A stretch of DNA of 64,000 nucleotides from contig CACVBU010000598.1 of NCBI GenBank assembly GCA_902728285.1, forward strand, positions 1,193,407-1,257,406, given 5' to 3'. A model generated the notes under the pieces. The model was not told where the DNA came from and did not search any database. It saw nothing but the letters and a program-made list of their open reading frames with translations. This document shows positions 1-64,000 of the stretch, piece by piece (the first letter of the stretch is position 1; each line of letters opens with the position of its first letter). This stretch comes from Clytia hemisphaerica. Taxonomy: Eukaryota > Cnidaria > Hydrozoa > Leptothecata > Clytiidae. Position numbers and translations under genes: made by a program.

Positions 1-807
1 AATGTTTTAAACAAAGCAGACTTCAATTCATTTGTTGCTTTACTGTCATGGTACTTCTTTTTGAATTTTTCTTTAAGAGATTTTAAATATTTTTCTGCAA
101 ATTGTTTATATGTTAGGCCATTGAATGCGTTAACAGTTGAAACATTTGTCAATACTTCAAGTGCCAGCTCTTCCTGCCATTCATCAATTTCTTTATCCGG
201 GACTTCATTTACAATCTCCAATGTTATTTCTGTGTAACTATTCATGATAAAAAGCTCACAAAAAGTTCCATTGACATTTTCTAGGTTGAGTAAGTTTTTA
301 CATTTTGGTACAATCGAAAAGCCAATCACGTGGGCTGCGTGTAGCGCAAGTGTGTTTTGGGAGTTATTTAACCAGGCCCATACGTCTTTACCTTTTGCGT
401 CTTTTTGTCTTTTTTCATCAATATTGTTAACACCTGCCATTCTACGACCGGGACCACCACCAGCTTTGAAATCTTGAAATTTTGCTGCACTTATTATTTT
501 AATTTCGTCTGTATGTTTAAACAATTTTGCTGCTAGTTTTAAATACGCGTAAATCGCAAAGAGTCGGTTAGCTGTGTGATTCTTTGTTTGCTCTTCGATG
601 GTATTTCCTGGTGGATATCTGTTAGAAAGCCCTTGAGGAATTGCTTTGTCAGGTAAATAGTCACACAAAATTTCACGTCCGTCACGTCCGTCCGTTAATT
701 TTTGAGCATGCGTATTTAACCTTTCACACATTTTCATATTTTCCGTCGTAGAGTCCAACATCAAAAAGGCAAAAACAAGTATGGCCTTCATCATTTTTTT
801 TTCTAGT
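1..807 (-). CDS. Partial exon, probable secreted orphan protein
   Basis: The minus strand is open without a stop from about 807 to the window edge, 264 codons counted from ATG at 794. The N-terminus MMKAILVFAFLMLDSTTENM looks like a signal peptide (charged start, short hydrophobic core, polar cleavage region). The rest is lysine-rich and mixed alpha-helical in composition, with a few cysteines (for example MCERL, ILCDY, PKCKN, TFCEL). I recognise no domain. Just upstream of the ATG (808-823) is a strong 3' splice acceptor, a pyrimidine tract ending CTTTTCAG, so the exon begins at 807 and the first ATG lies 13 nt inside it. Either this is the first coding exon after a 5' UTR intron, or it continues the PAN exon at 2172-2739: a GT donor there leaves two bases of a codon and this exon supplies one, and the joined frame is open. 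The 3' part lies beyond base 1. Confidence 0.7.
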
Positions 808-2171
808 CTGAAAAGAAAAAAATAAATATGTAACTACTCTTAAAATCTTAGATAACCCTGTCATATTTCAAATTGTATCGAGGTCAACTAAAAAAATTAT
901 TCCACATTACATAAGCGAGACAAAAATGGCAGCTGTTTAAAAACAAAAAAGAAAGGCAGTATCACTTTTTTGACAAAAATTAACCTCTCTAAGGGCCAAG
1001 GATCGGAGGTCAGAAACAAAGCTCCCATTGTAACCAGAATTTTTGGGTTAGAATCCATACTAGCAAATCATGTTTAAACAGTAATATCATTTGCTAAAGT
1101 AAAAGACAACAGAGAATCAATAAATTGTGCAATATATTATGAAACAAATCATTACTGATTACATCAAAGTTAAATTTTAAAGTATAAATTGCAGATTAAG
1201 ATTATTTTAGATATTCAAATACAGTGCATGAAAGAAATACAAACAAGATTTTAAATAAGCGCTAAAGAATATACTTTTAATATAAACAATATTCATGATG
1301 AAATTGGCCAAAGAATTAAGAATAAAGTAAGAATATCACAATCATGGAATTTGGCAACTCGTGAACCTAAAATTTTACCATTAAACTGCCAATTATTACC
1401 TGAAGCAATGCTAAAAGGTTCGACAAAAATGCCAAATTTTTGCTTGAGGTATGTATTAAATGCTAGATTTTGGCTGGGATTGGATCCTAACCTAAGAATG
1501 CTGTGAGAATACTTTAGGATGATTTTCCCAAAATAGTTGAGTAGATGAATTGAAAAAACACCATTCTTATAATAGAAGCGTGTAAAGATCACAGCTTGCA
1601 TACATGTTTCTTTACAAGAGCATCTAAAAAATCGGGTGTTTTAGAGGTCCCGAAGCCTTAAATGTTCTTTACTTGTTTTTACTATAAAATGATTGATTAA
1701 ATGTTCTTATATAATTTGTTCTTATATAAAACGTGTACATCCATAATTTAGCCTTTAGACTACACCACTCACTTTTTAGTGGAACGTCTTAGTTTGAAAG
1801 TGTGGATGAACATATTTTCGGATAGTTTACGCCTAAAATTGAAATAAATTTACTTAAATATACAAAATTAGCTTGAGTTATAATAATTGTCCCTCAAATT
1901 GAACAAATATGCTCTGACATAAAATTAGGAAATAAAGAACTTACTGCTTGAAATTGCGAAAATTTTAGATAATTGAAGCAAATTTGGCTAGTCAATCTCT
2001 ACAATCCTCAGGAGGTCATGTTCTTTACGTTGCTCTTATTTTTTCTCAAATATCAGCCTAAATGTTTCTAATAAACTAGGTTCTCATAAAAAAAAAATGT
2101 GACCCCTTTTATTACACCCCATTTATTTTCCAAAATGTTGATATTAATTGAAATTAAAAGTAAGGATCCAC
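808..2171. other. Non-coding stretch, possible intron
   Basis: I see no supported gene. It is A+T-rich with scattered stops in all frames. It would be a 1,364-bp intron if the PAN exon and the exon at 1-807 belong together; otherwise it is spacer plus a 5' UTR intron. A short motif around 1170-1185 (TTTTAAAGTATAAATT) recurs at 2768-2783 just upstream of the PAN exon, suggesting a local repeat. Confidence 0.4.
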
Positions 2172-2739
2172 CTGTCTGTCTCATCGAAAGCTTTTCTTTC
2201 TTGCTGCCCCATTTTTTTGATTTGACATGTTTTCCCTTCCATTATTTCACATTTTTCATAAATGACACCCTGGTTGTAGGTATAACAATTCGGACCTGGA
2301 CCTTTGACTGGGGTTTTGAAGTTGAAGTTTGACATCTGGCATAATGGGTCAGACAGACAAAAATTTTGGCATTCTGCATTATTCCGTGTTAATATTCGTG
2401 CAAGATAGTCTCCTCCAATGTCTGCTTTAATCAAATTGACTTCAAATGCTGCTCCAAACTTGATGAACTTGTATGGAAGTATAATCAATCGATTCGTGTT
2501 TTTAGAATTTTCGTCACGAGCTGCTGAGACAACCTTGCCATCCCCAGCATTATCAATTAAAGCGCAGTTACGATACTCTGTGTTGAAGTTTACAGCAATG
2601 CATTCATTTCTATCTTCGCAATGGTCAATGCATTCTTTTTCATCAGTTGTCAACATATATGTGAGACCACCATTTGTGGAACTGATATAAAATTCACTGA
2701 TCGTCAATGGTGTATTGTCAAGACAGTTTTTCACGATTC
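2144..2739 (-). CDS. Exon with two PAN/apple domains
   Basis: This open exon encodes two cysteine-patterned modules of the PAN/apple type. The first has ECIDHCEDRNECIAVNFN followed by a YRNCAL segment; the second has AECQNFCLSDPLCQMSNFNF followed by a PNCYTY segment. Both follow the family scheme of a helix with C-x3-C, a short gap, C, then a strand and a further C. PAN domains bind proteins or glycans in extracellular and adhesion proteins. The exon starts after an acceptor (TATTATAAG) at about 2740, with two bases before the first full codon; there is no convincing ATG, so upstream exons are missing from this annotation. The reading frame stops at 2144, but a possible donor (CAG then GTGGAT, intron from 2171) could end the exon at 2172 and splice in frame to the exon at 807. 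Domain call is firm; gene limits are not. Confidence 0.72.
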
Positions 2740-3904
2740 CTTATAATATAAACAAAATTAGGTAAATTTTAAAGTATAAATTATGGATGCATGCTCTAGA
2801 CTTTGTTTGCTCTAGATTTTTTTTATTTAAACCTTTGAAAAAATTAATTATTACTTTTATCATCGATTCTCTAAGCAGCAATTTTTATACCAAATCTATT
2901 AGTGGTAAAGATAATTTAAATAAATGGCGTCAAGTAGCGTGGTGGAAGGCAACTGGCCCTCCCCTAGCGGCCGATTCCTGGCCGATTTTTCGGGTGTGCC
3001 GAAAGATAAGAGACGCAAAAAGGCCAAAAAACGCTATTAAATAAGCGAAAAAAACCGGTTTCGAGGCCTGATATAGCACACATTTGTGAAGTGGATAAAA
3101 TAATTTAAATCTGGCGGGAAATTAATTTGGCGGATTTCCACTAAAATTTTCTTGCCGCCAAAATTTCTCCCTTTAACCCTCCTTCGAGCATCTTGGGGGG
3201 GGGGGGAGGTCCGATTGAATTGAAATTGTAAGTGCACAAATATTAATTTGCATCTTTGACTCCAGTAGTTCCTGAGTTCTAGGATTTAATCAACGTGTAT
3301 TTTATGGACCGGCCTGCTTACTCATAGAAGCGAATTTTTTAGAAGCGAAACATTTGACAAATCAGCCTTTAGGAATAAATTTCAGTCAAATCGAACGATC
3401 ATCTGTAATTGGCCTCCGTCTCAGAACGCGGTCAGAAAATTTTGCGGATAATTTCACAGCGAAAATGCATCCAGTGAAATGTGAGTAATGTATCATGATT
3501 TAAGTCGACTGACATAATTATACACATAATACATGTTACAAGTTCTGCCTACGGATTCTCAAGCTCAGCTATTATAAAACTATTACATGTTAGTAGCCGA
3601 CCCGACTGACCAATGTTATGTAGCAGGTTGAAACATGAGTTTCTACTGGAAAGATGCAGTTTGTTTTCAAGTTAAATCTTCAAAATAAAGCAAACTGTGT
3701 GGGTTTCTTTACTTCCAAACAACCTACCAATAGTTTTGGAACACTCCATAATAAAGGAAGATGGCTCTTCTTGTGGATTGGCTTTCTGATACCCATATAT
3801 AAACACGATGTGACATGAAAGTGAAGAGACATGATTTGTTGGTTTTTGTTTGATTTGTTGACTCATATATCTCATGGCAAATGGGATAGCAAATGACTTT
3901 TCAT
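2740..3904. other. Spacer with TTTGGCGG-type repeat remnant
   Basis: No gene is supported. Around 3112-3172 is a block with TTTGGCGG and its complement around an A+T core, ending in CTCCCTTTAA. It resembles one end of the 365-bp MITE at 52815-53179, so it is probably a decayed relative. A run of G at about 3193-3206 follows a CTTCGAGCATCTT motif that recurs inverted near 15139-15151, another dispersed-repeat trace. The rest (3240-3904) shows nothing recognisable. Confidence 0.35.
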
Positions 3905-4270
3905 GTATTGCTTGGCTCTACATATGATAGCTCTATCTTTGAACACCTCCAGAATGTTGAAAAAAGTATTTTACGAGATAAGTTTCATATAATTTTCATG
4001 GAAATTTTTAATCGCCAGATTTGGCTTGGCGTCAGTTTTGTTTGGTTGATGTTGGTATTGTGATCATTAAAAGCAATGAAATTCCACACAGTCACTCTAC
4101 ACATGATGCCTCCAGCCATGATTGGTATCAGAATGTTGGAAAAAAACATTTTACGAGAAATTGTTGATAGAAATTATATTGACTTATTTTTACAATTTTG
4201 GCGGTGTGGGTCTAGTTGGTTGATAATGTTTACACTGTGGGATGGTTTTCAAAAAACTGTTATATTGATT
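3905..4270. repeat. Divergent two-copy tandem duplication (~200 bp)
   Basis: Two adjacent blocks share ordered motifs: a CTCTACAYATGAT-type opening, CCAGAATGTTG or TCAGAATGTTGG, AAAAA then ATTTTACGAGA, and later GTTGGTTGAT followed by T- and G-rich sequence ending GTGATC or GTGGGATG. Spacing is about 205 bp. The copies are well diverged, so this is an old duplication. No coding potential is convincing. Confidence 0.4.
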
Positions 4271-4815
4271 GTTGTTTGTTGGAATTGATTACCAAAAAAA
4301 AAAGAGAACCTTTTTTGATAAATACTTTATTTTTTTCATGAATCGAAAAAACCGTGTGGATAGTATGTCTTGTAGTAACACCAATGCAGTGTCTGTTTTC
4401 AAATTTTGAAAGCTTTATACCTACTGAATCTGTGAATTGAAGCTTTGACTAGCTCTAAGTTTAAAACTTTGAGCCATGTTTTTTTCTTTGTTGCTATTAA
4501 AGATAGATTTTTAAATTGTCGTAATGTAAATTTATGGTAAAGTTTTAGTTTTTGAGTTTAGTTCAGTTGTCTTCTGACCTTTGAGGGAGTAACATCTCTT
4601 AGAGCAAAGTTTTCAACCCTATGCGGACAAACGCTTGCGGACAAACGTCTATGCGGAAAAACGAGAAAATTGCGGACAATCGTCGGTTTCGGTTTCAGTC
4701 CTACTGCATAAAGCCGAAGACCGGTTTGGTTTCTGTTCGACAGCAAAAAACCAAACATTTTCTATTTATTTATACTTTTTACTATACATTTTACAATAAC
4801 TACAATAATTTACTA
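4271..4815. other. Spacer with short tandem motif
   Basis: No gene. At 4621-4690 a GCGGACAAACG motif is repeated twice almost exactly and then more loosely (TGCGGAAAAACG, TGCGGACAATCG), giving a small degenerate tandem. The rest is A+T-rich without recognisable content. Confidence 0.35.
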
Positions 4816-4917
4816 AACGCGTTAATCACTTCAGTGTGAAAGCGGAAGTATACAATAAAGATTTATTTAACATTTCACTTTACAACTAACGCGTTAATCA
4901 CTTCAGTGTGAAAGCGG
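4816..4917 (+). repeat. Direct repeat at 5' side of LINE A (5' UTR monomer?)
   Basis: A 31-bp sequence beginning AACGCGTTAATCACTTCAGT occurs at 4816-4846 and again identically at 4887-4917, a 71-bp period. It lies immediately upstream of LINE A ORF1. Tandem monomers in the 5' UTR are known in several LINE families and can carry the internal promoter; that role here is inference from position only. Confidence 0.5.
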
Positions 4918-4978
4918 AGTTATATATTAGAGGGGCCTCGGCCCCGAAGTACATTGGGCCTAGTGTACTTTGTTTGAC

Positions 4979-7540
4979 ATGGCTAGTAGGAAAAGAGACC
5001 CTCCATCTCCACTAGAAGATATTTCAAAAAACATCGGTGAACTTAAAGATGATTTCACACGTAGAAAAAAAATGAAAGTCCATTTTCTGGAATCCTCTTC
5101 TCCAAAAAAAAGTGTTGTTCAGCCTGAATCTGATCCTGTTTTTAACGAAGATGGTATAGAATTAGTATCTGGTTTTGAATCTAGCAGTTCCTCTTCTCGA
5201 CCTTGGTCAAACTCTGTTGCAGGTGGTGCTACCACATTTGATTCCTCTAATAAAATAAAAAAACACGAACATTCTTTTGAAAAACCTTACAACTTAGAAA
5301 CTATGAACTCCTATATAAATAATTTTAAACTACTTTCTGCAAAAGAAGCTCATACTAAATCCTCTGTATTGATCTGTGAAATAGATATAACCGACATTGA
5401 CAATCTCAGTGATAAAAATAATTGGTCTGATAAAATAACTAAATTGCAAATTGATAAAAGATCTAGACTTCTTGACAGTTACTGTGTTAATAAAACTTCT
5501 AAAGACACCAATATTCCACCTATTTCTTTGGAAAAAATATATGAAAATCTCGATCACCATGGTGTTCCAAGGGTTTTTAACTTAAGGAAAGAAGGAAATT
5601 TAGTTGTGTTCGAGGTCGTCAAAGGTGATATATCTGAAGAATTCTCTTTTACCACCAAATTAATAATCTTATTAGAAAACACCATGTTAGACTTTATGAT
5701 CCAGTAGATAATTACATTACCCAATGTAAGAAATGCTTTAAGTTTGGTCATATCTTTTCTGCTTGTAAATCCAAAAATCAGTTGTGCAGTTGGTGTGGAA
5801 AGGAAAATTGTTCTAGGAAATGCTCTGTTAAATCGTGTGTGAACTGTGGAAAAGGTCACTCAGCATTTTATAAAGGTTGTGAAGTCTATAAAAAACTTTC
5901 TGATAAAGCCTCCATTACCAGAAATGATAGACAAAAAATTCAAAAAATCAATATAATCTCCCAATCTGTGTCTGAGGTTAAAAATACCTGCCAATCTTTT
6001 GAAAAATCCTATGCTCAAGTCGTTGAGTTTGAGAAAAAATCTGCTTCCATGGAATCTAAAGTTGATCATTGTCACTCTTTTATTAATAAGGTTGAAAACA
6101 AGCTATCTGATATAAACACTCATCTTTGCAAGATTATAGAAAATAGTGAGAAAATAAACAATAAAGGATTGGTGAATTGGAAAGAAATCTGAAAAAAGAA
6201 ATCTCTGCTATTCATCCTAGAATAGAAGCTCTAGAATCCTCTGTAAACATAATTAAAGAATCCTTTGTCTCCAAAACAGAACTATCTGAAGAACTATCTT
6301 CTGAACTAGCCTCCTTTAGGGACCGCGAAAGACGGGGGTAAAATGGTTGGAATCGACCAAAATGTTGTTTTTAGGTTTTAGACCACCTATAACCATGGGA
6401 TAAGTTTTAGAAGCATTCTTATCATTAAATAAATGTCCTGTAAAAGTTTGGTGGCCATAACTTTATTTTTTATGAAAATATGATCAATTTTAAAATTTGA
6501 ATGGCAGACGACCTACCAACAGAAAATTGGATTTAGACAGGTGAGCGCGTCCTCAAACCCCCATGATGTTATACATTTTTGGAACTGGAAGAGATCAGCG
6601 ATGATTGTTTTTTTTGTCTCATTGACCCAATCAAATCCTACAAAAATTTATTCAGTTTTTCTGGAAAAAGCCACTTTTGAGGGCTTTAGCTGTCCTCCCC
6701 GGCATTAAGACAAAGATAATATGAAATTTCAACCTTTTTTACATATTGTTTGTTAATAAAAATTAACATTTTCAACCGCGCTCTGCTGTCTTTTTTGGCT
6801 CAAAGTTTATTGGTATTCGAGAAATTCTACAGAATTGTCGAGCGCGTGTTTGTTTACAATTCGAAAGTTCAAAGTCCACGAGAGTGACAATCTGCCAGCT
6901 CTCCGGCATACAGGATATTTTCGATTCATTCGTACGGCAAACGAAAAATTTGAAAAAAAAAATTGATAAAAAATTAAAACTTTGTCTTGAAAACCTTCGT
7001 GCCAAGTTTCAATGCTATAGCATTAATAGAAGTAAAGTTATTGCAAAAAATGTATTTTTCGACAGAACCCCCGGATTTTCACTTTTAAACCTATTTAACC
7101 ATGATTTTTCCAAAAATCCTCGAAAATCGTTCCAAAGAAAGGGTCATTTTCAGGAGATAGAAAATTTCATATCTCGAGAACGGCTTGGCCGATTTTGATG
7201 AATGACCCCTCATTTTTTTTCTTTTTTGATGCTCTTTCCAATGAGCATGGTTTCAATGCGCTTAAAACGATTTGAAAAAATCATTGCGGTCCCTACCTCC
7301 TTTTCTAAAAATCATGTCAGTAATACCTCTCTCATTTTAATTCTTTTCGAGTGTCTCTATGCTATGGAACAAGGTCATATGTCAGACTTTATGAATATTT
7401 GTTTCCATCTTCTCAGCATTTCCTCTAGACATTTAGGACCTCTTGATAAACCAGGATTTACCAATAAATTCACAGACCTTCAAAATACCTCTTTACTATG
7501 TTCTCAAAGCCCTCCTGAAAATAATACTTCTTTACCATGA
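4979..7540 (+). pseudogene. LINE A ORF1 (gag-like), frameshifted and interrupted
   Basis: ATG at 4979 opens a charged, serine-rich protein (MASRKRDPPSPLEDI). A frameshift near 5690 moves the frame just before the nucleic-acid-binding region, where three zinc knuckles follow: CKKCFKFGHIFSAC (C-x2-C-x4-H-x4-C), a CSWC-type knuckle and CVNCGKGHSAFYKGC. This cluster is typical of ORF1 in I and Jockey clades and would bind the element RNA. A coiled-coil-like stretch follows (heptad-compatible, about 5930-6310) with a second frameshift near 6180. A 975-bp element then splits the frame between 6318 and 7294; sequence on both sides joins in one open frame through a single TA. The tail ends at TGA 7538-7540, overlapping the ORF2 ATG at 7537, a common layout for coupled LINE translation. 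Confidence 0.75.
6319..7293. mobile_element. 975-bp TA-flanked insertion in LINE A ORF1
   Basis: Termini are GGGACCGC and its exact complement GCGGTCCC, flanked on both sides by TA (6317-6318 and 7294-7295). Removing the element and one TA restores an open LINE frame (GCC TCC TTT ACC TCC), so this is a genuine insertion. The inverted repeat is only 8 bp before the ends diverge. TA duplication is what Tc1/mariner-type transposases leave, but the short terminal repeat does not assign a family. Inside are only short open frames with no recognisable transposase, so it is non-autonomous. Confidence 0.75.
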
Positions 7541-10500
7541 CTCTTAAAATTCTGCAACTAAATTTCAATGGGTATAAATCCAAAAAACAAGATCTCCTAG
7601 TTTTCATCAATGAACAAAAACCTGATATAGTCTGCCTCAACGAAACAAAACTCATAAAGAAGGAATCCATTTCAACACCTAAGTATACCTCAATCATGAA
7701 CAACAGAGCCAATAGACGAACCTTAAAATCTTTTGGAGGGGGTACAGCAATTCTAATTAGAGATGACATAGTAACTGACTTTATTAGAAAATACCAAATT
7801 GGTAAACATGAAATTATCTCCATCTCCATCTTTCCTGACTCTAGAAATTTAAAACGATCTTTTAATCTCTTCTGTTGCTATTTTCCACCTTCCTTTACTG
7901 TAGATCTTGACTTAATTAAACTTCTTTTTCCACCTAACTCAATAGTTGTTGGTGACCTCAATGCCAAACATTCTTCTTGGGGTAGTACTAAAGATAACAT
8001 TAGGGGCTTAGATTTTAGAAAACTTTTTGATAATAATCATCTGGAAACATACAATATGCCACCTAACTATAAGAACAAAAAAGGGGAATACAAGGAGGTC
8101 ATTCAACAAATAGTCACCTCTCAAGATAGATTTTTTCAAATAGAAGACATTTCCTCTCTTCCTAACATGGGTTCTGATCATCTCCCAGTTACTTTCTCTG
8201 TTTTCGATCCTTTAGCTTCTTGTAAAAAGACTAAAAATATTAAACTTTATCACAAACTTAATCTCGATTCTGTTACAACCATTCTTAATAATTCTTCTCT
8301 TGAAAAGGTCTTTGGTGTTAAACAAGTAGAAGACAAAACATCCAATTTAATCTCCTTGCTTAAAGTAATTGAATCCAAAGTTCCTAGAAAAGTAATCACC
8401 ACCATAACCAGGTTTATCTATTAGAGCAAGAAAACTTATCAAAGAAAGGAGAAAAGTCATCAATCTCTTGAGAAAAAACAAAAACTCCATATTTTTAAGA
8501 ACAAAAAAGAATAGTTTGAACAAAGAAATTAAAAAAGAAAATAAGACCATTCTTGATAAAAGGTTCAACACCATAAAAAGTAGGATTAACCAGAAAACTA
8601 CCGGGTGCGCCACAAAAAAGTTTCTCTCTTTGAAACTGATTTTCTCGAAATCGAAAAATTTTAAAAGAATCATTTCTATTCCACTGGAAAGAAGAAAGAT
8701 AAACTTAAATTTTGATGGGTCATTTGATAAATTCGGTTCATTAGATCAAAAGTTATGCTCAATTGAATAAAAAAGTTACTTTCAGAAAGTGTCCAAAAAC
8801 GTTAAAAATCGACCTATCAAAATTTTATTATAAAACTAGCAGTCGCAATAGGCTTTACATGATTAAGAGCATTTTTCAGTAACAAAACACATAAATTTTG
8901 AAACTGAAGGGTCGAAAGGGTTAAAAATCTTCATCAAAATCAATTTAATTTAGTTTTACCGAAATTTTCCTCATATTTTTGGTTCTAGACTGGATAAAGT
9001 CTATGTAAGGCTCAATCTACCTCGAAACCCATATTTGATGTATTTTTAAAGTTTTACCAGATTATTTGGCCTATCTCGACGAATTTTCTTCCTTTCATTG
9101 AAATTCAACCTTCCTTTAAATAACAAAAGGTCATTTAGACAGCTAATTATCATTTTTGATGACTGAAACGAAAATACTGATACATCATGTAATTATGCTT
9201 CTGTTTAATTTGATAGGTCGATTTTTAACGTTTTTGAGCATTTTCCAAAAGTAACTTTTTTATTCAATTGAGCATAACTTTTGATCTAATGAATCAAATT
9301 CAATAAATGACCCATCAAAATTTAAGTTTATCTTTCTTCTTTCTAATGGAATAGGAATGATTCTTTTAAAACTTTTAGATTTCGAGAAAATTAGTTTAAA
9401 AGAGAGAAACTTTTTTGTGGCGCACCCGGTACCTCTAAGAAAGCCTGGAAACTAATAAAAACTATTCTAGATGGAGATAACAGTAACAGTAAATTTAAAA
9501 CCCCAAAAATATTCAAAAAAGATGATGGGACTCTAGTTAAAGATAATCAAGAGATTGCTAATGCTTTTTGTGATAGACAAAAGAATATTTTCCAACCAAA
9601 TGAATCTAAAGATGAGAGACATAAATATCTTGTAGATCATTGGTTTAAAACTTCTCAATTCCATCTCAGAGAATATAATTCCATTTATTATCGCTTTTCC
9701 TCCAATCTTATTAAATATGTAGTTGACCATCCAATTCTATTATCTGAAGTCACTGGTGTTTTAAAAGGCCTCAAGCCCAATAAGCACCAGGTGACGATGG
9801 CATCAAAATAAACTTCTACATACCATCTCTGACCAAATTGCTCCTTGTTTTACTTCTATCTTTAATGATTGGCTTAACAACTCTGTCTTTCCTTCTCAAT
9901 TAAAAACTGCCAAGATTCAAATGATCCCTAAAAAGATCAATACTACCAAATTATCTGAGCACAGGCCAATCAGTCTCCTCCCAACAATTGGCAAGATCTT
10001 TGAAAAAATATTGGCAGACCGAATATACAAATGGGCAGAAGAAAACAACATCCTAAACATGGAGCAATCTGGGTTTAGAAAGAACAGATCCACCATAGAT
10101 AATCTCTTTCAACTATTGAATGATTATCAAGAAGCCAAATCTCTGGGAAAGGATGCATGCTGTTTTTGTTGATGTTGAGAAAGCTTTTGATAAAGTCACC
10201 ATAGTCTTTTACTAAAAATGGGGTCTGGTAGTGAATTTTGATAAAACAAAAACATTAATTTGGTCAAAGCAGATTTCATTTGGGTTAGGAACACCAGACT
10301 AAAAAAGGCAAAATGAAATAAAATTCTAGGCCTTTCATGACAAAAAGTTAAATCTATTCCTATATCACAGATAAAATCAATAAATCCTACCATATCCTTA
10401 ACTTTCTATCTACTCTTAAAAATCAATCTTCTATGGATAAAAAAAACTTCTTATGTTTTACAAAAGTCTCTTAAGATCACGACTTGAATACTCTCACATA

Positions 10501-10700
10501 TGTCTTCTTTCATTTCCAAACTTTCAACTAACAGACTAGAGGTAATTCAAAACCATGCTTTAAGAATCATCCTGAATAAACCAAGATGGACTATGTAGAA
10601 TAACTGACATGTATGCAGAAGCAAAAATTTGTTCCATAACAGATAGACTGAGAAATCTCTCAAAGAGGTGGTTTACTAAAGCTAGCTACCCTCACCTCCT
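7537..10700 (+). pseudogene. LINE A ORF2: endonuclease and truncated reverse transcriptase
   Basis: ATG at 7537 opens an intact endonuclease/exonuclease/phosphatase domain to about 8420, with the hallmark segments LQLNFNG (start), NETKL (metal-binding glutamate), GGGTAILI, VVGDLNAKHSSWG and GSDHLPV (catalytic Asp-His). It would nick target DNA for reverse transcription. A frameshift near 8410 precedes a lysine-rich linker, which is split by the element at 8601-9429. After it the frame resumes (SKKAWKLIKTIL) and runs to RT motifs: HRPISLLPTIGKIFEKIL, QSGFRKNRSTIDNL and DVEKAFDKV at about 9955-10195, with another small frameshift near 9790. Sequence then jumps to a later region (VNFDKTKTLIWSK), so the catalytic FADD segment is deleted. 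The C-terminus is recognisable by FYKSLLRSRLEYSH and LEVIQNHALRIIL near 10450-10570. Confidence 0.8.
8601..9429. mobile_element. 829-bp MITE with ~220-bp terminal inverted repeats
   Basis: The ends are CCGGGTGCGCCACAAAAAAG and its complement at the other side. Inverted similarity extends about 220 bp inwards on each side (8601-8822 and 9209-9429), leaving about 390 bp of unique centre. Both sides carry TA (8599-8600, 9430-9431), and excising the element with one TA restores the LINE A frame (AAA ACT ACC TCT AAG). There is no transposase frame, so it is a non-autonomous foldback-like MITE moved in trans. Confidence 0.85.
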
Positions 10701-10877
10701 ATAAACTACTCATACATAAATAGAAATAATCCTGACAAACCTACTTAATATGAACTTCTGCTAACGTTGAACACAACTCTCTTTTTTATCTTCTTTTATC
10801 TTCTTTTATCTTTTCTTTTATCTTTCTCCTTAACATAAAATAGTTATTTACTTAGTCCATATTGACTTACAATAATA

Positions 10878-11553
10878 GTAGGGGGAAATTTGTTCGTTTT
10901 TTGAGGTCGCTCGATTTTTTTAGTCAAAGCACTTGTTATACATTTTTGGAAAGCTAAGGGGTAGGGGAATCAAAATAACTTGGGTGCCAATTTTTTTTCG
11001 CACTTTGGTGTGATTTCGGACAATACGACGTCTCAAGCAAAATCATAGGCTGAAAAATAATGAAAATTTTAGCTTGAGAAAACGGAGACCTTGTATATTT
11101 TTGGAAAGCTCTCAAAAAATTAAGATTAGTGATATATTGGAGTATAGGTGATTTCTTTACCTAACTCGAGATATTAATCCTTAAAAACAGTGTTTTTCAG
11201 TGTTTTTCAGCCAGAAACAGCTGTTTTGTCCAGTTTTTGCGCTTTCGGAAGCTCAATATCTCGAGTTAGGTACTGAAATCCTCTATACTCGCAATATATC
11301 ATTAATCTTAATTTTTTGAGGGCTTTCCAGAAATATACAACAGGTCTCCGTTTTCTCAAGCTAAAATTTTCATTAATTTTCACCCTATGATTTTTGCCCT
11401 GAGACCGTCGTATTTGTCCGAAAATCACACCAAAGTGTCCGAAAAAAAATTGGCACCCAAGTTATTTTGATTCCCCTACCCCTTAGCTTTCCAAAAATGT
11501 ATAACAAGTGCTTTGACTAAAAAATTCGAGCGATTTTACAAATTTCCCCCTAC
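10878..11553. mobile_element. 676-bp nearly fully palindromic MITE
   Basis: The termini GTAGGGGGAAATTT and AAATTTCCCCCTAC are flanked by TA (10876-10877, 11554-11555). Inverted similarity of roughly 300 bp per arm (10878-11175 against 11256-11553) leaves a loop of about 80 bp near 11215. It sits in the 3' region of LINE A and has no coding capacity. Confidence 0.82.
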
Positions 11554-12200
11554 TATAAGTTTCTATCTAAATAAATAATTGCAATTTTTTTAATAAAACT
11601 GACTTTCCTTTTATAAAGTCATAATTGAACACATAAATAGTTATTTATTTTGTCCTTACATTAAACTTAGTCGATACTGACTTATATTAAGTCATATCTA
11701 AATAAAAAACTGTCTTTTAAATAAAATTGACTTTCTTCTTTGTCACCATAGACACTTAGTACATAATGACTTATATTAAGTCTTTATCTAATTAAAAAAT
11801 TGAACTTTTTAATAATTATGTTCTTTCCTAATTCGTAATAGACTTACATTAAGTCATATATAATTAAGAAATAGCTCATAAATCATATTTTATTGACTTA
11901 TATTAAGTGTGTCCTTTTTAATAAAACTGATTCTCTTTATTTTAACCTATAATTTTCTTTCTTATAATAAATAATCATCTTTTGTTTTATAACCTTTATA
12001 AATCCAGGTTAAATGACTGACACCTCTCTCTTCTACACGTTCTAGTGTTATACCTTGTTCTTCTAAATAAATAAATAAATTATGTAACCTCTTCCCATCT
12101 TTGTCTTTAAAAAGCAATCAGCTCTCTTTTCTGCTCAGTAAGCTGGATACAGAACTGAACTATACTCAAAACTTTATCTAAATCCCCAATGGGCAAAGAC
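11554..12200 (+). repeat. Degenerate tandem motif, LINE A 3' region
   Basis: A sequence of the form TTGACTTATATTAAGTCATATCTAA, then a run of A and T, then TTTTTAATAAAACTGA recurs with changes near 10860, 11665, 11765, 11840 and 11900. The core TGACTTATATTAAGTCA is itself close to a palindrome. The first copy precedes the 676-bp MITE and the others follow it, so the array was split by that insertion. I take it to be the LINE 3' UTR or an older repeat the LINE entered; the boundary near 12200 is uncertain. Confidence 0.45.
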
Positions 12201-12970
12201 TCTCACAATGAGAGTGACGCCCCCCAAACAACCTCAACAACTGAACTTGAGTTTAGTTCATCAGTAGTACATACAGTAGTATTTTTTCAGTAATCCTTTC
12301 TTGTAAATATAGTAACATTTAACCAGACTCGCTGCCCTCATTATATTAAAATTTGTATTTTTTTAGGACTGATAAGTACATATTTTTAAACACCAAAACA
12401 AAGCAAACAACATACCAGTTCTTTCTGGACAAATATATATGTATACTTTATTGTGTGCTTTGAGTTCTATTTTAATCAACCCTCTCAACTGCTGATCTTT
12501 CAACTATAATTTAGGAGTATAGAATGGGCTTCCATAGTACCATTTTCTCTAAGTATTTTGTGCAAATTTTCAACAAAGAAGTAGACTTTTTGACTGTCCT
12601 TGTCCCTTATGTTAAAGTTGTTCTGATGGAGGACATTGCTATTTTTGGTAGCCTTCACATATCAATAAGGAGCTTTGATGTAAATGTTTTTTCTGATGAA
12701 ATCATACTAATCTGAAACTATTAGGCTTTTATGAACTTTCTAGAACAATAATCTTGCTCCAATCTTGAGAAACACTGGAAAAATAGGTTAGCATTCCCTG
12801 CCATAATTTCACAGATTTCCTCTGCTTTCTGCTTGAAAACGCTGTCGCATAGCCGAAAACGAAAGTGAAACTGTGAAAACGTCCGCAAATTCGGGCCCAG
12901 TCCTCTTCCGAGACGGAGGCTAATTAGCGAACGGTTTTAAGATTACATTTTTGCGAATTTCAGTCAGTAT
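12201..12970. other. No gene seen
   Basis: A+T-rich sequence with only short chance frames. A block near 12840-12950, read on the minus strand, has TAGCCTCCGTCTC followed by a purine-rich stretch; a similar arrangement (GGCCTCCGTCTCAGAACGC) occurs at 3412-3430, so part of it is probably a dispersed repeat. Confidence 0.3.
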
Positions 12971-13060
12971 CATCTCACTTCAGTCCTCAGTTTAGTAGTT
13001 CTTTATCAAACTGAGGTCACTGCGCACATATATACGTGTTGACACTTAATGGTAAGTCAG
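12971..13060 (+). ncRNA. Conserved hairpin element, copy 1 (candidate structured RNA)
   Basis: The sequence contains CTCAGTTT, a 14-base loop, then AAACTGAG, an 8-bp perfect stem. A clearly related sequence occurs at 59691-59762: both have TCTCACT(T/C)CAGTCCTCAG before the stem and GAGGT(C/T)A(C/T)TG after it. In the second copy one stem base changes A to G, keeping a G-T pair. Copy 1 is followed by ATGGTAAGTCAG, which reads as a splice donor. It may be a repeat family with a hairpin, or a short non-coding exon; calling it an RNA gene is inference. Confidence 0.3.
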
Positions 13061-13084
13061 CATGTAAAATAACTTTTATCTTAT

Positions 13085-14190
13085 GGACTTTTTATGAAAT
13101 TTAGCATGATAAGGCTTTGGTACATACCACACCCTTTACAAATGATAATTTTTTTTTAATCTAATCTTTTTAATCACCAAAGCAATGTGGTATAAATAAT
13201 AAAAATTTGTCCTCTAGATATATCTACAAGTTTTCGTTTTTCTTAAAAATGTAAAATGCACTCATGTGGTTACTATTTGTCCTGGAAGAAAGATTGCGCT
13301 GACCAATGGATACCAGCAATCTTGCCCCCAGGATCACCATCTGGCCCCATGAGGCTGTTCAAGAATAAAGTTAAAAATCGGGCCTAATGGAAAATCTCTG
13401 GTGTGCGTAGGCGTATAGAGCTAAAGATAGTAAAAGACACGACCTAATTGAGATAAATAGGAATTGTGTAACCAAACAAAAATTGAGGCCTTGAATGACT
13501 AAAACATATGTGAATAAAGCCTTACATCACAATAGGAAAATCCACAAGAAAAAGCATGACAATAACCGTGTAAAAAGTCCTATCAAACAAATCGACGAAA
13601 AATTCCAGGGATAAGAAAAAGACAAACGGACATTTCAAAATGAGTAATCAGATCAAAATAACTCCGGAAAAGTCTTTTTGATGATGATAAAACAATAGAG
13701 AGACTGTAAGATAAGAATGCTACCGTTAAGCGGAAATAACATACTGAAAAACTTCCTTATGCATGAAGATATGAATGCCATCCTCAGAAGCTTTATAACC
13801 TAGAATACATGCTAAATGAACGTTGAATAATTTTTTTCCAATCTTGAAAGGTGTGGTATAACTATAAGCCATCGGAATTTGAAAATTTAATACTCATTAT
13901 CATGAAAAAAGAGATTAAATGGATGTTAAATGAACGCTACCATTTGTAAAGAGTGTGGTGTACAAAAGCCCTGCCATGTTAAATTCCATTTCAAAATTCA
14001 ATCGTAACAGTAACTATCATGAAAAAGATGTTAAATGAATGTTAAGTGGACGTTAACATTTGTAAAGGGTGTGGTATGTACCAAAATCTTACCATGTTAA
14101 GTTTCATTTAAAAATTCAATCCCAATCATTAGTTATTATGAAAAAGACGTTAAATGAATGTTAAGTGGACGTTGAATATTAGGTGTCTCC
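13085..14190. repeat. Composite repeat with inverted ends and internal tandem units
   Basis: The left block 13090-13145 (ATGAAATTTAGCATGATAAG through CCACACCCTTTAC) is matched in inverted orientation at about 14048-14108. Near the right side, units of about 110-130 bp with ATGAAAAAGATGTTAAATGA, then GTTAAGTGGACGTTAACATT and GGTGTGGTAT recur near 13835, 13900, 14020 and 14140. The middle section 13607-13797 is repeated, inverted, at 33787-34006. The overall form is a non-autonomous inverted-repeat element with satellite-like growth at one end. No gene is present. Confidence 0.5.
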
Positions 14191-14319
14191 TGAAGTGAAA
14201 TAACTTTCACAAAAAACTAAGTCCATTTTTTTCACATATTATGACTGAATCTCACAAAAATGTCATCATGAAACCGTTCTAAAAAAGGGCCAATCCCGTC
14301 ACACCGTAAAAGTACAAAC

Positions 14320-14742
14320 CCCTATAACTTTTGAGGGAATTCTTCAATCTTTATGAATTTGGTATCGTTGGACAGATATTTGGGAGTGGAACAATTTGAA
14401 ATAAAAAAGTCTTTAAAAGAATTCTAAAGACGAAGATGAAAATAAAGAAGAAAAAATTAAGATCTTGTAGAAAAGTGCTATAACTTTCATTTTCACTGGA
14501 GAGATTTTCTGATCTTAGGAGGTCATCACTGTGAAGAAATTTCACTGAAAGATTTATTCAGTATAAAGTTATGATACAAAGTTAATAAGTGGTTGACCCC
14601 GAAAAACAGCAGAAAATAGGGATTTTAGACGCCAATCAGCTGATAGCTTTTTTTGATTTTGAATTGTTCCACTCACAAATATCTCTCAAACGATACCAAA
14701 TTTATGAAGATTGAAGAACTTCTTCAAAAGTTACAGGTAAAA
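14320..14742. repeat. Inverted-repeat element (~420 bp)
   Basis: The left arm about 14325-14412 (CTATAACTTTTGAGGGAATT through GTGGAACAATTTGAAAT) is matched in inverted orientation at about 14652-14740 (GAATTGTTCCACTC through AAAAGTTACAGG). About 240 bp separate the arms. Probably a short foldback MITE; I could not see a clean target duplication. Confidence 0.55.
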
Positions 14743-15225
14743 GAAAAAAGAGTGCACACCTATCGTGAATAGACTTCAATTACACTAGCCATAACTTTCA
14801 TTAAAGCGCCACCGCAGCAAAACGAACACAGTTGAATTTGCTTTCAAAAGGAATGGTATTAGCCCTACAGTAATTTTTGACTTCTCATCTGATCTGAGAC
14901 AAAATTCAGTCTTCAAATGCTAATAAATGTGTCAAGGGAGTGATTTACAGTTATAGTTTCAAAAGTAAAGCCCATTTTGTTTTGACGTCTACTTAGAGTG
15001 ACATACGTGCCTTGCCTTACACGCTTTTTTATAAGAACAATTTTGTAAAAATACAATGCTAAAATTTGGCCAAAACTTAAGGAAAAATTTGAGATTTTAA
15101 GCCCCCCCCCCCGCAGAGGCTTCCCCGAGTTAAAAAAAGATGCTCGAAGGATTAAAGTAACTCATAAGTTCTAAAAGTATAAAATTGACAGACAAGAAAC
15201 ACATATTTTTTAAGACGTTGCTTAC
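14743..15225. other. Intron side of the MACPF gene or spacer
   Basis: It lies downstream of the MACPF exon donor on the minus strand, so at least the part next to 15225 is intron. There is a C run at about 15103-15113 and a CTTCGAGCATCTT motif (minus strand) shared with 3180. I did not find the next MACPF exon here. Confidence 0.4.
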
Positions 15226-16567
15226 CTTTTTCTGCAAGGTGGGCACAGTATAGCGGTTTGTTGGTCAGAAGCAACTTTCGGATCTTGTTATAATCAACAT
15301 CTTCTTGGTCCTGCATATACTTAGCACTGAAAAGATTCGAGATTTCTTCTAATTCATACTTGATAGGGATTGGATAATTTGCAACTTTCGAAGCCCAATC
15401 CATTGTATTGCCACTTGCTGGAGGAGGAGCTCCAATCGATATTGTTTTGACTTCAGTATTCGAAGAAAAGCTTTGTGCTTTAGAAATTTGCTCATTGCTC
15501 ATTCCAAAGCCTCCACTCAATGAATACAACCCGGAATAGCTGGCTTCTGCAGAAAGACTTTTCCCGTCTTTTGTCTTTGTTTTGTAATCATCTTGTGACA
15601 TTTTGTACTGATAAACAAAGCGTGCTCCAAATAGAGTGTTTGTTTGGAAATGGGTCCCATAGTAATCATAAAAATCAAACACACTTTTAGGTGTGCTTAA
15701 ATTTTTGGCATAGTCAATGAAGTCTTGTGCAAGAGCTGGTGGTGTTTGTTTGTTCAAAGATGAAAAGTAATAATGACATTTGGCAGATGATGTCACGAAT
15801 ACTGACTTGCTATTCCTCATTTCAGATTTTAGGTGGCTGTACTCAAAACTTGCAGAAAACTTTGCACCCCAACCTCCTCCGCTGACATGAGCTGACATCG
15901 ATAAGGACTTTGATAAATCGTTGCTCGTTTGCATGGTTTCACTTTCAAAAGATGTAATACAGGCAACATCAGGGGCTAAGAAGTACCCTGAAGGAACCTG
16001 GTACCTACAATCAGCTGTGTAGTATGGTTTACTATAGTCAGCTTTAAATATTGGTCTTGTTAGACCTGGGTCATGCCCAATGGCTAAAGGGTATCCACGG
16101 AAGATACTGTAGCCATATGTTGCATAATCGAAGTCGGAAAACGACCGTTTCAACTGGTTACCGTTACAGAATTGAGCATCATTTCTGTTTATGTTTGCAT
16201 TGACAACAGACAAACGATTGTCTGGTGCTTCTTCAGTTGATTGGCCACCAGGTTGGTCACCAATAAAAAATTCCTTCGATACAGGGGCAGCAGTTGGGTC
16301 GGCTGTTTTGGATTCTTGGTTGGAAAGGTATTGCAATACGACAAAGGTATGGGGAACCAATAAGAACAGTAGCAAAACAAGAATAAGAAGGAGAGACTTA
16401 CAACTTGTACACCCTAACTTTAGATTAAGATGTTTGTTTATTTCGGAACCATAACGTAATTGCGCTTCTTTGTCTGACATGCTAAATGTCGTATCTTTAA
16501 CAACCTCTGATGATTTTTCTCCCAATTGCTCTAATTTAATACCATCCGTCCAAGTAGGATTTTCCAT
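15226..16567 (-). CDS. MACPF-domain protein, first coding exon, N-terminal membrane anchor
   Basis: From ATG at 16567 the exon encodes 447 codons before a strong donor (AAAAAG then GTAAGC, intron from 15225). Residues about 58-80 (KSLLLILVLLLFLLVPHTFV) form one long hydrophobic segment after a charged, signal-less N-terminus, implying a type II membrane protein; a low-complexity stalk follows. The MACPF fold begins near residue 150 (YGYSIFRGYP, then DPGLTRPIF) and carries the family signature DYYGTHF at about 301-307, with glycine-rich segments on either side as expected for the central sheet and its membrane-insertion helices. It ends LYCAHLAEKG, a C-terminal cysteine segment seen in invertebrate MACPF proteins. 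MACPF proteins form oligomeric membrane pores in immunity or venom, or act in development; which applies cannot be told. Later exons were not found. The frame has no disruption. Confidence 0.85.
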
Positions 16568-16620
16568 AGCATTCACGTTGGCAATTGTGGTCAAGTGTGA
16601 TTGTGCTCTGCTTCTCGATG

Positions 16621-16628
16621 TTTATATA
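16621..16628 (-). promoter_or_regulatory. TATA box of the MACPF gene
   Basis: On the minus strand the sequence reads TATATAAA, 54 bases upstream of the MACPF ATG at 16567. A start about 30 bases downstream of it would give a 5' UTR of only 25-30 bases. Position and exact consensus support it; there is no direct evidence of use. Confidence 0.55.
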
Positions 16629-17968
16629 GCCAAGAACCTTTTTATGAAAGAACAATTTAAAAGGCAGTCTCGTACCCAGAGCCACTTGCACCAATTTTAT
16701 CATTTTACTGATGGACGCGATACAATACTTTCGTGGGCGCTCTCAGAATCATAAAGAGGCGAACTAAGGGACTGGGTTCGAGTTTGTGTGAAAGGAGGCG
16801 TTGTCTTACACATAATGGTCAACAAGAATTGGTCTCCATAGGGAGATTAAAGGTTCCGACACTCTAGGAAAGCGAAGGTGCATAGATTATTTCATAATTT
16901 ATTTCTAAAGAAGATTATGAGTCATTCTAGAAATACCTTTTAAAACCTGGACCAAATTCCTGAATATGTGGGAAAAATTCAAAAGTCTCCGACACAGCTA
17001 TATCTTTAGAGCTACTAAATCCACAGGGTATAAAAAGTTTGTTTCCGAAAGGTATTTAAGCCTTGCATTATGGTTGTATTTAGCGACGAAGAAGAAGGAA
17101 GCCTAAAACTACTTTTTGCATTATTTTGATCAAATCCAAAAGATACGCTGAAGACAATGTCGGCCTACGTTGAAAATAAAAGGTTCCTACATTGTTGGGT
17201 TTTAGAAGTTTAAGCTCCACAGGATGTTTGAATTCTCTTTCTAAAAGGGACACTATTACACCCTTCTGTGAAGATAAAGGAAACTTAAACCTTTTCTTGC
17301 ATCATCCTAAAGGAATTTTAAGACGATTAAAAAGGAATGTTTTACAAGGAGGTGTAAATCATCATCTCATATTTTGCATGGGGTGATATTTACTCCAGCT
17401 TTCTAAAAATGTTCTTTCCACTACCGCCGTTTTAAGGCACGATAGGATGCCTTAATGTATTTATGCCTAAATAGAAATTTTAAATGTCCGTCTTGCTTGG
17501 ATGGTAGTTAGTTTATCTGCTTATACTATTTTAAGGATTTTGTCCTGAAAATTTTAAATTCTAAAAATCAAACGGCCCTATTGATTATAACGCCTTTGTG
17601 AATTGTAACTTTATCATCAACTACACTGTTGGAAATATGTTTACAACCTCGGCAATAGGGTAACAAAATTAGATTTTTACTTTAAATCCGGTGTTTGTAT
17701 GAAAACCACGTGGTTCTTATTCATTTTCTATCAAGGAGTTTCCGATCTAGCCCCTTTCTTAGCTTTACACTCAACGGTTAGAAGACACAAAAAAGAGAAA
17801 GTTCTTTGTAGTTGTTTCTGGCGTTTAGATTTATTTCCATGATATATATTGCCTATCTATCAAATTAATCGACCACAAAGCAATCATAATTTCTTTCTTT
17901 CGCATATCTCTAGATGATTCATATGTCATATCACCTAGTGGTAGGTTAATTTGTCTAGGATTTATCTA
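16629..17968. other. No gene seen
   Basis: This is 5' flanking sequence of the MACPF gene followed by A+T-rich spacer. I see only short chance frames and no repeat shared with the rest of the window. Confidence 0.35.
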
Positions 17969-18222
17969 TACAGGGTGTCCCTAATTAAAGTATCGAGTTT
18001 GAACATGCGATTGAGTAGAAAAGTTTGAGTGTTATCGCTAAAATATAAGAACGTTCTCCATCACACAGGCTAATTACAAAAGGTAGTTACAACGTATAAA
18101 TTAATCGTAATGACAAAGAAAAAAGAGGGAGAGCTTAAATTACAATTTTGTGAATACACACATAAAACTTTCTACTCATAGTTGTGTTTCGACTCGATAC
18201 TTTAATTAGGGACACCCTGTAT
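17969..18222. mobile_element. ~250-bp mariner-type MITE
   Basis: The ends read TACAGGGTGTCCCTAATTAA and, inverted, TTAATTAGGGACACCCTGTA; the match continues to about 28 bp (AAGTATCGAGT). The outer TATA on each side is consistent with a TA duplication. ACAGGGTGTCC-type ends are common in Tc1/mariner-derived MITEs. There is no coding capacity. Confidence 0.82.
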
Positions 18223-18784
18223 AAGAGAAAATCGGAAATGTTAACAATAGTGTACGTAGTCAAGATAAAAAACAAAAACAATCATCTTTTTAAGGGTAAT
18301 GGTTTGAAAACTCTGATTCTTTTCGATAAATAAATCGGGAGATAAATGAGCTGATCATCTTCATTGAGATATTAAAAAACCTGAAAATACCAGTCCCAAC
18401 AAAAGCTTTGTACGGAAAAATCTCGGAACTCGTAAAATCTGACTGAAATCTGCCGGAAACGGCACGAAACTCCGAGTATCGGAAAATAAACTAGTCTCTA
18501 TTATTGACTGATATATCGCTCTACCGATGGTATAGAGCACTTTCTTGAATCGCAAGTCAGATTTGCAAATATTACCGAGTTTATGTATTTGCATTTTTGA
18601 GGACGGTAGAGTGACTGAAGCCATTTGAAAAACCCGCAATTCCGCCCTGCAAAATCGAGGACGGTAAAAGTGCTGATTTATCGTCGTCATCAGCTGGTCA
18701 GGATCTACTCAAATTAGAACCTTACCGTCTCCGTCGCTGAAAAACACACATACATAAACTCGCTATTATCTTTTTTGGGGAGTA
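18223..18784. other. No gene seen
   Basis: A 109-codon chance frame lies on the minus strand (18361-18690), with low-complexity composition and no recognisable domain; I do not call it. Confidence 0.3.
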
Positions 18785-19420
18785 GTCGCGCGGCTGAGGT
18801 CAAAAAAAGTGGCTAGAAAATGATTTTCGTGATACACCTCTTAGAACTAACTTTTTTTGGTGGAAACTCGCGAATTAGTATATGTAGATTCCAAAATCAA
18901 AAAGTTTCCACGATATTATCGTGCAAGTAACGACTAATTGGCGATTTTTTGCGTTTCCAGGCAAAATTGCAAGGCCTGGAAATTCATGATTTTTGGGGGG
19001 TCTTCAAATTAAAAAAAAACCTATATCACATGATAGAGCTCTTCAAACTGAGCAAAAAAGTGTATTACACCAAAGTCCCAACTTCTCTAGATCAAAATTT
19101 ATTGGCCTATTTGTGGTGAAAAACTGATGGAAAACAGGGAATTTCCCCACAATCTGCATTAATTTATGCAAAATTAAACACCATTTTGGCCCATAACTTT
19201 TTTCAATTTGAAGACCCCACAAAAATCATGAATTTCCAGGCCTTGCAATTTTGCCTGGAAACGCAAAAAATCGCCAATTACTCGTTACTTGCACGATAAT
19301 ATCGTGGAAACTTTTTTGATTTGTAATCTACACATACTAATTCGCGAGTTTCTGTTGTTTTTTTTGGAATCTAAAAGATGTATCACGAAATGAAACGTTT
19401 TTCGACCTCAGCCGCGCGAC
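18785..19420. mobile_element. 636-bp palindromic MITE
   Basis: The termini GTCGCGCGGCTGAGGTC and GACCTCAGCCGCGCGAC are flanked by TA (18783-18784 and 19421-19422). The arms are inverted matches over about 240 bp each, including TTTCCACGATATTATCGTGC and GCGTTTCCAGGCAAAATTGC with their complements. The central loop is about 150 bp. No coding capacity. Confidence 0.85.
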
Positions 19421-20394
19421 TAGAGAGGCAATTTTTTGGTAATTGAGGTAATTGATAATAACTTGAAAAATATTCATAAAAAAAGTTCAATTAAATTCCG
19501 GGGGCACTAGATCTAAAAACTTTGTTTGAAAGTGGTTCACGTGTTTTGATTGGGAAATATTCTGATCTAGTCATTTCGGGGCTTCGAAATCAATGGGCCA
19601 TACTTTCAAAAGTCAAAAGTTTGCTCAACATTCAAATCATTTTGATTAGTCATATTTCAAAATTATGATATGAATTTAACACACAGGTGGCAAACTTAAA
19701 AGTCTGAAAGACGAATCACGCTTCTGCTCGAAATCTTTATGTGCTTGTTACACATGACACTAATAAAGAAATTAAATGTTGTAACTAAAAGTTGTAAAGC
19801 AAGCAACATGGGAATAAAATCACGTGAACTTTTTCGAGTAATCACATGTTTTGACTGCGGGTTACACCAATCTAATACATGCATGGGTATGGGGAGATAT
19901 GTCTATGTTAAGGATTTATAATGTGGTTGCTGATACCTTGATACTTGTCAGGTTTGACAATGTAAGGATGCAGCTGTCCTTCCGAAAGTTGTTTTAATTT
20001 AATATGCCTATACAACAGAAAAGCTATACATGCCATAATTACGAGTTGAGTCTGGTTATAACAGTTAGTTCCCAATCTGATCTTCTTCTCAGATGTCTGA
20101 TCAGAGTCAAGCTAAGATCTGGTGGGAAGTTATAATTTTGTTGGTCACTCCACAAGCACGAAACAGGACATGAAAACTAAGATATGTATGCATGCATGAT
20201 TTTGTGGAGAGATATATTTTCATGATTGTTCTATTTATGAACTATTATGCCTATTGATCTCAAGCCCTGTTGGGTGCAATTTTTTACAGCATGATATTTG
20301 GCTTTCCTTATTCGTATTATTCAGATATTAGATATGGTAAACCTACCACACGGTAAACAGGACCCTTATCTGATATTCCGATGGCGGATTGGCT
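19421..20394. other. No gene seen
   Basis: A+T-rich spacer. Only short overlapping chance frames on both strands near 19700-19920. Confidence 0.3.
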
Positions 20395-20542
20395 CAGGTG
20401 AGTTAAGGAAAGTCCAAAACCTATTTCCCGATTTTTCCACCGCTTCCCATTGTTCCTTTAACTCTCTCGGAAAGTGCTGGGCCGAAAATTTAAATTATGC
20501 CAATCTCAAGATATCGGCCAAAAACTGATTTTGACGTTAGGA
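20395..20542 (+). repeat. Dispersed repeat, inverted copy at 31613-31790
   Basis: The block CAGGTGAGTTAAGGAAAGTC through CCGATTTTTCCACCGCTTCC and GGAAAGTGCTGGGCCGAAAA to a TTTTGACGTTA end is found on the opposite strand at 31613-31790. The second copy has about 40 extra bases in the middle. It is therefore a mobile or dispersed repeat of unknown class. Confidence 0.65.
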
Positions 20543-20624
20543 AATACGTCGAAAAAATATTTTTTTTTAATTTATTCTTTATTTTAAGTTAGGTGGTATC
20601 TAGAAAATTACAAGTAAGTTTCGG

Positions 20625-20877
20625 ATCAGTTCCAGTTGGACTGGTCGCTGGTTGAAACTGGTCAAGAATCCACCCGGGACTCATTTTACTGACCCGATTT
20701 CATAAAATCTTACAAAAAACCTGGTCAAGAACCCACCCCTCAGCTGGTCAAGAATCTGACTTTCTGGTCAAGAATTTACCCGCGACCTGGTCAAGGACCT
20801 ACCCCCCAACTAGTCAACAATCCACCCGACCTAGTCAAGGACCTACCCCCCAACTGGTCAAGAACCAAATCAAATGC
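20625..20877 (+). repeat. Minisatellite, CTGGTCAAGAA units
   Basis: About eight degenerate units contain CTGGTCAAGAATC or CTGGTCAAGGACC followed by CACCC or TACCCCCCAA, with spacing from 25 to 40 bp. No gene. Confidence 0.7.
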
Positions 20878-20904
20878 AAATTATAGAAAAAGTATATAAT
20901 AACA

Positions 20905-21142
20905 CCATAACACGAACTACAATATTACTTTTGCAAATCAAAACAAACAAAATGGCAGACTGGTTATGATGATGAGCTGATTCTTTCGTCTTTGACTGGA
21001 AGAAGTGTTTTGTATGTCTAATTTTGTTTCTTGTCTTTGAAACTGAATACTAAATACTTTAATTTAGTCAGCTAAATACTGTAATTTAGTCAGAAGTTCA
21101 TTTCAGCAATGATTTCAATTCTTTTCTGGAATCTTTAAAGAA
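20905..21142 (-). repeat. Dispersed repeat R, copy A, first fragment
   Basis: The segment matches 40690-40918 in inverted orientation, including AATATTACTTTTGCAAATCA, AAAATGGCAGACTGGTTATG and GATTTCAATTCTTTTCTGGA. In the copy at 39858-40918 the sequence continues directly into AAATTTGCTCAAG; here that continuation appears only at 25651, after a 4.5-kb insertion. Confidence 0.75.
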
Positions 21143-22533
21143 GTTAATTTTTACGTCAGAGGGTCGAAATGTTGTTAACAGTGTAAACAGGTGAAGATTT
21201 TGGGGAGGCAAATAAATGACAAAAGTGTATTAGGTTCCGAAATGTGTATTTGTCGAAATGAGTAAAATATAGTAAACTTGAAATGATTGAAATTGCCGAA
21301 ATCTGTGAAATGAAATAAATGTGAAATATTGTTCGCTTTGGGGCTGATGTTGGGGATGTACCCTGCAATAGGCCTAACTAAGCGCCTAAGACCGTAAGGA
21401 TGACGGCCTGTCGAAGGACTGTAAGGGGGACAGCCATATGAGCGTGGACTGTAAGGAAGACAGCCTTTACTCCTAACCTTATGAGCGTGGGCTGTAAGGA
21501 GGACAGCCTTTACTCCTGAACCTTATGAGCGTGGACTGTAAGGAGGACAGTCAAATGAGCGTGGACTGTAGGAGGACAGCCTAATAGAGCGTGGACTGTA
21601 AGGAGGGACAGCCTTACTCCTAACATGTATGGCCTGTAGGAAGCTAGCTAGCCAATATGGGGTTCCGAAGGGACCCACACCCCCAAAACGTCCCCAAAAC
21701 TACCCGCACAATACATCCCCAAATCAGCACAACTCAAAAGAAGTCATAACATTAGGAAGCTAACTCTATAAAAGGATGACAGTTTGGTCTTAGTGTTTAA
21801 AAGTTTTCCCTATAGGTCATAATGAGAATAGCCTGAGCCTATGTATTTGATGAAGATGGCCTGAGCCTATATCCTGGTGAGAATAACCTGAGCCCATGTC
21901 CTGATAGGGATGATTGATTTTAGTCTAGATTGTAAGAGGATGATTGGACTTAGGTTCTAAGACCGTGGATGCCCTGTCGGACTGTAGGAGGACAGCCATT
22001 GAGCAGCGGATGGTCTGAATCGAGATCTGAGGGTAAAATTGTTTGGACATTTAATGAAGGGATCTGCTAATATATAAGATTTTTGAGGATGGGACAAACT
22101 TTTTTCTAGCACTGTATCTCTGGGGGTAGTTTCAGGGAAAGAAAGGGAACCAAGTCCCCGGGTAGTTAACCAAAACAATCTCTTATTGTGAAGTCTCCAG
22201 ACCCAATTTTATGTTACAGCTGTATAGAGATAGTGTAAAAAAAACAAAAACAAAAAAGCCCATATCTCAACAAGTAAATTCCCAGATGTTCATTCTAATA
22301 TAATTACCATTGAATCGTGACGCATTCGACGTCACCAGGGATTATAGCAAGAGAAACAAGAAGAAAGAAAATATCTGTCCCACTTACATGTGAACCAGGT
22401 TGGATAGTAGAAACCCAGTTAAGACAAAATAAAACTTGACGACCAAGACCAAGAGCTACCCAACCAGTAGGTTTGCATGGGAATCAAGCTTATTACCAGC
22501 GTATCATGACGTATTAGAGTCGCCGGCATAATA
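21143..22533 (+). repeat. Near-duplicate block, copy 1
   Basis: This 1,391-bp block aligns throughout with 22535-24088. Differences are mostly single-base gains and losses, often in homopolymers, plus missing minisatellite units. The copy ends GCCGGCATAATA directly before the N at 22534. Confidence 0.85.
21385..21630 (+). repeat. Minisatellite, GAGCGTGGACTGTAAGGAGG units (copy 1)
   Basis: Units read GAGCGTGGACTGTAAGGAGG then ACAGCC, sometimes followed by TTTACTCCTAACCTTAT, giving 26- and about 44-bp forms. The same array appears, longer, in copy 2. Confidence 0.8.
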
Positions 22534-22534
22534 N
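22534..22534. other. Single N at the junction of two near-identical blocks
   Basis: This is the only ambiguous base I noticed. It lies exactly between the end of copy 1 and the start of copy 2, as expected from a join or an unresolved polishing position. Confidence 0.9.
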
Positions 22535-24088
22535 GTTAATTTTTACGTCAGAGGGTCGAAATGTTGTTAACAGTTGTAAACAGGTGAAGATTTTGGGGGA
22601 GGCAAATAAATGCACAAACGTTTATTAGGTTCCGAAATGTGTATTTGTCGAAATGAGTAAAATAGTAACTTGACATGATTGAAATTGCCGAAATCTGTGA
22701 AATGAAATAAATGTGAAATATTGTTCGCTTTGGGCTGATGTTGGGGATGTACCATGCAATATGAGGCCTAACTTAAGCGCCTAAGACCGTAAGGATGACG
22801 GCTGTCGAAGGACTGTAAGGGGACAGCCATATGAGCGTGGGACTGTAAGGAAGACAGCCTTTACTCCTAACCTTATGAGCGTGGGCTGTAAGGAGGACAG
22901 CCTTTACTCCTGAACCTTAAGCGTGGACTGTAAGGAGGACAGTCAAATGAGCGTGGACTGTAAGGAGGACAGCCATATGAGCGTGGACTGTAAGGAGGAC
23001 AGCCTTTACTCCTAACCTTATGAGCGTGGACTGTAAGGAGGACAGCCTTTACTCCTCAACCTTATGAGCGTGGACTGTAAGGAGGACAGCCTTTACTCCT
23101 AACATGTATGTGCCTGTAGATACTGTATAAGCTAGCCACTAGGTAGGAGTATGGGGTTCCGAAGGGACCCACACCCCCAAAACGTCCCCAAAACTACCCG
23201 CACAATACATCCCCAAATCAGCAGCCAAACTCAAAAAGAAGTCATTACACATTAGGAAGCTAACTCTTATAAAAGGATGACAGTCTTGGTCTTAGTGCTT
23301 TAAAAGTTTTCCCTATAGGTCATAATGAGAATAGCCTGAGCCTATGTATTTGATGAAGATGGCCTGAGCCTATATCCTGGTGAGAATAACCTGAGCCCAT
23401 GTCCTGATAGGGATGATTGATTTTAGTCTAGATTGTAATGAGGATGATTGGACTTAGGTGTCTAAGACCGTAGGGATGACGGCCTGTCGAAGGACTGTAA
23501 GGAGGACAGCCATATGAGCAAGGCAGGATGGTCTGAATCGAGATCTGAGGGTAAAATTGTTTGGACATTTAATGCAAGGGATCTGCTAAATATAATAAGA
23601 TTATTTGAGGATGGTGACATAACTTTTAATCTAAGCACTGTATCTCTGTGGGGTATGTTTCAGGGAAAGAAAGGGAACCAAGTCCCAGGGTAGTTGAAAC
23701 CAAAAAAGCAATCTACTTATTGTGAAGTCTCCAGACCCAATTTATGTTACAGCTGTATAGAGAATAGGTGTAAAAAAAAAAAAAAAAAAAAAAGCCCATA
23801 TCTCAACAAGTAAATTCCCAGATGTTCATTGCTAATATAATTACCATTGAATCGTGACGTCATTCGACGTCACCAGGGATTATAGCAAGAGAAAACAAGA
23901 AAGAAAAGAAAAATATCTGTCCCACTTACATGTGAACCCAAGGTTGGATAGTAAGAAACCCAGTTAAGACAAAATAAAACTTGACGACACAAGACCAAGA
24001 GCTACCCAACCAGTAGGTTTGCATGGGATCATAGGCTAAGATTATTACCAGCGTATCATGACGTCATTAGACGTCGCCAGGCATAATA
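22535..24088 (+). repeat. Near-duplicate block, copy 2
   Basis: It begins with the same GTTAATTTTTACGTC as copy 1 and is about 160 bp longer, chiefly from extra minisatellite units. It carries an A run of about 21 near 23773-23793. The sequence continues beyond 24088 into more units of the CRE-containing array, which copy 1 lacks. Confidence 0.85.
22785..23105 (+). repeat. Minisatellite, GAGCGTGGACTGTAAGGAGG units (copy 2)
   Basis: The same 26- and ~44-bp units as at 21385-21630, with more copies here. Confidence 0.8.
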
Positions 24089-24960
24089 GAATGAGAACAA
24101 ACAAAAAAGGTCAGGTGAAAAAAAGAAAAAGAAACTCCCCAATTTACAGGTGAACCCATGGGTGGATAGTTAGAAACCCAACTAAAACAAAAGTAAACAT
24201 GACAGCACAGACCCAGGGCTATCTAATCAGTAGGTTCCCAAAAAATTCATAGGCTAAGTAATGACCAATGTATCATGACGTCATTGGACGTCGGCATGAG
24301 TGATAAGATGAAGAAAAGAAGGGTGAAAAACAACTGTCCATCTTACAGAGAAACCCAGTTAAAAACAAAAGTAAAACATGACAACACAGAAACCCAGGGC
24401 TATCCAACCAGTAGGTCTCCAAAAGTTCATAGGCTAAATAATTAACAATGCATCATGACGTCATTGGACGTCAACAGTGGATAGTGAGAAACCCAGTTAA
24501 AAACAAAAGGTGAAACATAACACATAAACCCAGGGCTATCCAACCAGTAGATTTCCCAAAGGTGCATTTTATAAAGCTGAAATAATTACCAATGTATCAA
24601 CCAACACCGTTGGATATCAACAGGGATTAAAGAAGGGAGAACAAATGGGGTGAAAAACAACTGCCCGACTTGACAAATGAACCCATGGGTGGATAGTTAA
24701 AAACCCCAGTTAAAAACAAAAAGGTAAAAGATGATAACGCATGAAACCCAGGGCTATCAACCAAGGCTTCCAAAGGTTCGTAGGCTAGAATAATGAAATG
24801 GCTAATGTATCAACGTCATTGGACGTTACCAGGGATTAAAAGGAAGGGAAAAACAAAATGGGGTGAAAACAACTGCCCGACTTCCGATATATGAGCACAT
24901 GGGTGGATAGTTTATAGAAGCCCCCCCAGAGAAATGAAAGACAAAATTGCAACTTGAAAC
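23835..24960 (+). repeat. ~140-220-bp tandem array with TGACGTCATT core
   Basis: About six degenerate units share a core such as ATCATGACGTCATTGGACGT, followed by CAGGGATTA or similar, a GAAA-rich stretch, CATGGGTGGATAG, AAACCCAGTTAAAAACAAAA and CAGGGCTATCCAACCAGTAG. Cores lie near 23858, 24057, 24275, 24459, 24597 and 24803; the last two are worn. TGACGTCA is the cAMP-response-element palindrome. One further unit (22310-22530) lies in copy 1. Confidence 0.7.
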
Positions 24961-25650
24961 CAACAAAGCAAGGGTACGCAAACCTAATGTGGTTCCTTTC
25001 CACGACTAAGATTGCCCATGTGCCATGACCAGCAAAACAAACTCAGGGACGTACACGTATCATCAAGGTAGACCATAAAAGATACCAAGATTTGATCATG
25101 TTGGATGGAGGGGGGAGGATGAGAATAGAAATTTGAACTTACAAGACTGTTCACTTAACTTTCCATTTTGTTGAAAGACCATCCAAGGAAGAGAGTGAAG
25201 ACAGGTGCATCTGGGACTGTGACTTCGAGGAGAACGAGTACGTAAGTAACAAACGTGTGTGGATGGGAGCTTCTTGGATTGGTTGTCATCAGTCAGCAAT
25301 GTTTATTGTTTTTGAAGGAATTCAGCAGTAGAGTAGCCAACAGCAATCATAGAATGTAAGGTAAGGACCAGCAGAACAAGCATCCATCGAGAGTTCTTGA
25401 TTTATTTAATTAACTATCCAGACTTTTCTTTGACACTTGAAAATATGGTCATGGGTCTGCTGCACATGTCATCCCAACAAATTGAAAACACAAGAATAAG
25501 AAAGACTAAGCGTGGTTTCACTCCCGTATAAATAGTGATACTGGGATTTGAGCAATGGCTTCTAGAGTGCGTAGCATGATGGCGGAAGGGTGTATTGCGG
25601 GCGTTGATTTGTCTTCCTTAAAATTAACCTAACCTAACTAAAGTTAGCTC

Positions 25651-27488
25651 TAATTTGCTCAAGTTTTCAAATGTACATTTGTTGATATTTTTGTTCAAAC
25701 TGTAATTTATCTTTGTCTGTTATTTTGTTAATAACTACCTTTATTGTTTATAGAGCTTCTTGAACTTTAAAGACCATTATATGGTCGTAACTCGAGAATG
25801 TCTTTCTTAACTTGGTAAAACAAGATACCGGCAAAGTACAAAAAAGTAGAATGTATGTATATGAATCCAAAATTGAATGTGAATCAATGTAAACAAACTT
25901 TTTTTTTTTTGGTCTTCAAAATAGATTTACCTCACTTAAGGGCCTATTTGTTTCATCACTATTTTTGCTATGTTTACTACAAGTGCACTCGATTCAATTT
26001 TTTCTGTCCAGATCTGTAGCACTTTTTGTAAATAAACTTGCAAACTCCCTTTTAGCAAAAATAGTAAAAACATCAACCTTCTGCAAGCAAAGCAAAGTTT
26101 GCAATTTCTTCACAGTAAAAATTGCATCTAAAATTAGACTGGATGATACTTTCGTAGCCTGATTGCCGATTTTAAACCAATAAAATTAGAGAAGTGAAGA
26201 GCTGAAACTGTAGCTTGCTCCACGCACGTGTCTATATCTGAAATCAAAATAGCAGTTGTTTTCATAGACTAGAGTCTACTTTTGGCTGAACTTTGCTTTT
26301 TGATAATTTTTTATGACGCTGAGTCCAGTGAAGTAGACTAGGAGCATTTGGCGAGGTCGCCATTTTGAAAAAAAATATTTGAAATCCAAATAACAAAAAA
26401 GCTACTCGAAGTTGAAAAATATAATTAAGCATGAGAAGCAAACATCAATAACAGATTTTGAATCACTTATTTTCAAATAAAAACATTACTTTGTTCTTTT
26501 TTTACCTGGCAAAAACGACAAAAATCTGGCGGACTGTTTTACAGTCCGCCTATAGGCAAAACCATATTACCATATACTACCGGGCCACTTATCAGCGCCA
26601 AAAAGACCATAAAAAAGCTCTAAGTGGACCCCGGGCTATTGTTTTCATAATGGCGGGATGGTGGTCACACAACCGTAAATAAACAGTGGATTGAAAATTA
26701 CTTTTCAAAATTCAAAGTACAACCAGGGATCATAAAGTTGGCAGACAACAAAACTTGCAATATTTACTATCATTTTCAAAGTTTTCATGGAATTTCATAG
26801 CACTTTTAGCAAATAGCATCTACAGCATTTATAGTAAGTGAAACAAATAGGCCCTAAAGTGTTTTCACTGTTCGTTCAGTGTGGTAAATCTATTTGGAAA
26901 ACCTGAAAAAAGTTTGTATAGGCGCACATTCAACTTTTTCAGTTGTGATAGCCTACGTAATAACTTGCGCCCCAGTAGTTTGGTGAAATAGCTCCAATTC
27001 TGGCTTTCCAAGTTAGGAGGGACCTTCCCAAAGGCATTTAACGGTGGTTAGACTAGGCACACAGACAGTCATACAGAAACACCATAAAGTGAAAGTATAT
27101 AGCTATAAACTCAAAAAGTCTAGCTTCCTGAAGACATCTCTTCATTGTCTGCGCTGCGATCATCTTAATGGATTCAATCCTTTCAGCTTGGAGAAAAGAT
27201 TGCATTATGAAAAAGTACTATGCACTTTAAAAAAAATTAGGCGCATTTCAACTTATCTCGACTGTACGTCTGAATGGACCACAATGGCATTCCTTTATTT
27301 TTCTTTTGACCAACAACATAAAAGATTTTGCTTGAGAATAGTGCAATCACAGCGTAGGCGAGTGGAGTCCGGGCCTTAGCTATGATTGGTTTCTATTTCG
27401 CCCTATTTAAGATGGCGCAGAACCTTTTGATAAATTTTATCCGCATTATCCTCTTGACTATTGTTTATTAGGCAAAGTAGTTATAGAG

Positions 27489-27490
<2 letters not shown>
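25651..27490 (-). repeat. Dispersed repeat R, copy A, second fragment
   Basis: It continues repeat R: TAATTTGCTCAAGTTTTCAA at the left and GGTCTTCAAAATAGATTTAC before the TTAA-flanked element, then GGTAAATCTATTTGG and onward to TTTAAGATGGCGCAGAACCT and GTTTATTAGGCAAAG at the right. All are found inverted in 39858-40690. It contains the 915-bp insertion at 25940-26854 and about 130 bp of extra sequence near 25720-25850. A 111-codon chance frame at 27044-27379 is within the repeat and is not called. Confidence 0.75.
25940..26854. mobile_element. 915-bp piggyBac-like element (TTAA target) in repeat R
   Basis: The ends GGGCCTATTTGTTTCA and TGAAACAAATAGGCCC are 16-bp inverted repeats. The left flank is TTAA (25936-25939) and the right flank is TAAA, probably a mutated TTAA; the empty site in the R copy near 40500 reads CACTTAGAG. 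TTAA duplications are the mark of piggyBac transposases. There is no transposase. Inside, 26528-26550 is a perfect hairpin, GGCGGACTGT and ACAGTCCGCC around TTT. Confidence 0.75.
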
Positions 27491-27585
<95 letters not shown>

Positions 27586-27606
27586 TTAAATCAATCAATA
27601 ATCAAA
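27483..27606. repeat. AATC microsatellite at the LINE B 3' end
   Basis: About 24 uninterrupted AATC units, then imperfect ones. Read on the minus strand it follows LINE B directly, matching the microsatellite tails typical of CR1/L2-like LINEs. Confidence 0.9.
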
Positions 27607-27755
27607 TCAATTAATTATTCCTGATTCAAATCCAACTGTCATAAAAACATTAAAAATATATATATTGAAAAAAAAGAGCTGAGAAAAAAAAAACTATGTA
27701 CAATTTTTACAAGTGCAGATAGGTAAGACATTTTTTAGAGCATTTTTAAAGGAAT

Positions 27756-30700
27756 CTAAATTTTCAAGCGACTTAATAGAGGATATGGTAGTTTGTTCCA
27801 GGTTGAAACTGCTCTAAAGTCAAATGTGTTAACACCAAATGCACTATTGTATTTTTTATATAGAGGAAGAGAAAGAGTATGACCAGAACGAAGCTTATAA
27901 CGTGACTGCAATGCCGTGAATATGCCATGCATGATACGTGGTCCAAGGCCATGTGTAGATTTAAATACTTCCATGAGGAGAAGTTTTAGGTTCGTTTCGT
28001 GTATGAATACTCACCGCATTACAGTCAGTTAATAAGTCGTCATATTCCGAGATGGTTTTTTCAAAGCACATAGTGCTCTGTGGTGGCATTACTCAATAAG
28101 GCTGCTACCCCCTTTACCGCAAAACATCCAGACTAATGGGCAATAGTTAAATGGTGAGAGAATTATAGGAGTTTATAAGAAGTTTTGCTTGATCTTCTGA
28201 TAAAAAATGTCTCACCCTTCTCAATGCCCTTAGTTTTTGGTTAGATTTTTTACATAATTCGGTGACGTGAGGAATAAAAGATAATTTTGCATCGATTTTT
28301 ATACCAAGAAGTTTCACGACATCGACGTTCTTAATGTTGTTTTTACCAACAGGAAGAGAAACATCGGCGTTAAAAGTACCGGGGTAAATAAGTTGAAACA
28401 TAGAGGGATTTGCAACCATTGAGTTATGCTTAAGGGCTCTGACCATAGTGAATTTTTCATAATTTCCGTGTTTAAAATGTATTTTCTGACTGATGTAACC
28501 AACAAAACTATGGCATGTTATTCATTTTCTGTTAGACAAACTATTCCTGAATCTGAAAATTCAAAAACTGTATTGGAAAAATTTGATGAAGAAGAAAATG
28601 AAGACTTTTGCGAGGAAGAGTATTTCAACTTTGAAGAGCTTAGTTTCGGCGAAGAAAAAACATTTTGAAAACATTTTCGCAGTAGATGGTGTATCTTTTA
28701 CCGAACAATAAAAATTTTTGCGGAAAATTTTTGTAAATGCTTCTTTGTCTCGAAATCTTCAAAGTACATAGTGGTTTTTCATCAATTTTCCATCTGGATT
28801 TTGCTTAAAAAAACAGTCATAACTTTTGACACATCTTTTTAAAAAAATTTTCCGCAAAATTTAAAATAGTTCAATACTTTGTGGACAGTTTGAAAAAAGT
28901 TCGAAACAAAAAGGTTAATTACCAATTAAAACTTAGCACTTTTTATAAAAGAAGGTGATGCAACATATTATTAACGTTTATTTAAAGTTCATAACGTCAT
29001 TATTGCAATTATTTATTTATTTATTTATTTATTTTTTTTTTTTTTTCATCATTAATTTCTCGATCTCCAAAAGTATATTGGTTCTTCTTACAAGAAGTTG
29101 AAATATTTTATGTATATGTTATGTATATAAATGTACGATTCAAACTGATACGAAGTGGACAGCTAAATCATTAATGGAAGCTTTAATTTAATTACTCTTA
29201 AGGGGTTTGATTAAAAAGCAATTTATAAAGGCAATTCTGTGTTAAAAGTGTTAAAGAATCTAAAACATAACTTTTATGTTCAAATACCAAAATCTATTTT
29301 CTGACTATGGTCAGAGCCCTTAAACCAATCAAGAACAATGCTTAGTTGGTGTAAAAGGTTTGCGTTAACTTCATCCAAGTTTGATCCAGAAGAAGATAAA
29401 GTATTATCATCTGCAAAATTTAAAATTTCATCTATGATATAAAATAGATCGTTTATGAATATATTAAAAAGTAATGGCCCAAGGATAGACCCTTGGGGTA
29501 CTCCTAATAAAATATCGAGCCATGAACTTAAATGAGAACCTATACGAACTCTGTGCTTCCTATTGCTTAAATAGCTGTGTGCATTAATTGGACGGCACTC
29601 TCACTGAGCCCGTATGCCGAGAGTTTTGCCAAAAGTAAGTTGTGAGGTAAACAGTCAAAGGCTTCAGATAAGTCAATTAAGATTGCTTCCACTTTTTGGT
29701 CATTTGCTATAGCACTCTGCCAATTCCTCAACATGTTCAAAATGGCATGTTGAGTGCTATGACCTTTTCGAAAACCACACAAGAGTTTTGAAAAATGTGG
29801 TTCGAGATGGGCGTTTAATTGATTTACTATTAAACGCTCAAAGATTTTAGAAACAACTGGGAGTAAGCTTATTGGTCTATAATTGACCTTATCAGTAAGT
29901 GAGCCTTTTTTGAGAACAGGAGTGATATCAGCAAGCTTAAGCTGCCTGGAAATGTCCAGGATTCCAGGCACTTATTAAAACATGAAGTTAAGAATGGAGC
30001 ACAGACGTTTGCTGCAATTTTAAGCACACGAGTTGGTATAGTTCCACTTACAGATTTAGATTTATTTAGGCTTGAAATAACTTTGAGAACGTCAGTCTCT
30101 TCAACTCTGGAAAAATCAAAAACCTCGTCAGTGTTCCTTTGAGAAATTATTTCTTTGATACTTGGATGTTTTTCAAATGGTTTTATAAATTTTTTACCGG
30201 AACTCTGATTTGAGTTTTGACTATCCCAAGTTGGGATTTCGAGTGTCTCAGTAACCCTATTGAAATAAGAGTTGAAAATATCGGCAACGCTTTCATTTGA
30301 TGTATGTAAAGCGTTATTTTCAAGCAATTGAATCCCTCCTTCAGCTTTGCAGTTTTTATCTGAAAATTTTGTTTTAATAGCACCCCAGAAGTGTTTAGAC
30401 TTGCCGGTGTTATTGCTGAAGAAAGTTTTCTTTGCTTTCTTGTCAAGTTTGACGACTAAATTTCTCTGGCGTTTATAACTTGCCTCATCCTCAGAATTTT
30501 GAGATTTATTTGCTAATTCTTTGAGATGAGAGCGCTTCATGATTGCTTTCCTGAGATCTTTGGTAACATGAGGTTTATTATTAGCGCGAAGATATTTGGT
30601 CTTCAAAGGTACATGCCTATTCAAAATATTGTTGAAAATATTTTCAAATTCATCATAATTTTCAATTTTATTTCTAGAGACACAATAATCTAGCTCATAT

Positions 30701-31275
30701 AGAAAGAGATCCTCGTTGAAGTTTTTATATTTTCGATACTTGATAATTGTTGGTGGTAATTTAGTATACTTTAACTTAAGCATTGTATAAATTAACTTAA
30801 CCCCGTTTCTACTGTTCCCGTATTTTTGATGTTTTATTTTGAGTTTGTCAAGATAAGGTCGATACACGTACCTCTTTCGATTTAAAACAAGTTTTTGATT
30901 TCATGACATTTGACATGTCATTAAATTCGAGGAAACGTGCTACCTTGGGGTCAGTAGGCTCAAGGTTAAAATCACCAATGACTATGATATTGTGATAGTC
31001 TACTTCATAAAAGTGTATAGCATTGGATAAAGTATTAAAAAATAAATCTATGTTAATTCTATCTGGCCTATAAATATTAAATACCAATAATTTGTCTCTT
31101 TCCTAAGTCTTATTTCTAAAGGAAGAATATGTAGAGCAGGGTCTAGCTTAAAATTGGTCAAGTGACGTGTAGGAATGCCACTTTTCACAAATGTTAAGAG
31201 GCCTCCACTGTTTGATGTACAGTCTATACGAAAAGGAGGAAATTTGTAGCCCTGTAGATTAAAGTCAAAAAGACA
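27756..31275 (-). pseudogene. LINE B ORF2 (endonuclease and reverse transcriptase), broken
   Basis: The endonuclease part is recognised by GYKFPPFRIDCTSNSGGLL near 31200-31250 and by IIVIGDFNLEPTD near 30975. After a frameshift near 30860 a lysine-rich linker runs to about 29950, containing KHFWGAIKT and SVSGTIPTRVLKI. RT motifs follow: ADITPVLKKG, NYRPISLLPVVSKIFERLI, CGFRKGHSTQHAI, LIDLSEAFDCLPH, GVPQGSILGPLLFNIFINDL and the catalytic NFADDNT at about 29405. One more frameshift lies near 29940-29960. Beyond the inserted element the frame resumes (HNSMVANPSMFQL, then VKLLGIKID and LRALRRVRHFL), the usual region after the palm, and ends near 27756 (STWNKLP). Apart from the insertion and a few frameshifts it is well preserved, so this copy is fairly young. 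Confidence 0.85.
28434..29319. mobile_element. 886-bp piggyBac-like element (TTAA target) in LINE B
   Basis: The ends GGGCTCTGACCATAGT and its complement are exact 16-bp inverted repeats apart from the last base or two. Both sides carry TTAA (28430-28433, 29320-29323); removing the element and one TTAA restores the LINE B frame (GAT TGG TTT AAG CAT). On the plus strand an open frame to 28668 ends in an acidic stretch (FDEEENEDFCEEEYFNFEEL); acidic N-termini are seen in piggyBac transposases, but this is too short to prove descent. An ATTT microsatellite and T run lie near 29010-29046. Confidence 0.85.
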
Positions 31276-31284
31276 AGTTTATTG

Positions 31285-31585
31285 ACGTCGTTTTTTAAAA
31301 CAGCGATAACTTCGATTCTATTACTACAATTAACACCAAATTTCGACTGGAGACGTTGATTGTTGATTTTGAAATAATGCATGAAAAAAATTTGATTTTT
31401 TGATGACGTCATCATTATTTGACGTATTTTAGTTTTTACCGACAGTAAATGACATCATCTAAAAATTTTGAAAATTTCTCAACAAATATTTAAGAATCGT
31501 TAATCTACGTCTCCAGTCAAAATTTGGTGTTGATTGCATTAATAGACTTGAAGTTTCAATAATGACGTCATTTGAATCTTACTTA
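31285..31585. repeat. Imperfect inverted repeat with TGACGTCAT
   Basis: CAACACCAAATTTCGACTGGAGACGT-type sequence near 31330-31355 and its complement near 31515-31540 form the arms, with TGACGTCAT at 31404-31412 and 31562-31570. It abuts the truncated 5' end of LINE B. Probably a small MITE; ends not defined. Confidence 0.45.
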
Positions 31586-31612
31586 TGACGTGTTTTTTCG
31601 ATGTATTTCATA

Positions 31613-31790
31613 ACGTCAAAATCAGTTTTTGGTCGATATCTTGAGATTGGCTTAATTTAAATTTTCGGCCCAGCACTTTCCGAAATCCTCTAATTAATAC
31701 GCTTCTTTTGAGCTATATACGAGAGTTAAGGAACAATGGGAAGCGGTGGAAAAATCGGGAAATAGGTTTTGGACTTTCCTTAACTCACCT
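31613..31790 (-). repeat. Dispersed repeat, inverted copy of 20395-20542
   Basis: The segment from AACGTCAAAATCAGTTTTTG to GTTTTGGACTTTCCTTAACT matches the earlier copy on the opposite strand. It is followed by GAGGGTAGCCACCCACGC, which the first copy lacks. Confidence 0.65.
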
Positions 31791-32277
31791 GAGGGTAGCC
31801 ACCCACGCTAAAGCTATAAAGGAGCAGGTCAATTTCCCATCGTAGAGGAGTGATAGTCAGCGTTTGATGGTGCATCTCCAGTCGGGCTCAGCTAACCTCG
31901 CGCTAGCCTGGGAATCCAAGTGTTAAACTTTGTTCACAGTCTAGTTTATGATATTTTTGGTGCTTATTTAACGCTTGGCGCGCAGATAGTTCATGGTAGG
32001 TAATCCTACCTAGGTCACGTGACATTACAATATAATTTCAGCGCTTGACCAATCAAATTCAGACAGAAGCTTCGCGGGTTTTAGAAAACAATGGCAACAA
32101 TATATTTTCCGATTTTCATTTTTTTTTGCCTGCGATGGCTTAAAACACGACATCTAGCCCTTCGGGCTTTATAAATCTATGAGGTAACTCACCTGCAGGG
32201 AGATTTTTCCTTGCAATGCAGGTTCGGCCTGATTGACTAGCTTTCGGCGTATTTACTGAGGTAAAGCATACCAGGAT
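31791..32277. other. No gene seen
   Basis: Mixed composition with GC-richer patches near 31880-31920. I see no open frame of note and no match elsewhere in the window. Confidence 0.3.
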
Positions 32278-32378
32278 AATCATGACGACGGGCGAAAAAT
32301 GTAATAGGCTAGTAAAAATACGAAATTTACTTGGTTGAAACTCACTAGCCTGTTAAATTTTCGTTCGTCGTCGTGATT
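32278..32378. ncRNA. 101-nt imperfect hairpin (miRNA-like or tiny MITE)
   Basis: The left arm 32278-32313 (AATCATGACGACGGGCGAAA onward) pairs with 32344-32378 (ACTAGCCTGTTAAATTTTCG onward) over about 35 bp, with five or six mismatches and one bulge; the loop is about 30 nt. Length and pairing suit a pre-miRNA-like hairpin, but a small inverted-repeat element would look the same. Only the pairing is seen. Confidence 0.3.
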
Positions 32379-33786
32379 TTACCGATACGAAGTTTCTAGC
32401 GATTGAAGAAAGCTGGAAAAGCAGGTTCTCAACAATTTCTCACGGAAAATTAATCATGCATGTGCATCGTTAAATGATCATTAATGATTCACAAGTCTTT
32501 AAATACAATTCAAAATTCTAAATCATCCTCGCTACTGCATTCACTCAGAATATCATATTAGTATACTTCAGCAGATTTCCCTGATGAATTTTCTGGATCT
32601 CCCCATACTGTATTTAATTATAAGCCCCGTATACTTCAGTCAACCTTTCTTTACTTTTATGACATTAGAACAATCGGATGAGTGCTTTCCGGGCTTCAAA
32701 CAGATGACTAATCAATGGCTTACCAAAAGACTGGATATCTGACGGGAAACACGACAAAAAGATCCTTAAAGAAGAACGATTACCAAAACAAACGCTGGTC
32801 ATTGGAGGTTGATGATCTTAGATAAATATTCACCGTCGACAACTTAGCAACTATGGAATCGTGGATGCGTTTTATCAAGTTGATCATTCAAGTTAATTTA
32901 TCAAGCTGAATTTGGTCTTTCCTGTGAGAATTACAAACGGACTGATATGTCATGAAGCTTATACCTCTTAAAAAATCTATTTCATATTTTATAGTTTTTA
33001 AATTTTTTATCTCGTATACTTAACGTCCAAAGACTTGCAGATGGAATATTTTCACTAGTGAAAAATTTTGTACATATAGAGAAGACCCTCGACCTCCGAG
33101 GGTCGGGATGACGGATGCCATTGGTTCGGAGATAATGTTTCCTCCAAAATAAACAGCCACTTGGGGGTTTTACGCAACAATCTCGGTCAAAGTATATTGG
33201 GAATCTTGGTTAATTTTTCGTTTTCAGTAATTTAAAGTTCGGGCGAAAAAGTCGCTTTTGGGAAAATTGATAAATCTATTCGAATACTTGAATTTGGGAG
33301 ATTGTCTACGGTCATGCTCACGTAGATATCAATTATATATGTGTAAAATGCATAACCAGGTAGATCCACAAAAATATCACTTGTTTATATAGCAAGGGAC
33401 TTTAACCATCATGACTTTCAATCATCAAAACAAATACTTTATGAGTAAACCAGGAAACTTTTTTTACTCTATCCTCAATGAAATATTTCATTAAGTCGAA
33501 TTCACGAAATAAAAATATCGCCAATGGCCTGAACCGCGAAATTTCCTTGCCGCGAAAATATGCCAAAAATGCCCCTTTTTAGGTTGCTTACTTAGTTTGT
33601 GATGAATTTTAGTGCTAGGCTGCTAAGCCAAGTTGCTTAGTTTTTGGTTATTTTCAGGGCTGATGAAACCTTAGCAACTCAGTTGCTTATAAAACATGTA
33701 GCAGGGATAAAAAAGAAACACCAATTTTGCATAGACTTAGTAACAAATGGTGATAAAAATAGTAGCATAATTGCCACCGGAGAAAT
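32379..33786. other. No gene seen
   Basis: A+T-rich spacer. A short GC-rich stem (CCCTCG and CGAGGG) lies near 33086-33104. An 80-codon frame at 33644-33886 runs into the repeat at 33787 and is not called. Confidence 0.3.
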
Positions 33787-34006
33787 CCTAAAGCTTCTGA
33801 GGATGGCATTCATAGCTTCACGCATAAAGAAGTTGGGCAAACATCTCATAATTTTGCGCGTTTTTCAGTATTTTAGTTCCGCTTAACGGTAGCATTCTTA
33901 TCTTACGGTCTCTCTATTGTTTTATCATCATCAAAAAGACTTTTCCGAAGTTATTTTGATCTGATTACTCATTTTGAAATGTCAGTTTGTCTTTTTCTTA
34001 TCCCTG
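33787..34006 (-). repeat. Dispersed repeat, inverted copy of 13607-13797
   Basis: CCTAAAGCTTCTGAGGATGG, TTCCGCTTAACGGTAGCATT and TTTTATCATCATCAAAAAGA through CTTTTTCTTATCCCTG match the earlier block on the other strand at high identity. Confidence 0.7.
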
Positions 34007-35791
34007 AAGAGTTAAAGGAATCTAAGGAAATTCCCTTTTCTGGGAAATTCCCTTTTTATACCACAAATAGTTATTAAGCGCTCTTCATAGTATTCGAACA
34101 GTTCTGTTGCTAAACGTGTAAGTTATAAAAATAACATATGAAGAGCAGTATTTTCAGGGAGTTTCTAAATATCGACCAGAAATGGCGACCACGACCAGCG
34201 ACCACGACCGGCGACCAGATAAATTTGGGTTATCGAGTTTTTCCTCTTTCTCCACCGTTGAGTCTTTCTCTTATGATCATTTATTTATCGAATTGAAAAG
34301 TAAACCTCACCCCTGTCTCACCTACAGTGATTATTAAGCCACGTGCAAAACGTGTAGAGCAGCCATTTCAACGCTCATGGAGCTTGAATAGAGTGTCAAT
34401 TTCTATCCTTTTGTATTTTCGGCATCAAATTAATTAGTGGCAAAATTTGTGCTGGAACTTATTTAGAAAGCTTTATATTTGATCATTAGATCATTATTTT
34501 GTCAAAATAAGTCATTTTGACAATGTAAGGACAATAGAATAATTGATGAGATTGATATCTCTAAAACTGGCCTTCCCAACTTTTTCCTACTGACACTTTC
34601 TATCTATTCATACTAAAGGCATCATAAAGTTTACAGGCATCACACTTAATTGCCCTGTCAATATTTTTGTCAAAAAGTGTCACTTTGTTTAGAAAATAAC
34701 TGGTACGTCAATACAAAAGTCACTTTTAGTATTCTCTCTAGCTAGAGTAATTCTCAGCCACGTGCTCAGTAGTTCATTTCTCGGGTAAGTTATGGCATGT
34801 CTTAAAATTACCATAATTTTTAGATCGCATTAGCCGACAGAAATCGACCAAACAAATGACTGAACATGAAGGGTACTATGAGGGCGGTCATGGTAAAATC
34901 ATAGAGGTATAAAGAAAACAGGAGTTGAATGTGTCGGTAATTGGTCGTTAAAGTCTTTTGATTTCTTTTATAAAATGTATCAAAAGAAATTCTAAGCTCG
35001 CCCGATGAAATAAGACTTTTTAGTAGAACTCAAGTTTGCTCTGAACATTCTAATAATCAGTATTGAAGATTCTAGCCTTTTAATATACGAAAATTAGATA
35101 AAACTTCGTCCACGAAACAAATTTATGTTCCATTTCGCTATCCGTTCAATTTTGTTTTGAAAAGATATTTTCTCAAGCCAGAAAATGAAAAGTTCTTTAT
35201 AAGCACACACGATTTCAGACTCAATTGTAGACATAAAGTCGCTGGAGAATTTTGGAGGAAAGTATCAAGCAATAGAGTTCACCTGAAAGAAAACATTGAT
35301 CGAAAAATCTTATCATTTGATGAAGGATTGCCAAGTTTACAGGCCTTTTTTTAGTCCAAATATTTTCTTACACTGATGTCAGAAACAATGAATCTCGTCT
35401 CATCTAATTTCTAAAGCTTAAATGAGCCAATAAGATTTAACCTATGGATAAAAGAGCTCATTAAAAATGCATGATATATGAGATTATGAGCATGCATACA
35501 TCGTAACTTTTTTAATCGTAGGGCGAGCTTGGTTACAATAGCATACTTCTCCTGTCTTTCTTTATACCTCCATGGTAAAATCTCGTATCTATCTAAAAAT
35601 ATAAAGCATTGCGTTATGGTAGGCAAATGCAGTGATGTGATTGGCCTATCGCATTTATACCACTATCGAGTATTTCTATAAAGATGAAGAGGGTTTAAGG
35701 CGTATTAAGAAGGTGTCGAGGAATGGATTTCATGGGTTTTGGTTGTGTGGGCCTGTGTGTATGGTGTAGTACTGTGCAGTGGTGTGGTTGA
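34007..35791. other. No gene seen; two kB-like motifs
   Basis: GGAAATTCCC (34027-34036) and GGGAAATTCCC (34042-34052) stand 16 bp apart, the same motif as in the large array at 41.5-50.4 kb. Near 34182-34217 ACGACCAGCGACC-type units repeat twice or three times. Otherwise no coding or repeat content is clear. Confidence 0.35.
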
Positions 35792-36061
35792 TAGCGAGAT
35801 TATGTATCGGAGATATTCTACGGCTACGGTTGCGGGGCTGCACATGCGGGTCATCACCAAAGGCGACATGTTGTTGTCTACTTTGCTGTTGTCTACTTTG
35901 CTCTGTACGGGAAAAATACCAAAACACCGTATAAGCAAAGTCGACATAATGCCGTACGTCAAATATCGAACTTGCTTTCACCCGCCATTACTTGCCTTAC
36001 TCGCCATTTCCCTCGCCGCTTTAACCGTAGCCGTAGAGAATTCCAGATACATAATCTCGCT
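35792..36061. repeat. Inverted repeat, ~40-bp arms
   Basis: AGCGAGATTATGTATC and CTACGGCTACGGTT on the left (35792-35834) pair with AACCGTAGCCGTAG and GATACATAATCTCGCT on the right (36022-36061). The centre includes a tandem TGTTGTCTACTTTGC pair. Probably a small inverted-repeat element. Confidence 0.55.
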
Positions 36062-36974
36062 GATATCATACTCCAGGATGCATCGTCTCTTATTTTCCCC
36101 CTATTTTCTACTTTCCTATCTACTATCCCGATTTTCTGTCTTTCTCAAGTGTTCCTAACTGTTTTCTAAGCATTTTTCTAAAAATTTCCCGTACCGGTGA
36201 AACAGGTCTCCGACCCCGGCTCAAACCACCAAATGCAAGCAACCTTGGTTTACAAAACCCAACGCCTAACCGCTTACGCCAACGAGACACCGCAAAATGT
36301 TGTCATTCACAAATACTTATAGCGTGTAATTTACAGACCTTAATTAAGAAAGCTCCCAACCCTACCGGTGCCCCTACAAGGATCCCTACGGGATTCTAAG
36401 TTAAGTCACAGGGTACAAATGCCCCTAAGAAGGCCTTCGGCCTTATATTGTGACTCTCGAGCTCCAACCCTAAACCTAACTGATAATAACCGAACCCCCG
36501 TCTAGGTCCGCGGATTGAAAAATTTCACTTGCATCCTGGAGTATGATATCGTCTGCCAACCGAAGAAAACAGAGGCAAGTTCATGTCATGAGCTCTTACT
36601 GATATTTTTGAAAATTCCTGTTATATTTTTGAAAAATAAAAATTTTATAAGTAGTGTCACCTCAGTGCAGTTTGAAGCAAGTACAGTATTTCAAAATGGA
36701 TCAGGTTGGTTAGTGGGTGGAGAGTCAAGAGTTATGACTTTCCCTTCTCTTGAAAATCCAGTATTCCAAAACTTTGAACTAAAAAAAATGCATAAAAATC
36801 GACTTTCGTCTTTTTTTATTATCTTGCAAACACTTTTTTCGAAACCACAAGTGAAAGAAAAGCAGATAAAAATGATTGACAGGTCTAAAAAATGATTGAC
36901 AGGTGCGGGTTTGCTAGCGCGGGTTAGAAATTCCCGTGAGCAATCTCGTTATTTATCAGCATGTGTTCATTTTC
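36062..36974. other. No gene seen
   Basis: GC content is uneven near 36180-36480. A 126-codon frame at 36515-36895 has no recognisable domain, low complexity and no start or splice context that I trust, so it is not called. The short phrase AAATGATTGACAGGT is tandemly repeated near 36870-36905. Confidence 0.3.
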
Positions 36975-37044
36975 CAAGCGGCTAGTTCGAAACACGGGTC
37001 ACGGGTTACGGGGTACGGGTCACGGGTCACGGGGTGACGGGGCA
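36975..37044 (+). repeat. ACGGGTCACGGGTT-type GC-rich repeat
   Basis: A tandem of ACGGGTC, ACGGGTT, ACGGGGT and similar heptamers, preceded by GGCTAGTTCGAA. The same arrangement is present inverted at 41262-41320, directly outside the large inverted-array element. Confidence 0.7.
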
Positions 37045-37654
37045 GCTCAGATCAAAGTAATTCAAACAGAAAATGTTTTAAAAACACTAAAAATTATCGA
37101 AAAAATCTATTTTGAGGTATTTTATCAACGTATGACTATTTAAAACGCTAAAACCTAACCACGTGCTTTCCACGTGCTTTCGAAGTTTGCATCGTGTATA
37201 ATGCAGACCAGAAAACACCGCAACATATTACATACATATAATAAGCTTATATTATCAACTAGCCATAGCTTTCACTAACTGCCACCCGCTTGTACAAATG
37301 CTTGTAAAAACTAATTAATGCTAATTAAGGCTTTTTAATGCTTTATATAGCAAAAGTTTGGAAATGATTTGGAATAGTTAGAATGATTCTTCTCAACAGC
37401 ATTTTCTTTGAGATATCAATGAATAAGCTAACATAAATGAAACATATTTTTTTCTAAAAATGTGAATTACTTTTTACAAAGAATAAAATATGAATCTTAA
37501 AACTTTCATTAGGAAAAGTGTCCGGGTAGAATCAATTACAGACAGTTACATAGATACTAAACCAGTCAACTATATTTATTTCAACCAATCTGAAATATAA
37601 ATGAAACATAGAAGAACCAAACAGCATAAGAAATGCTATAAGCCAGAAACATAA
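37045..37654. other. No gene seen
   Basis: A+T-rich. A phrase CTAGCCATAGCTTTCACTAA at 37258-37277 recurs with small changes near 39374 and 14785, so traces of a dispersed repeat are present. Confidence 0.3.
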
Positions 37655-38045
37655 CGAGCAGGAACCAAAAATTGACAGGTAACAACGTACTTAGGAGTTT
37701 TTCCAACGGTTTAACAAATGATATCGTGATCCAAAATTGTTTACATTAAATGGATTTACCAGTAATCTAGAAGCTGTAACAGCGTCGTGTAAAGGATGGA
37801 AGATGATAGGACGTAACGTGGCAATAGTATCAGTAACGAGGCAATATTGATGAGCAGGAAGCAGGTATTAACAGGAAATAGTGTACATTCTTTTTCCAAC
37901 GGCATGATAAGGGATCTCATGGACAAAATTGTTTACATTAAAAAGATATGCCAGTTATCTTGCAGTTGTAACAGCAATATCGTGTAGAAGGATGGAAAAT
38001 CATGACCTAACGTGGTAATAGTAGCAGTAACGAGGTAATATTGCG
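37655..38045 (+). repeat. Two-copy tandem duplication (~190 bp)
   Basis: Units starting GAGCAGGAACC / GAGCAGGAAGC share TTTTTCCAACGG, AAAATTGTTTACATTAAA, GCTGTAACAGC / GTTGTAACAGC, AGGATGGAA and AGTAACGAGG.AATATTG. Period about 193 bp. Confidence 0.7.
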
Positions 38046-38713
38046 TTGTCAATGTAAACGAATCCTCATTCATAAAAAGCTTAAAGGGAAAAAAAAAAAT
38101 AAGAAACATGAAATGATGATATATGGTGAGTGTACTGAAATTTCCTCAAAAATAGTTCACAAAAGTTTCTTTCAATCTTTGATAATAATTTCCCAAATAG
38201 TGCCTGGTAAGTATCAACAAGAACATAAATAAACATAAAGGATTAATAAAACCAAGTCTTATAAAAGTAGACAAAGAAAAAAATATTTGTACTTACTGTC
38301 GAAGTACCATAACACAGGATCTTTAAGCATTCTTGTTGGGAGTAGAGTATGTTGAATCACGATTGTCGAATAAATTTAGTTACAGTGGAATTTGGTTGCC
38401 AATTCAACCACCAACAATAATCACTTTTGTCCATATTCAATCATTGTTCTACTATTATCATTGTAATCATTGTTCATTATTGGGGATAAACTGTTTTGTT
38501 TAATCCCATGAAAGTCAAAAGTAAATGCGTTTTGACTGCAGGAGGAGAGAGCTTGAATTTAAGAAAACTTCCAGAAACTTCTCCATTCCATTTCCTGCAT
38601 GTTGACCAATCGGGCAAAATTCTACAAGCGGAATAGAATCTACTCTCGAAAGCTGAGTAAAATGCCCGCGGCGCCTGCTATAAAAAAGAAAAAGTTTTTA
38701 GGCTAGCAACTGC
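38046..38713. other. No gene seen
   Basis: A+T-rich spacer with only short frames. Confidence 0.3.
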
Positions 38714-38870
38714 CGTCCCGGAAAAAAAACCGAACATTTACGGAAGAGACTAACTACGGGGATGCTTGCGCGACAAAACAAACAACAAAATTTCGAGATT
38801 CCAGTCCAATATCTATGCGTGAAACTATGAGTGCCTCCTCGTCGCTGCGCTCCTGCGGGGGCAATAATTC
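38714..38870 (+). repeat. Direct repeat, copy 1 (pair 38714 / 41031)
   Basis: CGTCCCGGAAAAAAAACCGA through TACGGAAGAGACTAACTACG, GGGGATGCTTG and GTGCCTCCTCGTCGCT to GGGGGCAATAAT recurs in the same orientation at 41031-41149, shortened by about 35 bp in the middle. A 2.3-kb segment lies between. This looks LTR-like in layout, but neither copy shows clear TG...CA ends and no retroviral-type genes lie between. Confidence 0.65.
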
Positions 38871-39857
38871 ACTTTTAGTGTTATATGCATGTTATATGTT
38901 ATACGTAAGTAATATACATATTACAATTCCCATCGCCTGAAAAACGAGCTTTCTCAAGAAAATGATAGTACGGCTATTGTTAAATCATATCTCATTATAT
39001 CCCCTCCATCACCTTGAGTATGAATATAATTTTAATGGATAATAACGTAGAAATGATGGTATTTTATAAATGTGTCAATATTTTCCACCTACCATTATGA
39101 ATTTTTAATAAAAATGACGTAATTATACTCATATCTCTAAAACCACTATCTTGCAGCATTTAATCGTTTTAAAACATGTCATCTATATCAAGTCACATGA
39201 TTAGCATCCTATCGAGTATGAAAATCATTTTGCTATAAATTGGTTCAGAGGCATTGGTTCAGAGGCCTTATATTTCATGATTTTGACAATATTTTTGTCA
39301 TTCAATATCATTTTGTCAAAATTTGTGGGTGACATATTATTTAAAAATTTTCATGATAATACTACTCGTATACTAGTCATAGCTTTCACTAAATGCCCCC
39401 ACATAAAGATCATGTCATGCACTTATAAGCTTTAATGCTTTAAAGATTAAAACATTAAATAATAATCAGGAATAATTGATTGATTTAATCATTGATTGGT
39501 TGATTGATTGATTGATTGATTGAGGCATTTGCTTGAAAAAAAATTATATTCCATTAACAATATACTTGAAAAATTCGCAGCTTGATAATTTAATAAAATT
39601 TAAGGCAAAGCTGAAAAAGCTTCTCAAGAATATATTTCAAAAATTATGGTATCATTATCTTACAGGTTTTCCTGTTTGTTTTTTTCTCCTAGTTTCTTTC
39701 TTACAACAATATATATCGTGATTATTATTCACTAAATAGACCTTTTCTGATAATGCCGCGGACATCTTAGATTGTAGGCAAAATATGTAGTGGTGAATAA
39801 ATCAACAAGGTAACCAATCAGAAATAGCTTGTTTCTTTCATTGGCTGCTATATTTCA
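38871..39857. other. Spacer with ATTG microsatellite
   Basis: No gene. About nine ATTG-type units, partly imperfect, lie at 39477-39522; they resemble the LINE B tail at 27483-27606 and stand near the same end of repeat R there, so a LINE tail remnant is possible. Confidence 0.35.
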
Positions 39858-40918
39858 ACAATTATCTATTGCAACTTTGCCTAATAAACAATAGTCAAGA
39901 GGATACTACGTATGAAATTTATCAAAAAGTTCTGCACCATCTTAAATAGGGTGAAATAGAAACCAATCCTAGTTAAGGCCCGGCCTCCACTTGCATACGC
40001 TGTGATTGCACTTCTCAAACAAAATCTTCTATTTTATTGGTCAAAAGAAAAATAAAGGAATGCCATTGTGGTCCATTCAGACGTACAGTCGAGAAAAGTT
40101 GAAATGCGCCTAATTTTTTTTTCAAGTGCACAGTACTTTTTCACGATGCAATATTTTCTCCAAGCAGCGCAGACAATGAAGAGACGTGCCTTCAGAAAGC
40201 TAGACTTTTTGAGTTTATAGCTATATATACTTTCACTTTATGGTGTTTCTGTACATGGCTGTCTGTGTACCTAGTCTAACCAGCGTTAAATGCCTTCGCG
40301 AAGGTCCATCCTAACTTGGAAAGCCAGAATTGGAGCTATTTCACCAAATCAAACCAAATCACTGCAGCGTAAGTTATTTAGGCTATCACAACTGCATGAA
40401 AAAGTTGAATGTGTGCATGTAAAGTTAAACGAATGTAAACAAACTTTTTGCAGGTTTTTGAAAAAGATTTACCACTCTGAAAAAACAGTGAAAAAACTCT
40501 AAGTGAGGTAAATCTATTTTGAAGACCAAAAGAAAAAGTTTGTTTACATTGATTGACATTCAACATTCATTCAACCACTTTTGGATTCAACTTTACATAT
40601 GCATACATTCAACTTTTTTGACAAAGGTAAATTAGAGTTTGAACAAAAATATCAAATGTATATACATTTGAAAACTTGAGCAAATTTCTTTAAAGATTCC
40701 GGAAAAAGAATTGAAATCATTGCTGAAGTGAACTTCTGACTAAATTACAGTAGTTAGTATTCAGTTTTAAAGACAAGAAACAAAATTTGACATACAAAAC
40801 ACTTTTTTCAGTCAATGAATCAGCTCATCATCATCATCATAACCAGTCTGCCATTTTGTTTGTTTTGATTTGCACAAGTAATATTGTAATTCGTGTTATA
40901 TCATACACTGTTATGATT
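39858..40918 (+). repeat. Dispersed repeat R, copy B (uninterrupted)
   Basis: It matches copy A (20905-21142, 25651-25939 and 26855-27490) on the opposite strand and lacks both insertions found there, giving the empty-site sequence for each. About 1.06 kb. There is no recognisable gene, and I could not define terminal repeats. Confidence 0.75.
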
Positions 40919-41030
40919 TGCATTTATAACACTCGCTTCAGCTTTTCAAAGCTAAATCAAAACTAAAATTGTAATATCTAATAATGGTAATAGCATATAA
41001 CGTAATATGAAAATATGTATACTACCGTAC

Positions 41031-41149
41031 CGTCCCGGAAAAAAACCGAACATTTACGGAAGAGACTAACTACGGGGATGCTTGGGCGACAAAACAAACA
41101 AACACTATAAGTGCCTCCTCGTCGCTACGCTCCTGCGGGGGCAATAATT
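41031..41149 (+). repeat. Direct repeat, copy 2 (pair 38714 / 41031)
   Basis: Same sequence as at 38714-38870 except for a missing middle segment (TTTCGAGATTCCAGTC onward). Confidence 0.65.
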
Positions 41150-41261
41150 TTTTCAGACATACTATACTAGTAGTATTAGTACTATTATATGTGTTATGTA
41201 GTACGTGTTATGAATTATTCGTCATGATATCGTTATATTTTTTCCGGTCTGTAAATTGTAT

Positions 41262-41320
41262 GCCCCGTGCCCCGTACCCCGTGACCCGTAACTCGTGACC
41301 CGTCTTTCGAACTAGCCGTG
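41262..41320 (-). repeat. CCCCGTACCCCGTGACCCG repeat, inverted copy
   Basis: The complement of the block at 36975-37044, including the flanking TTCGAACTAGCC. The next bases (41320-41348, GGAAAAGTTGTATTTT through TTACTGCTCTATTCA) recur inverted at 63427-63454, so this flank is itself a mosaic of dispersed pieces. Confidence 0.6.
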
Positions 41321-41352
41321 GAAAAGTTGTATTTTTTACTGCTCTATTCATA

Positions 41353-41518
41353 GGTAGATTCGCTGGATTGTAGGATTGGGATTCAAGGATTCGGATTCGG
41401 ATTCAGGATTCGTAAAAAGCTTTGTAAAAAAAAATTGAAAAAAGATATTGACTTCAAACCAAAGGATCTTGAAAGATTACATAACATAGAGCAGTTCTTG
41501 ACAAAAATTGATGTAAAA
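41353..41518 (+). repeat. Outer terminal inverted segment, left
   Basis: GGATTCGG-type hexamers are repeated near 41380-41412, then an A-rich run and GATATTGACTTCAAACCAAA. It mirrors 50374-50541 with only a few differences. A 66-codon frame (41435-41635) runs from here into the first array unit and is present in both arms simply because the arms are duplicates. Confidence 0.85.
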
Positions 41519-44340
41519 ATGGGCGTGGCCTTGACGCTAATTAGGGAAATTCCCCTTTTTAGGATTCAAATTTCCAGCCCATTGCATACTTTGGCTAGTT
41601 CTCAGTCCCTTCGTTGTATTTGGATCAATTTCTAAACACCTGATCTTATGACCGGAAATGTCAATGATTCATCGTGGACAAAATTTATTGACAACAAGGG
41701 CGTGGCCTCGGTGCTAATTAGGGAAATTCCCCTATTTAGGTTTCAAAACACGAAAATTGCAAAGTTTGGCTAGTTCTCAGTTCCCTCGTTGAATTTGGAT
41801 CAATTTCTAAACACCTGATCTTATGACCGAACATGTCAATGATTAATTGTGGACAAAATTTATTGATAAAAAGGGCGTGGCCTCGATGCTAATTAGGGAA
41901 ATTCCCTTATTTTGGACTCAAACACGAAAATTGCAAAGTTTGGCAAAGTTTGGCTAGTTCTCAGTCCCTTCGTTGTATTTGGATCAATTTCTAAACACCT
42001 GATCTTATGACCGGACATGTCAATAATTAATTGTGGACAAAATTTATTGATAAAAGGGCGTGGCCTCGATGCTAATTAGGGAAATTCCCTTATTTTGGAT
42101 CAAAACACGAAAATTGCAAAGTTTGGCAGTTTGGCTAGTTCTCAGTCATCCTTCGTTGTATTTGGATCAATTTCTAAACACCTGATCTTATGACTGGACA
42201 TGTCAATCATTAATTGTGGACAAAATTTATTGACAACAAGGGCGTGGCCTCGATGCTAATTAGGGAAATTCCCTTATTTTGGACTCAAAACACGAAATTG
42301 CAAAGTTTGGCAAAGTTTGGCTAGTTCTCAGTCCCTTCGTTGTATTTGGATCAATTTCTAAACACCTGATCTTATGACTGGACATGTCAATGATTAATTG
42401 TGGACAAATTTATTGACAACAAGGGCGTGGCCTCGATGCTAATTAGGGAAATTCCCTTATTTTGGACTCAAAACACGAAAATTGCAAAGTTTGGCAAAGT
42501 TTGGCTAGTTCTCAGTCCCTTCGTTGTATTTGGATCAATTTCTAAACACCTGATCTTATGACCGGACATGTCAATGATTAATTGTGGACAAAATTTATTG
42601 ACAACAAGGGCGTGGCCTCGATGCTAATTAGGGAAATTCCCCTATTTAGGATTCAAAACACGAAAACTGCAAAGTTTGGCTAGTTCTCAGTTCCCTTGTT
42701 GAATTTGGATCAATTTCTAAACACCTGATCTTATGACCGGACATGTCAATAATTAATTGTGGACAAAATTTATTGATAAAAAGGGCGTGGCGTTGATCCT
42801 AATTAGGGAAATTCCCTTATTTTGGACTCAAAACACGAAAATTGCAAAGTTTGGCAAAGTTTGGCTAGTTCTCAGTCCCTTCGTTGTATTTGGATCAATT
42901 TCTAAACACCTGATCTTATGACCGGAAATGTCAATGATTAATTGTGGACAAAATTTATTGACAACAAAGGCGTGGCCTCGATGCTAATTAGGGAAATTCC
43001 CCTATTTAGGATTCAAAACACGAAAATTGCAAGGTTTGGCTAGTTCTCAGTTCCCTCGTTGAATTTGGATCAATTTCTAAACACCTGATCTTATGACCGG
43101 ACATGTCAATGATTAATTGTGGACAAAATTTATGACAACAAGGGCGTGGCCTCGATGCTAATTAGGGAAATTCCCCTATTTAGGATTCAAAACACGAAAA
43201 TTGCAAAGTTTGGCTAGTTCTCAGTTCCCTCGTTGAATTTGGATCAATTTCTAAACACCTGATCTTATGACCGGACATGTCAATGATTAATTGTGGACAA
43301 AATTTATTGATAAAAAGGGCGTGGCCTCGATGCTAATTAGGGAAATTCCCTTATTTTGGACTTAAAACACGAAAATTGCAAAGTTTGGCAAAGTTTGGCT
43401 AGTTCTCAGTCCCTTCGTTGTACTTGGATCAATTTTTAAACAACTGATCTTATGACCGGAAATGTCAATGATTAATCGTGGACAAAATTTACTGACAACA
43501 AGGGCGCGGCCTCGATGCTAATTAGGGAAATTCCCCTATTTAGGATCCAAAACACGAAAATTGCAAAGTTTGGCTAGTTCTCAGTTCCCTCGTTGAATTT
43601 GGATCAATTTCTAAACACCTGATCTTATGACCGGACATGTCAATAATTAATTGTGGACAAAATTTATTGATAAAAAGGGCGTGGCCTCGATGCTAATTAG
43701 GGAAATTCCCTTATTTTGGACTCAAAACACGAAAATTGCAAAGTTTGGCAAAGTTTGGCTAGTTCTCAGTCCCTTCGTTGTATTTGGATCAATTTCTAAA
43801 CACCTGATCTTATGACTGGACATGTCAATGATTAATTGTGGACAAAATTTATTGACAACAAGGGCGTGGCCTCGATGCTAATTAGGGAAATTCCCTTATT
43901 TTGGACTCAAAACACGAAAATTGCAAAGTTTGGCAAAGTTTGGCTAGTTCTCAGTCCCTTCGTTGTATTTGGATCAATTTCTAAACACCTGATCTTATGA
44001 CCGGACATGTCAATGATTAATTGTGGACAAAATTTATTGACAACAAGGGCGTGGCCTCGATGCTAATTAGGGAAATTCCCCTATTTAGGATTCAAAACAC
44101 GAAAACTGCAAAGTTAATTGTGGACAAAATTTATTGACAACAAGGGCGTGGCCTCGATGCTAATTAGGGAAATTCCCCTATTTAGGATTCAAAACACGAA
44201 AACTGCAAAGTTTGGCTAGTTCTCAGTTCCCTCGTTGAATTTGGATCAATTTCTAAACACCTGATCTTATGACCGGACATGTCAATGATTAATTGTGGAC
44301 AAAATTTATTGACAACAAGGGCATGGCTTCGATGCTAATT
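41519..44340 (+). repeat. Left tandem array, ~17 units of 176-186 bp
   Basis: Each unit reads GGGCGTGGCCTCGATGCTAA, TTAGGGAAATTCCC, then one of two variants, CAAAGTTTGGCTAGTTCTCA, TTGGATCAATTTCTAAACAC, CTGATCTTATGACCGG and GATTAATTGTGGACAAAATT. Type 1 has CCCTTATTTTGGACTCAAAA with an extra 10-bp CAAAGTTTGG and the TCCCTTCGTTGTA form; type 2 has CCCCTATTTAGGATTCAAAA, no extra 10 bp, and TTCCCTCGTTGAA. One unit near 44115 is shortened to about 98 bp. The array stops in mid-unit at 44340, where the gene frame begins. Confidence 0.95.
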
Positions 44341-44342
44341 TC

Positions 44343-46239
44343 ATTGTGAGAGACGAGCCTCTAAAGACATTGATAAAGTCTACCACTACAAGGTCGGAAA
44401 GAATACAGGCCATTATGCGTGCATCCTACAAGAGATTTGTTAAAGATGCAGAAGAGGAGTTGGACATTTTTGGTCTGTCGTATAAACAGAGCCAATCTTA
44501 CACCTTACGCATCATTGAAGGCCTAACCTATAGAGAGAAAGTTGACCCTGATGATCTCACTAGTTTTGGTGGGAAACAGCGACTGCCCATCGTCTTCAAC
44601 AGACAAAACTATCTCGAGACGGTCCAGTATTGTGTTCTTCCCGAGCTGCTGATACACTTTCAAATGGAAAACTTCCATCTGACGTATCAGCAAGCTACAG
44701 AAAAACTTTATGGAAACCGCAGAATGACCACCCACCATGTGAATTTACTTTTATGCGTAAGGAGACTTCCACTATTTTTTGCTCAAGAATTTCAGATACA
44801 TATGAAATTGGCTTTTATTTTCCGAGACAGGTAATGCAACAAGAATTCAATGTGCACTAATATCTAGTAGAATCAGCATGAAAAACTAAATTATCCAGTA
44901 AGACCACATGAACCAGTTAAGTATATTTTTCTTAAAACGATTTGAATGATAACAATCCTAAGTGACAAGTGCGGGTATCTTTTACAGTAACGAAAAACGG
45001 ATGGGGCATCCTTCAATGGCATATTCATCCAATATGTAGAGCGGCAGATATCCTGTTGGAAAAACGAACAGATGCTCTAGTTTTCAAGACGAACAAAAAC
45101 TTTATCCCGATGAATGTTGTAAGAGTTCTTTAGTTACGAGATCCTTTTTCTTAACAAAAAAGTACTAAATATATCTTTCAGAACGAAGGCCAACCACCAT
45201 AAATCAGAACCCAGTGAAGTGTCTCTGTGAATGGCTTTGTAAAATCACAAGGTATAAGCTTGTGGATAAAGTTCAACTCCGTTATATACATGTACATGTA
45301 TATGTGTTTTCGATTTTAGAGGTTGCTAGAAGAGTAAATAGAGACGATAAAGTACCTGTTATAAATACTTAATTCTAATGACAAAGAATTCTCTATCTTC
45401 TTAGGCATTTTTGATTTAATTCGTAATATTTATTTCAATATTAAATCAGGATGGATTTACCTCTTGGGAAAATGATTTTGGCTTCACACTTGAACAGACG
45501 GAGAAATTAGACAATGTCAACGTTTATCATGCAAATACCCATCAAAGGATATTCCTCATTTCAAAACAAGGCGGTATGTTTTCATCAACCATTAAAAGAA
45601 AATTGAAAAGCTATTTTTTGGTCTATGATATTTTACGGGATGGTATTTTCATGGAAATTACGTCACTTTCCTATTCATACTATAATGATTTCAAAGTCAA
45701 GTCAATCCTCCTATAAGGTTTCCGGTGGGGAAAAAGGTAAAAATTCACAAACACAACGGTACAGGAGAACAAGCCATAATCGTCTAGTACGAGCTAGATT
45801 ATACTCCGAAGGGATTGCACTTTGGAAAAACAGGTGAGAGGTATGTGCAAGCCAATAAAGGGTACCCTTTTTCATACCTTACAAAAAATGAACGACTTCG
45901 AAGTCACGTCAATCCTCATACAAGGTTTCCTCACGAATAAATAACGGATACCCTTTTTTATTCAGTACATAATATTTTACATAACTTTCAGACTCCCTCC
46001 CACCACTTATTCAAACCTTTGAGTAATTATCAAGTTAGAAGTAAAAGATTAGACGAGTTCATAATTTTTGCAATTAAATTTCAGGTAAATTCGATGACCT
46101 ACGAACAGTTTTAGTTTCTATATTGGCGAAGCTGGAAGAATCGAAATGCCGTTCAGTTACTGTAGGATTCACCGACTATCTGCCAAATTTAAACAAAACT
46201 GAAGCACGCACTATGTTAAAAACAATTTTGCAATTATAA
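44343..46239 (+). CDS. Multi-exon gene of unknown function between inverted arrays
   Basis: Four open segments lie in order. Segment 1 (44343-44829) starts in the last array unit without an ATG and has a good donor at 44830 (GACAG then GTAATG); an in-frame 39-nt intron (44757-44795) inside it is also possible. Exon 2 (44988-45118) follows TCTTTTACAG and ends at GTT/GTAAGA; exon 3 (45450-45573) follows TTAAATCAG and ends GGCG/GTATGT; exon 4 (46085-46239) follows AATTTCAG and ends in TAA. Exons 2-3 join in phase 0 and 3-4 in phase 1, each open throughout. Segment 1 to exon 2 is off by one base, so that junction is wrong, frameshifted or has a missed exon. Segments read SERIQAIMRASYKRF, RLPIVFNRQNYLETV, NGWGILQWHIHPICRAADIL, SWENDFGFTLEQTEKL and FDDLRTVLVSILAKLEESK. 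I recognise no family with confidence. Confidence 0.6.
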
Positions 46240-46346
46240 AAACAAAAGTATCTAAAATTAATTCGATTTAGCTGCCCAGAGGAGCACTTGGGTTCATTGA
46301 GATTCATGAAAAACCTCTTCAAGGATTGAATTACTAAACTTGAAAA

Positions 46347-46352
46347 AATAAA
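46347..46352 (+). terminator. Poly(A) signal of the array-enclosed gene
   Basis: AATAAA lies 108 bases after the TAA of exon 4 and before the right array begins, which fits a complete 3' end inside the unique centre. Confidence 0.5.
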
Positions 46353-46416
46353 CATGAAAAAAAACAAGCCTCTTTTCTTTTCTATTTTTCTTTACATTGT
46401 TCAATTCCATCCCATT

Positions 46417-49400
46417 TTATCAATAAATTTTGTCCACAATTAATCATTGACATGTCCGGTCATAAGATCAGGTGTTTAGAAATTGATCCAAATTCAACGA
46501 GGGAACTGAGAACTAGCCAAACTTTGCAATTTTCGTGTTTTGAATCCTAAATAGGGGAATTTCCCTAATTAGCATCGAGGCCACGCCCTTGTTGTCAATA
46601 AATTTTGTCCACAATTAATCATTGACATTTCCGGTCATAAGATCAGGTGTTTAGAAATTGATCCAAGTACAACGAAGGGACTGAGAACTAGCCAAACTTT
46701 GCCAAACTTTGCAATTTTCGTGTTTTGAGTCCAAAATAAGGGAATTTCCCTAATTAGCATCGAGGCCACGCCCTTTTTATCAATAAATTTTGTCCACAAT
46801 TAATCATTGACATGTCCGGTCATAAGATCAGGTGTTTAGAAATTGATCTAAATTCAACGAGGGAACTGAGAACTAGCCAAACTTTGCAATTTTCGTGTTT
46901 TGAATCCTAAATAGGGGAATTTCCCTAATTAGCATCGAGGCCACGCCCTTGTTGTCAATAAATTTTGTCCACAATTAATCATTGACATGTCCGGTCATAA
47001 GATCAGGTGTTTAGAAATTGATCCAAATTCAACGAGGGAACTGAGAACTAGCCAAACCTTGCAATTTTCGTGTTTTGAATCCTAAATAGGGGAATTTCCC
47101 TAATTAGCATCGAGGCCACGCCCTTGTTGTCAATAAATTTTGTCCACAATTAATCATTGACATTTCCGGTCATAAGATCAGGTGTTTAGAAATTGATCCA
47201 AGTACAACGAAGGGACTGATAACTAGCCAAACTTTGCCAAACTTTGCAATTTTCGTGTTTTGAGTCCAAAATAAGGGAATTTCCCTAATTAGCATCGAGG
47301 CCACGCCCTTTTTATCAATAAATTTTGTCCACAATTAATCATTGACATGTCCGGTCATAAGATCAGGTGTTTAGAAATTGATCCAAATTCAACGAGGGAA
47401 CTGAGAACTAGCCAAACTTTGCAATTTTCGTGTTTTGAATCCTAAATAGGGGAATTTCCCTAATTAGCATCGAGGCCACGCCCTTGTTGTCAATAAATTT
47501 TGTCCTCAATTAATCATTGACATGTCTGGTCATAAGATCAGGTGTTTAGAAATTGATCCAAATACAACGAAGGGACTGAGAACTAGCCAAACTTTGCCAA
47601 ACTTTGCAATTTTCGTGTTTTGAATCCTAAATAGGGGAATTTCCCTAATTAGCATCGAGGCCACGCCCTTGTTGTCAATAAATTTTGTCCACGATTAATC
47701 ATTGACATTTCTGGTCATAAGATCAGGTGTTTAGAAATTGATCCAAGTACAACGAAGGGACTGAGAACTAGCCAAACTTTGCCAAACTTTGCAATTTTCG
47801 TGTTTTGAGTCCAAAATAAGGGAATTTCCCTAATTAGCATCGAGGCCACGCCTTTTTTATCAATAAATTTTGTCCACAATTAATCATTGACATGTCCGGT
47901 CATAAGATCAGGTGTTTAGAAATTGATCCAAATTCAACGAGGGAACTAAGAACTAGCCAAACTTTGCAATTTTCGTGTTTTGAATCCTAAATAGGGGAAT
48001 TTCCCTAATTAGCATCGAGGCCACGCCCTTGTTGTCAATAAATTTTGTCCTCAATTAATCATTGACATGTCTGGTCATAAGATCAGGTGTTTAGAAATTG
48101 ATCCAAGTACAACGAAGGGACTGAGAACTAGCCAAACTTTGCCAAACTTTGCAATTTTCTTGTTTTGAATCCTAAATAGGGGAATTTCCCTAATTAGCAT
48201 CGAGGCCACGCCCTTGTTGTCAATAAATTTTGTCCACGATTAATCATTGACATTTCTAGTCATAAGATCAGGTGTTTAGAAATTGATCCAAGTACAACGA
48301 AGGGACTGAGAACTAGCCAAACTTTGCCAAACTTTGCAATTTTCGTGTTTTGAGTCCAAAATAAGGGAATTTCCCTATTAGCATTGAGGCCACGCCCTTT
48401 TTATCAAAAAATTTTGTCCACAATTAATCCTTGACATGTCCGGTCATAAGATCAGGTGTTTAGAAATTGATCCAAATTCAACGAGGGAACTGAGAACTAG
48501 CCAAACTTTGCAATTTTCGTGTTTTGAATCCTAAATAGGGGAATTTCCCTAATTAGCATCGAGGCCACGCTCTTGTTGTCAATAAATTTTGTCCACAGTT
48601 AATCATTGACATGTCCGGTCATAAGATCAGGTGTTTAGAAATTGATCCAAATTCAACGAGGGAACTGAGAACTAGCCAAACTTTGCAATTTTCGTGTTTT
48701 GAATCCTAAATAGGGGAATTTCCCTAATTAGCATCGAGGCCACGCCCTTGTTGTCAATAAATTTTGTCCACAATTAATCATTGACATGTCCGGTCATAAG
48801 ATCAGGTGTTTACAAATTGATCCAAATACAATGAAGGGACTGAGAACTAGCCAAATTTTGCCAAACTTTGCAATTTTCGTGTTTTGAATCCTAAATAGGG
48901 GAATTTCCCTAATTAACATCGAGGCTACGCCCTTGTTGTCAATGAATTTTGTCCACGATTAATCATTGACATTTCCGGTCATAAGATCGGGTGTTTAGAA
49001 TATGATCCAAGTACAACGAAGGGACTGAGAACTAGCCAAATTTTGCCAAACTTTGCAATTTTCGTGTTTTGAGTCCAAAATAAGGGAATTTCCCTAATTA
49101 GCATCGAGGCCACGCCCTTTTTATCAATAAATTTTGTCCACAATTAATCCTTGACATGTCCGGTCATAAGATCAGGTGTTTAGAAATTGATCCAAATTCA
49201 ACGAGGGAACTGAGAACTAGCCAAACTTTGCAATTTTCGTGTTTTGAATCCTAAATAGGGGAATTTCCCTAATTAGCATCGAGGCCACGCCCTTGTTGTC
49301 AATAAATTTTGTCCACGATTAATCATTGACATTTCCGGTCATAAGATCAGGTGTTTAGAAATTGATCCAAGTACAACGAAGGGACTTAGAACTAGCCAAA

Positions 49401-50373
49401 CTTTGCCAAACTTTGCAATTTTCGTGTTTGAATCCTAAATAGGGGAATTTCCCTAATTAGCATCGAGGCCACGCCCTTGTTGTCAATAAATTTTGTCCAC
49501 GATTAATCATTGACATTTCCGGTCATAAGATCAGGTGTTTAGAATTTGATCCAAGTACAACGAAGGGACTGAGAACTAGCCAAATTTTGCCAAACTTTGC
49601 AATTTTCGTGTTTTGAGTCCAAAATAAGGGAATTTCCCTAATTAGCATCGAGGCCACGCCCTTTTTATCAATAAATTGTGTCCACAATTAATCCTTGACA
49701 TGTCCGGTCATAAGATCAGGTGTTTAGAAATTGATCCAAATTCAACGAGGGAACTGAGAACTAGCCAAACTTTGCAATTTTCGTGTTTTGAATCCTAAAT
49801 AGGGGAATTTCCCTAATTAGCATCGAGGCCACGCCCTTGTTGTCAATAAATTTTGTCCACGATTAATCATTGACATTTCCGGTCATAAGATCAGGTGTTT
49901 AGAAATTGATCCAAGTACAACGAAGGGACTGAGAACTAGCCAAACTTTGCCAAACTTTGCAATTTTCGTGTTTTGAGTCCAAAATAAGGGAATTTCCCTA
50001 ATTAGCATCGAGGCCACGCCCTTTTTATCAATAAATTTTGTCCACAATTAATCATTGAATGTCCGGTCATAAGATCAGGTGTTTAGAAATTGATCCAAAT
50101 TCAACGAGGGAACTGAGAACTAGCCAAACTTTGCAATTTTCGTGTTTTGAGTCCAAAATAAGGGAATTTCCCTAATTAGCATCGAGGCCACGCCCTTTTT
50201 ATCAATAAATTTTGTCCACAATTAATCCTTGACATGTCCGGTCATAAGATCAGGTGTTTAGAAATTGATCCAAATACAACGAAGGGACTGAGAACTAGCC
50301 AAAGTATGCAATGGGCTGGAAATTTGAATCCTAAAAAGGGGAATTTCCCTAATTAGCGTCAAGGCCACGCCCA
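46417..50373 (-). repeat. Right tandem array, ~22 units of 176-186 bp, inverted
   Basis: The same unit as in the left array on the opposite strand (TTTTGTCCACAATTAATCAT, CCGGTCATAAGATCAGGTGT, GGGGAATTTCCCTAATTAGC, ATCGAGGCCACGCCC). Both unit types occur, often alternating, and some mixed units combine features (for example near 47600 and 48150: the extra 10 bp with the type-2 CCTAAATAGGGG). Confidence 0.95.
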
Positions 50374-50541
50374 TTTTTATATCAATTTTTGTCAAGAACT
50401 GCTCTATGTTATGTAATCTTTCAAGATCTTTTGGTTTGAAGTCAATATCTTTTTTCAATTTTCTTTTACAAAGCTTTTTACGAATCCTGAATCCGAATCC
50501 GAATCCTTGAATCCCAATCCTACAATCCAGCGAATCTACCA
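50374..50541 (-). repeat. Outer terminal inverted segment, right
   Basis: Complement of 41353-41518, ending TACAATCCAGCGAATCTACC at 50541. Beyond it the sequence (ACAATTTTTATTC) no longer matches the left flank. Confidence 0.85.
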
Positions 50542-51354
50542 CAATTTTTATTCATGCAAGAAATTTCACCATTTTCTTATATTTTATATTATTTAATAAA
50601 TTGGAATTCTTAAATTAACAAAATTATATAAAAAGTTTATCCTCAACATAATTCCAATAAATTTCACAGGATCGAAATTATCTGACAGAATTTCATCCTA
50701 AGAACTTTTTCAAACTCCTGAAAATCACTTCAGTCACGTGACTAAAACCTCTCGCCGCGATTTAGTGGAAGCGCGATTTCAATGTTGAGACGGGGTTTTG
50801 TTTTTTTTAGAAAATGTATACATCATATTTGAATTGAAATTTCGCAAGGTCTCCTTCTAGCCTTTAAAAAAAACAATAACTGTATTCAGAGCCTTGATAA
50901 TTGACTTAGTTTCTCCCGAGTGTGCTAAATTCATAATTTTCTTCAGTAAAATTCTACAGAGCTTTGAAAACCCTTTTTTGTCACAACTTTTTTCCAGTCA
51001 CGTTTAATAAAAAGGCACACCCTGTTTATTATAGAACAGAAAATAAGGTTTCCAAAAACTATAAACACTTTGTATTTAGTGTATTGCTAACCTTGCGAAA
51101 AATCACTTTTGTGATTATCAAATTTCCAACGTTAGAACATATCGCTATTTTCAACTGGAACATGCCTTTATAACAGATATTGCCCTACTACTTTCAAAAA
51201 CTGACTCAAACCTGTTTCTTATTCGTAACAAACCGTATTTCGCATAGTTTAGCATGTTAAGCAATAATTCCGACATAGTAGAAATAAGCAAAAAAAATGA
51301 TGGAATTTTAGCTCCAAATACAATATATACTAATATGCTGCTGATATAGTCTGA
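50542..51354. other. No gene seen
   Basis: A+T-rich. It includes the probable 3' UTR side of the gene at 51355-51948 (minus). No repeat shared with the rest of the window was noticed. Confidence 0.3.
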
Positions 51355-51948
51355 TTATAGTCTTCTAAGTATTGATGACATTATAATTAGTAAATAGTAA
51401 TAAAATGAATGTTTTACACTCTTTGTATTCTTGCCATGACTTTTTGTTGAAAGGAAATTTTGCCGGTTCGACTCTTTTTTGGAATACAACCCATCCTTTG
51501 TCATGATATTTTCGACATCGTATCTACCTTTATAACAACAAAAATATTTCGGGAGCAGCTTAGAAATGATTATACCTACCTGGGATGAAGATGGGGAAAA
51601 CAGCTTCAATTCTATCCTCCAGCAGACCTTTGTTGACAACTTCGTCACAAGAGGAGAAAGAATAATCACAGTCTTCCAGTATGCCATCAGACATTTTGTA
51701 TGGTATACCTTCTCTTGCGCCGCCCTTGTGGAACCAATCACTGCAATTAGTCATTTTGTGCATTTTCGAATAATATTGCACTCTCGGGATCAGCTCCAAT
51801 TTCTCCCCTTCCGCTTTTAAGACTTGATAAGTTTTACTGTAAAAACAGCATTCGTAGATATCACGACTCGGCTGCCATATTTGATCGTACGGTTTACACG
51901 ACTCGTTAGCTCTACACATTTCCTGACAACATGTATCGTAATCCACTT
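51355..51948 (-). CDS. Cysteine-rich extracellular-type protein, last two exons
   Basis: The upstream exon (51580-51948) follows an acceptor ending CCATTTAG and is open for 122 codons with many cysteines, including DYDTCCQEMCRANESCKPYD, YECCFYSK and DCDYSFSSCDEV. The spacing recalls PAN/apple or similar disulphide modules but I cannot assign one firmly. It ends CCCAG/GTAGGT, an excellent donor. A 52-nt intron (51528-51579) ends TTGTTGTTATAAAG, and the final exon (51355-51527) continues in phase 1 with RYDVENIMTKDG and a basic, then hydrophobic, end (YYYLLIIMSSILRRL) before TAA. The hydrophobic tail could be a C-terminal anchor or a GPI-type signal; this is inference. Earlier exons, with any signal peptide, were not found. 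Confidence 0.65.
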
Positions 51949-52814
51949 CTAAATGGTATTACTTAGATTAACATTCAACGAATAGTTCAATAAATGATTA
52001 GGGAAAGTGTGGCCACGCGCTTGGCATAAATGATAAATGATTTCCAAATATTTTTCAAACTTTGTTTAAGGAAATGTGTCATTTTCCGATTCAATAAACT
52101 ATTGGCTAAGACTGTAAACAATTTTATATGATGATTATTCAATTTTAAATATTAAAAATATTAAATAAATTAATGCTAAAATGACAAGAACAATATTATC
52201 AAAAATTGTATCTGACAGGGCCGACTTTTGGCGGCTGTGTCTTAAGAAGAATTTTATTTTTTGCATGTTGCAGAGTCCATCTCTCCCTACCGCTAGAGTC
52301 TACTTCTAAATGAACTTTGTTTTTCGATGATTTTGATGGTATTAAGTTCAGTGACTACAGGATTTCACCATATTGGAATTTTTTCACTTTTGTTTTCAAA
52401 ATTCATATAAAAATATTCTAAATCCGCAAAAAAATTATGAAACTATGATAAAGACATGAAAAATATCTCCAAAATTTAAAAAATCAGTCTATACTGGTCA
52501 TGTTTTTCTGTGATCTGAAATTGGAGTTTACACTCCCTCATCAGACAAGTTGTCTAACCGGTTTTTTGCATTCTTCTTTTTATAAATGATCATTAAACAT
52601 TAATATTTCTAAAATGATTGAACCTAAAGTTTTACAAGATCTATAGTTAAAATGGTAACATTTAACATTTCGTAGGGTAAGGTACATCAAATTTTACGTG
52701 GATTACAATTTTTGCAATTTTCACGAATTTTGGTACTTTTTGCGAAATGTAGTCCTCGTGAAACTTTTAAAACATTGATTTACACCAAAACTCCGAGAAA
52801 AATAAAATAAAATA
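51949..52814. other. No gene seen; probable intron or upstream sequence
   Basis: It lies upstream (minus strand) of the cysteine-rich exons. A+T-rich with no open frame of note; the part next to 51949 must be intron. Confidence 0.3.
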
Positions 52815-53179
52815 CCTTAAAGGAATAAATTTTGGCGGAAAGAAAATTTGGCATATTTGGCGGATTTGGCCAGAATCCGCCAAATTAAGTTCCCGCCAAA
52901 ATTTCTTTTTTCCGCCATCCGCCAAATTAAATAATCGCAAAATTAAGCATTTTGAAAAAACTGATCTCTTTTAAGGTGTTTTCGCATTTTTTTGCTGTTC
53001 TCACGCCATTTTAAGGATAAATTTTCCAGCAAACGCCAAATTAAGTTTTTTCGTCCATCCACCAAATTAAATTCCCTCTAAAAAACTTTTTCGTCCATCC
53101 GCCAAATTAAATTCCCTCTAAAAAAACTTTTTCGGCCATTCGCCAAATTAAATTCCCTCTAAAATTTCTTCCTTTAAGG
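52815..53179. mobile_element. 365-bp MITE with TTTGGCGG motifs and 46-bp tandem units
   Basis: The ends CCTTAAAGGAA and TTCCTTTAAGG are flanked by TA (52813-52814, 53180-53181), with AAATTTT continuing the inverted match after one mismatch. Inside, TTTGGCGGATTTGG and its complement CCGCCAAATT form a hairpin near 52840-52890, and three units with CTTTTTCGTCCATCCGCCAA and ATTAAATTCCCTCT lie at 53045-53165. A related fragment is at 3112-3172. Confidence 0.75.
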
Positions 53180-53181
53180 TA

Positions 53182-55585
53182 GGTGAAAAATTAGCCAATT
53201 AAGGTCAATGCTGGCTCCCGTTCATCTAACGTTATATGGAAGTTGTGAACGTTAGATAAACGTTGTTTGTCAGCTGGGCTGTTTAGTCTATTTCTCGAAA
53301 CATCATAAAGGAGCCGATATATATTTGATTCTGACCACTTGAAGTAGGCCGCATCGGTTGTTTGGCGTTGGTATACAACATCCAATTTGAATTACTACAC
53401 CAGCCTTTTTTTTCATCCACCCTGCCGTCCCTTGGTCGTCAAACATAGTTTTCGACATGCATTTACCTGTAAAACAAATCACATTTTAAACTAAATTCAG
53501 ATAATCCTCTTTTATAAAATCTGAAAAATTGGCCATCCGGCAAAATAAGCCCAACCTCGTTCCCTGTGTATTATTGGCTTCTTGACGCTTATATTGATGA
53601 CGTCAGATAATATCCTGGCGTTGTCTGTTTTTCGAATGCAAAACAATTTTTTTTTTTTTTTTTTTTACAAATAGGAGAAATATTCTTTAATAGTAATCAA
53701 ATATTAAATTAAAACGTTACAATATATAAATTGCTTAAAATACGTAGAGCTAGGAAATTCAAAGTTAAATAAAGAAAAAAAATTGAAATCACGACACAAA
53801 CAAAACTGAAAACTGAATAATAATATAACAATAAAATAAATAATAAATGAATAATGCAAAACAATTACGTAATTCCAAAACGATAAACTTTGTAACGTCA
53901 GAATTTTTATTTCGTATTATTTTGAAGTTTATTCTACACCAGGGTATTCTCCAGCGTCAATTAGTAACGCACTTAAGGAAAGCCTGGGATACACGGGAGA
54001 CGAGGTTGATTAATCTCCAGTGAAATTTGATAAGACAAAAGAATTATAATCCGTAAAACGGTCTCTTTTCGTACATTTAATACTATAGTTCACCCATTTT
54101 AGTGGCTCCAAAATCCCCCTCTGCCAAACTAAGCTTTCATCAATTTCTTCATTTTACACGTAAATGATAGATACAGGGGTGTTAGTGAGTGACCGAAAAG
54201 TGGGCCACACAAGAAAGAAAACCTAAAAAAACAGACGTCTATCAACCCCGTTAAACTCGGACTCAGTCCTTTTTACGCTGCTTTTGATTCAGGGTTGAGA
54301 ACTAAATTCCAATACCTTTTCAGGAAAAATATCCTTGGGGGAAAGTGACGAAAATTTCAACCAAAGGGCCGTCCACATAGTACATACGCACTAAGGGGGA
54401 GGGGGTCTTCTCAAAATCGTATGCTTGCGTACTGGGGGAGGGGAGGCCCCCAATAGCATACTGCAGTGATTCTTAAAATAGACATCAAAGTTATTGTTTA
54501 TCCGAATTTTAATCGCATCATCCTTTGTATCAATTGCTTTTGCAAGTCAATTACACTTATAGTCTGGCTGATTTATGAAATAAAAGAGGTCAACCTTGAA
54601 AAACTTTCCGCACTAGGTTTCTTGGTACCGTTAGAAGCGCAATTTTATGTAGATTAACATACTCAGAGCCTCACCATGAGGCCATTGGGCAAAAAAATTT
54701 ATGAAATCAAACCTGAGGGGTACTTTTTTGCCCAAAATGCCTGGAATTTGAATTTTCGTAACAAAGCTGACCTATACGTCATGAACTTTTAAGGCCTAAC
54801 AAACTTCTTTAATTAAATCTTAATTAGAATTTATGAATTGTATTAAAATAAGAACTTCTTAAAAATATTAAAAATCGGGTTTTTCGGGAATAATGGGCCA
54901 TAAAAATAGGAAAATCGGGGAAACTGCTCCGAAAACCTCAATAGATATTGAAAATATGACAAACTAACGCTTATTAATAACATGACAGGTTGACAAATCG
55001 AGCTCTAAACTTCTGAAACCTTCTGAAAGCCAAAATAATGGTAAGGATCTAGTTCTTCAGGAAAATCGGATTTTTAAAATCCAAAATCGGGAAAATGTTA
55101 CAAAACTTAACTTCTCTTTTAGAAATTCACATAAGTATTTCAGAAAGTGCTAGATATAAAATGGTCACAACTTTTGAACTCCTTTTAAGTAAAGTAACGT
55201 TAAAAAGTTATGAAATAGGTTTTCGGCGAAAACGGGCTCACATAATCGGGGAATGGGGCACACAGAATCGGGAAATTGAGAAATAAAAGATATTGTTAAA
55301 TTATGCTTTAATAATTCATGAGATTTCTCAATGTTTAAGTTTGTGAACTTTGCTCTTTGAAGGCCAGGGATTGAAAATGCTTTGAAAATCGAAATAAACA
55401 TTAGAAATGAAATAGCTTGTGGAGTATAAAAATCGGGGAAACTTTTCAAGAAGCCTAAATGTAGTAAAATAAAAACTATATAATACTAAGTTTTGATATC
55501 ACAAAATCTATTAGAAAGTCTAAACAAGTGTTTCCAGAATGTCAAAGATATTCCTCTCACTCGTCAAAGGCTCGTCAGTTTCATT
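53182..55585. other. Spacer: poly-T run and GGGGGAGGGG repeat fragment
   Basis: No gene is called. There is an 18-base T run near 53649-53666 followed by A+T-rich sequence. At 54363-54465 is GGGCCGTCCACATAGTACAT then GCACTAAGGGGGAGGGGGTC and a second CGTACTGGGGGAGGGG; this kind of sequence is typical of dispersed repeats in invertebrate genomes. Between 54660 and 55480 several AATCGGG phrases recur without clear period. Confidence 0.4.
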
Positions 55586-56332
55586 ATCTGAATCGGGTGG
55601 TGGAGCTTCTGCGTTTTAACACCCTTCACCATGACACCCACCACACGCAGCATCACAATAAAGCCCATTGCGACATAAGTTTGAGCTGCATGGTCGCCGG
55701 GAACTTGTTTTGCAATTGCATCGTACTACTTTAAGAAGCCACTCTGATGCATAGGATAGTCCTCTTTCCACAATCAACACATCTGCATCACCGTCAATTT
55801 AGTCTGTCAGGAATCCTTGCTTCTTGAACGCAGACGAAAGCATTTTGATCAACTGAACTTTGTTGGATGGGTTAGGTAAGAACAATTCTCTGTTGGTAGT
55901 CACTTTACGATCTAGTGAGATGGTAACAGAAGCTGATGTTTTCCCCGATCGCCGATCGTGTTCTTGTCCTTTTGTTGACATTTCATCCTCGTATCTATCG
56001 AAAACAATGACGACAGTAGAGTAACATTTGAAATTGTTCTTGAGGAAGTTGACATCGTCGTCGATCACCGCTGAATATGTTGTTTTCGGCCACGAGTTTT
56101 TGAGTAGCAATGAACCGCCATCAACGATGCATACATCGTGAGATTTTAATTGACATGTGTTTCTTTTGTTGATGAAGTGGTTACGAAGGTTTGACTTTTG
56201 AGCTTTTTGCATCATTCCAAGCTTGAGTAATGATTTAGACTCGGGGGTTAGAAACAATAAGCTCACCGGTTTCGTGAGCTGAGAACCAGTCGCTCTGTCT
56301 CCGATATACCACGTTGGCATCGTTGGATTCAT
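55586..56332 (-). pseudogene. Broken multicopy-family gene: VDGGSLL region and CxC-type cysteine tail
   Basis: The frame encodes DVCIVDGGSLLLKNSWP, then TVVIVFDRYEDEMSTKGQEH with a following double arginine, NRELFLPNPSNKVQLIKMLS and, across an in-frame TAA at 55799-55801, DGDADVLIVERGLSY. The pattern of an acidic VDGG segment, FDxY...STKxxEHxRR and GDADxLIV matches, from memory, a large uncharacterised animal family that is often multicopy; its acidic residues suggest a nuclease-like fold, which is inference. Further on, after a frame change, a cysteine-rich tail of CNCK, CSSNLCRNGLYCDAACGGC type is visible near 55620-55720, also characteristic of that family. With the in-frame stop and frame changes it is probably non-functional. 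Confidence 0.55.
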
Positions 56333-57270
56333 CAGGCGGTAACCTCCACAGCGTCTTCTGTTTCGCCCCCTTGCCGCGACAGACTATGGAGGCGGAGGGC
56401 ACCTCCCATGAGGTATCCAACGTGGTGACTGACTTCTTCTTCGTTTGCAACGTCCCTCTTGGTCCAAATAAACCGACTTGCATTCTCAACAGTTTCCTCG
56501 ATCTGCTCAACCATTTTCTTTCTTTCAGTACGATTAAAACCAAGATGCTTTAGTTCTGAGACCAACAAAACCTCTGAATCCGACTTCAACGGGTAGACAA
56601 GTGACAGTCCAACCGTGAATCTTGCAATCGTTCACCAAATGATCGTAGCGATCCTCTCGACTGGGAGATTGTACTCTTCGCCTGCAAGATCAGCCACTAT
56701 TGTCCATAACCCAACCCAATCAGGATCGTTGATTGTCTTTTCTCGAGACGCTTTGAATGGTTCTCCTTCCCTATGGAAAGGTATAGGTAAACGTACATCT
56801 CTGACCTTTGGTTTCTTGCCATCGTTTATCTCCCTAATCTTCTTTCTGACAACATCAGCAATAACTTTCCAAGACGTGCATTGACCTTGCTGCGAGCACT
56901 GAACTAGCTGGTGATGCCTCTTTCTTTCTACATCCTTCTTTCCAATTCCGACAATCTCCTTCCTTCTTTCCTTCCGGCTCATGCATGAGAAAGGTTTAAA
57001 GATTGCATTTCCGAGTCCTTGTCGAGAGGCTTGCACCGAAGCAACAATATCCTTGTGCTTCAGGTCAGCAACAGTGAGATCCGTCTCTTCCTCTGCCCTC
57101 CAATTCCTTCCGGTTCTGATATCTGGAGGAGAGAAACGGATAGAGTCGTCAGTTGTCTCACGAAACGTTAGCACGTGCCTTATCTTTCCAAATTTGTAAA
57201 GGTCAACGATTGATGGAAAGGGTAGCTGAAGGGGACACTTGTTTTTGTAGATACCAGCCGTGACGAACAT
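56333..57270 (-). pseudogene. Broken mobile-element-type ORF with VEVG-RGF motif
   Basis: An open frame from ATG at 57270 runs 212 codons to 56632. It contains basic, helical sequence (MSRKERRKEIVGIGKKDVER) and SREKTINDPDWVGLWTIVAD near its end. A frame change near 56635 leads to HLVNDCKIHGWTVTCLPVEV, then FRGFVG, and on to HLGFNRTERKKMVEQIEETV followed by FIWTKRD, ending near 56332. Sequences of the type (I/V)EVG-RGF followed by an EA.E+AS..IW.+R helix occur, as I recall, in ORFs of multicopy elements in cnidarian and other animal genomes, often at the C-terminal side of reverse-transcriptase-like proteins; I see no RT motifs here. It stands immediately upstream of, and in the same direction as, the pseudogene at 55586-56332. 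Confidence 0.45.
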
Positions 57271-57448
57271 CTTAGGGAGACCCAGTCAGTTCCTTATCTT
57301 CAGGGACATTTTCTGTTGAATAATATTCACCCTTGAAACAGCAACTTTGTAGAAATTTTAACAAACATCCTCAGTGAAGTTACCAACACTGGGCGAAATA
57401 ATGTCTTTCAAATCGTCGGAAAGATGTAGGAAGGTCACATTTCCACAC
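57271..57448. other. Flank of the broken gene cluster
   Basis: Possible 5' end of the element at 55586-57270 on the minus strand. Nothing further recognised. Confidence 0.25.
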
Positions 57449-57836
57449 CTTTCGACAGAGTTGAAAGTTGGTCTTTCAACAAAAATTGGAAAGATGTGCA
57501 CCTTACCTTTCAACATCTTTCGACCAGATCATCTTCCCATCTTTCCAAAAAAGTTGAAAGACGACCTTCTCGAACTTTCAAACAGGCTGGGAAAATGAAA
57601 TTCCCAACTTCCTAATATGTTGAAATTTCATATTCTGACATCTTTCGACAGGTTTTAAAGTTGGTCTTTCAACAAGGATTGGGAAGTTGTGCACCTTACC
57701 TTCCAACATCTTTCGACCAGATCGTCTTCCCAACTTTCCAAAAAAGTTGAAAGACCACATTCTCAAACTTTCCAACAGGCTTGAAAAATTAAATTCCTAA
57801 CTTCCTAATATGTTGAAATTTCATATTCCGAAACTT
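57449..57836 (+). repeat. Two-copy tandem duplication (~194 bp)
   Basis: Units start TTTCGACAG and share GTTGGTCTTTCAACAA, TGTGCACCTTACCTTTCAAC (first) or TTCCAAC (second), ATCTTTCGACCAGATC, AAAAAAGTTGAAAGACGACC-type sequence and AACTTCCTAATATGTTGAAA. Within each unit TTGAAAG and CTTTCAA phrases alternate, giving several small inverted repeats. Confidence 0.8.
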
Positions 57837-59690
57837 TCTAAATACTTTGGAAGATGATTTTTGCTTTTTTCGAAATCTTTCATTAACAAGTCTTCAAAAG
57901 TAAATGAGAGATCTTTTAAATAATTTGTGTTTATGTGCGGATAAATTTTTTCTGTGACACTAAAACGAACAATTTATATATTTACAAAGCATAGAAAACA
58001 GAAAATATGAAACAAAATAGTACGGTAGTGATGACTTTTTGCTAAAAAATTAAGTAGTCTAAATAAAATAATTCTGAATGACAAATTACACGTTTTGTAT
58101 AAGAACAATTTTATTAGAACACGAGGCTGAAATTTGGCCAAAACCTAAAAACAATTAAGAACAATCTGAGCCTCAGCTTTCAGAAATTATTAAAACACTA
58201 ATTTCGACAGATTTTAACTGATTCTTAAGTAAAGAAACTAAGCGGCTAAGAACATCATAAGAAGAAGCCTGAAGATTTAGAAAAATTAAGAACAGCCCAG
58301 CCTGAGCAAGAATTTACTGGTTCTTATAAAAAATGCGTGTAATTTCTATAATCTAATCTCATTTTCAATAATATAATAACTAATCTAAATTATAAGTTTT
58401 TAGAATCTTAGTCCCTATCAAGGAATAGATTGGCCATAGGGCTTCAAAGGACATTAAAGGATACATTGAAATTTCTATTCCCGTAAGTGCGAAATCCTCG
58501 TTAAATACTTTGGGAATGCTTTCTACAATGGAGATCAATTCTACTAAATTATAGACATTTTTATAAGCATACTGCTAACAAGCATATCCAGACTGATCTC
58601 TTGGAAAAATTAAACATTGCCTATAAAGCATATGCTGAGCCTCAGTTAACAAAGTTTCAAATAATTTAATCTCCTAAATCACAAAAAAAAACAAGCATAA
58701 TGTGTAAATTGCACTATTTAAAATACCCTTATACATAAGTATAAAAAATTGTGTGATCCCTTTGCGAGTTTGAGAGAGAGAGCAAACTTTCAATGTTTGG
58801 GAAACTGGAATTGATTACTCACATCGTCGTCAAAAAGGTTCAACTTATATACCGGGTGTTTCAAAACTATTTGTAATATTTTTTTGATAAGTAAAACAAG
58901 ACTCTCGAATCCGAGTGGTAAGTCAAAATTCCTAGAAAAAAGTCAAAAAGTTTCTTGAATGGGCGGATGGTGGAACAAATTATGGGCGGTGGGGTTTTAG
59001 GGAAGATTTGGGTGCCTGAGGGTATTAGCCGGTATTATAAATATAAAAACTAATGAAGTAAAAAATATGAAAAATATAAAAATACTGTATAATAAATTAA
59101 AAAATTATGCAAATCACTCTAAAAAGATGACACTATGAATAATGAAAGCTACTAGTATGCTAAATAAACTCTTTTGTGCTCAATTATAGGGGAGGGTAGA
59201 AAAACCATAAAGTACAAGTCATTATTAAAAACTGATATTAAGATGATTTTCCCAAAATGCCCTAGTCTGAATAAACGTCCCACCTACTTTGTAATGTAAA
59301 AAAAAAATTGTGGACTCCGACATTTTGACAAAATGAATTTCAGGGGTAAACCAAAAGTCTCTCCATTTTCTCAATTAAACATATTCAGGGATATTTTTGA
59401 ATGCTTTTGAAGAATATTTTCAAACCTTAAACACATTATCCAACGAAAAATTTACACAGTAAAAGAAGCATAAATCTGAACCAGACCGAAAATTTTTAAA
59501 CTCCACCTTGTTATTCAGACCCCCACTTTTATTAGATTTTGCAATATTTTATCATAATTTATAATATACTTGGGACCTAGAGTAGTCGAAAATGAAGGTT
59601 TTTAAGCCCTTTTCAGAAAAAATTCATAAAATGGGAGGGGGTCTTATAAAATTATATTACGGTGATATTTTCCAAAAATATGACCCACAA
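57837..59690. other. No gene seen
   Basis: A+T-rich spacer. TATAAGAACAATTTT followed by AAATTTGGCCAAAAC near 58098-58145 is shared with 15030-15080, a trace of a dispersed repeat. No open frame of note. Confidence 0.3.
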
Positions 59691-59762
59691 TCTCACTCCA
59701 GTCCTCAGTTTAGTTGTTCACTTATTAGACTGAGGTTATTGTGCTATACAACACGTGATGGT
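59691..59762 (+). ncRNA. Conserved hairpin element, copy 2
   Basis: CTCAGTTT and AGACTGAG flank a 16-base loop; compare 12971-13060. The pairing is kept with one G-T pair. The downstream context (GTGATGGTACAGTA) resembles the first copy only loosely, and lacks its strong donor. Confidence 0.3.
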
Positions 59763-62058
59763 ACAGTATTGTCAATCCCTTGAAGATGGTACAGATTGAC
59801 TCTTACAATTAAGCATTAAAGAGTACAAGAATACCTTCTATCATTCAGCAACCAATTATTGCAATTAAAATATTACCAAGTTATTATTTTCGAAAATGAA
59901 ACGAACTACTCGAACTACCACATGAAGCATATAAATATCTTGATTGCATGGCAGCAACATACATTTTTGTTTTGCAGCATCGTTTTTCAAGTGCATTTCA
60001 AAATCAGCCAGTAACTGTCCTTACGTCATGACCCTAATAAAAAAAATAGAAATTGAATCAGTATTGAAATCCAGGCATACCAAACAGTGTATAACTAAAA
60101 GAGGTTTGTAAATTGTTGATAAGTTATATTTACAGCTTTCAGTAGACTATAGTAGAAAGACCCTTTAGTAAGACAAATTATTCAGATTGTTTCTATTTCT
60201 AAAGAGTTCTAAAAAGGTTACAAAAACCTATTTTCAAAAATATTTTGAACTTAGGCAAGACTTTGGTACTGTAACAAAATTTTAGCTTCTTTTGATGTAC
60301 AATGGAATAGTATCATCAATAGTCTTGTATTACTGGATTGTATTACACAAAAATACTTACCGTGTTGTATTTTGTTCCTTGTTCAATGGATAAAATGAAT
60401 CTATTTTCAATGAAATCCCCAAAACTTCAATGGCTCAATGTCAACACACATTCAATGTATCCTATAAACATGAAAGTTTTATGAAAATTTGACACACTGT
60501 AAGCTTGCCACCTCAGAGTTTAAAAAGTAATTTCCTTGTTCTACACATTTTTTATAAGCAATCAGGCTGCTAGGCTTGAGGCCTCAAATTTGTCATTTTT
60601 CCCACTATCTCGAAAGTGACAGCTTGTTTTAGATGATCTAACCATGGCAAACTATAGCCCTTTGACCCAATACACATAAATATGGTATAATATTAGGGGT
60701 ATTCAAAGCAATTTTTTCAGAAAATGGACCAGAATGCTAAGGTAACCTAGGCCTGACCAGACAAAAATTGGAGTTGCTTATTAAAAAATGTGTATTTAAT
60801 CATGTCATCTTTTTCAGTTCCATAGAAAAAACAAAAACGTCAACATTTCTTTGTTTTTAGACTAAAAAACTATGTCTAAAAGGCCTACCTTCAGCTATGT
60901 TATCATTTGATATTCCACGTTGAGTTTAATTAACATCATTTTTTACTTCAACATGTTATGACAAAATCTTCATTAATTCTAACAGGGAAGTCAGAATAAG
61001 AATTTTCCAAAATAAAATGATCTGACAGCTTGCATTCCAACCAACCAACTTTGATTTTATCTCCTGAAAATGGAAAGACAACTAGTTAAAACAATTTAAG
61101 TGACCGGCTTTGGTCCAGGGGGATCAAGCAGTTAGTACAAGACATCATATCAGTTGGTACCTGGTGGTGTGTTATGTGAATTTGATTTCCTTAAAAATCT
61201 TAAAATCGGTTTGCGGGTTGTCAGAGAATTTATTATCTAAAATATTTCCTAAAATGTTGTAATCTCCTATTGAAAGATGAAAAATTCAAGGTTCTAAAGG
61301 GACCAGATATTATTTTATCTGATTATATTCTTTTTATCTGTCACTGTATCAATCGAAAACCTACTTTCAAGGGTAGTACTAAGTGTATACCGTGATTGGT
61401 CGCGCGCATATACCGAGCAGGAATATGTATATAGTTTTCATTTTAGTTTGTATCTTTGAAAGACCACGTCGGATTTAGGCAGGGTTGTCGGATTTAGGAC
61501 CACTCACGGTATGTGTGATGATGTTGCCAGCTTCTTACGAAAAGATTTTAAAATGACATGTCTTGTACTAGCTGCTTACTTGGTTGATTATCAAGAAGAA
61601 TTCCTATATAACATACACATTATAATAGATAAAAATTGGTATTAAAACGTCCTTGGTGGAAAACTTTTGAAAAGGAGGCTTTCACCTAGGGGGTGGGGCA
61701 CTGATCTAGACAGCCGACAGGGATGTGCGGTTGGAGTTTGAAAAGTGGACCCTATGTCAGATATGAATTTTCGGCAAAATTGGGACTCTGTCAGAACGAA
61801 AAATTGAAAATTTTTCCCATTTTCACCCTGAAAAGTGGCAAAAATTAATAAAAGTTAGATGAAAAATTAAAAGATTTTCTGATTTCCACCCTGAGATTGT
61901 CCAAAATAATCAAAAATCTAAATTTTTGGGACCTGTCATATACCGTGAGATTGGATGGGCAACTTGCATCAGTGGAGGCTAACATGCAGAGCTCTCGAAT
62001 GATTGACCTGGCTGGTTGTTCATTAAAATACAACATTAAATCAAAACAAAAAGGGTAT
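59763..62058. other. No gene seen
   Basis: Over 2 kb of A+T-rich sequence without frames above about 60 codons on either strand until 61850. No internal repeat was noticed. Confidence 0.3.
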
Positions 62059-63075
62059 AGACAAACGCTGAACGGCGGAACGACGGAATGCCGGAACCGG
62101 AATAGCTGTTCCGGCGGAATAGCTATTCCGCGGATAAGATTTTTTTTTTATATTTTGTATTCCGCGGAATATGATTATATATTTTTTTTCATCTGGGCCA
62201 AGTCAAGCTAACGAAGGTATGACATCGCTGAAATTTTCATTAGAGCACAGCTAGATGTTGGTCCAGTGGTTAAATCGTTTGTATCACGCACTAGGGATCC
62301 CCGACGACGAAGCGGGTCAAAGTCACCTTAAAATTTTTATCCAGGTTTTGATGTTTCATGTTTTTTGGGTGCAGATTCTGAAAAAATAGGTCTGAAGTCC
62401 TGAAAAGTTGACGGATGGGCGCTAAGAGACCGTAAAGGACCCGTACGGGACGGTGAATAACCCATTCCCCTAGCGCCGGACTGGGTTGGTCTCACGACTT
62501 GAAACTTTCTGGAGACGTCAAGCATATCGAAGGGGGGGGGAGCATGCCAAATTTCATCACTCCACTGTTACCGGACGCCGGGCTACGGGCGCGCGCAAGG
62601 TACGCTGCAGGACGTCCCCGTACGGACGATTGCCGGGTCGTACGGCGTTTTTAAGCCGGTCAAATTTTCCGTGAGGTATAATTAATCTAGTTCTATCTTA
62701 TTTATATCTAGGGAAACACTCAAACATAAATCCCAAACAACACCCCGGGAAAGGTGTATTAGAATGACTTCACAAGCGAGTGCACGAGTGCAGTTCCTTA
62801 TATACGAAAAACAGCCATGAGGTAGCCAATTGCTGATTATAGGTGATTATGGTGTATGGGTGGTAATGGGTGATTATGGATGTATGTACATAGATATACC
62901 CTCAGGGTGATAAAAGAGAAAGATGATTATTATAATAAAAATCATATTCCGCGGACTAGCTAATACAAAAAATAAAAAAAATTAAAAAATCATATTCCCG
63001 CGGATAAGCTATTCCGCCGGAACACCTATTCCGGTTCCGGCATTCCGGCATTCCGCCGTTCTGCGTTTTTTGTCT
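62059..63075. mobile_element. ~1-kb inverted-repeat element, CCGGAATAGC-rich ends
   Basis: The left end AGACAAACGCTGAACGGCGG continues with GGAATGCCGGAACCGGAATA and GCTATTCCGCGGATAAG; the right end is its complement (CCGCGGATAAGCTATTCCGC, CACCTATTCCGGTTCCGGCA, CGTTCTGCG-type, TTTTGTCT). The arms are about 110-120 bp. Within each arm, TTCCG and CGGAA blocks add nested small palindromes. The centre is less A+T-rich than the surroundings and holds the SINE-like segment at 62240-62330. No target duplication was certain. Confidence 0.7.
62240..62330 (+). mobile_element. Possible tRNA-derived SINE head
   Basis: TGGTCCAGTGG at 62259-62269 is an exact fit to the RNA polymerase III A box (TRGYNNAGTGG). 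About 45 bases downstream, GGGTCAAAGTCA is an imperfect B box (GGTTCRANNCC). The spacing matches a tRNA gene, but the acceptor and T stems do not pair well, so a SINE head is more likely than a working tRNA. The following 300 bp, richer in GC, could be the SINE body. Confidence 0.35.
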
Positions 63076-64000
63076 CCACCAAACAAAAATGGTAGAGTAC
63101 AACTACTAGCAGAGCTGTGTAGTTCATTTGTTTTGAAATTTTTCTGATAATTGGCCAGCCGTCTGATGGCTATGGAGCCTAAAAATGGACCCTGTTCCAG
63201 ACCAGCAGCGAACATACCCATTTTGCCTAAGTGCCTTCCCCTGGAGGCTAATACCCAGACAGTATAGACCTAACTCTTCATACAAAAATTACGGGAAACG
63301 CGTGTTTGGACTTTGTACCCTATGCTGCACTCAAGCACTTGGCCAAAATCCCGCAAAGGCAGGACAAAAATCAGTTTTTTGAAGTTTGCAAAAAAACGCC
63401 ACATAGAAGATCTTTCAAATTCAGTATGTGAATAGAGCAGTAAAAATACAACTTTTCTATTTTTCCTTTTTTTTGCAAAAGTTCTAGGAATGAAAATAAA
63501 GGGATAATGATAATTGAATACTATCCATTGATGATCCGCGGCACTATCGTAAAGCTAGAATCGCTTCGCGTACTCTTCGCTTGAGAAATGATTGACAGAT
63601 TGAAGTTTTCACCCCGCGGTGCGCGCCGCGCGGGAGCTCGGGCGCTTCTGCGAGAGTTCTCGGCTCAATCCTCGGACCGCGCTAAAATGGTAGACTGAGC
63701 TGTGATAGATCATTTCGATGGAAGTTGTTGGAATGTTTACAAGGCTCTTGACAGAAAATCGTTTGTTTTATTGTCAATGATGACAGTGCGGTTATTAATT
63801 TTTGTGATCTGACAAATTGATGTTTGTAAGTGCACTTTATAGTTTTGATTCCCATTGAAGAATCATATTCTGGTTTTCATGTTATTAGATGGTGTTTTAG
63901 AGCTTTAGGTCTACACTGCCAGAATTTTCTCAAAAGTAAATTGTTGTGGGAAATCCACATCGTCCACTGGGGGTTAACAGACTATAACTGGAACTGCCCA
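63076..64000. other. No gene seen; short inverted match to 41320-41348
   Basis: 63427-63454 (TGAATAGAGCAGTAAAAATA, then CAACTTTT) is the complement of the sequence just outside the left end of the 9.2-kb inverted-array element. A GC-rich patch (CCGCGGTGCGCGCCGCGCGG) lies at 63613-63632. No gene is supported to the window end. Confidence 0.4.

Follow-up and report, generated by a model that had tools for sequence, protein, structure and literature searches.

The question raised by this locus of Clytia hemisphaerica was what kind of unit is formed by two inverted, satellite-like arrays with coding sequence between them, whether it is mobile, and to whom its central gene belongs. The window analysed was a stretch of 64,000 nucleotides (C417:1193407-1257406), and searches were run against the assembly of 417 Mb in 951 contigs. 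An initial annotation made from the letters of the window alone had described a foldback-like structure around an intron-bearing gene and had offered three readings: a new foldback family, a captured host gene, or an inverted satellite domain. As a whole, this interpretation was partly supported.

The inverted outer segments, the tandem arrays into which they run and the centre of about 2 kb were confirmed. Positions 41353-41834 and 50059-50540 were 97% complementary over 482 nt and lay 8224 nt apart. Anchors of successive units were spaced by 173-187 nt in both arrays, save one 97-nt duplication, and the head-to-tail monomers were of two lengths, about 175 and about 185 nt. The annotated count of 22 units was reproduced for the right array; for the left array, 16 anchors were found and not 17. 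Structurally, the annotated extent of 41353-50541 does form an element, but one that stops at 50540 and whose two ends differ in their flanks and share no duplication. Coordinates are collected in Table 1.

Table 1. Features of the foldback copy, its central gene (W) and the surrounding 55-kb segment. Positions are those of the window unless preceded by C417.
Feature	Position	Strand	Remarks
Foldback element copy	41353-50540		9.2 kb; two inverted outer segments, two arrays and centre
Nine bases beyond left end, CTATTCATA	41344..41352	.	no matching duplication at right end
Left outer segment, 168 bases	41353..41520	+	starts GGTAGATTCGCTGGATTG
Left satellite-like array, 16 unit anchors	41521..44338	+	monomers of about 175 and 185 nt
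Centre, 3' part of W gene	44339..46418	+	2,080 nt; common in whole or part to 8 other fetched loci
W exon 1, remainder	44339..44756	+	begins mid-exon at array boundary; donor GTAAGG at 44757
W exon 2 (predicted)	44988..45118	+	disrupted in window; open in C311 and C899
W penultimate exon (predicted)	45450..45573	+	splice sites; in frame with next exon
W last exon (predicted)	46085..46239	+	stop codon; coding similarity to C884 copy; AATAAA at 46347
Right satellite-like array, 22 unit anchors	46419..50372	-	
Right outer segment, 168 bases	50373..50540	-	terminates CGAATCTACC
Right copy of 9-bp duplication, ACAATTTTT	50541..50549	.	twin at C417:1188678-1188686
55,260-bp segment with a family end on each side, flanked by one 9-bp duplication	C417:1188687-1243946	.	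window part 1..50540; other 4,720 bp left of window
MACPF-domain gene in 55-kb segment	15152..16621	-	PF01823, E 1.1e-24

The assembly was searched with the outer 208 bases, which gave 41 near-full-length ends (best 40 of 232 candidates scored), and with 148 bases, which gave 40 ends, two of them new (best 40 of 145 candidates scored). At least 43 near-full-length ends were present, the two of the window copy included; at least 41 were thus additional to it, many in inverted pairs. Besides the window, 27 further loci were fetched (28 in total), and the piece from C597 was later lengthened. The centre was found in whole or part at 9 of the 28 loci, window included. Its right inner boundary was identical in 8 copies and its left inner boundary was variable. 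Across 28 arms from 14 elements, the number of unit anchors varied between 3 and 40, and single-N scaffold joins were present in several copies. Unit statistics were confined to these 14 elements and to monomers of 150-200 nt (331 monomers, random pairs): mean identity was 0.938 for units of one arm, 0.939 for units from the two arms of one element and 0.927 for units of different elements. Homogenisation within elements is weak, since units are about equally alike (93-94%) within and between elements.

Mobility was assessed from the flanks. The ends of the family read GGTAGATTCG...CGAATCTACC. A 9-base target duplication with at least 8/9 matching positions flanked 12 of the 17 two-ended copies (11 perfect, and C594b with 8/9); C806 and C144, whose second ends are incomplete, do not enter this count. 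No duplication was found in the other five, namely the window's own pair, C899, C666, C659 and C12. When all 43 end flanks were compared with each other (903 pairs), 13 pairs matched at 8/9 or better, 11 of them within one copy and 2 across copies, and the same-orientation control gave 0 of 903. For empty sites, the flanks of 12 insertions were joined with one 9-mer, and the best 40 of 3453 candidates were scored. Matches across the joint were obtained for six insertions (the 55-kb composite described below, C495, C394, C882, C391b and C261); for the other six, no empty site was among these 40 candidates. For five insertions, letter-by-letter alignment showed a single 9-mer at the empty site. 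Because of the 9-base duplications and the empty sites, mobility of the family is established. It is a family of cut-and-paste foldback transposons with multiple copies and variable arms, as the first of the three readings had proposed; both its inverted tandem-unit arms and its signs of mobility place it in the foldback-type structural class.

The mismatched flanks of the window copy led to a larger unit. Its right flank, ACAATTTTT, is also the left flank of a family end at C417:1188687, which is located 4.7 kb before the start of the window and about 55 kb upstream of the copy's right end. The composite joint is spanned by paralogous copies of the target repeat in C412 (97%), in C693 and C805 (96%) and, at 88-95%, in further places. 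Both composite empty sites that were read completely have ACATACTTTG as their target and not ACAATTTTT; what links the two flanks is therefore the variant 9-mer that they share. The segment bounded by the two ends comprises one left arm, some 44 kb of other DNA and the window copy; a gene for a MACPF-domain protein and an endonuclease-type retroelement ORF are located in this other DNA. For the inner left flank, CTATTCATA, the assembly yielded no partner end (a 19-base pattern had 0 exact matches). From these sequence comparisons, the right end of the window copy and the end 55 kb upstream likely bound one insertion that carries other genes. A composite transposition would explain the shared ACAATTTTT flanks in one step, as for Ising (see below). 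Tandem duplication by unequal crossing-over was rejected as a source of the mismatched flanks: the sequence that follows the window copy resembles the upstream part in no more than three stretches, of 30-64 bp.

A stepwise origin of the 55-kb segment is a serious competitor, to which somewhat less than an even chance is given. Here, a small element would have inserted at ACAATTTTT, a second one in it or near it, and recombination between right arms would have swapped the right flank of the second. The inner left end does keep an unmatched flank of its own, the units are similar enough to be open to crossing-over, and for another duplication the two copies lie on different contigs, C144 and C659. 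Against such a course, about 44 kb of other DNA must still come between the two ends of one insertion, and a right arm belonging to the upstream element was not found anywhere in the 55 kb. A false join of the assembly through near-identical arrays is unlikely. The likeness of the units within and between elements and the single-N joins in several copies would favour it, but the only N in the 55-kb segment is a scaffold join at 22534 with similar repeats on both sides, and the variant 9-mer at both outer flanks would require a coincidence. Both assessments concern the 55-kb segment alone.

The annotation of an intron-bearing gene in the centre held in so far as exon 1 has a splice donor and the last two predicted exons join in frame and end at a stop codon. 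Only a fragment is present, however, and its exon 2 is broken: relative to C311 and C899, a stop at the first codon and a 2-nt insertion occur in the window, in C261 and in one C659 copy. For this reason, the window copy is not expected to yield a whole W protein. The exon 1 homologue at C187 shares 56% amino acid identity with the window and has its splice donor at the matching codon position. Between the two, NG86 gave a dN of 0.34, with dS saturated and hence undefined; differences at first, second and third codon positions numbered 56/28/88, most of them at the third, as under purifying selection. No Pfam domain was detected in W. The predicted structure was unusable (mean pLDDT 51.5; best E of the fold search 3.1), and the protein database search returned one unnamed relative. 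Matches of 65-70 residues in a sequence search of the PDB (best E 0.0019 for 5uzh, then 0.0033 for GDP-mannose 4,6-dehydratase) were taken as chance and rejected as an identity for W. An accessory DNA-binding or complex-forming role of W would be a guess.

The statement that no recognisable transposase is present applies to the window copy and not to the family. In C597, a family left arm is followed, about 6 kb inward, by a transposase-like frame of 863 aa, after which the sequence is interrupted by a gap of at least 6.6 kb. This frame had no Pfam match, one weak match in the PDB (E 0.093), an unusable predicted structure (pLDDT 37) and three unnamed relatives in the protein database search. 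Transposases of the Mutator/Rehavkus group have a DDE-type catalytic core with a C-x2-H motif between the second D and the E. In five aligned transposase proteins, D331, D414 and C460/H463 were invariant and may belong to such a core; no third acidic residue could be assigned. A related single frame of 1422 aa at C472 combines the transposase with a USP deubiquitinase domain (PF00443, E 1.3e-15), a Cys-rich stretch and an Ulp1-like region. This region is 39% identical to an Ulp1-type ORF at C742 (PF02902, E 5.6e-6), and Pfam finds no Ulp1 domain in the C472 frame. The MULE domain PF10551 was not matched in the C597 and C472 frames at E values up to 1. A PHD finger was not matched by Pfam in the C472 frame, and the full protein of the family itself is hidden by the gap in C597.

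Genome searches gave 33 matches to the transposase and 29 to W exon 1. In four locus pairs (C187, two in C558, and C197), W lies about 6-8 kb downstream of the transposase on one strand. Relatives of the C742 Ulp1-type frame lie between the two at C187, C558 and C197, in the order transposase - Ulp1 - W on one strand; the second C558 locus has transposase - W. The order is reversed at C649, where W precedes the transposase, and the two are more than 50 kb apart in C430 and C34. Six of the 22 contigs with the transposase also carry W, and every other contig of either list carries just one of them. In the sequence retrieved from C187 and C472, arm units of the family were not found, and these loci may therefore represent sister families.

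Remnants of such genes were retained in copies with family arms. C742 is a copy of 14.5 kb with a perfect duplication that keeps the Ulp1-type protease ORF. C735b has both ends with a perfect duplication and corresponds to the transposase 5' region of C597 in pieces mostly 91-94% identical, and C735a and the solo right arm of C659 have the same inner boundary as C597. None of the loci examined was a complete copy, with all the genes between two ends of the family. Since either the transposase 5' region or the protease survives in other copies, the 9.2-kb structure of the window is very probably a deletion derivative of a fuller, likely autonomous form with transposase, Ulp1-type protease region and W between the arms. 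As with other DNA transposons, the family seems to consist of a few coding copies and many with internal deletions, the latter presumably moved in trans.

W is best read as a transposon gene and not as captured host DNA, because its protein recurs downstream of the transposase at four loci, three of them with an Ulp1-type region in between. Capture of a host gene fragment in the manner of Pack-MULEs or Ssk-FB4 is accordingly very improbable, even though W has retained introns and its sequence starts within an exon where the array stops, and FB4 capture has been reported in flies (PMC8277862). The four loci with same-strand W are diverged, and the right inner boundary common to 8 copies, with a varying left one, fits deletion from one parent. 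The lack of a Pfam domain in W also speaks against capture, and the position of its protein downstream of transposase genes at the four loci does not fit the host parent gene demanded of Pack-MULE cargo. C884, at first sight a host gene with introns, was rejected as such; it has arm units on both sides, which marks it as an old element, and coding similarity to the last W exon of the window. An inverted satellite domain or palindromic amplification without mobility, suggested by the satellite-like units and the variable array lengths, can be dismissed with near certainty, as the arrays sit within units bounded by nine-base target duplications and five empty sites refute it for the family.

Among known systems, Galileo, of the P superfamily, has a THAP-domain transposase and a 7-bp duplication. 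Galileo shares long, internally repetitive TIRs with the Clytia family as far as the partial descriptions at hand go, but the Clytia family has 9-bp duplications, and no THAP domain was matched in the C597 and C472 frames. Rehavkus-1_TC of Tribolium, according to the accessible parts of two reports (PMC10218199, PMC6446971), is a 9.5-kb element with 164-bp monomers in inverted termini, in arrays mostly of 5 and 8; a 9-bp duplication and a minisatellite before the 3' TIR are described for Rehavkus, and a 9-bp duplication (range 8-11) for the Mutator/Rehavkus group (PMC6446971). The duplication length and the satellite-like monomers in inverted termini are shared with Clytia (PMC10218199, PMC6446971). 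In the same partial comparison, which was by description only, the Clytia family differs by arms of up to 40 unit anchors, a separate W gene, the absence of a PHD finger by Pfam, and a related locus where transposase, USP domain and Ulp1-like region are joined.

Tm1, a Mutator/Foldback element of root-knot nematodes, has composite TIRs of tandem units with variable length, duplications of 8-10 bp (mostly 9) in 45 of 53 copies, and one transposase copy among many non-coding ones, as given in the part of the report available (PMC3169594). Variable tandem-unit TIRs, mostly 9-bp duplications and few coding copies are common to both families, but Tm1 units measure 13-15 bp and the Tm1 transposase contains the MULE domain not detected here. 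Tetris of Drosophila virilis has the same arm design, with tandem units of about 220 bp in foldback TIRs, 8-10-bp duplications and units that expand to satellite arrays; in the excerpts consulted, its TIRs reach up to 1.7 kb, and no transposase or coding centre was found for it (PMC4079207). In the Ising composite TE of Drosophila melanogaster, large DNA between foldback elements moves as one. The Ising segments are cytologically visible and hundreds of kb long in the portion of the report seen, whereas movement in Clytia is deduced from one duplication and paralogous empty sites (PMC6431247). On these partial descriptions, the closest kind is foldback/Mutator-Rehavkus. The family is not called a proven Rehavkus, because MULE and PHD domains were not found and the comparison was made by description and not by sequence. 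No matching report was found among the listed papers on Mutator, Rehavkus and foldback transposons, which is not proof of absence.

On the preferred reading of the window copy as a deletion derivative, transposase from a fuller copy would recognise the GGTAGATTCG end, perhaps together with sites repeated in the units, cut at the outer ends and insert with a 9-bp stagger. Any DNA between two family ends could thus move. Arrays would grow and shrink by unequal crossing-over or slippage, and internal deletion would leave differing remnants in the copies. In the window, the right end of the copy would have been used together with the end 55 kb upstream, giving a composite 'macrotransposon' with the other DNA as its load.

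For this foldback family, a single genome reveals the ends, their target sites, the deletion derivatives and a probable coding source. The questions of what moves foldback elements and whether large gene-bearing segments are carried naturally become directly testable. It is unusual for a transposase to be linked to both a USP domain and an Ulp1-like region, and this may point to a control of ubiquitin or SUMO marks while the element transposes; the arms show the spread of satellite-like units by transposition. We tentatively propose, as a possibility held with rather low confidence, that this lineage encodes a transposase, a deubiquitinase, a SUMO protease and a second protein, and that, by means of its satellite arms, any two of its ends may cooperate, by which gene-bearing blocks of at least 50 kb, here with a MACPF gene, would be moved as composite transposons in the genome.

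Complementary flanking 9-mers (GGCTAAAGT) were found just outside the right ends of two foldback family copies on different contigs of the assembly, at C144:510492 (fetched locus L026) and C659:335741 (locus L016). Judged by these flanks, the pair looks as if a single insertion had been divided, either via ectopic recombination or by misassembly.

In the window, the N at 22534 (within 21437-23408) is a single-N scaffold join, and the tandem repeats on either side of it are similar; the region possibly represents an overlap that was left unmerged. The centre of the element on contig C678 (locus L028, 6601-7680) is mostly palindromic and is also repeated internally.

Further features of the window and of family-related loci (local coordinates for L041 and L049)
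Feature	Location	Strand	Basis
Gene with MACPF domain, within the 55-kb segment between two family ends	window 15152-16621		
193-bp unit, 2 tandem copies	window 57445-57828		
Small stretch in ~402-bp tandem duplication, 3 copies, upstream of W (gene of the window copy's centre)	L041 (contig C187) 1277-2444	reverse	
1422-aa single frame with transposase, USP (PF00443) and Ulp1-like regions	L049 (contig C472) 220-4488	-	sequence/domain comparison
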